64,000 nucleotides of DNA from Bryum argenteum (Eukaryota > Streptophyta > Bryopsida > Bryales > Bryaceae): assembly GCA_037043015.1 (NCBI GenBank), contig CM073321.1, positions 43,668,420-43,732,419 on the forward strand. The letters run 5' to 3'. Below the pieces are notes generated by a model. It was not told the origin of the DNA and searched no databases. It was given only the letters and a program-made list of their open reading frames with translations. This document shows, piece by piece, positions 1 to 64,000 of the stretch; position 1 is the stretch's first letter; the number at the start of each line of letters is the position of its first letter. Position numbers and translations under genes: made by a program.

Positions 1-25
1 GCGCATGTGCTAATAAAGACTATTA

Positions 26-652
26 ATCAACTCGACTCGAGTTGAATCTATAAAATACGATAAGTGTTATCAGTGTACATATTCAACTCGACTCAAGTTG
101 AATTACTGTAGTGCATAATAAAGCAGAAAAATAATCCAACTGGAATCGAGTTGAAATAGGAAGGAACTTATAATAATTTCATGCAGTTTAAAGAGATCTA
201 TAATATTCAACTCGAGTCGAGTTGAATTATTCGATGATAGAAATTACTTAAAACAGAATGAGTATTCATTGGGCTGAAAACTGACATGACAAACTCAACT
301 AGAGTAATGCACAATCCTCTGACTGAAATTGACAAAATACATGGGTTGATACGAACACCTTGATTAGAGTTGAAATGATGAACGTTCAGTCTCAGCATTA
401 ATTCAACTCGCGTCGAGTTGAAAGTAACTAAGTGCTGTATTAAGAAACAACAAAACGCCATGATGGATACTTTCAACTCGAATCGAGTTGAATCCCACTT
501 CCTTGATAATGATGATCGTAGACTAACAGATAGAGATAGAATGCAATTTCAACTCGACTCGAGTTGAATAAAACTTACTTGGACAGTTGCTACCGATAAT
601 AGTAGACTATCAGAGAAAATTTGAAAGCTATTTCAACTCGACTCGAGTTGAA
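26..652. repeat. Palindrome array upstream of copy A
   Basis: Eight palindromes of the form TTCAACTCGA, one base, TCGAGTTGAA start at 26, 82, 135, 206, 402, 472, 548 and 632. Those at 206, 472, 548 and 632 are perfect; the others carry one or two mismatches. The centre base varies (C, G, A). Spacing is 53-84 bp except for one 196-bp gap, where a decayed half site (about 292-305) can be seen. The block lies directly 5' of the first coding exon of copy A, and its left edge is cut by the window start. Confidence 0.9.
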
Positions 653-709
653 TACTAATCCTTGCAATTCGTATATATAAATACTAAGTTTGCTTCTCTT
701 TCTCATTAG

Positions 710-2137
710 GAGAAAATCCCAAGGAGAGGCTCTCAGCCTTCTTCAGTCTATATGTTCATGTAAAAGATAGCGAGGTCGCAGATCCCGAAATATTTGGGGA
801 CATGTGGGTGCACAGAGAGCCTGCGGATGTCGAATGGTGGAGTATGCTCCTCACACCGCACACGAACAAGCTGGCTGTCGTCACCAAGTACAAGGGAGCA
901 GAGTGAAACCTTCCTGTGAATTTGAAGGAGAACATCATTGATGTCGTCGTCTTCAACACGCATTGGATTTGCGTGACGTGCATCGTGGACGACCCCATTG
1001 AGGACACGACTGTGGACCAAGACTACAGGTTCACTTACATGATCGACACAACGAAGATGGATTTCGACATTTGGGCACATGTGGAGAGTATAAAAAATAC
1101 TCCTTACGAACCCTTGGCGAAGAATGTCGAGCAACACATTCGCGAGTTTCGATTCACAACAGAACTCAGTGACCAGCAGCGACCAAGTATTCTCGCGCCT
1201 TGTCTCCGATCACTCGTCACTGCCATGGTGAACTTCAAGGCGAAGCTGCAACACAAGAAGATGCAAATGACGCCCCTTCGTCTGACGCAGGAAGTAAGCA
1301 TGCAAAGCGGCAGCCACGAGTCCATCCTATATCAGACTCCTGAGGCGACGGGATCAAAGAGGCGCAAGGCAAATCCGTCCACAGCTCAGCGGGGGCCGAC
1401 ACAAAAGAAGCTCAAATCAGTCACGACGAAGAAGTCGACCGTGGCCGACGCCACTAAGATGGAACAGGCGAGCTTAGTATCGGCCTTGACGGAAGTACCC
1501 ATCGACAATGTAGACAAAGTTGTCGATTACAAGGAGTCCATGAATGCCTTCAAGAACTACTGGGGGCTTTGCCAAGACTCATACATCTTCGGCTAAGATG
1601 TGACTTACGAGATTCCAATCGAGCGTCTCTTTACCCCCCCTTGTGGACTTGAACATCCGAAACCTCGAGCAGGAGAAAGTCAAGCACACGATGCATTTCC
1701 TGATTGAGATGTCCGATAAGAGCAAGAAGAACACCCTCTGCGTCTACCCAAAGGATCAGCTCGTTTAACCCCGATATTGGGAGGAGATAAAGGACGGGGA
1801 GTTCTACATGGTCAACGGACAACATTGCGTCGAGGCATCCAAGCAGTTGCAAAACCGGCTCGATGTAGATGCTAGCATCAGGGATGCATTCAAGACATGG
1901 GACTGCTTCGTGGTATGGAATGAAGATAAGCCCATCATTCGGAGAATCTCCGCGTTCTACAACAGGGTCAACCATTTCATGAATACAAATCCGACGCGGG
2001 CGACAAACATCATCATGGCGCGGGAGCTATGCAAAAGCCTCGGTAGACCGGAGAATCCAAAGGAGGCTCTTGAAGTTGGCAGGACCGTCACACAGAGGCC
2101 CAACAAGGGCAAGAAACCTGCAAAGGACAATTTCAAC
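710..2137 (+). pseudogene. Copy A ORF1: ParB/sulfiredoxin-like protein, decayed
   Basis: The reading frame opens after a splice-acceptor-like TCATTAG at 703-709 and ends at a GTATGT donor at 2138. The region at about 1808-2110 encodes VNGQHCVEASKQL, which resembles the ParB/Srx box (G-x-[HR]-[RH]-x-x-A) and matches copy B (IIDGQHHVEAAKQL). Conserved blocks around it, such as KNYWGLCQDSYIFG and ATNIIMARELCKSLGRP, also align with copy B. The ORF is broken by TGA at 904-906, TAA at 1594-1596, a frame change near the run of seven C at 1634-1640, and TAA at 1766-1768. ParB domains bind CTP and palindromic DNA and Srx-type folds bind nucleotides; whether this one does either is inference. The middle part (about 1250-1480) is basic and low in complexity. 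Confidence 0.7.
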
Positions 2138-2285
2138 GTATGTGTACCTCCATTCAACTCGATTCGAGTTGAATATTGTCCTACACTACTAACGATGATT
2201 TTTAGATTTCATTCCCGCTGTAACCTATTTCAACTCGACTCGAGTTAAATATCTAACTCAATATCATACTCGGTTGATACATGAG
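2138..2285 (+). other. Copy A intron with two palindromes
   Basis: The stretch starts with GTATGTG after the codons for KDNFN and ends with an AG at 2284-2285 before FMEAVRTRF. Palindromes lie at 2153-2173 (perfect) and 2229-2249 (one mismatch). Copy B has an intron at the same protein position (60435-60571) that also contains one palindrome, of the copy B type. Confidence 0.7.
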
Positions 2286-3640
2286 TTCATGGAAGCTGTC
2301 AGGACTAGATTTGCTCTCATCGACGTCAAGAACGCCCAGAGAGCAGTGACAACTAGCAAGGCGGCCAGAGAGAATCTCAACATCCAAAATGAGCTAAAAA
2401 TCATCACTGCTCCAAATGATGTCTACGACGTCTGGTCTGAGCTTATCTCATCTGCATCCCAAGGGGAGCTCATCGACCCCGACACAGGAAGGAAGATGAA
2501 GGAGTTGGGGAAATGGAAGACTGATCATGGGCAGCTCACCAGGGAGTTCTTCAAATGGATCGGAAACTGTAGCTACGCCCAGATCAAGAGATTAGCCGAG
2601 CATATGCTGAACAGACCAAACCCAAAACGGCGACACCAGTACCCCAAAGTCACATTGAAGCAAATGAAGGGTGTGCTTGTAGATTGCTACAGCTCTTACG
2701 ACTGGCTGGAGCGCTGCAAGACGAAGACCATCGTGAAGCGCGTGATTCACAGCATGCGCCCTGACTTAATGCTGTTCAGCACGAGTGGGGACTTCAGGAA
2801 GGAGAGCTGAAAGAAATTCAAGACCGATTTTAAGATCACTCCAGCTACACTGAACGTTCTCATCACGAATCCCGGAGAATCCTTCTTCACGCTAGCGAAA
2901 TTCCCCAGCAACAAGAACAAGTCCTTTGAGCAACTCTTGCCGTATGCAACAGAGTTCTTCAGATGCTTCCTCGCCAACAAGGGGAAGCTCCAAGGGGCGA
3001 AACAAACCTCAGGGCCTACAACCTGGAGGACGATGTTCTAGGGGAATGGCAGGATGACTCTTGGAATGAACAGTCCGCTAAGAGAATCAAGGTCGGAATA
3101 ATGGACTTCCGTAATATCCCCGGAGCATAGGAGGAATCAGCGTCATCCAGCTCGTCAGCAGGCTCCTACTTCTACAACGTCCTCCAAGTCCTAAAGTCTA
3201 TTACGGACCCCGTGGTAACTGAAATCCCCGTTTGGGTTTGGATCTGCGGAAGTAAGGATGCTGAGGCGAAAATCAAGAATCACCTCGATAGTTGCGAGTT
3301 CGGAGCAAACTACAAAATAGAGTATGCGGAATACATTCCGGCTCCTTACGAGCGACTCGAGGATCAAACCTCGTCGAAGGCAAGGGCCAAGGATCATGTC
3401 CAGATCCTCTTCTTGTTTCGAAAATTTCAGAAGTTGAGGATTTTGAATCTCCCCAAGTTCTTCCAGGCCCCCGACACTCCACAGTTCAAGATCTGCGGGA
3501 GATACAACGAGCTCAAGTACCGTATTTATAATACGGAATTGAGGATGGAGTTCTACCTGAAGCTGCTTGATATCTTCTGCAAGGAAGGGGATGCGATCCT
3601 CAGTGTTTTTGGAGGCGGAAAGCTCTACTGTGCGGCCTGG
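2286..3640 (+). pseudogene. Copy A ORF2: unknown conserved protein, decayed
   Basis: I do not recognise this protein. It aligns with copy B 59093-60434 and with fragment C at 8.6-8.9 kb. Shared blocks include LI-DPDTG, TREFFKWIGN (copy B NREFFKGMGQ), YPKV near the middle, and NTELRMEFY-KLLDIF near the end (copy B DTELQLEFYRRVLKMF). Breaks are TGA at 2808-2810, a frame change near 3010, and TAG at 3128-3130; reading resumes each time in a frame that still matches copy B. The exon ends with codons for CAAW before GTAAGG at 3641. The frame is mildly charged, with no signal peptide or membrane segment seen. Confidence 0.65.
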
Positions 3641-4049
3641 GTAAGGATATCCTATGTATTTCAACTCGATTCGAGTTGAATAGTTCGCTATGACTCTGTT
3701 GCTTGCTATGCTAGTTGTATTTAAGTCGAGTCGAGTTCAGTGCGCACCTTAGTGAACAGGGATCGTTTTACACTAAGTTGAATTCTATTCAACTCGACTC
3801 GAGTTGAATGGATTACTATGTATGCTACGAAATCATGTTCTTGCATGCGTTATTATATTTAACTCGACTCAAGTTAAATTTGGTGTTTGATGGCACTTAG
3901 AGTTTATATTTGGTATTCAACTCGACTCGAGTTGAATGCACACAGCAGAGTAGTCTGGTTGTGCTCTCACACGCCACCTCCATTTCAACTCGATTCCAGT
4001 TAAACTTTCATATGATTGCCGTTGCATCTCTTGATGTGTCTACTTGCAG
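3641..4049 (+). other. Copy A intron with six palindromes
   Basis: The intron runs from GTAAGG to CTTGCAG. Palindromes lie at 3660-3680, 3720-3740 (degenerate), 3789-3809, 3858-3878, 3916-3936 and 3984-4004 (degenerate). The site at 3858 carries symmetric changes in its outer arms (TTTAACTCGA with a matching AAGTTAAA end), so pairing is largely kept. The matching intron of copy B (58778-59092) also carries six palindromes. Confidence 0.75.
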
Positions 4050-5003
4050 ATGTGTTCGCTGATGAATTACACAATCAGCTCCAGCGAAGAGCACGACGAA
4101 GTTGTCAGACTTTCCTTGAATGTCTTCAACTTGGATAGTCGAGATTTCGAAGAAGGGTACCCGATCGAGGAGGCTTCCTTATCCATGGAGAGACTGGAAG
4201 CACCACCACCCCCCACGAAGACAGAGAAGGGGAAGGGGAAGAAGAAGGTCAGGAGAGTAGAGTTACCACTTGACGTGCATAACCCAAGACCGAACGCAAT
4301 CGAGTCAAGTGATGACAATGATGATCCTGTCCAGGATGTTGAGGCCTACGGTTCCCAACACCCGGTAACGCCCCAAACTGGACGAGGCTCATCTTCTCAT
4401 CTTCCTCATCCCCAGGAACAAGGCTACTCGGATACCTCTCTTCGGGCTTCCACGCCATCGCCTCAGAAGAGGAAAAGGGAGTCTTTATCTGTTGAAACTC
4501 TGATGGAGAAACTCGTCAGAATGCAGGAGGAAGCGCAGACGCGACAAAGGGTGGATATTGAAGCAATGCTTGCTCAAGAGCGCGAGGAACGCAGAGCCCA
4601 GAGACAGGAGGATGAGCAACAATGGAAGTTTATGTTGACAGAGGCCTTTGCGAGAATGCCTGAGATGGTAGTCCAAGCAATGTCGCACCTGAATGCAAAG
4701 CCTCTCCTCTCCATCGAACCAAGTCATAGTGAACCTCTGCTCCTGACCCACGGGCCCACTCAATCTTCCGACAGTGGTGCAGCTCGACATGCATCTCCCG
4801 GACGTTCCCTCCAAGGCACGCCTTCTCAGTCGACTGCAGCTCCCTCACCTGCGGGCAACATCGCTCAAGTTGTTTCTAGGGATCAAGGCCCATCAAGTTG
4901 CTCCACACCATCGGACCCAGTCGAGTCGGAACAGAAGGCCGTGGATGAGGAAGAGCAGATAGGAACACAGGATCAGACTCTCGATCGGAACGTTACCGAA
5001 TAA
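4050..5003 (+). CDS. Copy A ORF3: Lys-rich and coiled-coil protein
   Basis: The exon begins at ATG right after the acceptor AG at 4048-4049. Copy B starts the matching exon the same way (ATGTGC at 58777). The N-terminus shares C-x(3)-Y-x-IS-S-x-E with copy B, followed by a GKGKKK basic stretch. A Ser/Pro/acidic linker follows, then a strong heptad-like Glu/Arg/Gln-rich coiled coil at about residues 150-215 (with REERRAQRQEDEQQ), then a Ser/Pro-rich tail. TAA at 5001-5003 closes the frame, but a splice donor just before it (GTTACC at 4991) is possible, since copy B splices out after its coiled coil. Function unknown; a multimerising or scaffold part is a guess. Confidence 0.6.
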   Translation: MCSLMNYTISSSEEHDEVVRLSLNVFNLDSRDFEEGYPIEEASLSMERLEAPPPPTKTEKGKGKKKVRRVELPLDVHNPRPNAIESSDDNDDPVQDVEAYGSQHPVTPQTGRGSSSHLPHPQEQGYSDTSLRASTPSPQKRKRESLSVETLMEKLVRMQEEAQTRQRVDIEAMLAQEREERRAQRQEDEQQWKFMLTEAFARMPEMVVQAMSHLNAKPLLSIEPSHSEPLLLTHGPTQSSDSGAARHASPGRSLQGTPSQSTAAPSPAGNIAQVVSRDQGPSSCSTPSDPVESEQKAVDEEEQIGTQDQTLDRNVTE

Positions 5004-5030
5004 GGTTGAACTCCACGATCTAGTCTTTCA

Positions 5031-5051
5031 TTTAACTCAACTCGAGTTGAA
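5031..5051. repeat. Copy A palindrome downstream of coiled-coil exon
   Basis: The arm TTTAACTCAA is followed by C and TCGAGTTGAA, so there are two arm mismatches. It lies between the coiled-coil exon and the next likely exon at 5259. Confidence 0.7.
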
Positions 5052-5258
5052 TTTCTCCTTCGGTTAATGGAAGTTCGCGTGTAGAAGCCTTCGACAGTTG
5101 TTGATAGACTAGTATATATTCCTCTAGGACAGTTTTGTTAGATTGGATTTGGTGTTCATCGTGTAAATACTTTTTGTATATGACGCTCATTTTTGAACGC
5201 AGAGTTTGGAATACAATCATATTTTCTTACAAATTTTCTCCCTCTGATATCTACGCAG

Positions 5259-5488
5259 GCTCTATTGATTCGCGAAGTATTCCGAATGTTTGTGTGTCTC
5301 ATAACGTCCCCCCTATGGAAGACACTAGTCCTTTGAGTCCGTTTCATGGTGAGCCAAGTAACACGCCGCAAGATGATCACAATGAAGGTCACATTCCGGA
5401 TTCAATCCTACTCGAGGTTCACATTCCTCTTCCATCCTCGACCGCTGTACAAGATTCACAAACAGCTGAAACTCAATCAAAGACGCCG
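5259..5488 (+). CDS. Copy A linker exon, Ser/Pro-rich
   Basis: The exon is bounded by CTACGCAG at 5251-5258 and GTAAGC at 5489. It encodes a Ser/Pro/His-rich, acidic stretch (with PPMEDTSPLSPFHGEPSN) and no recognised domain. It probably joins the coiled-coil exon to the FCP1-like exon. The equivalent part of copy B (about 55440-55640, PTHDS repeats) is also Ser/Thr/Pro-rich. Confidence 0.45.
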
Positions 5489-5655
5489 GTAAGCTGCTCC
5501 TTTTCCAAAATCTCATTCAATCCTTTCTTTATTAGTTCGGTGTGATCGCATTGTTTGGATTTGGGATTTCTTAGTGCTATAGAAATGGTCAGTCTCGAAA
5601 TGTGGCAGTGCAATACTTAACTGTATACACATTTGTCTGCCCCGCTTCTGAACAG

Positions 5656-6450
5656 GGGATGAGTCATTCGCACAGTCCGGTAGTTGCAGCCGTGGAGGAT
5701 ATCCCTCGTTCTATTCCTTCAAGGGTGCCATGCAAGTGGCTCAATGTCATCCTGGACTTGAACGGTATCCTCTGTGTCTGCAAGGAGAAGGGATTCATGC
5801 CAAAGAACCAAGTTTACAACATGGTCGCGAGTGCACATTCCTCTGTCCTACCCGCTCCGATTGGTCCCAAGGCTGTTTTCGTTCGGCCCTTCTGCCTTGA
5901 TTTCCTTCGTGAGTTGAGTGAAGTTGCATACGTCTCCGTATGGAGTTCGATGGTTCATGGGACCACGAAGTCCATATGTGACTACTTGTTCTGGGGTGTG
6001 CCATCTCCGTGCCTTGTTTGGGGGCAGAACTCATGTGAAGTTGTCAAGGTTCGTGGACCGCGGAATAAGTTGTCCAACTTCAAGTTGAAGGGGACTAATA
6101 AGGATCTCTTCCTCAAACCACTGCATATGCTTTTCAATGGTCTAAACTCAAAGTTTAATGAGCATGACACGATCATCATCGACAATAGCCGTGAGAAGCA
6201 CGTCGTGAATGAACCAGAGAATGTCGTACTGCCAGTCTCGTGGTCAGAGCATGATGTATCTGATAGATTCTTGGTGGACGAGCTCCTCCCTTGGATTCAA
6301 CGGCTACATCAAAGCCGCGGTCAGGGCTTCTTGTCTTCCCGTAGGGAAGACAATATTGGGCGTAGAATGCTCTCTAAAGAGCTCGATACTTCAGAATACA
6401 AAGAGCTTAATAACGCCGTAGAGGCTTCTAGGAAGCTAGTGCTTGATTAG
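5656..6450 (+). CDS. Copy A ORF4: FCP1/NIF-like HAD phosphatase fold
   Basis: The exon starts after CTGAACAG and ends at TAG 6448-6450. Encoded motifs appear in the FCP1/HAD order: WLNVILDLNGILC (motif I), VFVRPFCLDFLREL, VSVWSS, a Lys-rich KLSNFKLKG region, TIIIDNS, and NVVLPVSW near the end. FCP1/NIF enzymes use the first Asp of DxDx(T/V) as nucleophile; here the second Asp is Asn (DLNG), so catalysis is doubtful. The open frame is intact for about 265 residues. Copy B has the same domain at 54261-54926 with ELDG. The role in the element is unknown; plant FCP1-like proteins usually act on phosphoproteins, but that should not be assumed here. Confidence 0.65.
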   Translation, partial: GMSHSHSPVVAAVEDIPRSIPSRVPCKWLNVILDLNGILCVCKEKGFMPKNQVYNMVASAHSSVLPAPIGPKAVFVRPFCLDFLRELSEVAYVSVWSSMVHGTTKSICDYLFWGVPSPCLVWGQNSCEVVKVRGPRNKLSNFKLKGTNKDLFLKPLHMLFNGLNSKFNEHDTIIIDNSREKHVVNEPENVVLPVSWSEHDVSDRFLVDELLPWIQRLHQSRGQGFLSSRREDNIGRRMLSKELDTSEYKELNNAVEASRKLVLD

Positions 6451-6707
6451 GCTAGTTAACCAAGATTGGTCTGACCAGACATGATTCAAATTTGTCATGT
6501 ATATTGTGTAGAATATAATAAATGATTTCAGTATTAATGTCTCCTTTCGGACTGATTTCATGGCTTGTGTCCGACCTTTTATTTTATCGTAGTATTTGAT
6601 GGTGCTAGTTCTCTCAGCATGGATTTAACTCGAGTCAAGCTGATTTGGCTATATCATATTGCATATCATCCTTGTTGATGATTCCCCTAAAATGAATTCG
6701 TATCCAA

Positions 6708-7619
6708 GTGTCCAATTCCGTCTCGGTTTCGGACAATGATTTTGATTTCCGTTGCGCTGCTTCTGCTGGTTCGATTTTGGACTACGGACAATACTCAATT
6801 TCGCAGAGTGGAATGGGCCACATAATGTACTCAGCAGCTATTGCACAATCAACTATGGACTACTCGACAATGGCAATTGATGATGGTGTTGGGGATAGTC
6901 CTCCTTTTGGCGGTAAGCGACCACACTCTGCAAGTTCTCCTTCCCCGCTGAAGAACCGTACCATAGTAGACGAATCAAGTCGAGGTGGCGCTCCGCAAAG
7001 AAAGCTTTACGATGATTCTGAGTTAGTTGAGGATGCACTTCCGGTACAGGTATGACATACTTGAAGCAGTTCATTTATGAGTTTTTCTTAGTTTTTAACT
7101 TCAATCGTAGTTTGATTTAATTACATTTATCTATGTCTTTTCATGCACTTAGGCGACAACTGCAGCAGTCGTGCCCATACCAGTCATTTTCGAGTCCCCG
7201 GCTCTTCGTTTATCACCTCATAAGGCATCGTCGCTAAAAATATCTTGTGGTTCATGACCCATTCTCTCTCTACGCTTTGTCCATTGAAGTGTTTGGAGCC
7301 AACAGCAGAACTTGGAGACTGCGGGACGGAACTAATGGGGCCACCTAATCCGTCTGTTGCCTACGCTGTTGATACCTCGAGTTTGCGCTTCCGTACTATG
7401 CGCCCGCCATTACACGAGGGTCACCGCCAGACTCAGTCACACGATGGATTTCAGTCCAGAGTTAGTTGTCCTCCAGTTCGCGATGCATTGGAGCAACGGA
7501 TTTTGAAGCTTCAGCGACGTGTAAATTCAAGTTCGTGTTCGTCACCATACACAAGCTACAGTCGTGGACCAGAAGTGTGGAAGGCAGTAGCTGAAATTCG
7601 AAGCCGTTCGCACTTGTGA
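6708..7619 (+). pseudogene. Copy A ORF5: unknown acidic and basic C-terminal protein
   Basis: An ATG at 6708 opens 114 codons to a CAG-GTATGA donor at 7049. An acceptor at 7151-7152 continues in frame to TGA at 7255-7257. A second frame, at about 7260-7619, encodes LEQRILKLQRRV and YSRGPEVWKAV and may be the true tail after a frameshift. Copy B 53250-54017 matches in both parts: IYFAPDNASAVDY and GVVDSPP there against IMYSAAIAQSTMDY and GVGDSPP here, then STEIHRLLRRRAP against LEQRILKLQRRV. I do not recognise a domain. Confidence 0.5.
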
Positions 7620-8600
7620 TACGGCAATAGTCTTGATATAATTTAGAGTACATCGATCGGTATGGTTCTTCATGGATAGCCCACATTCAACACCATACTG
7701 TATTGTTCTATTGGTATAGAACTATCGTATTTACCATCGTACATTCGTATCATTCATATGTAACTAGAGCCCACATATATATCTGGATGAGCATATTTCC
7801 TTTGACGTGGTCAATTCTTGTATACAATGTCTATAAATAAACATACATTCATGTATATTCCAGTCTGGCATACAATTATTCATCCATCTATATCTACTTT
7901 ATACCATTTTTTACAGACTATTTGTATTTTTATCATTACTTCTGGGCCTCAACAATACTCTCATTATTGAGGGATACTCTCAAATAATGAATATGGTGTT
8001 ACTTGGGATGCGTACGTTGTCTATGATAAGGAAGGCTCGGCTCACTGCCATCTCTACGCACTACAACATTACACATCCCCTTACCCATGTTCAACTGACA
8101 TTGGGGAGCCAGATTCAACCAGGGCGCATCATCAAGATCGACTGTGGACGTCCTTCAAATTCGTCAAACGAGTTTCAACGTCCATAACGCAAGCGTCTAT
8201 AACCCAAAAAGTTACAAGGTATTTCTGACAAATTCTTTCATTACTATCCTAGAATCAAAGATAATTTCCTCATGTCTATCGGGTCATTCCTCGTGTATGG
8301 CTAACTCATTACCATATTATCACCGTTCTGGGGAAAATTGCCAATTTGTCTTCGAACGTGTATTTAGTCTAGATTATCTAATTAGAATGTATCTTTGACC
8401 CTCAAACAACTTTCATTCGTTCCTTGACTATGTACGCTTGCCTAGAAAATTGGAATTGGAGTTCTCTCCGACCCGGTGATATTTCGATTAAATTTGCATT
8501 CCAGTCTGTATTTCCTCTCGAAGTTATTTCCGGTTCCGGGATAATTTATTCTTAAGCGTTCGTATATACTTTCTCAAAAACGGCCATTGTATTGACTACG
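7620..8600. other. AT-rich stretch without a supported gene
   Basis: Open frames here are short and have no recognisable motifs. The sequence is AT-rich with scattered ATATAT runs. Confidence 0.5.
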
Positions 8601-8604
8601 TCAA

Positions 8605-8903
8605 GAGTTTGTCGATCTTTTGGTCTTGCGATTCAAGAACATTGACACATTGGCAAAGAAGGCAAGAATATCCAGTGCGCCGCAGATCCGAAGCATGGGA
8701 TCTTCATCATAATGCTGCAGTATGCGTGGTCTGAGAAGTTCAAGGAGTTTCTGGAGAAGAATGTCGTTGAAAATCTCATCAACTCGGACACAGGAGACTA
8801 CTTCTACAGGAACAGGTCTTGGTTCTCCAAGTTTAAGCACCACATCACCCGAGAATTCTTCCAAAAGTTTGGACGTTGCTACCGTGTGAGCGTTGAGCAG
8901 TGA
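8605..8903 (+). pseudogene. Fragment C: third piece of the ORF2 family
   Basis: The frame encodes NLINSDTGDYFYRN and HHITREFFQKFGRC, which aligns with copy A (ELIDPDTGRKM, QLTREFFKWIGNC) and copy B (ELINPDTE, LNREFFKGMGQ). Upstream, AWSEKFKEF matches copy A VWSELI, and RFKNIDTLAKKAR resembles the start of the copy B exon. A frame change is needed near 8700. No palindromes were seen nearby, so this looks like a truncated copy. Confidence 0.55.
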
Positions 8904-9342
8904 GGGGTGGGCAGTGAGCGGTAAGATTTCTGAATTTTTAGGGCTGGCTTTGTATTTTTAGTTTAAAAAATCTAAAAATAGTTTAATACTTTTTATTAAG
9001 GAATAATTCTCGAATATTCTCAGGAATATTCGCATATTATAGACTTATTATCGTGGGTTTAGTGACCCAAACCCGTGGAAATAAGGCTTAAGTTCCCTGA
9101 ATCTAGTTGGAATTGAGCTACAAAACTCAACAGTAAATCATAATTTGTAATGTCAAGAGATTTCTAATGTAACATATCTTAGTGATTAGTACTCCAAGTA
9201 AGACAAATTGGCAAGGTTTGCTATCAATGTAGGTATTGGTAAAATTATCATTAATAAGTTGTGAAAAATATCACATATGGTGTGGAGCACCCAATCATAG
9301 GACTAACACATAGCGTATGTAGATGAGGAGATTTAAGGCATT

Positions 9343-10010
9343 CTAATCTGTAGCATGGTCTAGGATTCCTCCCTCCAGAATCTTCTTCACCTTGTTCAAA
9401 CTAAGAGTGGCCGCATGGATGAAGAGGTCAGCATCCGCATCAAATTTGCAAACAAATATCGTGATGAAGTATAGGTGCTTGCACGGTCGATACAGATCTC
9501 TCCGTCCTAACGCAGAAATTGTTTTCTTGAATGTCGGGCATGAGCAATCCGGAAATTTTCTAACTGAAAGTCTATAAACTGCATCCGAATCCGACTCCAA
9601 CTCTACAATACACCCAAAACGAGGCTGCGGGATCATGGTCACGTTCAGAATTTTGGCCTGCATTGAGGTGGCAAACGCAATATTCTTCATGTGCTTTGAA
9701 GTCATAGCTGGAATGCGTTTCATGTTCTTTGATCTTCTTGACCTCGGGAACACGTCCGGCGGACTGGAATATGTGACAAGTCTCTTGGTGGGGCAACATT
9801 ATTGAATGTGCAATTTATAGGAAGCTGTTCTTTTTGTAGTAGTCGAAAGCCCGCATTCTCTAATGCCTCCATTTCATCACGTGTGAGGTTAGTCCCTATC
9901 TTAACAGGCCATATTGAAGGAATAGGGGGTCTATCCTGACTTAGAGAAAATGGCTCAATCCACTTGCGACGATGACTTATAACACACTTCTGAAAAATAT
10001 TGAACAACAA
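9343..10010 (-). pseudogene. MULE-type SWIM zinc-finger fragment
   Basis: Two overlapping - strand frames together match the C-terminal part of the MULE-like gene at 50.2-51.06 kb. The upstream one has IWPVKIGTNLTRDEMEALE (there IWPVQKGNNLTTREIL). The downstream one has the SWIM signature CSCP followed by CKHLYF, and then HAATLSLNKVKKILEGG. SWIM fingers (CxCx(n)CxH) are typical of Mutator-like transposases. A frameshift separates the two parts at about 9720-9753. No catalytic core is attached; the gene upstream on the same strand belongs to a different transposase family. Confidence 0.65.
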
Positions 10011-10305
10011 TTAAAATTTGTTTATGTAAATTATTCAAACCCAAATCCATGTATTTACTGTAGTCCTTTACCACCTTAGATAGAATTAATTAAAATACAA
10101 GGAAGAACGTGGTCATTATCGATAAGTATGATCTATTAGGTGATATTGAAAAGGTTAATTTGTGTATGATATATTAATATACATATGATATAATAAACTA
10201 TATCATTTTTTCCAGTTGCTAAGACTATAGAGGATACAATATATCCACACTTTAGAATATATAAATTCCAATCTGAAACTATAGTCCAAAGAACTAAAAC
10301 ATTAT
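10011..10305. other. AT-rich spacer
   Basis: Very AT-rich sequence with no gene signal, between two transposase remnants. Confidence 0.4.
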
Positions 10306-10419
10306 TTATATAACTTTACATTCCTTTCTTAACCTCATAATTCTAAACCAGTTTACTACCAGTACAAATTGCATGATACAAAACAAGCATTGCAACACGG
10401 ATATTGATTTAAGCAACAC

Positions 10420-13400
10420 ATCAATAAAATAAAATTTAATTAGGGACATTGCGGTAAACGAAAGAACAATATGGTCCTGATCCTCATCATCTCTTAGTCT
10501 AGCAAACCCAGCTCGGATTGTAGCAACAATGTCTTCACTCAAGCTATAAGTAACCTCTCCACCTTTGCGTCTATCCACGTTCGGAATCATACCAAATTTA
10601 CAATGCACAATAAGGTGGGAATGCATATGTGCAGGTTGAGAGTTGCCAAGAAAAACATAGCTATTGAAATGCTTCTGGTAGTAAGTACCATGTAAGATAT
10701 AATCTCCAACTTTGTAATCAGGACCCCATGGGCAAGTGAACGCCGAGGTAACTTGGTGCTTGGGTAAGGAGCACTGAAGAATGTAAAATTCAACTCCCTT
10801 ATCATTTCCCTCTATAGCTAGGACATCAAAGTTGTCACCTGCCCGAATGAGATCACCTCTTCCTTGACATTCCAAAACCTCCTCTTCAATGGTGTCTTCA
10901 TCGCAATCCTCATAATCAAGCATAACCTCTTTTACTTCAGAAAGGTTGTATGGCTTTAATTTCACCAACTCCCAGCCCTCCACATGAGACTTATTTGTAC
11001 AATTAGAACAGTCACCATCAAAACAGTACGCACAAAAGCATGACAACTTTCGAACAAATAGCAAGGTTGGATCAGCAACTAAGAAGGTGTACAAACAATG
11101 CAGACTCTAAGAGCTCTCCACTGTCTCGTAGTCATGACTACGCTCCTTCATGCAATCTTTGGGAATTTCCCAAAAGTACCTCCAAGCTTCCTTGATCCCG
11201 GTCTTCCGGAAATTTGTATCTACTTCTGCACTCATTGTGGCCTTGAGGAAACAAACCGCATCGTGTGCATTTTGCATCCTTCCCCAGGTATCATGAAGTT
11301 GAGATTGTTGCAAAGCACGCTTCCCAACAGCCCCTGCACCATCCCACTCTCCCTTTCCATGGCCCGTGCCAAAGAAATTCCAATTCATGGTACATCTATT
11401 TGTGAGACTTGGATATCTTGCAACAAAGTATGAAGCCCGTGCACCTTTGAATTGGCGAGCACAACCATCGGACCAGACAACATGGTATTTGGGGCGAATA
11501 TCTGTAATAAGGCACCCATATTAGTGTCTTGACAATCAAAATTAGCTATGTAATCTGTACACATTAAACCGGAGTGGTGCAATCAGTATCGGAAATTTAT
11601 AAATTGGGGTACTATTTAACAATTAAATTACACTGAAGTCTAAGCTGGAATGTTAGAAAGAATACGAAAAACATACCTTGCAATCGTAGCCACTGCCAGT
11701 GCTGCATGAAACAATGCTGAACAAATAGTGAGTCATGCTTTTCATCGTCTGATATATAAAAATAAGAATCCTTTACAATATCCCCATTTCAATTCATCAT
11801 GTAAGTAATGTGCACTAGAATGGTAATTTGCGTTGAACACCAATACATGCTTTGTATTTGCTTCTGAATCTCAAATGTATAATTCTCAGCACAGTCAATA
11901 TGCGACAAGATCATACCTTCACCCATGCAGCCAATTGACCGCCTGCAAAGGTCATCCTACCACCTCGCAATGAAATTATGCCAAACAAATTGAGGTTATT
12001 TCAACTTCAAGTATTCAGAAAACACTATGGAAGAAGTCTCCTTGTATGTTTCTACAATCCTCTTTTGGGGCCTCCCCTCCTGGGTGACTCCAATCACTTC
12101 ATTCTCAAATCACTTCCAGGTAACAAGTGTTGATGCAGAAAGTTCTTCAGGACAAATCTCCAACTTCAAAACACCACAATCACTGCATGTACCCATAACA
12201 CATGAAAGTGCATGCCACTCGGCATTCTCCGATTTTAAACAAACTATTTCCTGCCCCAGAGATGTTGTTCTACTATATGTTTTCAAATGAGCATGACAAT
12301 GTGCCTCACCTAGTGGAGACTTGCAAACAACACACTCACAAGTACAATCACTTAGGAAGTGAAGTCCATTTTCTACACCTTGACTTTTATTGAACCCCTC
12401 TCTAAGCATGTCAATCTCAACATGGTAGCGACAGCAACATACATTCCTCTCATTGCAAGGTCTAACAAAATATGGCTTCAATTTTTCAAAAGCCCTCAAT
12501 TTGATAGGAACATCGGGATGTAATTCAACAAATCAGTTGTGGAAGACCAACTGCATACACATGAAGAATTTGTAAGAAGACAGCACAATGTGTACCGATC
12601 CTTGAAAGACTCAACTACACGGTTCAAACTATACTAAACAGTACACCATTTGATCGAACATACCAAGCTGATTATAATTTACAAAGAAAACCAATGCAGT
12701 ACACCCTAAACCAAATTTTTTGCTAAAACTATACAGATACTAAACAAGATGACACATGAATGTCTTTTGAGTAATTGTTCATGAAATTTTATACACTACT
12801 GGATTACATTGTAGATGAAATTTTATACACATAAAACGGTAATTACTAAACGTTAGATATTGAACTAAGAAGGAGTCATTTCAAAATCCCTAAATAGTAT
12901 TTGCTTGCTAAATTGGTACCAGATCAATACAAACTAGACGCAAAAAAAAGTCTTTGACGATACTTGAGTTTCTAGCAGGTAGTGAGTGTAGTGTTGTTCG
13001 TAGGTTTTTGGTCCAATCCACTTCTGAACAATCTCCTTTCGGTTTGGACTTACTCGAGTCTCCTCCGTCCACCATCTTACAACAATGTCTCGAATTTCTT
13101 CAGACAACCCTAGCCTTCTCTTTCCCTTAGCCAACACAGAAGCCGTGTCGCCAATACGCTCAGTTTTGCGCTGTAATGCTACTCTAAGGTTCTATGGATT
13201 CACATTTAGAATCCTAAACAAGACTTTTATATTTGACACACTTGAAGATACAGCTGCATCAAGAAGAATAGACTTCCTAGCAAGCTTGTCAGCTGACTGA
13301 GCACCCTTGACTGCCTCTAATTCTTTCTGATAGTTTTGAATAAGCTCTAACTAAACCATTGCATCTAGTCTTCCTCTCCAATTTTAGAGGTAGTGGCAAG

Positions 13401-13628
13401 CAATCTTGCCTCTTCTTCTCTCTCTCTTCTCAACTCTCGTCGTTTTTGTTGTCTCTCTGCTTCCCCCTCTCTTAGACTTTCCCTACTGTCAAAAAGCTCA
13501 TCTGCCCTAGCACAAGGATTTCTTCTAATAGACCCAACACGCTGAGCAACATTGCGATTATCACCCATTGCAACAAGATCTTGAGAACCCTTACACTCTA
13601 GGCACACTCTGATCAAATTAACGTCCAC
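10420..13628 (-). pseudogene. DDE-transposase-like gene, WSDGC/HGKGE family, decayed
   Basis: Read on the - strand, blocks follow in order: a charged coiled coil (about 13630-13380); LGLSEEIRDIVVRWW with ETRVSPNRKEI (13110-12950); a Cys-rich block with ERNVCCCRYHVE (12460-12110); HIDCAENY and YISDDEKHDSLFVQHC (about 11900-11710); VVWSDGCARQFKGARA and NFFGTGHGKGE with DGAGAV (11480-11300); and a C-terminal CFCAYCFDGDCSNC region (11030). The Asp residues in HIDCAENY and WSDGC are the likely catalytic acids; I know this arrangement from repetitive plant and animal proteins but cannot give a formal family name. Introns are visible (donor GTATG near 11675, GTATCG near 12963). In-frame stops lie near 13195, 12108, 11960, 11810 and at about 11107, so it is not functional. 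Confidence 0.65.
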
Positions 13629-13629
13629 A

Positions 13630-15880
13630 AAACCCTCTCGGAAAACGTCGACGAAACAAACTCCACACCAAAATCAAAATCGCCGGATCTCAAAATCTAC
13701 CAAAGTGCATCTATCGTGTACCAATATAGAACAATCAGTACGATCTACCTCTGTAACTGAGCAAAAAGTGTAAAACTTTGTGAAAATAGCGTCAACAACT
13801 AGCATGTTGTGAGATGTAATTCTATACGACAAAAAATTGTCAGGATGATAAGCACGATGTCCTGAAGACTTGCAAATCCACCGGCGATTTCAGGAAAAAC
13901 AAATTTGTACAGTTTGGAATGTTTCGTACCGCTTGTACATGAAAACTAGAAACCGCCAGGGGGTAGACCGTAGCGTGCGTTCACCCTTTCCTTAAGATGA
14001 GGCTATCAAGTTTTGGAAAGAGGTTATTAAGGTGGGCCGGTAAGGAGACGCTTAAGAGTATTCTAGTATCACATTCTAGTATCCTCAACTCAAAAATCCC
14101 TTAGTTTCCATAATGTTATGTTAGCTTTGAAGCTCATTTAAAGAGAAATATTTGTAGGACTATGCGTTCCTAAATAAAAGTTTATCTAGAGTTGGCTTTG
14201 ATGGAGGAGAAGCAGGTGCTATGTGGAAGTGGAGCTGTAAAGCTGTGAGAGCATCGGTGTAGCTATGAAGTAGGAGTCGCAGCCGTGAAAGCTCACCGAT
14301 ACGTTGGAAGTTGTGAAGCATTCAGTGGAGTTGTGCATGACCAATTTTTTATTCAAATTGTGGCTTGTTTGTTTGTGTGCGGGACACTAGTGCTGCAATG
14401 GGCAGTGTTGCTTTGCAACAAGGGTTCGATTTCCTCACTAGTGACTTAGACTTTGGATTATAACTTTACAATTAAACTTGTATTTGTTCATTTACATTGA
14501 AATGCAATTGCACATTTACACATGATCATGTTTGTGTCTTAATCTCTCCTGTTTATATGTTATGAACACATGAGTTTCACCATTTTTTTCTCACTTACCA
14601 TTTTTTTGAGCACTTCATACTTTCACTTAGCTTTATTTCTAACATTCCTGAAGTTTCTTAGCATTTCATTGCACCAAAAATTCCATAGTGTAGTCACTTG
14701 CACACAACAAAATTGGATGTATGATCGCACAATCTTTTCTCATTCAACTTTTTTTTTAAGTCAAAATACTACAAGGGCAGAAATATTTTTTCCACTACTG
14801 CCCGTAAAAGTAGCTCCAGAGGCCTTTTTTGTTGACCAATGATAGCATATCCCCTAATTTCAAAGTAAGATTCCTAGGAACGCTCATGGGTATGTAGGAT
14901 AGATCTTAACCCCTAAGAGCCCAATCAACCATTTTATGATCGATCCTGAATTTTGACGAGCTGTACCTAGATAAAATTAGACTTTTTTGGAAGTTTTTTT
15001 AGCATTCTAGAAGTTTGGTAAGTTGGAAACCACATCCAATTTACGAAACCCTATTTGTATTCATAGATTGTTAGGAATAAGCCTTCAAATACAAACAGGG
15101 CAAAGTTTTCTTAGTGTAAGAAATCTTACTATTTTGGGAAACTAATATGGTTCCTTACAGGTTACTTGTCGCCTATCTCCATTTTCTACTTCTATAACAT
15201 AATACTGTTCGGCGATCCTTTCTACCTACCAAACCTTTCTATCTACCAAGACTTCCTACCCACCAAACCTTCCTACCCAACGTACCAACCTACCATCTTA
15301 CGAACTTACCTACCAACCTATCTACCTATCTTCTTTTATGTTTTTTGGATTATGTAAGTTAAAATGAATTAAATTAAAATTATACTAAAAAAATAAAACA
15401 CGAACATATATAAAATTGTTATGGAATAGTAGACACGAGATACTTTCTTAGAATACCGTATGAAGTGCTTCTCCATCGGAACAACGGGTACCTTACTATA
15501 TAAAAATAATAAACATAATATGAGGAAATGGTAGAGACGGGATAATTCTATAAAAGTACCATATAAAGAGCTTCTCCGTCGCGACAACAGGTACATTGCT
15601 AGTATCATATAATATATGATTTTAGCCAATCATAGCAATTTCAAATTACTAATAATAGAAATTACATTTTATATATTGAATTTCGAAGTTTTACTCTCTT
15701 TATTTAATTATGAAACCATTCTTCCTTATTTTAAAAAATTTAACCATATAGATCTAATCTTGGTTCAAGTCTTTATACTATATTTGGAGCGCTACTTCAT
15801 AAGGGAAACTGAATTCATTTTTTATAATACATCTAAGTTTTTCTACAAACCCCTCGGACCTTTAGGAGTTAAGCAGTCAC
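13630..15880. other. Gene-poor AT-rich stretch
   Basis: No frame here has recognisable protein features. A CTAC/CCTA-type microsatellite lies at 15218-15345. Two similar phrases at about 15415-15490 and 15535-15600 (GAGACACGGGATA-like, then CTTCTCCRTCG and RCAACRGGTAC) suggest an old direct duplication. Confidence 0.45.
15218..15345. repeat. CTAC/CCAAC microsatellite
   Basis: Imperfect repeats of CTACC, CCTAC and CCAAC run through this stretch. Confidence 0.7.
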
Positions 15881-15904
15881 ATAACAACAGCGCAGATTTC
15901 ATTC

Positions 15905-16260
15905 CACCCTAATATGCACTTGGCCGGGACCCGATCCGACCCGGCCGGACCCGGCCGAGGCCCCGTTTCCACCCGGCCGGCCCGGCCCGGGACAAACCGT
16001 AGAGTAGCGGTTCTCTTCGTCCTCCCCAGGCAGCGTTGATGAAGAGAAGGTCTCGCTTCCCTGTGGGAGAGCAAACCCTCGTCTCGAACGGCAACCCAAG
16101 TCACAGGCAAGGCAATTGATCAGCAACAACGCTTCGCTTTTCTTCCTTCATTCCTTCCTTCCTTTCTCCCATCCCTTCTTTCCTTTTCTTCTTCCTGTGA
16201 GCAACCTACTCTGGCATCCTTTCTTTCTACATCCCTAGCTTAAGCACGCCCTTCTGTCGC
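15905..16260 (+). promoter_or_regulatory. CpG-rich and pyrimidine-rich leader region of HMGB
   Basis: The sequence turns sharply GC-rich (GGCCGG and CCCGG words, 15920-16000). It is followed by a long CT tract (16135-16200) of the kind seen at plant transcription starts. A possible 5'-UTR donor (CCTGTGAGC) lies at 16195-16203, with an acceptor TTCTGCAG ending at 16955, just before the HMGB start codon. This is placed by position only; no TATA box was relied on. Confidence 0.4.
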
Positions 16261-16974
16261 CGTCGCTGTGTGCTCTCTGGCCTTCATTTGCCTCACGTAC
16301 AACTCCGTTATACGTCTCTCTCGTCTACACCCTCCCCTTGTTTTAGCTTACCCGCGTTGTTGCAAGAAATCATGCGAACCTTCGCAATCATTTCTTTACG
16401 AAGCGTTGGTATTTTCACGGAAAACGTTGTTAAATTATTGGTGTGGCGTCTTTGGGTGGGACGTGGTATTTCGGTCGAGTCCTGTATTTACGGGGCGTGC
16501 GTGGATGGATCAACTCGAGGTCAATCTGCACATTGGCGTGGAGTGCTCATGACACCATGCAGCAACAGGACCAAGGCGGGGCCCTTGCTGGTTCTTTGAT
16601 GTTGAAGTTCTCGTTTGAACTTGGGCTCACTTCTTTTGTATGCTTTTGTGGAGTTTGTATACGTGTTTTGGTTACTTAACGAGGCTGCGAGGGACATGTT
16701 AACTTCTTTGCCGGCTCTTTCGGTATCAAAGTGGTTAATTTCATCGGTTTCACTATTGGGCGTGATGGAAAGCGCGATTTTCGGTGTTTGATTGCTGCTT
16801 GAGGGCTGCCAGCTACTGTCGAAAGCTTCTCCTTGTTCCCTCAGGGTTTAATGTCTGGAGCACCAGTTACGACGAGTCTGTTGGTGTGATATGTCCTGAC
16901 TTTAATAACAGGGATGGAGGGCTTAGCATCGGTTTCCTAATTATCTGTTCTGCAGGCGTAAGCAGCTAGCCAAG

Positions 16975-18031
16975 ATGAAGGAAGCGAAGGGCAAGAGAGG
17001 AGCTCCCGTGAAAGAGAAAGTACCCAAGGTGCAAGACAAGTAAGCGAGGCGTCCTTGGCATTGGGCTTGGTCCGCTGTGCGAAAGGGTGCGAGCCTTGGC
17101 CCTTGTACCTGATGACGGTGGCGTTGGGTTTTTTGGTCGCAGGGACATCAAGAAGAGGAAAGGAGCTGTGAAGGAGGCGAAGGCAAAGAAGCCGAAGCCA
17201 ACCAAGAAAGTGAAGGATCCGAATGCGCCGAAGCGACCTCAAACTGCATTCTTCATCTTCCTGTGAGTAGGAGGGGATTTTCCTGGTGATATTTATGTGG
17301 TTCAGTTGCTGGTTAGTTGTTTGTTTTGGTGGGTAATCTGAGGTGGCTCATAAACGGGTTGGCGGGAATCAGTAACGAGTTCAGGACAACATTCAAGGAG
17401 GAGCACCCTGACGTGAAGGGTGTGGCGGCGGTCGGGAAGGCGGGAGGCGAGCGTTGGAAGTCGATGTCGGAGGCTGTAAGGATATGTTCGCTACCTCTCA
17501 ACCATATGTATTTCAATACATCGGACAAATTTGGAGTTCCGAATGATCGTAGCAGTTGAGTGCATGTTCGTAATATTCGTTGCGGAAATAGTTTGCTGTA
17601 CCGAGGTGCAATGGCTGTGCAGGACAAGCAGCCGTTCGTGACGAAGGCTGCTCAGAAGAAGGCAGAATACGATCGGACGATCGCCTCGTACAAGCAGAAG
17701 CAGGTACAATTTGAGAGGCAACGTCCCAGTCATGTGTAACATGTTGGACGTCGACAATGGTGAGCGAATTCGGATACTTGAGGTGGGTAATGGCTTGAAT
17801 CTCACCAGTTGTTTCTGTTCGGGGGACAGGAGGATGACGAGGAGGAAGCGGACGCAGAGGAGTCTGACAAGTCGAAGTCGGAGATCCACGATGACGATGA
17901 AGAAGAAGACGAGGTGCGAGACAGGAGAGCTCGTAGTCGATTCGCGAGCTATTGGATGGCTCTGTAGTTCGCGGGGATGGTGAAGCTGACTTGGTTCTGG
18001 TGGTGTGCAGGAGGAAGATCTTGAGGAATAA
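16975..18031 (+). CDS. HMGB: HMGB-type high mobility group protein
   Basis: Six coding exons join in frame: 16975-17039, 17143-17262, 17373-17475, 17623-17703, 17830-17913 and 18011-18031 (157 codons plus TAA). All introns are GT-AG. Residues 1-47 are Lys-rich. One HMG box follows at about 47-120, with DPNAPKRPQTAFFIFL, NEFRTTFKEEHPDVKGV, GKAGGERWKSMS, KQPFVTKA and KAEYDRTIASYKQK. The tail is strongly acidic (EDDEEEADAEES, DDDEEEDE). A basic N-terminus, a single box and an acidic tail is the plant HMGB plan; these small nuclear proteins bend DNA and bind chromatin. No breaks are visible, and exon phases are consistent. This is the best supported host gene in the window. Confidence 0.95.
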
Positions 18032-19980
18032 TCTACCGGGGGAAGTTGTAGTGCCGTTCTATGTAACCGTTGGCAGTGGGCTCAACTGTGGATGAATCGT
18101 GATGAGGACCCTGTTCAGCGAAGCGCAGTGATTATTGTGGAAGCAGAGCTGCACAAACGTTTCAGTGGGACTCGAAGCCGGGGCCGTGGCGTGGTCGTTG
18201 GGTGTCGGTAAATCTGGTTTCGGGCACGACTTGGTGGTGGTATGGACATGACAGAAAGGGAGGAACAGGACGGGACGGGAGTATTGGTGGACGAAGTGGT
18301 TTTATTTCGTTTCTTGTAGTCTTTCTTGTGGACTTGTTCTTGTAGAATTGATTTCCACCTTGGGCTTTTGGCCAGTGATTGACTAGTGCAGTGGCTCTTG
18401 GTGACACGGTGGTTGTGGTGACAAGGGCGGCCAGAACCGAATTGATTGTATGAATATGCAAGTCTAGGTTCTATTGGAATCTGGTTTTGCATGTTCTATG
18501 TGAAAATTTAATCCTACATTTGTCTCAATGTATTGTTCCTACAATAGGACTGAAGGAAATAAAAAAATCCAAACATCAATGTAAGGAAACTGCATGCACA
18601 TTAAAAAACATATTCGAGAACCGGAAAGTGAGTTGTAATCTCATTAATCCCTTAAGTTGAAAGGTCCCATAAATACCAGAAGCCCTCTAACCACCCTCCA
18701 TCGATGTGTAACGTGTACCAAATCTTAGCCTCAAATCAAGAATTTTAGCTTCAAACTCAAGAAGATTGTCACATTCAAGTTGAAAGCAGTCTTTCCACAG
18801 TCTTTCTGGTTTGATGTTTCTTGTGCTCAAAAATTCGATCTTAGTAGTAAGGCTCGGTTCAGACTGGGACGTCCAGTGGAGGTGGACAACAGTGGAAGCA
18901 AGCAAAACTGGATGTCCACCATCTTGTCCATTACATTGTGGAAGGAACTTGCCATGTCATCTATCTTTTTGTTTGTCCGGTGGATGGTTTCAGACTGTTC
19001 TATTGGACGTCCAGAGACTTTCCTTCTTCTACCCTTCAATTACAAGAGGTAATGTACATATTATAATTTCACTACATAGTCAAAACCATCTGAGTTTGTC
19101 CATTGAACAAGTTTGGGGCTACCTTTGGAGGTGTAGAATTTTGGCGGGAAAGGATGCCAACATGGCAAATCCCTCTTGCGGACATCCCTTCAGTCTGAAA
19201 GGGACTTTGGACAAAAACCTAGACATCGGCCAATGAGAAGCCAAAGAATTTCGTCCACCTCCAGTTTTCAAATTTGATTATTTTGACTACATATGCAATC
19301 TTAACCATTTTTGTGTACATATGCAATTTTTAAACTTTTCAAAAGATTTGCCTCATGAAGAAATTGGACTTATTCTTGGACCATACTATCTCCCAAAATC
19401 TTAGTACCGCCCTAGAATGCGGGCCGCAAAGCACGCCTGAAAATGCGGAGAAGAGGAGGTATGGGAGGGGTACAGCTGGAGAGGTCTTTGGGGTGGGGTC
19501 TTGGGAGCGAAGATCTTGTGGGCGGGGATTCTTGGGGGAGCAGATTTACCCCATATCATTTGTGGCTGCTTCCTCCCTTGAGAAATTACAAGAAGGCTGG
19601 GGGGCTAAATTGAAAGACTAAAATTCTAATATTAAGTGGACTCCATGTGGCACCTCCTTAAGGGGGTCCATGTGGCAAGAAAGGCCCTAGATTGATTAAT
19701 TAATGTTGCTGCATAGTGAAGGTTACTATGCACGAGCATCTCACTACGCAACACTCACTATCAATGCAATACGTTCAAGTTTTTGATCGGATACACTTAA
19801 CCCATAACTGTTCTTGTGTTGATTGGGAGCTTCAAACCTCAAGACTGTAATTTTGAATATACACTCTCCGGGGTAAACGAAATTTTTTTTCTTTTTTTTC
19901 AAGCTTCCAAACGTAGCATCTTGTACATAGGATTATTATGAGCTACCGCTTCAAATATTGACAATCGAATGATTACCATT
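18032..19980. other. HMGB 3' flank and gene-poor sequence
   Basis: The HMGB 3' UTR probably occupies the first few hundred bases. Further right I see only short frames without motifs. Confidence 0.4.
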
Positions 19981-19992
19981 TGAGAGATCATA

Positions 19993-20078
19993 ACATCCTA
20001 AGTTTACTCCCAAGTTGATTATCCAAAAATTCTCTCCTCTTCAACTTGGGAGTAAACTTGGGAGTAAACTTAGGATGT
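19993..20078. repeat. Foldback repeat with an internally duplicated right arm
   Basis: The left arm at 19993-20018 (starts ACATCCTAAG) is the reverse complement of the outer parts of 20041-20078. The right arm contains a 12-bp duplication (GGGAGTAAACTT twice). The phrase ATTATCCAAAAATT occurs both in the loop and just after the right arm. Confidence 0.8.
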
Positions 20079-20342
20079 CATTATCCAAAAATTTCAATCT
20101 CATTCGCAACTGGTGGATGATGCCCCTAGTGGCCAATATGGTGTATTGTGTAAAATTTGGTAACATAAAATAATAGTCTGCTCTAGTGTCCTGCGTGAAC
20201 CAATTTTGACATCAGCTTTGCAGTTAACTAGCGCCAATTGCCACCACTTAAACTCCTAGAGAGCCAAAATATAATTGAAATCCAATGCAGAGTGCAAAGT
20301 GACAATTGTGCCCTCAAGACGCCCATCCAACCTCCTTTTATA

Positions 20343-20770
20343 CATAGATGGTAGGAGGGCGGGTGCCATTTTGGCGGGGGTTCCTAGGAAGCAGGGGGGT
20401 TCTAGAGGGAAGGAGTGATGCGGCTTTAGGGTGAGGCGGGGCGGGTGCAACTTTAGAGTGTTGCAGGGTGGGTGAAGAGAAAGGGCAAGGGGGGTGGATG
20501 AGAGGGGGCCGGGCGGATGTGGGGCGGGTGAGTGGGGGCAAGGGCGTGTGAGTGGGGGGGGAGGTGGGTGAGGGGAGGCAAGGGCGGGTGAGGAGGAGGC
20601 ATGGGCGGGTTAGAAGGAGGTAGGGGCGGGTCAAGCGGGGGGGGGGGGACATGTGCAAGTCAAGGGAGGGGCATGGGCAGGTCAAGCAGGGGGGACATGG
20701 GCGGGTCAAGGGAGGGACATGGGCAGGTTAAGGGGGGGCAGGGGCAAGTCAAGGAGGGGGGGTTGCAAGA
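20343..20770. repeat. G-rich minisatellite
   Basis: Tandem phrases such as GGGCGGGTGAG, GGGCGGGTCAAG and GGGGCAAGG continue for over 400 bp, with runs of up to 11 G. The + strand has clear G-quadruplex potential. Open frames through it are low complexity and not called genes. Confidence 0.85.
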
Positions 20771-21029
20771 GAGGAGAGAAGAATCTAAGTTTTCCTACTT
20801 TCAATTCCTCCACTTATTCAAATGTGAGTCTTCACATGCCAATTGCCCCTCTATTTCAAACTTAAGCTACCACATCCCTATTCCCCGTCTATTTCTAACT
20901 TCAGATATGACATCCCAATTCCCACCCTTGTTCAAAATTTGAGCTAGCAAATCCTAATTCCCACTCTTGTTCAAGATTTAAGCTCCAAAATTATAAGAAT
21001 ATTATAAATATTACAAAACACATACAAAT

Positions 21030-21330
21030 ATTTTTTTTACTTTCCGATACTGAGTTAGAAATATTGTTTACATCCCAGTGTTTATACATATAGTTGATTT
21101 ACTTTCCAAAGCTGAATAAGGAATATATTATACATAATTGGATTTATACGTACATTTGATTTTACTTCCCAATACTAAATCAAGAATACATTTTACATCC
21201 GAGTCTTCATATATATATTAGATTTTACTTTCCAATGCTAAATCAGGAATACATAATAAATAATAGGGATTATGTGTATATTTGATTTTACTTCTCAATA
21301 CTAAATTTGGAATACATTTTAATTCAAAAT
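21030..21330. repeat. AT-rich tandem repeat, period about 62 bp
   Basis: Five degenerate units share TTTACTT, CC or TC, CAATACTAAAT and GGAATACAT-like words. They start near 21037, 21096, 21162, 21224 and 21288. Confidence 0.6.
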
Positions 21331-21410
21331 ATGGGCTACATTTGGATGCAATCACGAGAAGAGTTCTTTTAGCCAAGGAGGGTTATAAGTGTCTTTAGAG
21401 TCATTGTTAA

Positions 21411-21772
21411 CCCTTAAACGCCCGACCAAGTCCGAGGGGCTTGATTCCAATAGAATCTTTCCTGTAGCTCTCATTGTACTCAACGTTTCACTTACATTTT
21501 GATGTCAAACTGGTCACCTTCTTCTGATGCATTCAAAAAGTGAATTTTCACAATTCTAATTACAATTTGTATGAATGATTTTGTGGTTTGAAAGGATTGT
21601 GGTAGGTAGGTTGGGGTGGTACATAACCTTGTAGGAGGTTGCAAGCTCATCATTGATTGGTCCATTCATGATGCCCAAGTTCAAAAAGTGCACTATTCAT
21701 GATGCCCAAGTCCAAAAGATGCTGTGATCCAATTTTGGGCTGCCCGTTTTAGGCCCCAAGGGCGTTTAAGGG
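21411..21772. mobile_element. piggyBac-like MITE
   Basis: Perfect 13-bp terminal inverted repeats, CCCTTAAACGCCC at 21411-21423 and its complement at 21760-21772, are flanked on both sides by TTAA (21407-21410 and 21773-21776). TTAA duplication with termini starting CCC is the piggyBac-superfamily pattern. At 362 bp it has no coding capacity, so it would be non-autonomous. Confidence 0.7.
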
Positions 21773-22182
21773 TTAAGCTACATTTTCAAGCTTTTATATT
21801 CCAAAATTGAATAAGACAGGGGAAATTGGAGTGTGATAGCTCAAATTTTGAACAAGAGTTAGAATCGAGATGTGGTAGGTCAAATGAGAAATAGGGGGGG
21901 GGGGGAAGGGAATTGGCATGTGTTGGCTCAAATTTGAATAAGAAGGGCAATTGAAAGTAGGAAGGCTTAGCTCCCCCCCTTCTTCCAACCTCCGAGTATT
22001 TTTGGAGTAGCCAAGTCCAAACATTCCTCTACAAAAACCGGGATTTGGATTGCTTGGATATTGAAGGAGAATGTTTGGATTTGCTATGTTTAGATTGACC
22101 TCTCGTTCCGCTCACTCCACTCCTTGTACCTCATCGTGTTTGCAGCAAATTTGCAACTCGTCGGGGCATAATCCCTGCGCAA

Positions 22183-23066
22183 ATGAGTGATGAGGACATG
22201 TATGGTGGAGATTCTACTACTGATGGGCCTTCTATGGCGGTTCATAGTGGTTCTTCATGCCATTTAGTTGTTGATACGGACACAAGGGGTGGAGTGAGGA
22301 GTGTGAGTCCACATACAACAAGAAGAGATGCGAATGTGTTAGAAGGGCATGACAATCCACACTACATGTCAGAAGTCCGAGGCGCATCAAATTCCACAAG
22401 GTCTGTTGCTGCACGCTGGCGTAGCATGGAAGAACCCTTGCACATTGCGAAGAGGAGAGAATTGGATGAAAAGTGGGCACATTGTTTCTTTAAGGCAAAT
22501 ATCCCATTTAACGTGGTAAGCAATCCATTTTTTACTCAAGTGGTTTAGCAACTTCCAAGGCGAGAATTGACTATGGTCCTCCGTCTTATCATCACTTCAG
22601 GACTAATCTCATAGAACCCAACAGATTGCGAGTGGACAAGGAAATTGAGGTTAAAACTGGATTGGCAAAAACCGCTTACAGGGTGTCCATATGCACCAAT
22701 GGTTGGGACGATGTCAATCGTAGGCCTCTAATGAATGTGATGATGACTTGCGTGCCTAAAAAGGTATTTTTGCGAAGCAAGCATTGACACATCTGAGTAG
22801 ACAACATCTACGACATATATAGCAGACAAAATCTGCATATTCATAGAGAATGTGGGACCTAATAATGTGACACGAGTGTGACCAATAACGCTGCAAACAT
22901 GCTTGGAGCAATGAAATGTATCATAGAGGAGTATCCATGGATTTTCTTGCAAGAATGCATGGCACATGCTTTGTATTTCCTATTGGAAGATTGCACGAAG
23001 ATTCTAATTTTCAAGGACCTTATCGAGAGGGCGAGGAAGTTGTGCCATTGTATACAACAGAGGAAC
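22183..23066 (+). pseudogene. hAT-family (DUF659-type) transposase, decayed
   Basis: Three frames line up with the usual hAT/DUF659 order. The first (22183-22548) has ELDEKWAHCFFKANIPFNVV. The second, shifted (about 22550-22770), has DYGPPSYHHFRTNL, ICTNGWDDVNRRPLMN and VMMTCVPKK. The third (22878-23066) has VTNNAANMLGAM, CMAHALYFLLEDCTK. In active relatives the second catalytic block reads TDNAAN; here Asp is Asn. The BED finger and the C-terminal dimerisation region were not seen. The right end runs straight into a retrotransposon fragment at about 23060. Confidence 0.7.
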
Positions 23067-23715
23067 TGAATAGAAGACCTTGAAAGACTCTAAGGTTTCC
23101 AGCAAAAACGAGTACATTGACTAGCAACAACTCTCATATAGTGGAGATTAATACATATAGTTGGCTTTGTCTGATTGACAGTAATATCCAGTTGTTCAAA
23201 ATAAGTCAGCCGACCTGTGCCTGGTCAGCGACACGTCGGATGTCTAAAATGAATCTAAAACTCTAATCTTGCCAAATACATATCCGACCCGCTGACCCTT
23301 CTCGGTATCGACTACCAGGTCTATACATGTCAGGTATAGACAAGACTAAAAATAGCTTAGCAAATATGCTACGAATATTCTGCTAACATTACCCCCTTTT
23401 TAAGCCAAGTACACCCATGTAGACTTGTAGCCTAAAGCGATGGGTGATCAGATGAGGTTGGGTCGTAAAAGAACCTGATTAGACGTCGATGTGGTAGCTT
23501 GGTCAGGGTGGAGTTGTTATAGGTGCGGCTGTCCGTCGCATCCGGGTCGCGACGTGCTTGTCGGACAGCCAAGGTTCGTAAAGATGGCCGAGCCTTAAGG
23601 AACGTCGTAGAAGACATTGGTTTCGTGGTTTGAGCTGGAAAACGGTTCGTCCGTGCAATCGACTCCTGCAAGGGAAGGTTGAGTGGAGAAGAGGAGACGT
23701 GTGGCGTTCAGTCAT
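23060..23715 (-). mobile_element. Fragment of the gypsy element: partial LTR plus 3' internal end
   Basis: From about 23060 the sequence follows 30410-31040 almost phrase by phrase: an LTR part ending CTGCTAACA near 23393, a polypyrimidine tract (ACCCCCTTTTTAAGCC), and then the 3' end of the internal region (CAATCGACTCCTGCAAGG). The start of the LTR is missing and the internal part stops near 23715. It is diverged from the long element, so it is an independent older insertion. Confidence 0.75.
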
Positions 23716-26700
23716 ATGCCTCGGCTAAACCCGTGAAGACTACTGGGGTGATGTCGGATAAGAAGGACGCTTGCGGGGTGCGTGTGGTAAGGATTTTGCA
23801 CTTCTACAAATTTCTTACAGTATAGTGTGGTTTATTTACAGAAAAGCAAAGTAGTGTGTTGTGTTGTATCTAAGGTTACATGTTAAGTTGTAAATATATA
23901 TATACAATAGTATAAACTCACCCAGAGCTCGTCTAGTGATTTTCACTCTAAAACCCAGCGATTACTCAATTTGGATTATCGTCCTTTACCAATGCTCTAA
24001 TTCTAGACAAAATGGAGTCTCAATCCTATCTAGTATTCTAGGGGTGGTCAATAGTTCTGGTCAAAAGTTCAAGTTAAGTCAATAGACCCCAATGCAGACT
24101 ATCACCTAATTAAAATGCCAATGTGATATGCATAGATAGTACATATAAGAATTGGTCAATAGGTCCAGTCCAAGTATAAATATACGAATCTATATACGCA
24201 ATGCCTAGCGTGCTGTGTGTCAATAGGTCCAAATGTAGAGCATGAGTAGAGTCTACATGCACCTCTCCGATACGCTCAGGTCAATAGGTCCTTACTCATG
24301 CATGATGGATGCAATTATGCCATTTACATAAACAAACTCTACTTAATGTCTTATTCTCACAATTTGTACAAACACTCAATAATATCAAAATTAAGAATGT
24401 CAAACCCAAGCCCAAAGACTTACAGCAAACTTATGTCAATAGGTCTCAACTCAATTGAGCTTTAGTATTAAGTATTCAAAATCTTTTAAATATATCAATT
24501 TACTATTTCACAAACCAATGCCAAACTCAAACACTAATTCAAATATTTTCCTTTGGGTTTCAAACAAACTTATTTAATTGACTTTTCAAAATTTAATAGT
24601 TCAATTTAAAGTAAAAAATTGTAATTTCTAACCATAGGGTCTTGTTTAGAGCAGTTGAACAATTAGTTTGTATATTAAATTTTGCAATTTTTGACCGTGC
24701 GGATTCCAATTTATACTCAATCAAAGTATGGATATAATTGGAAATTGAATTCAAACCAGCAGTCCCATTACCGCGCTATTCAGTCCCTGTATCCGTGCTG
24801 TTTCCTATGGCCGTGTGCTACAAACCTAAAGCCGTGCACATGGGCACCCTGCGGCCGTCCGTTTTCCGGCTACAGAACTTCAATGATCAATAGTTATCAG
24901 AGGTTTGATCTAATTCCTCTAATGCAGTCTACAATGCAACACTCGCTCAAGCACTTTAGAGATTCAATTTACAACTTCATAGTATCATAGTTCTCAGATG
25001 AAACCAGGAGGATGCAATGCAGTTGAGCTATACAGCTTATTCATAACACAAATTTACATCATAGTTATTTTAATTTACGGACAACCTGCAGAACTTCTTC
25101 GATCAGTCTCCTCTAGTAATCAGGAACGCCACAGTCGGTGCTCGCTCCAGCTCCCCTTAACACCCTCCATCAGCCTGCAACTCCTTCCATCGATCACTCC
25201 ACTGACACGGCTGATCACTCCAAGTAATTCAAATCTATCCACGTTTATACTTCAATCACAACGAGCATGAATCACTGAAGGAGCTCATTCATCAAACCGG
25301 GTATGCTGTAATTTCTCGATTGAACCCACAATCTGAGAGCTTCAATCCAAGCTGAAGTGTGGTCCTCTCCTTGCAGATAGCCTCTGGAATTCCTAAAACT
25401 GCAGTTGGGTGGGATTGTGCATCGTCCTCATCGTCACAACAAACCTCGTTTTAGAATCATCTGTGTCCGTTTTTCTTCTCGTCAATCTCCGACATTCTTC
25501 ACTGGTATTCTATGAGCCTGGATCGCTTTAAATGACCCTCAAATATAGGACCAGTAAGTTGACAGCTCTTCCTTCCTCGGTTCGCTCTCACCACAAAGAG
25601 CGAAGGATGTCTCAGCCAAGAGCAGACGAAGTTGCTTCCTGACGTCCATGATGAGCTCTCACGCACACAGGGATATCGAATCCCAGATCATTAACAGTAG
25701 TCTCCTTACGAAAGTTCAGTGGACACCCAGCCCTCTTCATCGGCAGGTTCCTGCCAGAGCCCGCTCGCTCGTCTCCACCGTCGTTCACTGCAGACTGCAG
25801 CTTCGTCGTCGAAGAATCAGCTTTTGCTCCGGCGCTTTCACAAACTCTCACAGACCGGGCGCAACACCCTCACAACTACTCAATTCGACGTCGATAACTT
25901 CAGATTGAATTCCTCATGACCTCCATAGAGGTTCGTGAGATTCTTGACCTAGTCCTCACCAAGAAGTATCTGCTCACCATGCTTCTACAGTCCGATCCTC
26001 AACGCCAATTTCTTCTGATCGCACTCTTCCTCGTTACTATTTGCGCTTAGCAATCCTCAAATTTCTGAACTACTATCATCGTTTGTACCAAAGCCTTCAC
26101 CGATTCACTTCAGCTCCGTCTTCACTCCCTAAATTTCTCCACTCATGATACAATCTGTGATCGCTTGCACAAAAGATTCACTCAGCAAATACACGAATAC
26201 AAGTGACATTCTACTGGAAAGATAATCCTAATCACTCAAATTTCAGAAACATACATGAAAACATCAAGGTACGCAATGAAACAATCACACAATATATTAA
26301 CTTGAGAGCTATAATCACATACATGAAAACATCAAGGTACGCAATGAGTCACTTTGAAAAATAAGAGAGTGTTAATCTATATTTTCTTTCTCATCCGTCC
26401 TTTAGATTGGAAGAAAAATGTTCTCAAAGTGACAACAAGCTTGAAACTTACTCATAGAAGGGTGCGTAGTTGGTATTTAAAGTAAGTAGCACATGACGTC
26501 TTGTTGAGTCAAAGGCAGATTTGTGGGGAGGCACGACTCCAGGTTTCAAGGCGCAATATCTAGATTCATACAACACTAGGTGAATAAGTTTCATAAGAAA
26601 GTGGCTCTTGTTGAAGCACAGAGATGTCAACCACGAATCAAAATTTCGGAGTTTCTAACAATTAAGATCACTATTTCACAATCAGGCTGAAGGGGTGGAG

Positions 26701-27700
26701 CACCTCGGAATGAGGTTAGACATTACTAAATCTGCCACCACAACCTCGCCATGTTCGGCCTGCTCTACCATCGCTTGAAATGAGTTCGAAATTACAAAAA
26801 ATAGTATTTGATGATTTATGAAAGAGTTTGAAATTACAAATGACCTAGTTTAGTGTCAAGCTTATGACATTATAACGCGTCACAATTGACAGAATTCCGC
26901 GTCATAGATAACATTATTCTGTTTCACAACTCACAAGTGACTTATAAACACCTCTCGAATGACATAAGCAACTATATTTTTATTGTCTTGAAAATTTTTA
27001 CGTGAATGACATTATGACATAAAGACGCGTTTCACATGACAGAACTCTTCATTTCTAATGGCATGAATTCTCTATGAGTTGACATAAGAGAGCATTTTCA
27101 TCGACATCGTTACAAATCCATCAAAGTTGACTCGACGTTGCTTTTCAATTGACACTCCAACGCGTTTCAAATGACGCATTGTGCACAACATGCAGTCAAC
27201 ACTTTTTAGAAATTCACACGAAAATGTAAATTTTAGAATTATTTTTAGATTTCCGCAGTAGTAGGGAAGAGGTACCTGATCACCATTGTATGATTTAACT
27301 GGCGCACACTTGTAGGGTCACCTACTTGAAATCACTTATGGTGGCTGGATTGCACTAGAGTGCAGGCAGCTTCCTTCCAAACAAGCAGGTTTCTTCTATC
27401 AAGTCGTTCGCTGCGCCAGCAGTGCGGAGAAGCCAGCGTCTTTGGTGATTGCAATCGATGGAGTCCGATTACCAGCCAAGGCAGCGTGATTGCCAACCAA
27501 GCTCAACCGACCAAGCTCGCATACTTGTAAGTCTGCGCTCAAACCGCATGTGCTCATCGTCCTTGGCTGACCTAATTTGTTCTTGCTGTGAATTTTATCT
27601 GAATTGTGGTACTATTTGATTACTTTGCAGTGCTAGTGGCATGAAAGGGTGAGGGGTGAGCTTTGCAATTGATTGCTCGTTGGGGAGATTTTAGGAATTT
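23716..27700. other. Gene-poor stretch with small repeats
   Basis: No frame here has protein motifs. Degenerate GTCAATAGGTCC words recur at about 24046, 24097, 24152, 24218, 24280 and 24434. A 31-bp direct repeat lies at 26249-26279 and 26317-26347. Words like ATGACA and ACGCGTTTC recur at 26860-27190 and again at 29130-29370. Confidence 0.5.
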
Positions 27701-27814
27701 GTCACCTTCAGAAGCGACGTTAGCCGTCATTGCTGACAGTTAGGTGGATGGCAATAATAGATTATCATTTTTTTTCCGGTAGAAACGCAGGGAGACGCGC
27801 GAGCTTCTCCAGCA

Positions 27815-30142
27815 ATGGCGGTCGGGGACGCACGCACGCAATCAAGTGCGGACAAACGACGTGTCGGTGCCGGCGATACTTGCAGCACTGCGTTTGTCAT
27901 CTTTCCGAGACAATTCGATGGAGGAGTACAGCGAGGAGGAGGGTCAGAAGGGGAAGTAGGCGCGTGGGAAGAAGCCGGGCAGTTTACTCAAACGTCGCGG
28001 AGAGAGTCAATTTCAAGAGCCACCCGTGACGGCAAAGTCCAGTGAGAGGGGTGAGGGGTTGTCCAGGCGCAAACCGGCCGGTGTGCTGAAGCAAAAAGGC
28101 GCTCCGTCTAGGACGTCGATGGAGTTGATCAAGGAGCTCACATCACCATGGCGCGGAGCTGCACAGACGGACACCTCCTCACAGTTAGGACGGTCCTCCG
28201 GCTCTCGGCCGCCACTTAACACACCTCGAGCAAGGATGCGGAGCTTGGGGTCAACACCTGCATTACGCTTGTTGAAATTGGAGGACTCGGCCAGTGAAGA
28301 TGACGAGGAGGACGATGAGGACGATGATCCGGAAGACATGGAGGCGGACGAGGAGGACGATGACTCGGAAGGGAAGGAACCGCTGCGCATAAAGGTGGAT
28401 TGCCATAGCGTATCTGTGGGAGCCCACGAGCCCGTTCTCTTCAGGGAGCTGCACAAGTTTGCACGGCAATTGGATCCAACAACGCGACCCAGCTGGCACG
28501 AGCAGGAGAAGGAAGCGAAGAGGGCGCTCATCCAACGATTGACTCGCAAATTTGATTTCTATGGAAGCACCAACAAACTCAGTGTGAAGCGGTTTGACAA
28601 GAAAATGTCGAGGTGTGTGACGCGGCTCAAGTATTAAATCAATAAGTTGATTGAGGAGGGAGCTGCAAAGCCAACCGACATCGCCGAGAGTTATTGGAAC
28701 AAATTGGTTGAGATGCAGGAAGATCCAACGTTGCAGGAAAGGTCGGAGATCATGTCAAGCATTTCGCTGGGGAGGCCATCCAAGACTGGTAACTCATGGA
28801 AACAATCCTTAAAGGCGGCCTCAACTCTGGTAAGTTCACTTAGTGACAATGCAGAAAGGTTAGAAATGTGTAGTACTTTGTGTAGTACTCCTGTAACGGC
28901 AATACTTTGTGAGCTCGAAGGGAGTTGTAACGGAATGTCCCAATTAGGTGCCATGACCGGCTTGTTGTTGTTTCTACAGAGCTGCAAAAGTAAGTTTGGG
29001 CTGTCGATTTGGTGAATTTTCTGCACCTTTTTGTAGAAGAATGGGCATGACAACGTTCTGTATATTTACTTTGATGTTGATGGGAGGCTGCTATAGGTTT
29101 TCATTAAGATTTCAGAAAACATGCTAGTGTATGACAGTACGTTCTGTATCGACATGAGATTGTGTTTATTTTGACCTTTCGGATATGTTATTTATGACTC
29201 ACGCATGTCAAGTTCCGTCACTACGCGTTTCGTATGACGTCTCATCATGTTTCTTACGACGCGCGCATGTGAAGTTGCATAGCTCAGCATTTTTTATGAC
29301 GTTAGATTGCGTTTCTTGCAAAAAATTGCGTTTCAGGTGATGTGAAACTGTGTTTCAACACATTACAAATGACATGCCTGTGTCACAAACTTGTGTTTGA
29401 ACCGGTTAAATGTTCGTACTAATTAACAAAGTTGGGGTGGGACAAATATGTTTTTCAGGCCAATAACTGACGATCAGTGGCGTATCTTAAAGTCTGTTGC
29501 ATGATCCACAAATGTGTTTTTCAGGCCAATGTGGATCATGCGACAGACTTTAAGATACAGTCAAAAGCCAACAACTGCGAAAGTTGCCATCAAGGTAAAG
29601 GCAACAAGGCAAGCGAAAATGGATGCCCGCATCTTGGCAATGAAGCGGAAGTCAGAAGCCCATGATGGTCTCCGGATGGAGCGGATTGAAGCGTTGTGTC
29701 CTGCTCAAGAGGAGAGGTTGAAGAAGGTGGAAAACAGGATTGAAGCGTTGTGTGCAGCTCAAGACGAAAGGATGAAGAAGGTGGAGGACATGCTGAGGGA
29801 GTTAATTGCTAAAAACATCAGGACCACAACTCCACCAACGAGTCTCCCCAAGAAAGAACGACATCGATCTCGTCCGAGGCGGATCTCTTCGCAGACACCA
29901 GAGGAAGAACTTGTATAGTCTCGAAAGCCCCTCGTGGACGTCAGAGAGCAGGCGCCAACGCTCCCCAACATAGCAGGAGAGGCAAAGACGTTCAGAGCAG
30001 TTCCCTCTCATGACAATATGGAGACGACGGACGCTGGCCGCGAAGCTTCTTCGAAGGACACGGCCGTGGACGCTTCTACAGAAGCAGATGATGGGTCTGC
30101 ACCCACGGAGACTCCAATGGAAGGGCCAGAGGAACACGAGGT
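27815..30142 (+). pseudogene. Unknown acidic/basic gene, broken and cut by an LTR
   Basis: The main exon (28026-28829) encodes an Arg/Ser-rich start, a long acidic run (EDDEEDDEDDDPED), then a conserved-looking region with WHEQEKEAKRALIQRL, KFDFYG, KKMSRCVTRLKY, and after an in-frame TAA at 28635-28637, INKLIEEGAAKPTDIAESYWNKLV and SISLGRPSKTGNSWKQ. A GTAAGT donor follows. A second part (about 29525-30142) has a coiled coil (MERIEALCPAQEERLKKVENR) and another in-frame TAG at 29916-29918. The YWNKL and GRPSKTGN words loosely recall TNP-type proteins of CACTA elements, but I cannot assign a family. The frame is interrupted at 30143 by the retrotransposon LTR. An upstream frame from 27815 may be an extra exon. 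Confidence 0.45.
29482..29558. repeat. Foldback repeat at a splice acceptor
   Basis: The 28 bases at 29482-29509 are the reverse complement of 29531-29558 with one mismatch. They are separated by 21 bases that repeat the preceding phrase TTTTTCAGGCCAAT. The second TTTTTCAG is the likely acceptor of the broken gene. Confidence 0.85.
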
Positions 30143-30734
30143 TGTTAAGGGGGTTTTCCTGGAAACACACCCTAACGAGTCTAAGTTAATTTCCTACTAG
30201 TCACAATAACGTCGGGTTCTCAAAACTGCGACTAGTGAGAAGGGAAGAGAGTTGAGTCTACCAACTAGTGAATATCTAGAGGGACCAGACAACTTTAGGT
30301 CGGGTCTGCTAAACACTAGAGAGAGAGAAAAAACACGATTCCCACAAACAGATCAGAGATCCTGCAAAACAGAAGTCGGCTAGTCTACTCAAACACGCAA
30401 CGAAAGAACAGAATAGAAGACTATGCAGAACTCCGAGGTTACTGGCAAAAGGGGATAGATTAACTAGCAACAACCCTCACGGAGAAGAGGGTGGTACATA
30501 TAGTCGGCTGGGTCTGACTGACTATCAGATCCAGCTCGTCATAACAGGACAACCGACCTGGCTGCTAAGTCAGCCATAAAGTCGGCTGTCCTAAACTCGT
30601 TTAGGACTCTAACTATGCCAAATAGATAACCGACTTGCTGACTCTACCGGGTATCGCCTGCCGGGTCTATACCTGCCGGGTAGAGACTAGACTAAAAATA
30701 GCCTAGCGAATATACTACGAATATTCCGTTAACA
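30143..30734 (-). repeat. 3' LTR of the gypsy element
   Basis: The LTR starts TGTTAAGG and ends CGTTAACA, giving TG-CA ends with a 6-bp inverted repeat (592 bp). It abuts the polypurine tract on one side and the broken unknown gene on the other. A related partial LTR lies at about 23060-23393. Confidence 0.85.
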
Positions 30735-30750
30735 TTGCCCCCCCTTTAAG
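30735..30750 (-). promoter_or_regulatory. Polypurine tract
   Basis: On the - strand the sequence reads TTAAAGGGGGGGCAA immediately before the LTR TG. This is the expected primer site for plus-strand DNA synthesis. Confidence 0.75.
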
Positions 30751-30777
30751 CCAAGTACACCCCTGTAGACTTGTAGC

Positions 30778-32235
30778 CTAAACCGGTGGGCGATCGGTAG
30801 AGGTCGGGCCGTAGAGTGACCTGACTAAACGTCGATGTGGCTGCTCAGACAGGTTGGAGATGTCTAAGGTCGGGCTGTCCATCGATGTAAGGTCGGTGCG
30901 GGCCTCCTGGACTGCCGAGGTTGGTGAAGATGGTGGAGCTTTGAGGAATGCCGTGGGTGGTGTTGGTGCTGGAACACGATTGACGTGTGCAGTCGACTCC
31001 TGCAAGGGGTATTTGAGCGGAGAAGGGGAGCGTGGCAGACCTCCTGTCGGGTGCCAACGTTCGACCTGGAGTGGCTGCAGTGGTGATGGCGGGCCTGTAG
31101 GTCGCCTGGGAATTCCACCTGTATCATCACGTACACCAGGGGTCCGGAGGTCGACTGGCGGGAAGTCGAGTGAATCGGTGCGGGTCGGAGGTGTCGATTG
31201 ACTCCAGACCCGATCTGGGGAGAGTCGGAAGGAAGGAAAGTCCTCCTGCGAAAACCGGGGCTGGACAAGTCGCGAAAACTGGGGATTTGGCCTCTGCCGA
31301 CCCGGGTCGACAAGCAGGGTCGCCTCGGTCGGGTTGATAAGTGCAGCTGGTGTGCGGTCATCCTGCAGCAACAGGCCGATCGGCTGTGGAGTCGGAGATA
31401 CCTGATCCGTCTGGGGAGGTTGTTGTTCACGAGGCGGATCCTGCTGGCCTTGGTCCCTGGTAGGTGGCTGCTCCTGTGGTCCTGCCGGGTCGGGTCCCTT
31501 GGTCTGCTGGTCGTCTGCGTCTTTTTCGTCGGGCTGTTCCGTGTGGCCTCCCGTGTCGTGCTTGTCATCGTCATCCTCGTCGTCGCGCTGCTGCATCCCT
31601 GGAGCTTGCTGATCGTCACCCGACGTCGGGCTGTCGGGTGGTGTCACCTCTCCCTCTGACAGCTGCTCGTCGCTGTCGGTCGGTAGGTTCTCCAACAACC
31701 GGGGGTCGAGTGGCTCGTCCTCCTCTTCTTCCTCGTCGAAGGCCGGTAGGATAATCTCCGGGTTGGTCTTCTGGATAGCGTCGAGTTGGCAACTGTACCG
31801 GGTCGACTGTCGCGTCTGGATGTCTAGCGCGTGGTTGAGGAGTTGAATCCTCTCTCTGAGCTGCGTACGAAGGGAGTGTTTGGACCTGCGCAAACGTGCC
31901 AACATACGGTCGCGTCTGTCGGAGTCGACCTGCCACTGCTTCGTGCGCTCCATCACCTTCTGGAGCTTGTGCTGAGCTTGTCGGCTGCGCTTGTCGGCAT
32001 CCCGGAACTCGTCCTTGAGTTTGATATGCTCGTTGCGGAGGGTAGTATGTGCCTGGTCAATATGTTGTAGCTGCGTCCTGACCTCCTCCAAAAGACCAGC
32101 ATTGGTCTGATTCGTCTCCTGTAAACGCTGATTAGCTGCAAAACTCTCCTGCAACTTCCTCTCCAGGTCTGCCGCTTGTTGTCGGGTCTCCGTGAATCGC
32201 TTGACGGTAGGGTCGTCGCAGACGTATCTCGGCAA
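30778..32235 (-). CDS. Gypsy element extra ORF: coiled-coil and Pro-rich protein
   Basis: The frame of about 485 codons lies downstream of integrase in element sense. Residues 20-135 form a coiled coil (QEQ/NLRNEHIKLKDEF, RSRQAQHKLQKVMERT). An acidic Asp/Glu/Gln-rich part follows (FDEEEEEDEPLDPRLLE), then a Pro/Thr-rich tail. No enzymatic motif was seen. It overlaps the end of the next ORF upstream (32132-32782) in another frame, so the two may have been one gene. This is the position of env-like ORFs in Athila-type elements, but no signal peptide or membrane segment is visible. Confidence 0.5.
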   Translation of the reverse strand: MPRYVCDDPTVKRFTETRQQAADLERKLQESFAANQRLQETNQTNAGLLEEVRTQLQHIDQAHTTLRNEHIKLKDEFRDADKRSRQAQHKLQKVMERTKQWQVDSDRRDRMLARLRRSKHSLRTQLRERIQLLNHALDIQTRQSTRYSCQLDAIQKTNPEIILPAFDEEEEEDEPLDPRLLENLPTDSDEQLSEGEVTPPDSPTSGDDQQAPGMQQRDDEDDDDKHDTGGHTEQPDEKDADDQQTKGPDPAGPQEQPPTRDQGQQDPPREQQPPQTDQVSPTPQPIGLLLQDDRTPAALINPTEATLLVDPGRQRPNPQFSRLVQPRFSQEDFPSFRLSPDRVWSQSTPPTRTDSLDFPPVDLRTPGVRDDTGGIPRRPTGPPSPLQPLQVERWHPTGGLPRSPSPLKYPLQESTAHVNRVPAPTPPTAFLKAPPSSPTSAVQEARTDLTSMDSPTLDISNLSEQPHRRLVRSLYGPTSTDRPPV

Positions 32236-32782
32236 GGTCGGACGCTAAACGTTGGCGCTCCAGCTGGGTGTTGTCGAGTTCCACCCGTAAGGCCTCTTGA
32301 CTCCGCAGAGTCTCCTGGAGGTACAGGGAGAGGGCGACCTCATGGGCCTCAGCATCGGCAAGGTGCTGTCGGAGTGCACCGATGCTGACCTGGAATCCCT
32401 CTACGTGTGTGGCATACCGACCCTGGGCTGGACCGGTTGCCTGCGGTCGGGTGTATGTCGGGCGCGGAGAGATCACCTGTGGGGACCTAAATTCTAGAAT
32501 GGAGGGGTCGACCTGGTCTGGACTTAGTTCCATAGGAACCGTGTCGGCTACTGGGGAGCGAACAGGACTGAGCAGAGTATGCTCACTGCGAGACTTGCCT
32601 GGGGTCGACTGGGTGTCGTTGTCGGCCGGCGTGAACGGGAGCTCCTCGTCGGAAGAGTCCGTCACCAGCAACGTCCTCCACCTCTTGGTTTGCCCGAGCG
32701 TGTCCTTCTTGGGTGTGTCGTGGCCTCGCTTCTCAGTGGCAGTCGCTCGTGTCTCCATGAGTCGAGGTGTCGACTGGTCCAC
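32132..32782 (-). CDS. Gypsy element extra ORF: charged linker protein
   Basis: The frame starts MDQSTPRLMETRATATEKRG, continues Ser/Thr-rich with TDSSDEELPF, and ends in a Gln/Leu-rich coiled coil (AHEVALSLYLQETL, QRLASDLAEIRL). I do not recognise a domain. The coiled coil seems to continue in the next frame (30778-32235), which suggests a frameshift near 32200. Confidence 0.45.
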   Translation of the reverse strand: MDQSTPRLMETRATATEKRGHDTPKKDTLGQTKRWRTLLVTDSSDEELPFTPADNDTQSTPGKSRSEHTLLSPVRSPVADTVPMELSPDQVDPSILEFRSPQVISPRPTYTRPQATGPAQGRYATHVEGFQVSIGALRQHLADAEAHEVALSLYLQETLRSQEALRVELDNTQLERQRLASDLAEIRLRRPYRQAIHGDPTTSGRPGEEVAGEFCS

Positions 32783-32853
32783 GGCTCGACGGTGGCGAGT
32801 TCTGCGTGTCGGGATCTGACCGGATGGAGGGTCGACAAGGGATGACAGGTCGA

Positions 32854-34359
32854 TTACCGGAGGTGGGTTGCTGGAACCTGCATTGTCTTGGCGGTTGACG
32901 ATAACGGCCGGTGCTGGTCGGTAGTCGCCATGGCTCTATGAGGATGATGCCTCCTGCGTGCTGGGGTCGACCGCCTCTGGTCGGGTCTGGGGGTCATGCC
33001 TAATCCACCATTGGCCAGTAGGTAGTCGGGGCCCTTAAATTTGTTCCTGGTGTTCTCCTCCAGCCTCTTGCGCTCTGCCACCTGCTGCTCTGCTTCAGTG
33101 GTCGGTTGTGCGCCTTCTTCAGTTGATGAAAAGAAAGCCTCCAGCAATTTGTCGAGTACCTCTGCCGACGGGCACTGCAGGGTTTTCGTGCGCTGGATTG
33201 CCTCGACGTCGATGATAAGCGACTCGAGCATCCATTGCGCCCAGTTCCACGACCCGTCGCCGGAGGTGGCGAGTGTCTCTGCGGTTGCCAAAACCGCAAA
33301 TGTTTCGTTGCTGACGTAAGTCATCCTGCGCTTGAAACTAAGGCCCAGGATCATACCTCTCAAACGTGGTCGGAACCTAAGGTGGCACTTGGAGATGGTA
33401 TAGCCCTCGTCGGACTTTGCTTCCGGCACGCGATACGTCTGCAGCAAGGTCTGATAGTCGACTGGTTGGTTGGCCTCTACGAGGGGCTCCATGGTCGTGC
33501 CGGTCGGTAGCTTCAAAAGCCGCTGGATCAGCTCCACGTCAATTTGGACCAGCCGACCTCGAACCCTGGCCGTGATCGCCGTCTTGTCGTCAATGTCGGC
33601 TGCGTTCACAAACTCTTCTACCAACTCCATCCTGGGTGCGGCCATTGGGTTCGCCCAGTTCTGCATCAGGAACGGGAGAAGGCCGAGTTGGGTGACGAAC
33701 TGCAGTTCCGCCTCATTGCTGTGTGCGAACGCTCGCCACTCCACCAACTTTGTCATGCGCACGAAGGACAGAACCTTGTACCGACCGTCTGCCGTCCGCA
33801 TAGGTTCGGGCTGGTTCACCCGACGTTGCTGGCGAATCACACGGCTGTCGGGGGCGGTCGACTTTCCACGCGCCATCGAAGAATCGGTTGCGTATCTGTG
33901 TGCGGAAGGACTCGCCATGCAGAAAAGAGGGGGCGACATTGTTACCAGAATGTGAACGGGGTCGGTATCACTAAAAGTGCGCCGCCGCTGTGGTGAATCT
34001 GCGGCACGGTCGACCGGGGACGATGCTGGCGGGTGTCGGTAGGGTTTGCAGGAACCCTGTCTGCGCCTCTCTGCTGGCTTCGGCGAAGCGACAATCGGTC
34101 CCGGCTGCAAAACGTCGGTGCAGTAAAACTGCGCTCGGCTGCTCTGCTCCTCCTCTGAAACCCTAAAAAACGCTGCCGGCAAAAAGACCGCGGCGCTTTT
34201 CGGACAGGTGGTCGGAATCGCGTCCTCCGTGCTGGATGGTGGCTGCTGTTGGCCATCGGCACGGCGCAAACTCCCGCGAGCTGATCCCTCCGTGCTACCA
34301 ATCGGGGCTCGCTGCTGCGGGCAAATGTCGGTTGCGCGAAACCCTCGGCTGCGCGTCAC
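32854..34359 (-). CDS. Gypsy element extra ORF: plant-transposon-protein-like
   Basis: This 501-codon frame follows integrase in element sense. Residues of about 200-400 include RVRGRLVQIDVELIQRLLKLP, ISKCHLRFRPRLRGMILG and WNWAQWMLESLIIDVEAIQ. The first phrase recalls the 'putative plant transposon protein' region (V-G-x-V-x-x-x-x-x-x-I-x-x-L), usually found in gag-side or extra ORFs of plant gypsy elements. The function is unknown. The N-terminal 160 residues are Pro/Arg-rich and may not be coding; MARGKSTAPDSRV is a plausible internal start. Confidence 0.5.
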   Translation of the reverse strand: MTRSRGFRATDICPQQRAPIGSTEGSARGSLRRADGQQQPPSSTEDAIPTTCPKSAAVFLPAAFFRVSEEEQSSRAQFYCTDVLQPGPIVASPKPAERRRQGSCKPYRHPPASSPVDRAADSPQRRRTFSDTDPVHILVTMSPPLFCMASPSAHRYATDSSMARGKSTAPDSRVIRQQRRVNQPEPMRTADGRYKVLSFVRMTKLVEWRAFAHSNEAELQFVTQLGLLPFLMQNWANPMAAPRMELVEEFVNAADIDDKTAITARVRGRLVQIDVELIQRLLKLPTGTTMEPLVEANQPVDYQTLLQTYRVPEAKSDEGYTISKCHLRFRPRLRGMILGLSFKRRMTYVSNETFAVLATAETLATSGDGSWNWAQWMLESLIIDVEAIQRTKTLQCPSAEVLDKLLEAFFSSTEEGAQPTTEAEQQVAERKRLEENTRNKFKGPDYLLANGGLGMTPRPDQRRSTPARRRHHPHRAMATTDQHRPLSSTAKTMQVPATHLR

Positions 34360-34443
34360 CCGTCCACTTTGCTCCGGCCGACCCAGGTAGGGTTTGCGCC
34401 GGCAACTCCTTCTTCTTCCCGTTGCTCCTGCGTGCCGAAGCTG

Positions 34444-35460
34444 CTACCGACCTGCTGCGACCGGCGACTGGCGGCAAGCGCGCTTCCCTGCGTAGCAAAA
34501 AGCGTCGCTTGGAATCCCTGCAAGATCGCAAAGTGTAAGAGCTGCGGTGTGCTGCTCGTGCGAGGGCGAATGCAATGGAAATGAAAAAGGAGGAGAGAGA
34601 GGTCTGGCCATGGGGTTAAATACTTTCCCTAATGGTGTCGAAGGGACAACTTCGATGGCTGCCACTGAATACGCCTTTAGTAGTGGACTGGAAGATGACT
34701 GGTAGTGAACAGCCAGTTTGTGACGTCTTAATTGCCAGTCAACGACCAGTTGACTTTTGGCCGACGGGATGACTTTAAGGTGTCGGGTCGGGTTTGCAAA
34801 ACTGCTGAGAAGTATGGACAGGGTCGGTTGTATTATGTCGGGTCGGGACAAGGTCGTCAATGCGACGGATACAGGTCGAGTGCCCGGAAGCTCGTCTTCA
34901 TTACGTAACACCATGTTCTTGACATCGGACTTGCTAAGGGACGGCTTCGGAAAATCCGTCGGTAGTAGATCTTCTGCAATTTGGTACGGTTTGAGCTTAC
35001 CGACATTGACTACTACTGGGTCGGGGTCGAAGTGTTGGATACTAACCAGGAGGACAGTATTGTTCGGAAGAACATATTGTATCCGGTAGGGTCCGAACCA
35101 CTTGCCACGTAGTTTGCCTGCATGTAGGTTAGCGCCTTTGGGGTGCCACAGGACATAGTCGCCCACATTATACTGCTTTGTCGGGCCTTGTGTCTGGGCC
35201 CATTGGGCCCTGTTCCACTGCGTGGCTCCGTGATGGAGTGCAGAAGTGTGTCGGGTTTCGTCCAGCTTCTCCAGGTCGGCTACTCGAGCAGTGAGAACAC
35301 GCTTGGGGTCGAGATCTAAGGGTCCGGATCGTAATGTCGGTATGACATATTCGGTCGGCATCAGAGGTGTTAGTCCATAGACTAACTGGAAGGGAGAGTG
35401 GCCAGTCACTACCTTGTAAGCGATCCCCGTATGCAAACAGATCAGTATGTGAATCGACAT
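34444..35460 (-). CDS. Integrase C-terminal region of the gypsy element
   Basis: The frame includes [50 protein letters not shown] and NVGKLKPYQ, which is the usual gypsy integrase tail with its GPY/F-like module (WFGPYRI). It continues from 35168-35800. The last 100 residues are low complexity. Confidence 0.7.
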
Positions 35461-35972
35461 CCTCGGTTCGGTTGTGGTCGACTAACTTCTGCAGCATACG
35501 GACGATCACTTTGTTGGTCGACTCTGCCTGTCCGTTTCCTTGAGGGTAGTATGTCGTGGACGTTGTACGAAAATGGTCGGTCAGGGTCTGGATCGTCTTG
35601 TTAATGAAGTGGCTGCCTTGATCGCTTACCAACTGCAATGGGCAGCCGAATCTCGTCAAGATCGCCTCGTACAGGAACTTGGCGGTCTCTTTGGCAGTGT
35701 TGCCACGTAGTGCGCGAACTTCGACCCACTTGGTGGCATAGTCGGTTGCCACTAGGATGTACCGGCACCCGATTTGTCGGGTCTTGACTCTTTGGTCCAA
35801 TGAAATCGAGTCCCCACTTCATGAAAGGTTCGGCGGGAAGCTGCGTTACCAGTTTCGTGGATTCCGACTTTGGCAGACCACCCGACATTTGGCAGTCGTG
35901 ACACGACTGGCAATACCGGACAGTGTCCTGGTATAGGGTCGGCCACCGCACTCGCATCCAAAAATTTCTCAC
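35168..35972 (-). pseudogene. Integrase core of the gypsy element, frameshifted
   Basis: Two frames (35601-35972 and 35168-35800) encode the HHCC side (YCQSCHDCQMSGGLP) and then the DDE core: [25 protein letters not shown] (first Asp), [14 protein letters not shown] (second Asp) and [12 protein letters not shown] (Glu). The frame changes near 35.78 kb. Confidence 0.75.
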
Positions 35973-36075
35973 CGTGATGTCGTGTGAAAAGTGACCTCCA
36001 GCGTTGCCCTTGTGTAACTCTTGCAGAATGGTTGTCGGCTAGGTGCCGGTCAAAACCTGGCGGGGTCTGCCGTCC

Positions 36076-37186
36076 TTACCGTGTCGGTAGAGTTGCCCTG
36101 TATAAGCCCGAAACGGGATGGCTTTGTGAGCCAACCGTTTCGCGCTCGATCGACATGGTGGTCGGAAACGTACCCGACTGGAGGTAGTCGACTATCGGTT
36201 GAAACCAATCGGGGTCGACTTTGAACAAGTGCACGACATTGGGCTGGTCGGGAATGCCGACTGCCGGTTCAGCGCCCTCATTGTGTGATAGGGCGTCTGC
36301 TACCCCATGTGTCTTACCCGGTTTATATACAACCGTGAAGTCGAACTCGAGGAAGCAGGAGTAACCATCGGGCGAGTCGCCCGACACTGCGGCTTGTTCA
36401 CCAAGTCTTTCGCAAAGCTAAATGGTCGACATAGAACACAAATTTATTACCGAGCAAATAGTGTCGGTACTTGTTAATGGCGTAAACCATGGCGAGAGCC
36501 TCCTTCTCTGTTGTCGTGTAGTTCTTCTCCGCCTTGTTCAGTAGTCGCGAAGCGTAGGCAATGGGCTGGTCGACCTTGCCGGTCGGATTTTGTGCCAGCA
36601 CTGCCCCAACAGCGATGTCGGATGCGTCGGTGTGGATATGGAACTCCAGCGACCAGTCGACTCCGATCAGAATGGGTGCCGACGTATACTTGGACTTGAT
36701 AGCCTGGAAGGCTGCCTCGCACTGGGTCGACCAGATGAACGGTTTGTTCTTCCGAGTCAGTCGTGTGATGGGTTCCATGATCGCTGCATAGTTTTTTATG
36801 AAACAACGATTGAAGACGGCTAGGCCGTTGAACTCCTGGATGACCTTCACAGTGGTGGGTGTCGGCATGTCGACTATTGCCTGGATCTTTTTAGGATCCG
36901 GGAACTTGCCTTCCTTACCGACTATGTACCCTAAGATGACGCCTGTCGGTACCATGAAAATGCATTTTTCAGGGTTTAAACTGACCCCGTACTGCCGACA
37001 TTTGTCAAAGACCAGTCTGAGCTTCGGTAGGTGTGTCGCCATGTCGCTGTAAACACTGAAGTCGTCGAAAAACAGCTTCATGAAGTCGCCCAGGTACTCC
37101 TTGAAGATCTGGTTGACAATGCGCTGATAGGTCGGGGGAGCATTCTTTAGTCCAAACGGCATGACAACCCAGACATACGCGCCCAC
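36076..37186 (-). pseudogene. Reverse transcriptase and RNase H of the gypsy element
   Basis: The 36398-37186 frame carries VMPFGLKNAPPTYQRIVNQIF, LFFDDFSVYSD (active site, FxDD in place of the common YxDD), and the RNase H start HIHTDASDIAVGAVLAQ with LNKAEKNYTTTEKEALAMVYA. After a frame change near 36390 the next frame has FTVVYKPGKTHGVADALSH. The N-terminal part of the polymerase is in the upstream frame. Confidence 0.8.
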
Positions 37187-38545
37187 TCGGTAATGAATGC
37201 CGTCTTAGGTCGGTCGGCTGGATGGATCCGGACCTGGTGGTATCCTGAAAAACAGTCCAGGAATGAGTATGTTTCATATCCGATGACTGTGTCGAGTACC
37301 TCATCTGTGAAGGGTAGTGGGTACGGGTCCTTCTTAGTGGCAGCATTGAGTCGACGAAAGTCGACACAGATGCGCAGCTTGCCGTTCTTCTTCGGCACCA
37401 CAACGATAGGTGATAGCCAGGATGCCTGGTCAATCGGTTCGATGAACCCTGCAGTTAACAGTCGCTCCAGGTCATCCTTGACCGCCTGTGCATAATTGGG
37501 ATTCATGCGATACCGGGCCTGGTGGCTAGGCGACATGGTCGGGTCGAGTTCGATTCGATGTGTCGCTATGTGCTCCGGAATGCCCCGTAAGTCCTTGTAC
37601 GAGAAGGCGAAGATGTCAACATACTCTGTGAACAAGGACTCCGCCCCCTGCCTGATTTCTGGGCTCAGGTTGGCATTCAACTTTAGCAGTTTCGGGTCGG
37701 TAGGGGTACCGACGTTGACCAGGTCGAGTCGATCGTCTTCGTTGTGGTTCCAGTGGACAATGTCCATATACTGAAGCTTCTGCTGGATGGGTGTCTCATC
37801 GAGCAGCATCTCTCCTGGCGTATGGGGAATGTTGACATGTGGAGGTCGGGTCATCTTTGGCTCCATGGGCGGGCCTGTGGTGTCGTCTATAGGATCGTTC
37901 TGAGTCGAAAGGTACCGGTCGATTGGAACCGCTACCTGCAGTGAGGCTCGTGGTTGTATTGCTGGGTCGACATGTGACTGGAAATGGGGGTCAACCGTTT
38001 CCGGTCGGTGTGCTGGAGAGTCGGTCGCCAGGAGATTCCAGTCGATGGTACCCAGTAGGTGAAGGTCGGGGTCGGATGCCAGTGGTATGGCTTCTTCCTC
38101 ATCTGTTACGCCTTCAACGAAATTATAACATACGAGGGCGTGTGGTGTAACCGCCTCACCCCAATTCTCGATTGATTTTGTGATCCTAAATCGTGCCATT
38201 CCCATGATCCGCACTTCATTATTACCCAATTATGGATTACCTTAGCATGCCGGAGCAGGTCGACCCAAAGAAGAACGGTAGTCCGATTTGATTGTCGAGC
38301 GATCCAAAGACCACTATTGTGACTACGTAAGGTATGCCATGGATGTGGATCCTGACATCCCGTAGTAGCCCTTTAGGGCGGGCTAAGGTGCCGTTTGCCA
38401 TCTTCAAATTGAAGGGGGCTGGAGACGGTTTTGGAAGGCCTAACCTTCGACGCTCCTCCTCGGTGATCACATTGACCCCAGAGCCTCCATCAATAAGGGC
38501 GTCGTCGACCACGTTCCTACCGACCGACAATGATATTACCGGCAT
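37147..38545 (-). pseudogene. Protease and N-terminal reverse transcriptase of the gypsy element
   Basis: The 38237-38545 frame has ALIDGGSGVNVITEEE, a retroviral-type aspartic protease motif (DGGSG). The 37147-38229 frame has ITRIELDPTMSPSHQARYRMNP-like and GFIEPIDQASWLSPIVVVPKKNGKLRICVD with YPLPFTDEVLD, the fingers and palm start of a gypsy reverse transcriptase. A single-base change near 37.18 kb separates it from the catalytic part. Confidence 0.75.
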
Positions 38546-38664
38546 GTGTCGATCGACCGTCTCTGCAGCTGCTATGACGACTGCTTCGGGTAGAGGGTCG
38601 ACCGTAGGGGGTAGGTCGGGTGACGCCGATTGGTGTAGTCGACTCCGGACTAGGGCAGTGAGTG

Positions 38665-40070
38665 CACTATAAGAAACCTGCGTTTTTAATGTTGTAAATG
38701 ATGTCTAAAAAGACATCGTAGACATTAATTCGGATGTCTTATAGACGATAAGACATCCTAGACAGCTCAAATGTCTAAGCAGACGTCTAAAAAGACACGA
38801 AAATGTCTTAAGATCGAAGATGTCTTAAGGTAATTTTGGAACGGTAAAAAGTGTGCACGTGAGGTGCCACGTAGATGACACATCGACTTCAATTCAACGG
38901 GCGGTGCAGCGTGGGGATGAAATTCATCATGATGTGGAATTTTACATGGTCCCACGAAAGATGACGGGCGGTGCGTAATCCTACGTGGACCGAGAAAATC
39001 CCACGCGCACGCGGAAAATCCGGCGTGGCACGCGGGAAAAGTTGACGTGGACCCGGGAAAATGACGTGGCATGCCACGTCAGCATATTTTGGGGGTTTCA
39101 TGCTCCTCTCATGATAGTATTAGACATCAGTTAAGACGACTTAAATGTGTTGCAAGACATCTTAGATGTTGTACAAGATGTCTTGCAAGACGTATGCAAT
39201 GTCTTACAAAATATCTTAGAAGACAATTTTTATGTCTTAGAAGATGTTTCCAGTGCGTAGAATGATGTTTACGTTGATGTCCTTATTAAGTTTGTGATGT
39301 TTGCTCGGATGTTTGTAGCGACATCTCCTAGGACATGATGTTTGCAACAGTGTTACTATTGATGTTTTTTGGGCATATGAAAGGACATCTAGGATGACAT
39401 TTTTAGATGTTTATATAGTCATCAGATCTGTAATCCACAGACGTCTCACATAACATCAATCGTAAATCTTTGTCACATCAAAAAGTATGAATCAAACATA
39501 TATTGCTTAGGTCATTAAAACCTCAGATAACACAAACTAGAATATTTACTAATACGCCTGTCAACAACTACGATATACTACGCACCCACAATTTGAACTC
39601 CGTAAGTCCCTCCACTTCCATCGCTTCTTTTGTCGATCCGTATGGTCATGTGCATCTCCGCCGCTACACATATTCAATAAGCCAATATCAACTGCATTTA
39701 AAGAAGGGTTTGTAAAGGTAAAAAAATTCTGATTTAATTCCATTTAATTGCACTACCTAGGTTGAGATGGTTTACTTCCTAACCTCAAGATATCGACACA
39801 GTTAGACATTTTTGCAAACATCTGCTTAGACATTTCTTCAGACATCCTTTTAGACATCATTAAAAACAACGTTATAGACATCTATACATACATCTGTTCC
39901 ACTCACCTACAAGCACGCATGTCGCTTCGCGGCCTCAGATCGTGCTCGCTGCCCCGTCCCCTTATGTCCCACCTTCCAAAATAGAATTCCATCAACACCA
40001 TTTAGACATCTTTATAGACATGCTCTAAGACATCTTGCAGACATCATCATAGACATCTTCTACAACAAAT
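38665..40070. mobile_element. CACTA-like element end with subterminal repeats
   Basis: The sequence CACTATAAGAAACC begins at 38665, directly after retrotransposon protease sequence. It is followed by many short subterminal words in both orientations (AGACATC, GATGTCT, TGTCTTA) at 38705-38830, 39120-39420 and 39800-40065. CACTA transposons have such termini and dense subterminal repeats. No second terminus and no transposase was found in the window, so the right limit is only where the repeats fade. Confidence 0.6.
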
Positions 40071-40727
40071 CAAATACTACAAGTACTAGGGTTTCCTTCA
40101 CAACAAATCAAATTCTACAAGTCCTAGGGTTTCTTGTACAAGATGCTTTTGAAATCCAGTACCTCTTAAGTAGCAAATCTTAGCCACATGAAGAAGGAAA
40201 CCTACTCTTGAGAGCTATTGGATTTCTACAAATACTATTGTCTTATTGTAGTTAACAATCATTCTGAAACTGAATGGAAACAATTTCAAAATCCTCTATA
40301 CTTTAAACACAAACTCTTTGGAAAAACTAAGGCAAAAATGAGCTTTGTAATTCCATTTGAAGATCTCATGACCTAACTATGGCGGCGGAAACAAACCCTA
40401 GCCACATGAAGAAGCAAACCTTAGCCTCTACACTCCAAACACTAACTCTTTGAAAAAATGAAGGCAAAAATGAGCTTCGTGCGGCCTCTAATTCTACTTA
40501 AAGGTCTCATGACCTAACTATGGCGGCGGCAGCAAACCCAAATTCATTTCGCCTGTCAGCCATTCAAGTATAGCAGCTTAGTTCAAATTTCAATCACAAG
40601 TTTTCATTCATCAAGCAACCAATACCAAATACAATTCCAAAGTTCTATATCCAAATGGACTGGCAAATTCTACCTATTCATTGCAACGAACAAAGGAAAC
40701 GAAGCGCTAGGCCTTGACGACTCGAGC

Positions 40728-43700
40728 TTACCAATTTATCTCGTGAAAAGCAGTCAAAGCTGCCATGTTATCACCTTTTAGCTCCAACAAGATGCAGTCA
40801 ACTTTGAAGTGCCACGCAAGATCGTTGGTTTTCTCGGCGTTGATGAACGGATACCAGGCTAGCAGCCGGTGGTTTCCATCCCAGACGTGAAACATCTTGT
40901 TGCTAAATTTCTGAAGGTCAGGGTCAGCTTGTAAGAATTTCTCAAAATCATTATTTACCTGTACCCAATTCTGGCTCCACGATGCAATGGTTTCAGGTGA
41001 CACGTCAACTGTCTTGACTCCATCCTTGGCGTCATTTTCAATGGAGACGTAGAACACGCCTTGGCCTTCGACATAGCCAACGTCACGAAAATGGTCCTGG
41101 AGCCTCGCGATGATGGATTTCATAGCCGGTCTCACAACCGGGAGTCCCACCAACCAACATAGAGGAATGCACATCCGGGATTTGTGAACCGGTTGAAAGC
41201 GCAACTGCTGAATTTTGGAAACGCTCACAGCAGCTTCTTGTGTAACAAGCTTGTTGACCTCCTTGGCAATATCTGCTTCTGACAAGACGTCAGCCGCAGT
41301 ATCACCCTCTCCACGGTCTTCCACAGAGTCTTCGAGAGCTGGGAACTCAACGAATGAATCCTGCAGTTTTGAGGCATCATTTGTAACATCCTTCTCCCCA
41401 TCTGCGATACAAATCAAAACCAAATCAGTTCATTGCAATGCCATGATTAAATGAGAAGGATCCCGCTGACACAAGAAAGAGTGAGCCGGCAGCATGAGGA
41501 GTTAGCCGGCACGAGACATCCGCCCGAAGAACATGCAGGCGCTTGCATCAGCAGGGTCCAGTGGGGGAGGTGAGCTGACAGAGTTTGCCGGGAAGAGGTT
41601 AGCCGGCACGAGTAAAGGGTGCGCCGGCAGCAGATGTGGTGCGCTGGCACCGGAAGGAAGACGGTCCGCCATCACCCCAAGCAATACTCGACGCAACTCA
41701 ACTATACGGAGTGGGTCTGCCGGCTCCACAAGTGGTCGGGTAACCGATGTGCTCCACTAATACGCGTGGGCATGATGCAAGCAATCCGACAAGGATCTGC
41801 CCTATCTGTTGCCGAAGTATGTCGGCAAGGCTGATATTCTCGACGGCAGTGGCGGTCCCGGCATCAACACCGAACGATGAACGTTGATTCACGACTGATG
41901 AATGTGGGAGCAGAGCTGATTCGAGTGCCACCTGGGACGAAAGACTTCTGCATGACGAAGATGAAATTGGGGCCACTGCTGAAGCCACGGTCTTCAATCC
42001 AAGCAAGAACATGTTCGTATACCCAGCACAGTCGAGCATCACAGGATTTCAGCACTCTCGTGCCATCAGCGCAGATGGATCTTTCCCAGCACGCCTATGA
42101 CTTCGTCATTGGTTGGCGTGAACAACCGAGTGATCAATTTTGTGAAGGCTATCTCAAGGAACCTATCTGTGTTATCTGTGATGTGGCAACATCTTCACAT
42201 TCGATGCACTCACGATCGGCACGGTAGTAAGGTGCGTCGGCATCGATAAGGGTGCGCCGGCACCGAAGTAGGCTGCGCCGACATCGATCAGGGTGCGCCG
42301 GCAGAAGGAGCCGTCTGCCGGCACCGGATGGGCAGGTTCAGTGAGCACCAAAACTGATGCGCCGGCACCTTCGGGGGACCACCGAAATGATCCAGGTTGT
42401 CGGCAGCCGACATCGGAAGGTCAGGTTCAGTCAGCAACGCAAGAGGTGCGGCGGCATCGATAAGGGTGCACCGGCAAAGAAGTAGGCTGCGCCGGCATCG
42501 ATAAGGGTGCGCCGGCAGAAGCTGCCGTCTGCCGGCACCGGATGGGAAGATTCACGCAGCACCGAAAGCGGTGCGCCGGCACCTTCGGAGGACCATCGAA
42601 ATGATCCACGTTGTCGGAAGCCGACACCGGAAGGGCAGTTTCAATCAGCACCGAACGAGGTGCGCCGGCGCCTTTGGGGTCCAACGAAATCATCCAGGTT
42701 GTCGGGACCACTGAACTTCCTCCCATCTTGAAAGTCTCGCCGGTGCTCAAAGTCGCCATGTGCAGCGACACCGCATGCCGGAGCTTGGAAGGTGCTACCT
42801 GATCATGAACTTACTTTCCCTTTCTGGAAGTATTCAGCCTTAAAATCGGAGTAATAGATCGTAGATACCAGCTCTTGTTTTTGAGCAGCATTTGCAAGCC
42901 TCTATGCATGCTCCTCCACGGTATTACACGACAGAAGAAATAGCAAAATACCACGTCAGCACTGGACGGTATTATTTGAGTCCGGTGGCCACGGAAGTGG
43001 TGAGCCGGCACCTTCAGGGTTCCTAGGGACCATCCAAGGCTGCCGGCAGCGACGTACTTCCTCGCACATTGAGGGCTCAGCCATAGCCCGTGTGGATCTG
43101 CCGGGACAAGAAGAGGTAAGGAGGCAGTTGTGAGAAAGTATAATATCGCCGCATTTTCCAATAAAAATACCTCCATGTGTCAACGCTGCAAAACTTCAAG
43201 CACAATGTTTTTGAAATAAGCAATTATTCTAGTTAAAAGTGGATTTAGCGAGGTCAAAGAATAATTGATACCTTCGATTCTCCAAATTGTAGCTCCATTC
43301 TTGGAATCCTAGATGGCCGCGCTCCATGTCAATCGCAAAACGAGTTCAGTGGCCACTCCTAGAAAACTCAGGCCAAGCTGGTATGGGCTGTGGGTGCCGG
43401 CAATGGTCGCCGAAGCTAAGCCACTATTTTCCTCTGGGTGCCGGCACTGCGTGCCATCGCATCGCCACGAATGTCCACGAATGTTTTGTAATTGCTAACC
43501 TCACGGCAGTGCTCGCCACAAATGCGTTATGGATGCCGGCAGTGCTCGCCACGAATGCCCTGTAGGTGCCGGCATTGCTCGCTACGAATGCCCACAGGGT
43601 GCCGGCTGTGCTCGAGACGAATGACTAATGGCTGATAAACTCACAGGAGTGCTCGCCACGAATGTCCTCAAGGTGTCGGCAGTACTTGCTTGAACTCCGT

Positions 43701-46700
43701 CTTAAATGTCCACGAATGTCTGGTGGGTGCCGGCAGTGCTCGCAACAAATGATTTGTGGATGCTAATTCAAGGCAGTGCTCGCCAGGATTCCCACAAATG
43801 CCCTGTGGGAACCGGCAGTGCTCGCCACGAATGCCCTGTGGGTGCCGGCACTGGTCGCCACAAATGTCCTGTGGGTGCCGGCAGTGCATACTTGAGCTCC
43901 GACATGAATGTTCACGAATGTATTGTGGGTGCCGGCAATTCTTGCCTGAGCTCCGCCATGAATGGCCACGAATGTCTTGGTGGTGCCGGTAGTGCTAGCC
44001 ACGGATGTCCTGTGAGTGGCTGCAGTGTTCCCAACAATTGTCTAGAGGGTGTCCACCTCAAGGCAGTGCTCGACACGAATGTCCTCTAGGTGCCGGCAGT
44101 GCTTGCCTGCGCTCCGCCACGAATGTCCACAAATGCCCCGTGGGTGCCGGCAGTGCTCGCAACAAATGATTTGCGGATGCTAACCTCATGGCAGTGCTCA
44201 CCACGATTCCCACAAATGCCCTGAGGAAACCGGCAGTGCTCGCCACGAATGCCCTGTGGGTGCCGGCAGTGGTCGCCACGAATGTCCTGTTGGTGCCGGC
44301 AGTGCATACATGAGCTCCGACATGAATGTACACGAATGTCCTGTGGGTGCCGGCAATTCTTGCCTGAGCTCCGCCATGAATGGCCACGAATGTCCTAGTG
44401 GTGCCGGCAGTGCTAGCTACGGATCTCCAATGGGTGCTAACCTCACAGCAACGCTCGCCACGAATATCCTCTGAGTGCCGGCAATGCTTGCCCAAGCTCC
44501 GCCCCGAATGTCAACGAGTATCAAGTGGGTGCCGGCAGTGCTCAGAACTTGGCTTGCAGAGTACGAAGAAAAGCCTCGCATCTGCCATGAGACTGTTTGG
44601 ACTGGGGTCCGCCGGCACAAAAGGATAAAAGCCGGGCGCGAGAAAGGGGTCTCTTTGGTATAGAAAGAGGGGTCCCGGCACCGAAAGGGAGATGCGGCAC
44701 GACACTTTGTCTTGCACGAGTAATGTGGTTAATGCCGTACTTTACAACCACGGGCATCTTGGACTCCACAGTCTTGCCCTCAGCCGCAGCCTTAGCCTTG
44801 TTCAAGAGGCGTTCCTTCTTGGCAGCCTTGTCCTCAGGTCGGTACTTCAACAAGAGCTTGATCAAGCTGGTCGCCAAATTCTTGTCGACAGTCTTGGTGA
44901 ACTGGTTGAGGGCAGAAGGCACCTTCAAACGCTGGTCCAACACACGACACTGACGCTGGATGCGCACGTACTTGGGCCACTTCACGAACCTGTAAAGGTC
45001 ACGCTTCGGCGGGACCGCGCCACCGATACCGAACTGCTTGTGCCGCTTCTCGAACAAAGGGTTCACCGTCTTCACGGGAGTCGCCTTCTTGGTGTCATGT
45101 GGCCTACTGCCACTGCCGTCTTCAACGTATGGAAATCTACAAGCAGCGCCAAGAAACTCCATGCCGAGCCGGGAAAAATCAAGCGAAGCGGCTTGGCTGC
45201 ACGCCGTGGATTCTTGAGCCCGTCCCGTGCAGGCAGCACCATTGGAACTCAAAGCACTCACGTGCACGTTTCTTCATTGAGAACAAAAAACAATTGCAAC
45301 ATTGTGAACATTAATCAGTGGATTTACCTGTACTGGTAATCGCCATGTCCGACCGTGGGGTTCCCGTGGCAGCAACGACTACGGAAGAAGCCTCATCCGA
45401 AGCCTCCTCACCAGACATTTGAGGCACTGCCGGCAAACAATCCCCCCCCCCCCGCAGAATGGTCTGACTGCTCAGGATCCTCATGTGTTGGCGAGATCTG
45501 CGTCATATTTTGACCTACATAAAAATCAACGGATTTGCACAGTCAATCTAGCAAGATTGATCTTAAATGATCGCATATCAAGTTCTTGTACGGTTGGTGA
45601 AACCGAAATAACGACGACTCAGCTCCCACAACGAAGGTGGCGGTGCTTTTTAGTGGCGCTTTCGCTTTGGAGAATTCAGAGCGTCTCGTAAAACGAAGTT
45701 TTGAAAGGACTTAAGAGTTTCACTCCTGCCTCAGGTGCAGGTGGCACAACACAGATGGTGGCACAACACAGATCTTACCTTGTAACTGGGAAGAGGTAGT
45801 ACGATGAAATCCTCATCCCTGGCCAAATTCAATACCACGAGGAAATCTAACGCAGGTGAAGCTGTCTACCTTCGCGTTGTTGCTCGGCTTGCCAGGAAGT
45901 GAATGCGTCAACTGAGATTGAGACATAATGCTGGAAAGTTCAGGACGCAAACGCCGCTAATCATCCCGCGATTGAAGGAAAAGCGGTAAGGGTTCGGTCG
46001 CGGAGCTCATGCTGGTGGATGAGTCGGGGAGCTGATGGTGGTGGATGAGTCGCCTGAGCTGGCCTGACCCTTTACGATGCCGGCGGATGAGTTGGGGAGT
46101 CGCTGACTCGGGTTCGGTGCTTTGACAATAACGCTTTGGTTCTTGGGCGTCCTTCGCTGCTGATTCGATCACGGCGCGTGAGCGGTGCCGCGGTAGAAGA
46201 GAGGGCGCAAATCATATGAATACGGGATAGGGTAGGCGGAATATCAAAATTAACAGATTGACAGCCTACGTCTAAGAGCGTTAGGGATTAGCAAGTAGCC
46301 GTGCGTATAGAGGGTACGGAAGAAGCCTGAAAGAGAACACTCACATTGTAGTCACCAGTACCGTAATGTCACGGCCTAAGGCTCCAATGCGATCCACGAA
46401 AATTGATATTGACCGTCGCATTCATAGTAATGACATCACTCATAAGTTGAATTTGATTCAAATAAAACACTCTATGACAAACAGCAAAATTGTCTCACCT
46501 TGATCAGCTTCGTCGTCGCTGTCATCGCTTTTGAGTTTCTCATTCTTCCAGTTGAGATCGTCCTCAAACTGTTCTTCATTTTCCTACGATCCGAAAAAGA
46601 AATAAGCTTCTGTATTCGAACATAATTCGTCAAGTCTAACAAGAAGAAGAAAAACTTGCCTGAATCCTGCGCCTGCTATACGTGGTTTGAGCGCGTCCCA

Positions 46701-47092
46701 TGGCGCCCTTCCTTGCCTCTTCAATTTGTAAATCACATCCAATGTTCTCTAATATTGGGAATAATGCTATTGCTGTATCGCCTATATTGCTTGAGCGCTC
46801 GCGACTAACTCTCTCCTTCATCTGCGTGACACTAGATCGTCTTTTGGAGAAATACACGCGACCTCCTGCTACCCTCTTCTTTCGCCTCTTACTTCTAGCA
46901 CTCTTACTATTTTGATCGTGCTCAGCTTGACTTTGCGGCATCACTAAGACATACTATGTAGTTCTCAGATGCCACTAAAAATGCAAGGTATCCTGAGATT
47001 AGCAACTCCTTACCATGTGTTTTCTGACGGTGCATAAATTGAAGGAAGATCCCATGCACTTTTTTCATAGATAGCGGCGAAGTAAGTTCCAT
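40728..47092 (-). CDS. Third ParB/sulfiredoxin-like gene, five exons
   Basis: Five - strand exons join with consistent phase: 47014-47092, 46660-46943, 46499-46583, 45328-45426 and 40728-41401 (1221 bases, 406 residues). Donors are GTAAGG, GCAAGT (a GC donor), GTGAGA and GTAAAT; all acceptors are AG. The N-terminal half is basic ([12 protein letters not shown]), then acidic ([20 protein letters not shown]). The C-terminal domain has [17 protein letters not shown], and [17 protein letters not shown], a ParB/Srx-type GxHR box, then [12 protein letters not shown]. The fourth intron is 3.9 kb and holds an RPL7a fragment and minisatellites. The start ATG could lie upstream if exon 1 extends to the AG at about 47139. 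It diverges head to head from the MULE-like gene at 47447. Function unknown. Confidence 0.65.
41530..42720. repeat. GCCGGC-rich degenerate repeat, left part
   Basis: Phrases such as GCGCCGGCACC, GGTGCGCCGGCA and ATCGATAAGGGTGCGCCGG recur. A longer unit of about 250 bp is repeated at 42230-42440 and 42440-42700. It lies inside the fourth intron of the third ParB-like gene. Confidence 0.7.
43430..44560. repeat. CACGAATGTCC/GCCGGCAGTGC minisatellite with higher-order unit
   Basis: The basic unit is about 33 bp: CACGAATGTCCTGTGG then GTGCCGGCAGTGCTCGC. On top of it a higher-order unit of about 417 bp is present twice (for example the phrase ACAAATGATTTG near 43746 and 44163). Long open frames through it read as repetitive Thr/Ala/Gly/His peptides and are not called genes. 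Confidence 0.8.
44719..45090 (-). pseudogene. RPL7A: Ribosomal protein L7a (eL8) N-terminal fragment
   Basis: The - strand frame encodes [74 protein letters not shown] and [10 protein letters not shown], which matches the N-terminal 120 or so residues of plant eL8. Similarity stops at NHIT, where TYLIEQ would continue; a GTGCAAG donor is possible but no further exon was found. It lies within an intron of the ParB-like gene, same strand, between minisatellite blocks. The start codon is unclear (an ATG out of frame at the usual place). A captured or truncated copy is most likely. Confidence 0.75.
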
Positions 47093-47446
47093 TATTACCA
47101 CTCTGTCCTTCGCAAATTCCGTCGGCTCTGACACCACTAACCTTCAGTAATTACATCTTCTAAGTGGCCGCCCTTACATAATGGTCGTCATTTTTAGAGT
47201 ACTCTCATACCCTGTTTAAAACTTTCAATTTCAATTGTTAACATCCTTTATTTCTTGTGGCGGCCTCTTTAGTATACTCCTGTGTGTCAGATTACCTGAT
47301 TTAGTTTGTATTTTTTATTGCCACGACGAACGTAATTTTATCCTGACGTCTTTTATGAATTAAGGGTTCTATGCGTTTTATGCATCCACTGCAACTAACT
47401 TGTGATCATATGTGCAATCATCAGGTTTTGAAATCTTTTTTTTCCG

Positions 47447-50400
47447 ATGGCAAGTATCCGAGTAGATGGTGGGCGAGCCCCTTTGCGTGTGCTACCTCAA
47501 TCTGATCGTCAAATCGTCGTGAGTGCTAGAATGTTGTCTGCGAAGTTTAATTTGGGTTTAGATTCGCTCTTTCTAGAGAAAGAAGTCTTGGACGATGTCG
47601 GGAATTTCTCCTACACTGTGCACATTGAGCCTTCCGTTGGTGAGGATGTAGTGTGGATATTACAATCATCACAGTACCGTGTTCACGGCGTTGTCATTCC
47701 TTCACAACCGGCAATAGCGACCTCAGCGTCTGAGTGCGAGATTCTTCCATGTAGTGCAAAAATGAATCCACTTTTGAAATGCGATGAGAGTGATGTACAT
47801 TCCGTTAGGGAGACTGAGCCTGCTTCCCACGATACTGTGTTACCTCCAAATCCTCAACCAACCTCTATAGCTCCGTCTCCATCTAGGTCTGAGAGTTTTA
47901 ATAAGAAGCCTCCGCTTCCACCATCTAACAATGACCCCGTTAGCGTTGTCTCATGCATCCGCAAACTGCAGTACAGGAAAGGCGCAAAGAGTGAACTTAG
48001 CAAGATAGAGTTGAACACCTTTCAGTACTCCTTCGTCCAATATTTGCCGGCCGAGTATCAAGGCAACCTAGTATTTGAGTTTCCACCGCCTGCTCAGGAT
48101 ACCAAGATGGGCACTGCCAAAAAACTGTCAGGAATGGACAAACATCACGATGGTCATACATGGTGCAATCTGCACACTCGTAACATTGAGAATGACCATG
48201 GTCTTACCTTCCGCACTGCTTATTGTGCTGGTCATTTACGTTGTGAGAATGCAGAGTGCGGTTTTCTTCAGAGAGAGAGTCGAGAGGATGAAGTCAACGA
48301 GAAGCTGTGGGATGGCTTTGTCAAAAAGTCGTTTCTTGGAAAATGCCCTCAGCCTGAGTCAACGCTCATGTGTGCAATTTGCAAGGAACCAGCGACTTGT
48401 ATTCAAACATGCTCAGCGTTGATGTACTACGTCACGAGAGATACTAATACGACCAGAGCATGTATTCACATCGGACACCACAATCACCCTGTGGGGCGTG
48501 GTACATGTAGGGAGTCTCTGGATCTCCGCGATCACTTATTACAGGGAGCACTTGAGAGAACACCGAAGGCGTCTCCATCTGCGATTGCATTGTCAGCTAG
48601 TTCTGAGTTCCTTGGAGATTACCTTTTAAAGAAGGATGGAGAGACTCAATCCGTTTTAACGGATAAGGAATTGCAGGATGTTATGTTCAAGTTTGAGAGT
48701 TTCACGAGTCCCACAATACGACACAACGTGTCGCATTTTAGAAGGATGGGAAGAAAGGGCATAATTGACGGAGTCTGCGAGTTGAGGGGGACTTCACGGT
48801 AGCCATATGTGCAGGAGAACAGATTTCCTGGCCAAGGGAGTAAATCAGACAAGGTGTTCGTGTTCAAAATGTCAGAGCTTGGACCTGGATCGGGCGTTGA
48901 TCTCGTTAGACGAATGCAGCCTGGAGGAAAGTTGCAAAATGCGTGGGTCATGTTCGATCACGTAAAGGGCATCAAACGCTACACAACCTTTGCATGCCAC
49001 GTGTACGAGCCGAAGTATCGCAAGGTGATGACGATCGCAATCTGCGACATGATGTCCGAAACTCAAGATGCACAGTCATACCTGTGGAGAGGAATCAATG
49101 CTGTCATGGCTGAGCACCGGGTTCACAACGTCAACTTTGCGGGCTTTATGGCAGACAGTGCACAGGCTAATTGAAATCCTGTTCGGGAAATCTACGGTTC
49201 AAGTGATAAATCCGTTCCAATGCCAAATAAGGAGCGTTCCTGTCTCCTACATTGGACTACTTGTATGCAGAGAGCAACAAACTATTATATTAAGCCTGAA
49301 CTTCGTGACGAGCACAAGCGACTGTGCACTCAGTGGAAGGATGCACGTACAGCTAATGAAGCAGAATCGCAATGCATGGCGATTTGATCATGGTGGTCTA
49401 CAAGCGGAGCAGCCAGCGACTCGGACATCTACGCACTCGACAACTGGTTAGCGTGGTGGCACTTCCGATATTGGCAATGGGGCGGGTACATGGACATGGT
49501 ACTTGTCCGGATATCTTTTGCTTGTTCGTATTCCTCTTGGATATATTCTGTAATCAATGCGCCCGGCCTTTCTTGTTTGTGTTCTTCTGGAAAGACTATT
49601 GTTTTTCATGTTCAGAAACTTACGGAGGACTAGAGAGCGGAGATGCCCATGTGCAATTTGTCTGAGACTATCCATGCATCATGGAGCAAGCAATCCGGTA
49701 AACTCTGTGATAATATTTTTGAGGCTACCATCGAAGGCTACTGTCGTGCATTTGTTCAATGCACCAGGTACAATGCATTTGACAAAAGTCGTGGATCGGG
49801 TACCGGTCCAGCTCTCGCAGAATTGCGCTTCCGTGCTGCTACCCGCTCTGCTTCTAAGAGCGGAAATCTTAAATCAGTTTACCGTGCAATGGATCTTGTA
49901 CCGGGGGCGGATGAATTTCTCGTTGGCGCAACATCGTACGCAGGGGAAGAAGTGTTTGGATCCGCAAAACAAAGGCTAGATTCCGAACCAGGTGGCGAAA
50001 ACGACTCTCACAGGTTTGACAAGGTGAACTATTCGTAGCCAAAGACCATGAGGACTCAGCAGCATGGATCTCCCTCCACACCGATTCATCTGGATGCCAA
50101 CAAAGACGACAATGACGACGTTCAAGTTGTAATGGAGACAAGCCCGGTTCATGCTCGCGAGGGTTTGTAGCACGTCACGAGGGTTCTCGAGCTTGAATGC
50201 TCACCAAAGATGTGGCACATTCGCCGAATGCCTTCTGTAGGAACGAGGATTTGTACGGCCATGATCCCGGACTCGAACAGAAAGTGCAATCGCGGGCTTC
50301 CAAATGGTGAACCTGCTCCAGCCTACCACTGCGAGAAGCACGTTCGCGCCAAGAACAAGAACTATGCGCAGTTCTTTTATTTTTGTGCAGACAATGCTAT

Positions 50401-51064
50401 AGGGTGCGTAGCAGGAAAAAGGCGTAGATGGTTCTCTGATTTGCCAAAGGTGCCACACATTTGGCCCGTGCAAAAGGGAAATAACCTCACGACGCGGGAG
50501 ATTCTCACTTTAGAGGCGGCAGGATTTCAGTTGCAACAGAAACCACCTATGCCGACCGAGAGGCAGTTTGGAAATGATTCGGCAATCGCAGCCAGTATTG
50601 CGAACATTCCGGCACCGGAAAAACCCGACAAGTTTCTCAATATAAGAAGCTCTCGCCCTTGTCGTCGCAACGTTACAAAGAAGGTGGCCGCGGAGCAGTT
50701 GAACAAGTGGGAATCAACAATGTTACTCGACGTCGTCCTAACTCGCATTATGTTGGTGCCAAGCCCCGGACTCGGGGCAGTAATTGATATAATATCCAAG
50801 AAGGGTCCTGCGAAAGATGCGCAAAAGTACAAGGTAAGCATTGGTACATTTCCAGAGTGCAGGTGTCCGAGCTTCAAGAGCATGTACATTCAGTTTAAAT
50901 CGCGTAGATCCTACGGAAACTGCAAGCACATTTACTACATCTATCGTGTGGTTTGTGGTCTCGACCAAGAGAGAGACCGGTTTGTACACGCCCCAACATT
51001 GAGCTTCAACGAGATCAAGCGACTTCTTCTCAACGGAATTATCCAGCGGATTCCAAGCACCTAG
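47447..51064 (+). pseudogene. MULE-like transposase with SWIM finger, decayed
   Basis: ATG at 47447 opens a 451-codon frame with Cys/His-rich DNA-binding-like blocks (HTWCNLHTRN, CENAECGF, CIHIGHHNHPVG). Translation in the same frame passes TAG at 48800-48802 into VMFDHVKGIKRYTTFACHVY (first Asp) and GFMADSAQAN (second Asp). TGA at 49172-49174 follows, where relatives have Trp, then NPVREIYGSSDKS and ERSCLLHW. After a frame change near 49386 come LDNWLAWWHFRYWQWGGYM and, at 49643-50038, MCNLSETIHASW and GSGTGPALAELRFRA. The last frame (50210-51064) ends in a SWIM finger (CRCP, CKHIYY) and TLSFNEIKRLLL. SWIM-bearing DDE proteins of this kind are Mutator-like transposases. Confidence 0.75.
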
Positions 51065-51179
51065 ACATTTTTTCTAGGAATCACGACATCTGTAGTCTGG
51101 TTTAAGTACTCTGTTTTATGCTCCTATACATTGAAGTACAAGCCATTTCTACATGAGAAGTAATATGTAGTCTTAGATC

Positions 51180-51540
51180 AGGCACCACAAGCCTTGGCTT
51201 GGTGGTTAGGGCTTAAGCCCCCAATGAGGAGGTCGTGGGTTCTATTTCCCATGCTGGCGTGGTGCTCACCACTATAGTCCACCCAACTATTGTGGGGGGT
51301 CTTTGGACCTTGTTGTAGGGGTACCTCAAAGCCCTTTGGGGGGATACTATGTCAAGTATCTTCAAGGCATTAGTAACTAGGCTAGAAACTAGCGTAGTCA
51401 TAGTGTCCACCCTCGAGAGGGGGAAGTAGTATTGTTCCAATTTCCCCTTGTCCGGTGGCCATCGGGTTATTAGCATTACAAACGGACACTTCATTCACGC
51501 CGGCCCCTTAGAAAGGGACCGGAGTTTCTATCTATCTATC
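51180..51540 (+). mobile_element. tRNA-derived SINE
   Basis: The 12-bp duplication TAGTCTTAGATC flanks it perfectly (51168-51179 and 51541-51552). The head has a box A-like TGGCTTGGTGG-TTAGGGC and a box B-like GTGGGTTCTATTTCCC, spaced as in a tRNA. The 3' end is a simple TCTA repeat. The length of about 360 bp, RNA polymerase III boxes, simple tail and target duplication are all typical of plant SINEs. It inserted about 115 bp beyond the stop codon of the MULE-like gene. Confidence 0.85.
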
Positions 51541-51854
51541 TAGTCTTAGATCTATGATCGATTCAGCTTGAATGCAAACCTTCACCTACTAATCTATTTC
51601 TCAACGATAACAGTGGTGACAACGCATTCTTATTTTCATACATGCCTTTTTATTCCGTGAGACATACATATGAATTTCGTTCCGAACGACCTGCACACGT
51701 CAAAGTCCAAAGATCTCCCTTACATGATGCTACTGTTGCTGAGTTAAGACCCTTTACCATCGGTAGTGCTTTGACGCCATGTCCACTAGTAAGTGTGCTC
51801 GCGTTCCCACTTCAAATGTGTCGATGCTAGTATAGGGTTTGTGTAGAATATCCA

Positions 51855-52640
51855 CCTGTGCGTCGACGCCGGCGGACCCCTGCTGATGCCGGCGGACCTC
51901 TAGTGGTGCCACCATACCCCATCTGGTGCCTGCGGACCGTTGCCTCTAGCGTGCCGTTGCTCTCACCAGCAAACCTCTGCTGGTACCGGCGGACCTCCCG
52001 TGGTGCCGGCATACCCCATCTGGAGGTGGTCTACCGGCACAATTGCCCCTAGCGTATTGTTGCCGGCGCCGGCCAACCTCTGTAGGTGCCGGCAGATCTG
52101 AGGAGGTGCCGGCAGACCTGAGGAGGTTCCGGCAGACCTGAGGAGGTGCCGGCAGACCTGAGGAGGTTCCGGCAGACCTGAGGAGGTGCCGGCAGACTTG
52201 AGGAGGTGTCGGCAGATCTAAGGAGGTGCCAGCAGACCTAAGGAGGTGCCGGCAGACCTGAGGAGGTGCCAGCAGACCTGACGCGTGCTGCCAACAAACA
52301 CTTGACTCCGGCGTACCATTGCTGACGCAGGCGAACCCCTGCTGGTACCGGCGGACCTCTAATAGTGCCGGCGGACCCCTACCTCTTGATACCCATGCTT
52401 GTGTCGGAGGACCCCTGGTGGTTCCGGCGTACCCGTCATTGTTCTGGCGGACGCTCCGTGATGCTAGCAGGTCCCTCCTTGCACTTGGTGGTTGTGGCCT
52501 TGGAGCCTTTTTGTGCCGGCGGAAGCCTTGTTGCTGCAGGCAGACCCCTCGTAGTATGGAACTCCCTCACTTCGTGGTCTTGTTCTTGGACGCGTTGGGC
52601 CAACTCGAATAACTTCGTTGCTGTGCTGTACGCACTGCCG
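51855..52640. repeat. GCCGGCGGACC / GAGGAGGTGCCGGCAGACCT minisatellite
   Basis: Degenerate units with GCCGGCGGACC surround a tighter block at 52079-52275, where a 20-bp unit (AGGAGGTGCCGGCAGACCTG) is repeated about ten times. The TGCCGGC core is the same as in the repeats at 41.5-44.6 kb. Confidence 0.85.
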
Positions 52641-52831
52641 GCGCTGGCACTCTTACTTGATATCGACCGCTATGTGCGGTCCCGTCCTTCGCGAGCGTTC
52701 TATCAGAGTGGTGACGAGGGCGCACCTGGCTAAGGTTGAGAGTTGCGTTTAGTCAAGAGTCTGGTCGCGGCATGCTAACACGTGTGCCAGCTCTATAGGG
52801 TGCTACCGCTGTCGTGCTGAACTGCGTACCG

Positions 52832-52900
52832 ACTCTTAGCTTTAACGCGATCAAGCGACTTCTACTAGGTGGATTTATCTACCGTAATCCGTGCGCTTGA
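52832..52900 (+). pseudogene. Second MULE C-terminal tail
   Basis: The 22 codons before TGA at 52898-52900 read TLSFNAIKRLLLGGFIYRNP and a short end, matching the end of the MULE-like gene at 51.0 kb (TLSFNEIKRLLLNGIIQRIP). The following ...CTAGACATTTT is also shared. Only this tail was found, so a second, truncated copy lies here. Confidence 0.7.
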
Positions 52901-53249
52901 TGCTCTTCTAGACATTTTATACGACAACGTAACGAGTTTTAAGTCGATAAAGAGGTTCAAAGAGCATTTCATATTAGAAAACACGTAATTCGTTATAATG
53001 GGAATATATACTCATTTTGGTAATTAGGGAGACTTCCATTTAGATTGATTCTGACCTGATTAGTTACCAATTCACCAGGTTTTTTACTGATAATGATGAA
53101 TTTTCTCAATATAAAAGACAATAATAGCAAAGATTTCATAATGCAAGTTAAGAAATATGCTCCCCCAAGAGAAAATTTTATTCATATGAAAGCACAAATA
53201 CAATTTATTGGTGTAATTGTAGACCTCCAACAGGTAGGCACTATATTAT

Positions 53250-54017
53250 CTACCAATTACGACGTGGCGGAGAGGAGGTATCACCAGAAGTATCATTCTT
53301 AGTGAATCGAGGGTCCTCACTACGTGTGTATTTAGAGAAGGCAGGTTCGTCCATCTCCATAAGCCCACCACTTCTACAACGCTTCGGTGCACGTCTCCGT
53401 AATAGACGGTGAATCTCAGTCGAAAACCGTGTTGGATGAACGCGAGTGTTTGCCCCAAGAGATAAGAAGCAATGAGCCACAGTATTTGGCAAGGAACTAT
53501 TTGACTCGAATCGAGCTAAATAGGCACGGGCGTCGACGACGGGATTGCGTAATACAGCTTCACCTTGGGGTGCCGCTGCAACCGAGGTCATCACACCGAT
53601 TCGATCATTTCCGGTTGCAATAATTGGTTGAATCTCAATAGGGGGACTGTCTACTACACCATCATCGTCATTATCCATGTCCTCCTTTGTGTAGTCTACA
53701 GCCGACGCATTGTCCGGAGCAAAGTAGATTAGCCGTCCCCGCATTCGTTCTGAGAAAGTTCTGGAGTTGTCACTTGTAATGAAAGCCTCTGAAACGGTCG
53801 AAGGACCAAATACAAGATTTGCTTGCAAAGCACATGATGAATGTGGAGAGAGCTGACGTCCAACAGTAGCAACCTGGTTCATAAACACAGCCATTTTAGC
53901 AAGTGAGTCCAAGACACTAAGTGCAATGAAAAAGGTACACAATATAAGAACGCATTTAATCATGTATGTCGAGGGTGGATTCACCAATCGATCTACATTA
54001 TATCTGGATCTAAGCAA
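53250..54017 (-). CDS. Copy B ORF5: unknown C-terminal protein
   Basis: The frame has LIYFAPDNASAVDYTKED, GVVDSPPIEIQP, and a basic RLLRRRAPKRCRSGG near the end. Short matches to copy A 6708-7619 (see there) support homology. A hydrophobic stretch near residues 22-45 could be a membrane segment or noncoding. A degenerate palindrome at 53500-53520 (TTTGACTCGA, A, TCGAGCTAAA) lies inside it. No domain recognised. Confidence 0.45.
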   Translation of the reverse strand: MLRSRYNVDRLVNPPSTYMIKCVLILCTFFIALSVLDSLAKMAVFMNQVATVGRQLSPHSSCALQANLVFGPSTVSEAFITSDNSRTFSERMRGRLIYFAPDNASAVDYTKEDMDNDDDGVVDSPPIEIQPIIATGNDRIGVMTSVAAAPQGEAVLRNPVVDARAYLARFESNSSLPNTVAHCFLSLGANTRVHPTRFSTEIHRLLRRRAPKRCRSGGLMEMDEPAFSKYTRSEDPRFTKNDTSGDTSSPPRRNW

Positions 54018-54260
54018 CCGATAAACATAAGCTTTCTAGGGTAAAAACCAGAATAATACCACTGATAAAAGAATTCAAGGCAAATTCTTCCCACTGATTC
54101 GGTCCTGATTCCACAAATATGGAAGATTAAGGCTCAAGAGCATATACAACTCTGAGTCCTTCGACAGTTCATTATGCGTGGGTCTACGATGGCGCATAGT
54201 CTCGGCAAAATTCTCAGGACCGTTCAAATGCACGGAAAGACATATCTCGCCTATCCTCTT

Positions 54261-54926
54261 CTATAAGTCGGACTTTGGATCCTCCGGACAGGAATGGTTC
54301 CACGGAATATTGAAAAGTGTGTTCTTTGTGGGAACCGCAATGCAAGTGTCAGGCTTGGAATCCACAATGAGCAAATTATCGTCATTAAAATTGGCACCCT
54401 TCCTAGGATGCAACCGCCGTCGAGGATATTTTAAGAGGATGGGATTTGTCGTGCCGGGATACTTGGCGAATGCGTAATTCCTCAACAACAGATTATCGCA
54501 TTGGTTGGAAGCCAAGACAAGTCCAGGGGCAGTGTCTGACTTCGAGAACAAAAAGGAGCAGAGTCCATGGACAACCTTAGGCTCTTGGGTACTCCAGACG
54601 TGGATATGGCTAAACAAATTTAGTAAGCGAAGGAACCCGGTCAACCCGGGACGACAGTAGACGACCCTGCCGGCAACTAAAGTTGGGACGGTGGAGGAAA
54701 ACACCGGAGGATTATTGGGATCCGGAAAAGACAAACACTCTGCAGGCGTTGGGGTAGACACAAAGGCCATCGAACATAGAACCCCGTCCAACTCCAACAT
54801 CCCATTCAACCACTTGGGCTTGGACCGTAAAAGACTGCGGGAGATATGCGTAATGGGTAGCTCGGGCGAGATACGCTGTTTGGGATGTTTGGGCGGTCCT
54901 GCCTGCAGTGAGGGAACACCTAACAA
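54261..54926 (-). CDS. Copy B ORF4: FCP1/NIF-like HAD phosphatase fold
   Basis: Motifs follow in FCP1/HAD order: WLNGMLELDGVLC (motif I), VVYCRPGLTGFLRLL, IHVWST, a Lys/Arg-rich ILLKYPRRRLHP, NLLIVDSKPD and NIPWNH near the end. The nucleophile Asp is Glu (ELDG), so the site is altered in a different way from copy A (DLNG). The acceptor is near 54921 or upstream. The frame is open for about 220 residues. Its place after the Ser/Pro-rich exon is the same as in copy A. Confidence 0.6.
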   Translation of the reverse strand: MLGVPSLQAGPPKHPKQRISPELPITHISRSLLRSKPKWLNGMLELDGVLCSMAFVSTPTPAECLSFPDPNNPPVFSSTVPTLVAGRVVYCRPGLTGFLRLLNLFSHIHVWSTQEPKVVHGLCSFLFSKSDTAPGLVLASNQCDNLLLRNYAFAKYPGTTNPILLKYPRRRLHPRKGANFNDDNLLIVDSKPDTCIAVPTKNTLFNIPWNHSCPEDPKSDL

Positions 54927-55438
54927 TGGAAAATGGTATTAAAACAAGAGCGTGTGTACCTTGCAAAATACTGAAGTATGCAAAGAACTGCCAGCACTGA
55001 TTGGGTATTGAACCGCAACACCCAGAGGTTACATAAGGTGGTTGGTGGGGAATTTTGAAGCAATCGGACGGAACAAGGTATTCAGAAGGGGGGCTTGGTA
55101 GAAAAGGATGATGTTTAGGGCCTTGTGATGAGAAGGACGCAGACTCACTGAAGACGATAAGTGATGTGATATAAAAGAGTCTCAATTTTATTGAATGATG
55201 TTTCAATAAGTACAACGATTATAAGTGTACTATGTACAAAAAGCGAAACAGCATCCAATAATTTGGAGACTACTCGTCGACCTACTCGCCGCCATCGGTG
55301 CCGGACTCCTGTCAAACAAGGAGCGCCGGCTTTAAGATTACTAACTGTGAAAACTTCAAGACATGAGGGAATAGCAGAGCAACTGCCATCACCATCAACG
55401 ATCACAAAGACAAAGAGAAGGAAAGGATAGTAACTAAC

Positions 55439-56269
55439 CTCTGGATTTACCAGTGAAGTTATAGCCGTCTCAGTTGCAGCCACGGGAGAGTCATGGGTAG
55501 GAGGAACTTCGGTAGCAGCCACGGAAGAGTCATGGGTAGGAGCAACTTCTGCATGCTCCCCCAATGCGACAGCAGAGGTGTGATGGGTCGGCAATGGCGC
55601 TGCCTCAATCGGGACTTCATCCTCTTTTGCCGGCTTCTCCGAAATCTCGAGGGGTATGGGGCGGGGTGCAATCTCTGGTTCAGCAACAATAGGAGGTTGT
55701 GGAGGCGCGACGATGGGAGGTTGTGGAGGCGCGACGATGGGAGGTTGTGGAGGCGCGACGATGGCTGGTGGACTCGCGTCACAGATGCTGAGGCGAGGTT
55801 GATCGGGGTTGATGGAGGCAATGGGTTTAGGATAACTAGGCAGTTGGGATAAGATATTTCCCAATGATTGAAACATCTGCTCCATCTTGCCTAGTGCCAT
55901 GCGGGTTTCAGACTGAGAGCTCAGGAATGTGGACTCCAATCTGTCAACTCGAGCATTCGCAGCTGCGATGTCTGCTAACCTTTGCCTCTCTCTCTCCGCT
56001 TCTTCCTCTGCCTTGCGAGCCTTCAGCGCCTCCTTCTCTTGCCGCTTCTGTGCTCGCTTCTGATCCTTCGTGAGCATGGGGGCGACAACTTCTAGTTTCA
56101 CTGGTGGTTGTGAAGGCTCTCCTTCTTCCCTGAGCAGAGGCACGACATGGAGAAGAGGATCATCCTCAGCCCTCAAAGGCTTTGGAGAACTAGGCTCCTC
56201 CGAGAAGTCGTAATACCGGATTTCTATAGTATCCTCCGGCTCGTCCTCGGGCTTCCAAACACCTTTCAC
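55439..56269 (-). CDS. Copy B ORF3: coiled-coil protein exon
   Basis: The frame has KRAQKRQEKEALKARKAEEE as a strong coiled coil at about residues 70-105, then SETRMALGKMEQMFQSLGNI, three tandem copies of APPQPPIV (24-bp units at 55690-55765), and PTHDS repeats. It ends at a GTTAGT donor (55438). The coiled coil corresponds to the QEREERRAQRQED region of copy A. The N-terminal part (EDEPEDTIEIRYYDFSEE) has no clear copy A match. Confidence 0.55.
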
Positions 56270-56294
56270 GAACCATTTGTCGTACTTCCCCTTC

Positions 56295-57134
56295 TCAATC
56301 TGCCTCCTGGGTGCGCTCTGCGGGCCTTGGGGAGGAGGCCGCCAAAGTAGTCTCCTCCTGGGATGGATCAGGAGCCACCTCGTCGACTAAGGTCATGGCC
56401 GCGAGATCAGCATCATCAACTTGGTCATCGTCGTCCCCGTCGCCATCGCTCGAACCGTCAACATCGTCATTGTCTGACGAGTCAGAGCTGTCGGATGATG
56501 ATGCATCCCGTGGCACACGCTCTTGCCCAGGTTCTACATCGTCTTCGCCAAAGAGATCCCGGTAGATGCGATCGTTCGAGTTCTTTGAACGAACCTCCCT
56601 TCGAAACCCCGGGGGTGGAACCCTGTGCTGAACCGGAGTCCCAGCGGCCCCAAGATCGACGACCCCAGGAGACTGCTGGTTTAGCTCGACTCGAGCTAAA
56701 TCCTCCTCCGATGGTCGACCACGACGCAAGCGCTGGAGGGGTGGGCTCTCAATGTCCCCGACGACATTGCAGGCGCCATAGTTGGCTTCGAGCGCCGTCT
56801 GTGCTTGAGGCACAGTAGCGCCTGGACCGAGAAGCCTCTCCAGCTCGCGCCTCAGAAGAAGAACGCTTGGTAGATTCGCGCGGAGGGGCGCGTGCTGTAC
56901 CGCGGCCATGAGACGCAGAAGACCGAGCTCGACCGCTTCCACGACCCTGAGGGGGAGCACGAGCAGTACCACAACCACGAGGGGGAGCACGAGCGTTACT
57001 GGACGGAATTGCTACCGCAGCCCAGTCAATTGCGGGAGGAGACACGAGAGGAACAGCTGAATCCATGGGGGAATTCTTCCCCGCCGGAGAAGAAGGACCA
57101 CCTTTGTGAACCCAAAAACCACCATGAGGTGGCA
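56295..57134 (-). CDS. Copy B acidic and Arg/Gly/Ala-rich ORFs, uncertain
   Basis: Two overlapping frames read in sequence: 57134 downwards with MPPHGGFWVHKGG and RGRG/ARAPPR repeats, then 56295-56760 with SPPLQRLRRGRPSEEDLA, SNDRIYRDLFGEDDVEPGQ and a long acidic tail (DGDGDDDDQVDD). A perfect palindrome (56680-56700) sits inside the second frame. There is no copy A equivalent, so this may be an inserted or lost part. It could also be a gag-like ORF of another element; I cannot decide. Confidence 0.35.
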
Positions 57135-57139
57135 TTTGG

Positions 57140-58510
57140 TCACAAGGGGTTTTGAAGAGCAAGATTAGATGAGAAAACAAGAGGGGAAAAAGGAGGACAA
57201 GAAGAAGACAAGGAAATAGGGAAGAAGAAGAAGAGAACCACCGGCTGGATGGCTTGGAAGTGGTCTCTACTCTTTTGATTGCCATTCCTTCGTCTTAGGT
57301 CCAAATGGGGCGTGCCATAGCTTTTTGGAAAGCTAAGCTCAATGTGCACCCGTCCCTAAAATCTCAAAGGCAGAAGATCAACGAGCTAAGACTGATTGCT
57401 GTTTGACTGTGGCGGTTTTTGCCACTGCCGGGGGAAAACTTTTTCAACACCCCGACTTTGGAAGCTCATATCTCCCTCTCTACAACTCGGAATTGAGCAT
57501 GCTTTATACCATTGGAAAGCTCTACTGGAGCTCTATCTAGTGTAGAAATCTCAGAGGAGTTGAAGAAAAATCGAGTGAGTTATGGGGGAAACAATCTGGC
57601 TGGCTTTCATAGGGCAAGAATAAGCTCTTATCTTAATAACAAAGGAACTCAATAAGGACGAGGAAGATGAGTGAGGCAAGACAAGCATTTTGAGAAGGGC
57701 TCTCCTTCTCCTAACTACTAACAATTCAAGAAAGATGATCAAGATGAACAAAGAGGAAAAGGAGGCCCATGGCCTTCCTCCTCCTAACTACATAGATGGA
57801 TAGGTAGGTGAACAAAATGGAGGAGAAGGAGGCCCAAGGCCTTCCTTCTCCTACTCTAACCTAAACTAAGAGGAAATGGAAGAGATGAAGATAGCTTGGA
57901 AACAAGCTATTAAGTACCAAATGGGAGCCGCCAAAGAGGCGGCTCACCATAACCCTAACTAAGGCCTAAGCCCTAACTAAGGCATGGATGAATGACCGCC
58001 ACTCCACGCGCTCCGTCCTTGAAGCCTCCATCCTATCAACGACTTCATCAATGGATGTAGCTCCCACATGCTACCACAAGGTTAGATGAATGAATCTCTC
58101 AACAACCAAATTTCAAACACAACAAGGACATCAAAGACTACTTGTACAAGGCCCATGGTAAATTTCTAACCCAACTCCAAGTCCCTAATTCTTACGCTAA
58201 TCAAACCAAGGATCCACTAGGGGGCTTTTTACCTCCTCTAGTCCTTCCTTATCGAACCAAGGATCCACTAGGGGGCTTTTTACCTCCTCTAGTCCTTCCT
58301 TATCGAGCCAATCACTCCTAATCTAAACTAAGCTCAAAATTGATGCTAAATAATCTACCAAAGGCCTTGCGACAACTAATCTTTAATATACCTATTGCAT
58401 TCAAAACTCAATTATCATAAATTCATCAAATTACCTCAAGATGTCATGGTTTGCAAACAATTTATTAATAAAAATCCATTATTAGTAACACTTAAGCAAA
58501 AGAGAGCTTA
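57140..58510. other. Copy B long intron or insertion
   Basis: The stretch between the exon ending at 58512 and the acidic ORF has no convincing coding frame. A 51-bp unit starting AACCAAGGATCC is tandemly duplicated at 58204-58254 and 58255-58305. Confidence 0.45.
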
Positions 58511-58511
58511 C

Positions 58512-58777
58512 ACGCTCTCACAACCTTCATCTTCACGCTCGTGCTCCGAAGCAGAAGAGTCGTCGCTTACAGGCTGGGTGGACTTCTTCTTCGACTTCCT
58601 CTTCTTTCCCTTCCCCGACCCTTCAGCAGAAGGCTTGGGACCACGATTAGCTTCCGGATTTACGTATGCTGCGACGTTGATATCGTTGTAGTCCAGATGT
58701 TGGTAGTCCGTTGCAGCATTTGTATAAGCCTCCTTCTCAGTCTCGCTGATAACAACATATGTCTCAGCCTGGCACAT
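58512..58777 (-). CDS. Copy B exon: start of ORF3 with Lys-rich stretch
   Basis: The exon starts ATGTGCC right after AAACAG (acceptor at 58778-58779) and ends at GTAAGC (58511). It encodes MCQAETYVVISETEKEA, EGSGKGKKRKSKKKS and an acidic Ser-rich end. It matches the start of the copy A exon at 4050 (MCSLMNYTISSSEEHDE, EKGKGKKK). Confidence 0.6.
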
Positions 58778-59092
58778 CTGTTTTAGAAGGAGACGAAACT
58801 TATAAGAAGACTAAGAAGAATTAGCTCGACTCAAGCTAAAAGGCCATGGACAAAATACAAATTGTAGAGATTTAAGCATGAGACCGTTTAGCTCGACTCG
58901 AGCTAAACGAGCATGAGACCGTTTAGCTCGACTCGAGCTAAACGAGCATGAGACCGTTTAGCTCGATTCGAGCTAAACAAGCAGGAGACCGTTTAGCTCG
59001 AATCGAGCTAAACATGCATGAGAGTGTTTAGCTCGAGTTGAGCTAAACGAGCATGAGCAGTTCCAATTGAAGGAATGGTGCGAGGTACTTAC
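58778..59092 (-). other. Copy B intron with six palindromes
   Basis: On the - strand it runs from GTAAGT to AAACAG. A site at 58820-58840 is followed by five sites at 58887, 58922, 58957, 58992 and 59027, exactly 35 bp apart, each with the flank AACGAGCATGAGACCG or near it. All are of the TTTAGCTCGA type. The copy A intron at the same position (3641-4049) has six TTCAACTCGA-type sites. Confidence 0.8.
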
Positions 59093-60434
59093 AATTCCAG
59101 CCAACAGTGGCTTTGTGCCACCCATAATCGATAAAAACTTCCCTCCCGAAGATGAGAACATCTTCAACACCCGACGATAGAACTCCAATTGCAGCTCGGT
59201 GTCACTAAGACCAAGGTCGTGTTCTCTGTACGCGCCGGGCTTCGAGTAGAGGGGCAACTCTGGAGCGTAGAATACAGAGGGTATCGCATCCAACACACTC
59301 TGAGCATGGCTGCTCTTCTTGACAAGGAAGAGGAGGGGGAGCACGTGCTTCTCTGAAGTTTTTCCCTCTGCAATGCCGTTGAAACGCTCGTTCTTTGGTC
59401 GGCATGTAGTTGGCTGCCTTGTGAGAGTACTCGTCCTTCAACTTCTTGTCGAAGTAAACCACTGCCTGGCAGTGACGGTCGACGTTGGAGGTGATGAACA
59501 TCCAAACCTCGGGATTCTTGATGTGAGGATCGGTCACGGTGTCTGCCCACACATCAAGGAATTCTTGGAAGTATGGACTCTCCGTGTCGTCCACTCTACT
59601 TCCACTCCCTGGAACAGCTCGCAAATCAATCAAGCCTAAATCACACTTGCTAGATTGGTTCCAGGCGTAGTTCTTGTCCCAAATCCCGAATTTGAATTCG
59701 GAAGAGTAAAAGAGCCGCGTGTAAACAATTGGTGCAGGAGGTTCAAATGTCCCTTTGACATCGAGCAACTTCTTGAAGAACTCGGCTGCATATTCCGAAA
59801 TCTCTGCTGCACTCCTATTCTTCGTCTGCTTTTGGCGGTAGAGGGTGAAGAACGAGTCGCCCGGGACCGAGAGAAGCATGGACATAGTCTGACGAGTCAG
59901 ATTGTATTCCACCTTAAATTTCCTCGAGTTGTCGACGTCGAAGTGCCACTCGGAGTCGAACAAACCGAGCGAGGGCTTGAGGTTGTGCAATTCCCTCGCG
60001 ATAGTGTTCTTCCTCTTCCGATTCTCGACCCACTGCTTTGCACTCATACAGTGGAAGTATTTCTTCGCAGGCTTCCTCACGGCGACCTTTGGGTAGGGCA
60101 ACGTTCGATCCGGAGTCTCGTTCAGCAAGTGCTGCGCCAACACCTCGAGGTTCTCCGTGTCTAACTGCCCCATTCCCTTGAAGAACTCCCTGTTCAAGGT
60201 GAACTTCTTTGAGGCGGTTTCCCAATCTTTCGCCTGATTGAATGGGAGCTCGGTGTCGGGGTTGATCAGCTCTCCAAGACTATAGTCTGTGATAAACCTC
60301 TTCTACAACTCGTAGACGTTGTCCGGAGATGTGATGATGAGGAGCTCGTTGCGAAGGTCGGACGGTCTGACGATCTTGTCCTTCACGTTATTGTTGATGC
60401 TGATGAACCTCTTCACCATAGCAGCCGCGAATGC
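59093..60434 (-). pseudogene. Copy B ORF2: unknown conserved protein, decayed
   Basis: The exon runs from an AG acceptor (60435-60436) to a GTAAGT donor (59092). It encodes VKRFISINNNVKDKIV, LINPDTE, NREFFKGMGQ, YPKVAVRKPAKKYF, PGDSFFTLYRQ, AAEFFKKLLDVKG, DLRAVPGSGSRV and DTELQLEFYRRVLKMF, matching copy A ORF2 throughout. TAG at 60303-60305 falls where copies A and C have Trp (A: DVWSEL; C: YAWSEK). A frame change is needed near 59390, where reading shifts from KERAF to NGIAEGKTSEKHVLPLLFLV. Unknown function. Confidence 0.65.
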
Positions 60435-60571
60435 CTGCACCAAAGCCAAACGATTAAGAAACAACCTATGCTGTTTTAGCTCGAGTCGAGCTAAAACGAC
60501 ATCCCCAAAAACGTCGACAGAGAATGCAAACAACGCCAACCAGAAAAAGAAAAGAACAAGTAATCTCATAC
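60435..60571 (-). other. Copy B intron with one palindrome
   Basis: On the - strand it runs from GTATGA to GGTGCAG and holds a perfect palindrome at 60475-60495 (TTTAGCTCGA type). The position matches the copy A intron 2138-2285. Confidence 0.75.
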
Positions 60572-61870
60572 CTCATAACGCTTCCGGTTATCTACTTCAA
60601 CCGGTCTTTCACGTCGATGCGGCTTCTTCAGTTTTTGAGGGCGGCCATAGTCTTCCCAAACCTTTCTGGCGCCCATGATGTTCGTTGCCCATGAAGGTAT
60701 GAATGTCCCAGCATTGTTCGTCTTGTTGGCCATGGCCGACACGTCGAGAATCTTGCTAATGTCAAAATGCCACACAACATGGGCTTTCCGTGTATGAAGG
60801 GCAAGGATCTTCGAGTCGTCGATCTTCTTGTCACGAATCAACTGTTTCGCAGCCTCAACGTGGTGCTGCCCGTCGATAATTCGGAACCGACAAGATTGGA
60901 CCAGATCTTCCCAATGCCACATCTCAGGCTCATCTTTAATCTTCGGCATAATGATAATGGTTTGCCTGGAAGTAACATCGAGGGAATTCATCAAGATGTT
61001 CTTGTAATGCGCTATGCCGGCCGGTTCCAGAGATCGCACGATAAACCTTGGTTCGGCAGGGTCGAGCATGTCGATCGATACGTCAAGCGGATTGTCACGA
61101 CCGAAGACATAACACTCTGCACAGTTGTCCCAATAGTCCTTCAGAGACTTTGTCGCTTCTTCATACTTGATCTCCTTCTCCGAGACAGCCACGTTCATTG
61201 TAGGGTTCATGAACGTAAGTGCGCTGCCGGAGGATTTGCTCCTCTTGGAGCCAGAGCTGGATGAGATCGGGTTTGGCCGCTTCGTTCCCTGTACGCCTAG
61301 ACTTCCCTCTGGAGTGCCTAGACCCGACGGAGCATTCTCGGATGGAGCCTGCAACAGTAGACTCCCGGACCGTTTCATCGAAGCCTTGCCTTTTTTCTTT
61401 GCAGTCTCGAAATCAGATAGAGCCTTCCAGATCTGCGTAGTGTATGGAATGTACGATCTGACGAAGGCTTTCGGCGAAAACACATTAGGCTGCAATCTCG
61501 TGTCGATATGAAGAAGCTGAGTAGGATCGACCTTCTCGACCATATAGTTGCGGATGAAGTCGTGGGAGAAAAGGACTTCATTGGCGGGAAATACAATAGT
61601 GAAGACGAAACCTTCGACCTCCACTGCTTCGAACTTGATCAGGAGGAATTCGTCTTCATAAGTAACAAGTTCGATGAAGGTATCAAGACACAGAGGCAAA
61701 AATGCCCCGTGAGACCCCGATTGTTGATAGAAGAAGAAATGGGTCTTGTTCATCAGACGAATCGACCAAAACTTGATGGAATTTGTCTTGGGGGTCCACA
61801 ACCTCCCCCATTGCGGTCCACAGCAATAGCTGCAAGCGGATCGTCTGGTGCTTCGAGTTGAACTGGTGCA
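60572..61870 (-). CDS. Copy B ORF1: ParB/sulfiredoxin-like protein
   Basis: The largest open frame is 60572-61801 (about 410 codons). It encodes VFSPKAFVRSYIPYTTQIW, a Ser/Lys-rich nuclear-signal-like region (GSKRSKSSGS), KYEEATKSLKDYWDNCAECY, IVRSLEPAGIAHYKNILMNS, then CRFRIIDGQHHVEAAKQLI, the ParB/Srx-like box, then VVWHFDISKILDVSAMA and ATNIMGARKVWEDYGRP. Copy A ORF1 aligns over these blocks. An upstream frame (61683-61871) may be an exon or reflect a frameshift. The frame through the ParB-like part is open, unlike in copy A. ParB-family proteins recognise palindromic parS sites, and this one lies next to palindromes; a link is inference. Confidence 0.65.
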
Positions 61871-61933
61871 AGGAATCCCTCCAGGGCTTGCATGTTATAA
61901 GTGACCTGTGAATAACAAAATAACCGAAAGCGA

Positions 61934-61954
61934 ATTAGCTCGATTCGAGCTAAA
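61934..61954. repeat. Copy B palindrome near the ORF1 start
   Basis: ATTAGCTCGA, T, TCGAGCTAAA: one arm mismatch. It lies between the coding start and the large array. Confidence 0.85.
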
Positions 61955-62223
61955 TGAACACAACAGATGGGAACATCGATATGAAGTGGAGTATTACTTG
62001 AGAAACAGACTCTTGCTGCTCCACTTCCATGTCGATTTCAGGCTCGGCAGGTGCATTCGCAGCCATCTGAATAATTCTGGCAGTTTGTTTGGTTCTCGGC
62101 ATCACTGTCATTCAAAAAATGAGAATCACAATGCAAGATTCACAGGGGCAGTAGAACATCGTCATTATCTTGACGATCAAACCGGAAAGAACTTTAACAT
62201 GTTTAGATTAAGTGGCGAGATCA

Positions 62224-63104
62224 TTTAGCTCGAGTCGAGCTAAATGGGGTTAACCTGCAACAGGGCAGTAAGCCCATTTAGCTCGACTCGAGCTAAATGG
62301 TCACGGACCTCAAACAAGGTCGGGCCCATTTAGCTCGAGTCGAGCTAAATGGGCTTGACCTGCTACAGGGCAGTAAGCCCATTTAGCTGGACTCGAGCTA
62401 AATGGGCTTACTGCTCTGATTCAGAGTAGGCCCATTTAGCTCGACTCGAGCTAAATGGGCTTGACATCGTATAAGGTCCGTGACCATTTAGCTCGAGTCG
62501 AGCTAAATGGGCTTGACATCGTATAAGGTCCGTGACCATTTAGCTCGAGTCGAGCTAAATGGGCTTGCCCTGCCACAGTGCAGTAAGCCCATTTAGTTCG
62601 ATTCGAGCTAAATGAGCTTACAGCTCTGACTTAGTGCAAGCCCATTTAGCTCGACTCGAGCTAAATGAGCCTAACCTCGTATGAGGTCCGTGACCATTTA
62701 GCTCGAGTCGAGCTAAATGGGCTTGCCCTACCACAGTGCAGTCACGGACCTCATTCGATATCAGGCCTATTTAGCTCGAGTCGAGCTAAATGGTCACGGA
62801 CCTCATGCAATGTCAGGCCCACTTAGCTCGAGCCGAGCTAAATGGGCTTACCTTAAATCAGAGCAGTAAGCCCATTTAGCTCGACTCGAGCTAAATGGGT
62901 CTGACCTTGTTTGAGGTCCGTGACCATATAGCTCGAGTCGAGCTAAATGGGCTTCACCTGCCACACAGCAGAAAGCCCATTTAGCTCGAATCGAGCTAAA
63001 TGGTCACGTACCTCAAACAAGGTCAGGCCCATTTAGCTCGAGTCGAGCTAAATGGTCACGTACCTCAAACAAGGTCAGGCCCATTTAGCTCGGCTCGAGC
63101 TAAA
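62224..63104. repeat. Phased palindrome array upstream of copy B
   Basis: Seventeen sites of TTTAGCTCGA, one base, TCGAGCTAAA start at 62224, 62277, 62329, 62382, 62435, 62487, 62539, 62592, 62645, 62697, 62770, 62822, 62875, 62927, 62980, 63032 and 63084. Spacing is 52 or 53 bp except once 73 bp. Spacers of 31-32 bp begin and end with short inverted words (TGGGC/GCCCA or TGG/CCA) and come in both orientations: TCACGGACCTCAAACAAGGTC and its reverse complement both occur. Confidence 0.95.
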
Positions 63105-63152
63105 TGGGCTTGGTGGTCTTGGAGAATTAAATACTTTAATGAAGCTAACTTG

Positions 63153-63220
63153 GCATCGAGCTAAATGGGCATCGAGCTAAATGGGCATCGAGCTAAATGA
63201 GCACCGAGCTAAATGAGCTG
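63153..63220. repeat. Half-site tandem repeat beyond the array
   Basis: Four units of about 17 bp, each CATCGAGCTAAATGGG or CACCGAGCTAAATGAG. Each unit holds only the right half of the palindrome. Confidence 0.85.
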
Positions 63221-64000
63221 AAAGTTGAAGATGAGCAGAAAAACACAAATTTCGACGTGAAAAACACAAATCAGAAGACCTCCATTACTGAGCGAGCAAC
63301 ATTTCATAGCATTGTGCCCTGCATTGTACTGAAAATGCCACGAAAATGGAACTGAATCAAAAACCTAAAACTCAAGAAGTAGCAACTTACAATGAAGCTC
63401 GTCAGGAAATGCGCTGTAGATGGAGCAATGATGCGCGTCGAAATGCAGTCGAGAAAAGGAGGAGCCACAAGCGTCCGCAGGGGAAGGAGCTCGAAAAAAG
63501 CACGAAAAGCAGGAGGGGAGCAAAAAGAAGGAGGCGCGGAAGCAACAACAAGCGCAACAACAAGCGCAGGCGCAACAACAAGCGCGGGCGCACAGCAAGG
63601 GCGAAGAGCAGAAGGATCGCGAAGGCGGAGAGCAGGAGGAGAGGCGGAGCAGGAGGATCACGAAGGCGGACAAGAGGAGGATCGTGGAGGCGCAGAGGAG
63701 GGTCGCGAAGGCGGAGGAGGAAGCTGTCGGCGGGCGGGAAGAGCGTTGGCGGAGGAGGAAGCTGTCCGGCCTTTACTGGCCCACCGCCATTCGACGGCTG
63801 CCCGTGCTGCCCCCGCTGCACGGGGCTGCCCGGCCTGCCCGTGCTGCCCGGGTTTGTGGCGTTGGTTTTTTTTTTTTTTTTTTTTTTTGAATTTATGTTT
63901 TTTTTATTTGTTATTTGCTTTTACATTGAATTAGATTCGTTCATTTCTATGGTCAAAAATTAATTTAATACATACGAAATCAAAATAAGGTGAGAAATGA
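63221..64000. other. Low-complexity flank of copy B
   Basis: The stretch has a GC-rich Arg/Gly/Ala-coding-like repeat (AGCGCAACAACA and AGGAGG words, 63480-63780), a CCCGTGCTGCCC-type repeat (63800-63850) and a long poly-T tract (about 63868-63889). The open frames are repetitive and not called genes. Confidence 0.5.

Follow-up and report, generated by a model that had tools for sequence, protein, structure and literature searches.

Two divergent DNA transposons

The window analyzed here (a stretch of 64,000 nt, CM073321.1 positions 43,668,420 to 43,732,419; positions outside it are given on C1) contains parts of two transposon copies, A and B (Table 1). Copy A spans C1:43658466 to window position 8000 and copy B spans window position 52980 to C1:43741691, and the window edges cut both. 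Both copies are large DNA transposons that have inverted repeats and 4-bp target duplications. Among the seven copies with both ends seen, elements are 15 to 21 kb long and the target duplication is exact in six; the ends are AACACC/AACACG inverted repeats. One side of an element carries a DUF7869 gene (Pfam PF25273, E 5.9e-23), which is presumably the transposase, and in the opposite direction run ORF1, a coiled-coil-like gene, an FCP1-like gene, and a last gene. No Mutator family, and hence no Mutator-type transposase, was found by Pfam in the frames scanned. Relatives of the presumed transposase are present in Ceratodon and Physcomitrium (45-54% identity).

The preliminary description had treated A and B as two inverted copies of one element lying within the window. 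Both copies are present, but they run past its edges and are members of two divergent families. A near-identical inverted pair is ruled out, since the compared protein segments are just 25-53% alike (about 25-37% for ORF1 and the FCP1-like gene, 39-53% for the transposase). An Rfam scan of the window gave no matches. Among the papers listed in our literature search, judged by titles and the beginnings of abstracts, none describes such an element, and DUF7869 was mentioned in no publication found. Sola2 elements have 4-bp AT-rich duplications and inverted repeats (PMC3627910), and the elements examined here likewise have 4-bp duplications and inverted repeats; the duplication length agrees with Sola1 and Sola2 and is not diagnostic.

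Table 1. Features of the two transposon copies (window positions unless marked C1)
Feature	Position	Strand	Basis or remark
Copy A (family A), left half	C1:43658466-43668419		Outside window; carries transposase gene (L033)
Copy A, right half	1..8000	+	blastn against other copies; inverted repeat at both ends
Upstream palindrome cluster, copy A	27..652		TTCAACTCGA arms
ORF1, copy A	916..3650	+	GQH-motif, helical, and methyltransferase-fold segments; broken by stops
Palindromes, presumed intron separating two main ORF1 exons, copy A	2152..2249		Intron inferred from frames and splice letters
Palindrome cluster, presumed intron 3′ of methyltransferase-fold exon, copy A	3660..4004		Intron inferred from frames
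Charged, probably coiled-coil frame, copy A	4044..5003	+	By eye; best Pfam Saf4_Yju2, E 2.7e-4, below its cut-off
NIF/FCP1-like (HAD phosphatase family), copy A	5602..6450	+	PF03031, E 1.4e-13; motif I DLNG
Last frames, copy A	6696..7619	+	Open frames
Right terminal inverted repeat, copy A	7976..8000	-	AACACCATATTC...
Target duplication, copy A	8001..8004		4 bp, ACTT; partner C1:43658462-43658465
Target duplication, copy B	52976..52979		4 bp, AGAA
Copy B (family B), right half	52980..64000	-	Continues to C1:43741691 (L032); that outer part holds the transposase gene
Terminal inverted repeat, copy B	52980..53007	+	AACACGTAATTC...
Last frame, copy B	53250..54017	-	Open frame
NIF/FCP1-like, copy B	54264..54938	-	PF03031, E 7.5e-05, above its cut-off; motif I ELDG
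Charged, probably coiled-coil frame, copy B	55148..56386	-	By eye; no Pfam match near a cut-off
Palindrome within open frame, copy B	56680..56700
Palindrome array, presumed third ORF1 intron (about 58778-59092), copy B	58885..59047		Period 35; intron ends by eye
ORF1, copy B	59093..61801	-	IDGQHH segment (60566-61801), helical and methyltransferase-fold segments; interrupted
Palindrome, presumed second ORF1 intron (about 60435-60571), copy B	60473..60497		Intron ends by eye
Palindrome, presumed first ORF1 intron (about 61906-61997), copy B	61935..61953		Intron ends by eye
Upstream array, copy B	62222..63109		TTTAGCTCGA arms; period about 52

Palindromic sites and the constraint on their arms

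The site is a 21-bp palindrome with one central base. As the preliminary description had stated, each copy has its own palindrome type: in the window, perfect palindromes with TTCAACTCGA arms occur at 27-3937 and those with TTTAGCTCGA arms at 56680-63109, with none between the copies. Across the whole elements, window flanks included, copy A holds 22 CTCGANTCGAG cores and copy B holds 28, while a first-order Markov model predicts 0.01 and 0.02, respectively. The changes are mirrored in the two arms, as had also been noted: the letters before CTCGA are AA in both arms of 22/22 copy A cores and AG in both arms of 27/28 copy B cores. Elements carry 7 to 36 sites. Two copy B sites (one at 56680; the other, which is imperfect, at 53499) fall in open frames, so noncoding placement is not universal. 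The upstream array and third-intron cluster of copy B are tandem repeats, whereas a tandem-array search of window positions 1-8000 reported none, the copy A sites being dispersed.

The symmetric, family-specific arms bear out the constraint that the preliminary description had attributed to either DNA binding or an RNA hairpin; the hairpin half of that proposal fares poorly. Selection on hairpins in transcripts would account for perfect inverted repeats, many of them in presumed introns. However, G-U and A-C mismatches, counted on the strand of ORF1, are equally frequent (40:38 in the right half; 17:15 in the left half, whose sense strand is the other one), the loop would be a single base, and the upstream arrays are presumably outside the transcripts. 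The equal mismatches disfavor RNA hairpins, which we consider barely credible.

Tandem repeats that evolve neutrally, spreading and becoming uniform within each family through slippage and conversion, would fit the frequent occurrence of B-type sites in tandem arrays, and tandem expansion with conversion could homogenize sites without a partner protein. Yet the arms are about 4 times less diverged than the flanks, and the center is the most variable position. Tandem expansion and conversion alone would not spare the arms and free the center, which argues against neutral uniformity. Moreover, the dispersed sites of copy A, and separate upstream and intron clusters that carry the identical arm type, fit poorly with neutral repeats, and we regard this origin as highly improbable.

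The sites could also serve transposition, with a transposase subunit gathering the element ends. In CACTA (En/Spm) transposons, an element protein binds short repeats that are specific to the family, and these transposons share with the elements described here the many short repeats per element and, as a candidate feature in our case, recognition by an element protein; the transposase, too, differs between our two families. CACTA transposons, however, have CACTA ends, 3-bp duplications, and subterminal TNPA sites, none of which is seen here: the ends and duplications differ, and the sites are internal, with 0/158 falling in the terminal 500 bp of seven elements and many found in presumed introns and upstream arrays. 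Given this internal placement, subterminal transposition sites are disfavored, and we view a role in transposition as unlikely.

Arm type and ORF1 group

Single elements are almost pure in arm type (109/114 and 114/119 cores), without random mixing of types within copies, and hybrid-arm sites are rare (15, against 875 and 5,878). The sites of group D are loose in their inner letters; a search with the D pattern enclosing TCGANTCGA matched at 4 places. Four ORF1 groups, three arm types, and two apparent arm changes can be distinguished. When listed sites on C1 are compared with the nearest listed ORF1b copy, arm type follows ORF1 group, a relation that the preliminary description had proposed checking (128 of 881 and 150 of 824 candidate ORF1 copies were scored, with groups assigned by identities). 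The nearest listed ORF1b is an A copy for one D-type site and a B copy for another.

Among listed sites, 39/100 of B type, 16/50 of D type, and 3/50 of A type are more than 20 kb from any listed ORF1b copy. One element with its own ORF1b, B1.05, accounts for 27 of the 39 orphan B-type sites; once this ORF1b is counted, 12/100 B-type, 16/50 D-type, and 3/50 A-type listed sites remain unmatched, the copy lists covering a part of the candidates. Most listed sites have a listed ORF1b no more than 20 kb away or are in an element known to carry one; among them, the abundant palindromes far from such copies that the preliminary description had named as a refuting outcome were not seen. Two cores were found in the 9,076 bp assigned to the surroundings of element B1.30, the bounds of B1.30, A8.57, A0.32, and B1.05 being partial or approximate.

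Groups B and C have a common arm type and yet are not joined in the tree, in which the root is arbitrary, a long-branch warning applies (B and D with P0047), and A groups with C and its relatives on a branch supported at 94/91; just two arm switches are therefore seen. Because copies within a group share descent, the association counts as two arm changes and not as 45 independent cases. Inheritance along with the element would yield the same association between arm and ORF1.

ORF1 as a candidate binding protein

According to the structure model, one ORF1 exon has a methyltransferase fold in permuted order (residues 235-451 of the exon model), resembling beta-class DNA methyltransferases and their MT-A70 relatives (M.BceJIV, CcrM, MTA1, METTL3-METTL14). 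Unlike those enzymes, ORF1 has other residues in place of the catalytic DPPY and of the FxGxG loop. DPPY is missing in 30/30 aligned ORF1 sequences, and all 29 with letters at motif IV, whose presumed position follows the order of strands in the model, have D[FL]R; a further copy outside this alignment (L029) has DLQ. The glycine loop reads GxK in 25/25 aligned sequences with letters there. The nearest functional parallel to ORF1 is in METTL14 and MTA9, which are inactive partners. Pfam searches with the 30 aligned members gave a best E of 0.0072, to an unrelated family, and PDB sequence searches gave no significant match (arginine methyltransferase motif I at E 0.22). CcrM recognizes GANTC, and ORF1 might similarly be a catalytically active DNA methyltransferase and mark its element at a GANTC in the site center. 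The absent DPPY motif and the GxK loop disfavor an active enzyme, and GANTC occurs in just 3/50 listed D-type sites; we find such activity very unlikely.

No known DNA-binding domain was recognized in ORF1. Its GQH motif resembles the DGQHR/DndB motif, but Pfam, NCBIfam, and PADLOC searches with members of the GQH-segment alignment yielded no consistent family (best E 0.0046, in 1/18 members). Phage ParB-methyltransferase fusions (PMC12704722) and bacterial ParB-parS systems involve palindromic sites; here, a GQH-motif exon precedes the methyltransferase fold. The DndB matches of ORF1 are weak (E 0.12-0.15), and a check for the ParB fold and its nucleotide boxes returned a structure model with pLDDT 39 and 0 hits in a PDB profile search. 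We raise as a speculative and rather doubtful idea a eukaryotic equivalent of ParB-parS, in which a ParB/DGQHR-like domain joined to a catalytically dead methyltransferase fold loads on parS-like palindromes distributed over the element, spreads along it, and shields its family from silencing, with arm and protein changing together to give several non-cross-reacting codes per genome.

From the sequence features, we infer that the palindromes, which are mostly upstream of, or in introns of, the element's own genes, are DNA-level sites for an element-encoded protein that would bind as a symmetric dimer, with each arm contacted by one subunit. The binder, most likely ORF1, would recognize its own family and keep the element genes open or demethylated, as VANC does for VANDAL elements; when protein specificity shifts, the sites of the family would shift with it. 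The distinct spelling of the families suggests that each protein recognizes its own kind, perhaps to escape host silencing. Taken as a whole, a family-specific binder that is most likely ORF1 and acts against silencing has, in our estimate, an even chance of being correct. Alternatively, an activator or repressor encoded by the element may merely tune its own transcription, with no effect on chromatin silencing. Upstream and intron sites, arm constraint, and family specificity fit this alternative equally; 7 to 36 sites per element, introns included, would fit a regional mark better, and the methyltransferase fold of the protein may point to modification of chromatin or DNA, although neither point is decisive. 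We hold transcriptional tuning to be possible but less probable.

The preliminary description's view that such an arrangement lacks precedent in plant transposons does not hold. VANDAL elements are Mutator-like. In Arabidopsis, their upstream DNA and introns carry arrays of motifs specific to the family, and they encode their own binder, VANC (PMC5735166). VANDAL/VANC (PMC5735166, PMC10398659) and the elements described here have in common dense short motifs upstream and in introns, tandem-repeat turnover, subfamily motif variants, and a factor, encoded by the element, that is proposed to change along with its motif. As in VANDAL, the motif arrays here are mostly in noncoding DNA, the two copy B sites in open frames aside, and their type is set by group. 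The VANDAL motif, however, is YAGTATTAY arrayed in one orientation (PMC5735166, PMC10398659), whereas the motif here is a 21-bp palindrome. Our elements further differ in having a presumed DUF7869 transposase, 4-bp duplications, and a candidate protein with a methyltransferase fold.

If our proposal is true, plant transposons have acquired sequence-specific self-recognition on two or more occasions, in elements unrelated to one another that use unrelated motifs. A single genome offers ORF1 proteins of four groups, palindromes with three types of arm, two apparent changes of arm, and numerous copies whose ORF1 exon frames are open. A DNA transposon encoding a methyltransferase-fold protein minus its catalytic motif might connect methylation by the host with the counter-defense of transposons.

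Palindromes and the elements that carry them

The preliminary description had reported palindromes of two kinds confined to copies A and B, and a search of the window for perfect palindromes (arms of at least 9 letters, spacer of at most 3) bore this out, with three exceptions to the two kinds (see table). Across eleven elements (the bounds of four being partial or approximate), the number of CTCGANTCGAG cores ranges from 7 to 36 per element, against 0.01 to 0.02 expected in the two elements tested. CTCGA is preceded on both arms by AA in 109 of the 114 cores summed over six A elements, and by AG in 114 of the 119 cores summed over five B or C elements. The sites are internal to the elements: some form upstream arrays, others are located in copy B's three presumed ORF1 introns, and two of copy B's sites fall in open frames.

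The window contains just half of each element. With the flanking stretches L033 and L032, respectively, copy A is 17,954 bp long and copy B is 20,293 bp long. The same inverted repeat, with small differences, stands at both ends of an element (AACACCATATTCATTATTTTGAGAGT in family A, AACACGTAATTCGTTATAATGGGAATAT in family B), and at ≤3 mismatches the genome holds 193 such ends of family A and 1214 of family B (control, 0 for each). Six copies are flanked by 4-bp duplications (ACTT, TACA, TTAA, AGAA, CAAG, and TACA), while the flanks of another copy, A6.77, are mismatched (TAAC versus TAAT). Two A copies located 0.3 Mb apart on contig C1 (L013-L014 and L015-L016) are ~97% alike for the greater part of their length; their target duplications differ (TACA and TTAA), and they are therefore separate insertions. 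C1, which makes up 17% of the assembly, holds 68 of the 95 exact family A inverted-repeat ends; one guess is that it is a sex chromosome or some other chromosome rich in repeats.

The far half of the element carries an oppositely directed gene with a DUF7869 domain. Pfam identifies this domain in the L028 (E = 5.9e−23) and L013 copies; for the two copies in the window, the assignment comes from similarity. Because of the gene's position and its conserved acidic motifs (HDKMDHA, VQxDNA, and VGHTHxDID), we presume that it encodes the transposase. A search with copy B's own protein yielded 167 relatives; the 120 listed include DUF7869 proteins from two mosses, Ceratodon purpureus and Physcomitrium patens, and the longest are 935 to 986 aa. 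ORF1 of copies A and B and the transposase gene of copy B are interrupted, and open ORF1 exon frames are present in copies elsewhere in the genome.

Features of the window and of one further fetched stretch (L030)
Feature	Stretch	Position	Remark
Cores of A and B palindromes	window	27-63109	GANTC at the center
Perfect palindromes of neither kind	window	6331; 30588; 39062	
Retroelement frames	window	36398-38229	reverse transcriptase and RNase H; between the two transposons
Tandem array	window	52084-52281	20-bp unit, 9.9 copies, 91% alike
Pair of family B-like inverted-repeat ends	L030	8912-9077	~165 bp apart; possible miniature non-autonomous derivative

Arm type and ORF1 group

The ORF1b copies of the genome fall into four groups, A and C in one search's list and B and D in another's. 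In a tree of 33 sequences, whose root is arbitrary and whose long branches call for caution, the labeled A, B, and C rows are each set off by one branch (support 100/100, 100/99, and 100/100), B and D are joined (100/100), and A falls together with C and numerous relatives from metagenomes (94/91). What drew attention to group D was that none of its six copies listed below 8.6 Mb had an A-type site nearby, and that the one of them inside the range of the B list lacked a B-type site. The single fetched group D copy, L038, has TTTAGGT arms with the same 21-bp spacing, and a relaxed D pattern occurs 370 times versus 12 for the reversed control.

When listed sites (50 A-type, 100 B-type, and 50 D-type) were compared with the listed C1 copies in each list's range, A-type sites lay within 5 kb of 8/8 A, 0/22 B, 0/9 C, and 0/6 D copies, and D-type sites within 5 kb of 6/6 D, 0/6 A, 0/22 B, and 0/9 C copies. 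At the same distance, B-type sites accompanied 2/2 B and 3/3 C copies, and 0/2 A and 0/1 D copies. The computed chances, 5e−9 and 2e−7, hold only for independent copies; the copies are not independent, and we therefore read these values as complete separation and not as probabilities. Hybrid palindromes number 15 for A/B and 41 for B/D. Because the TTTAGCTCGA arm is common to B and C, yet the tree keeps these groups apart, this arm would most simply be ancestral, with one switch in A and one in D.

Further palindrome types, about TTTAAGTCGA and TTCAGCTCGA, seem to occur in the relatives P0023 and P0029, where frame ends enter the next intron; these types are uncertain because they were back-read from protein letters. 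P0029 is a public protein related to ORF1 and labeled as belonging to an uncultured Synechococcales cyanobacterium; plant DNA caught up in a metagenome bin is its probable source.

GANTC is the site of CcrM-type adenine methyltransferases, and the fold of ORF1 is similar to that of CcrM. The match with the A and B palindrome centers is possibly a coincidence, given that GANTC is missing from 47 of the 50 D-type sites listed.

Constraint on the sites and their possible role

Pooled over eleven copy pairs, which are non-independent in that the same copies recur across pairs, and at sites chosen for an exact match in the query copy alone, differences affect 108 of 2061 arm places, 96 of 2062 core places, and 78 of 206 central bases. 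The corresponding counts are 2163 of 11291 in the flanking 40 nt and 13280 of 135069 in the remainder of the element, which is largely coding. These comparisons show that the palindrome sites are constrained. CpG transitions account for 35 of 65 single-mismatch cores, the pattern that decay of methylated CpGs in old copies would produce. In both element halves, G-U mismatches are about as frequent as A-C mismatches, which favors constraint at the DNA level over the RNA level.

A known parallel is that of the Arabidopsis VANDAL transposons, whose VANC anti-silencing proteins bind them in upstream regions and introns, at motifs that lie in tandem repeats and vary by subfamily (PMC5735166). The moss sites lie in the same kinds of place, and RNA-directed DNA methylation also targets such noncoding regions (PMC10398659). 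Given this placement and this targeting, we consider it most likely that the palindromes serve a putative family-specific, dimeric binder encoded by the element itself, which would keep the element's genes open.
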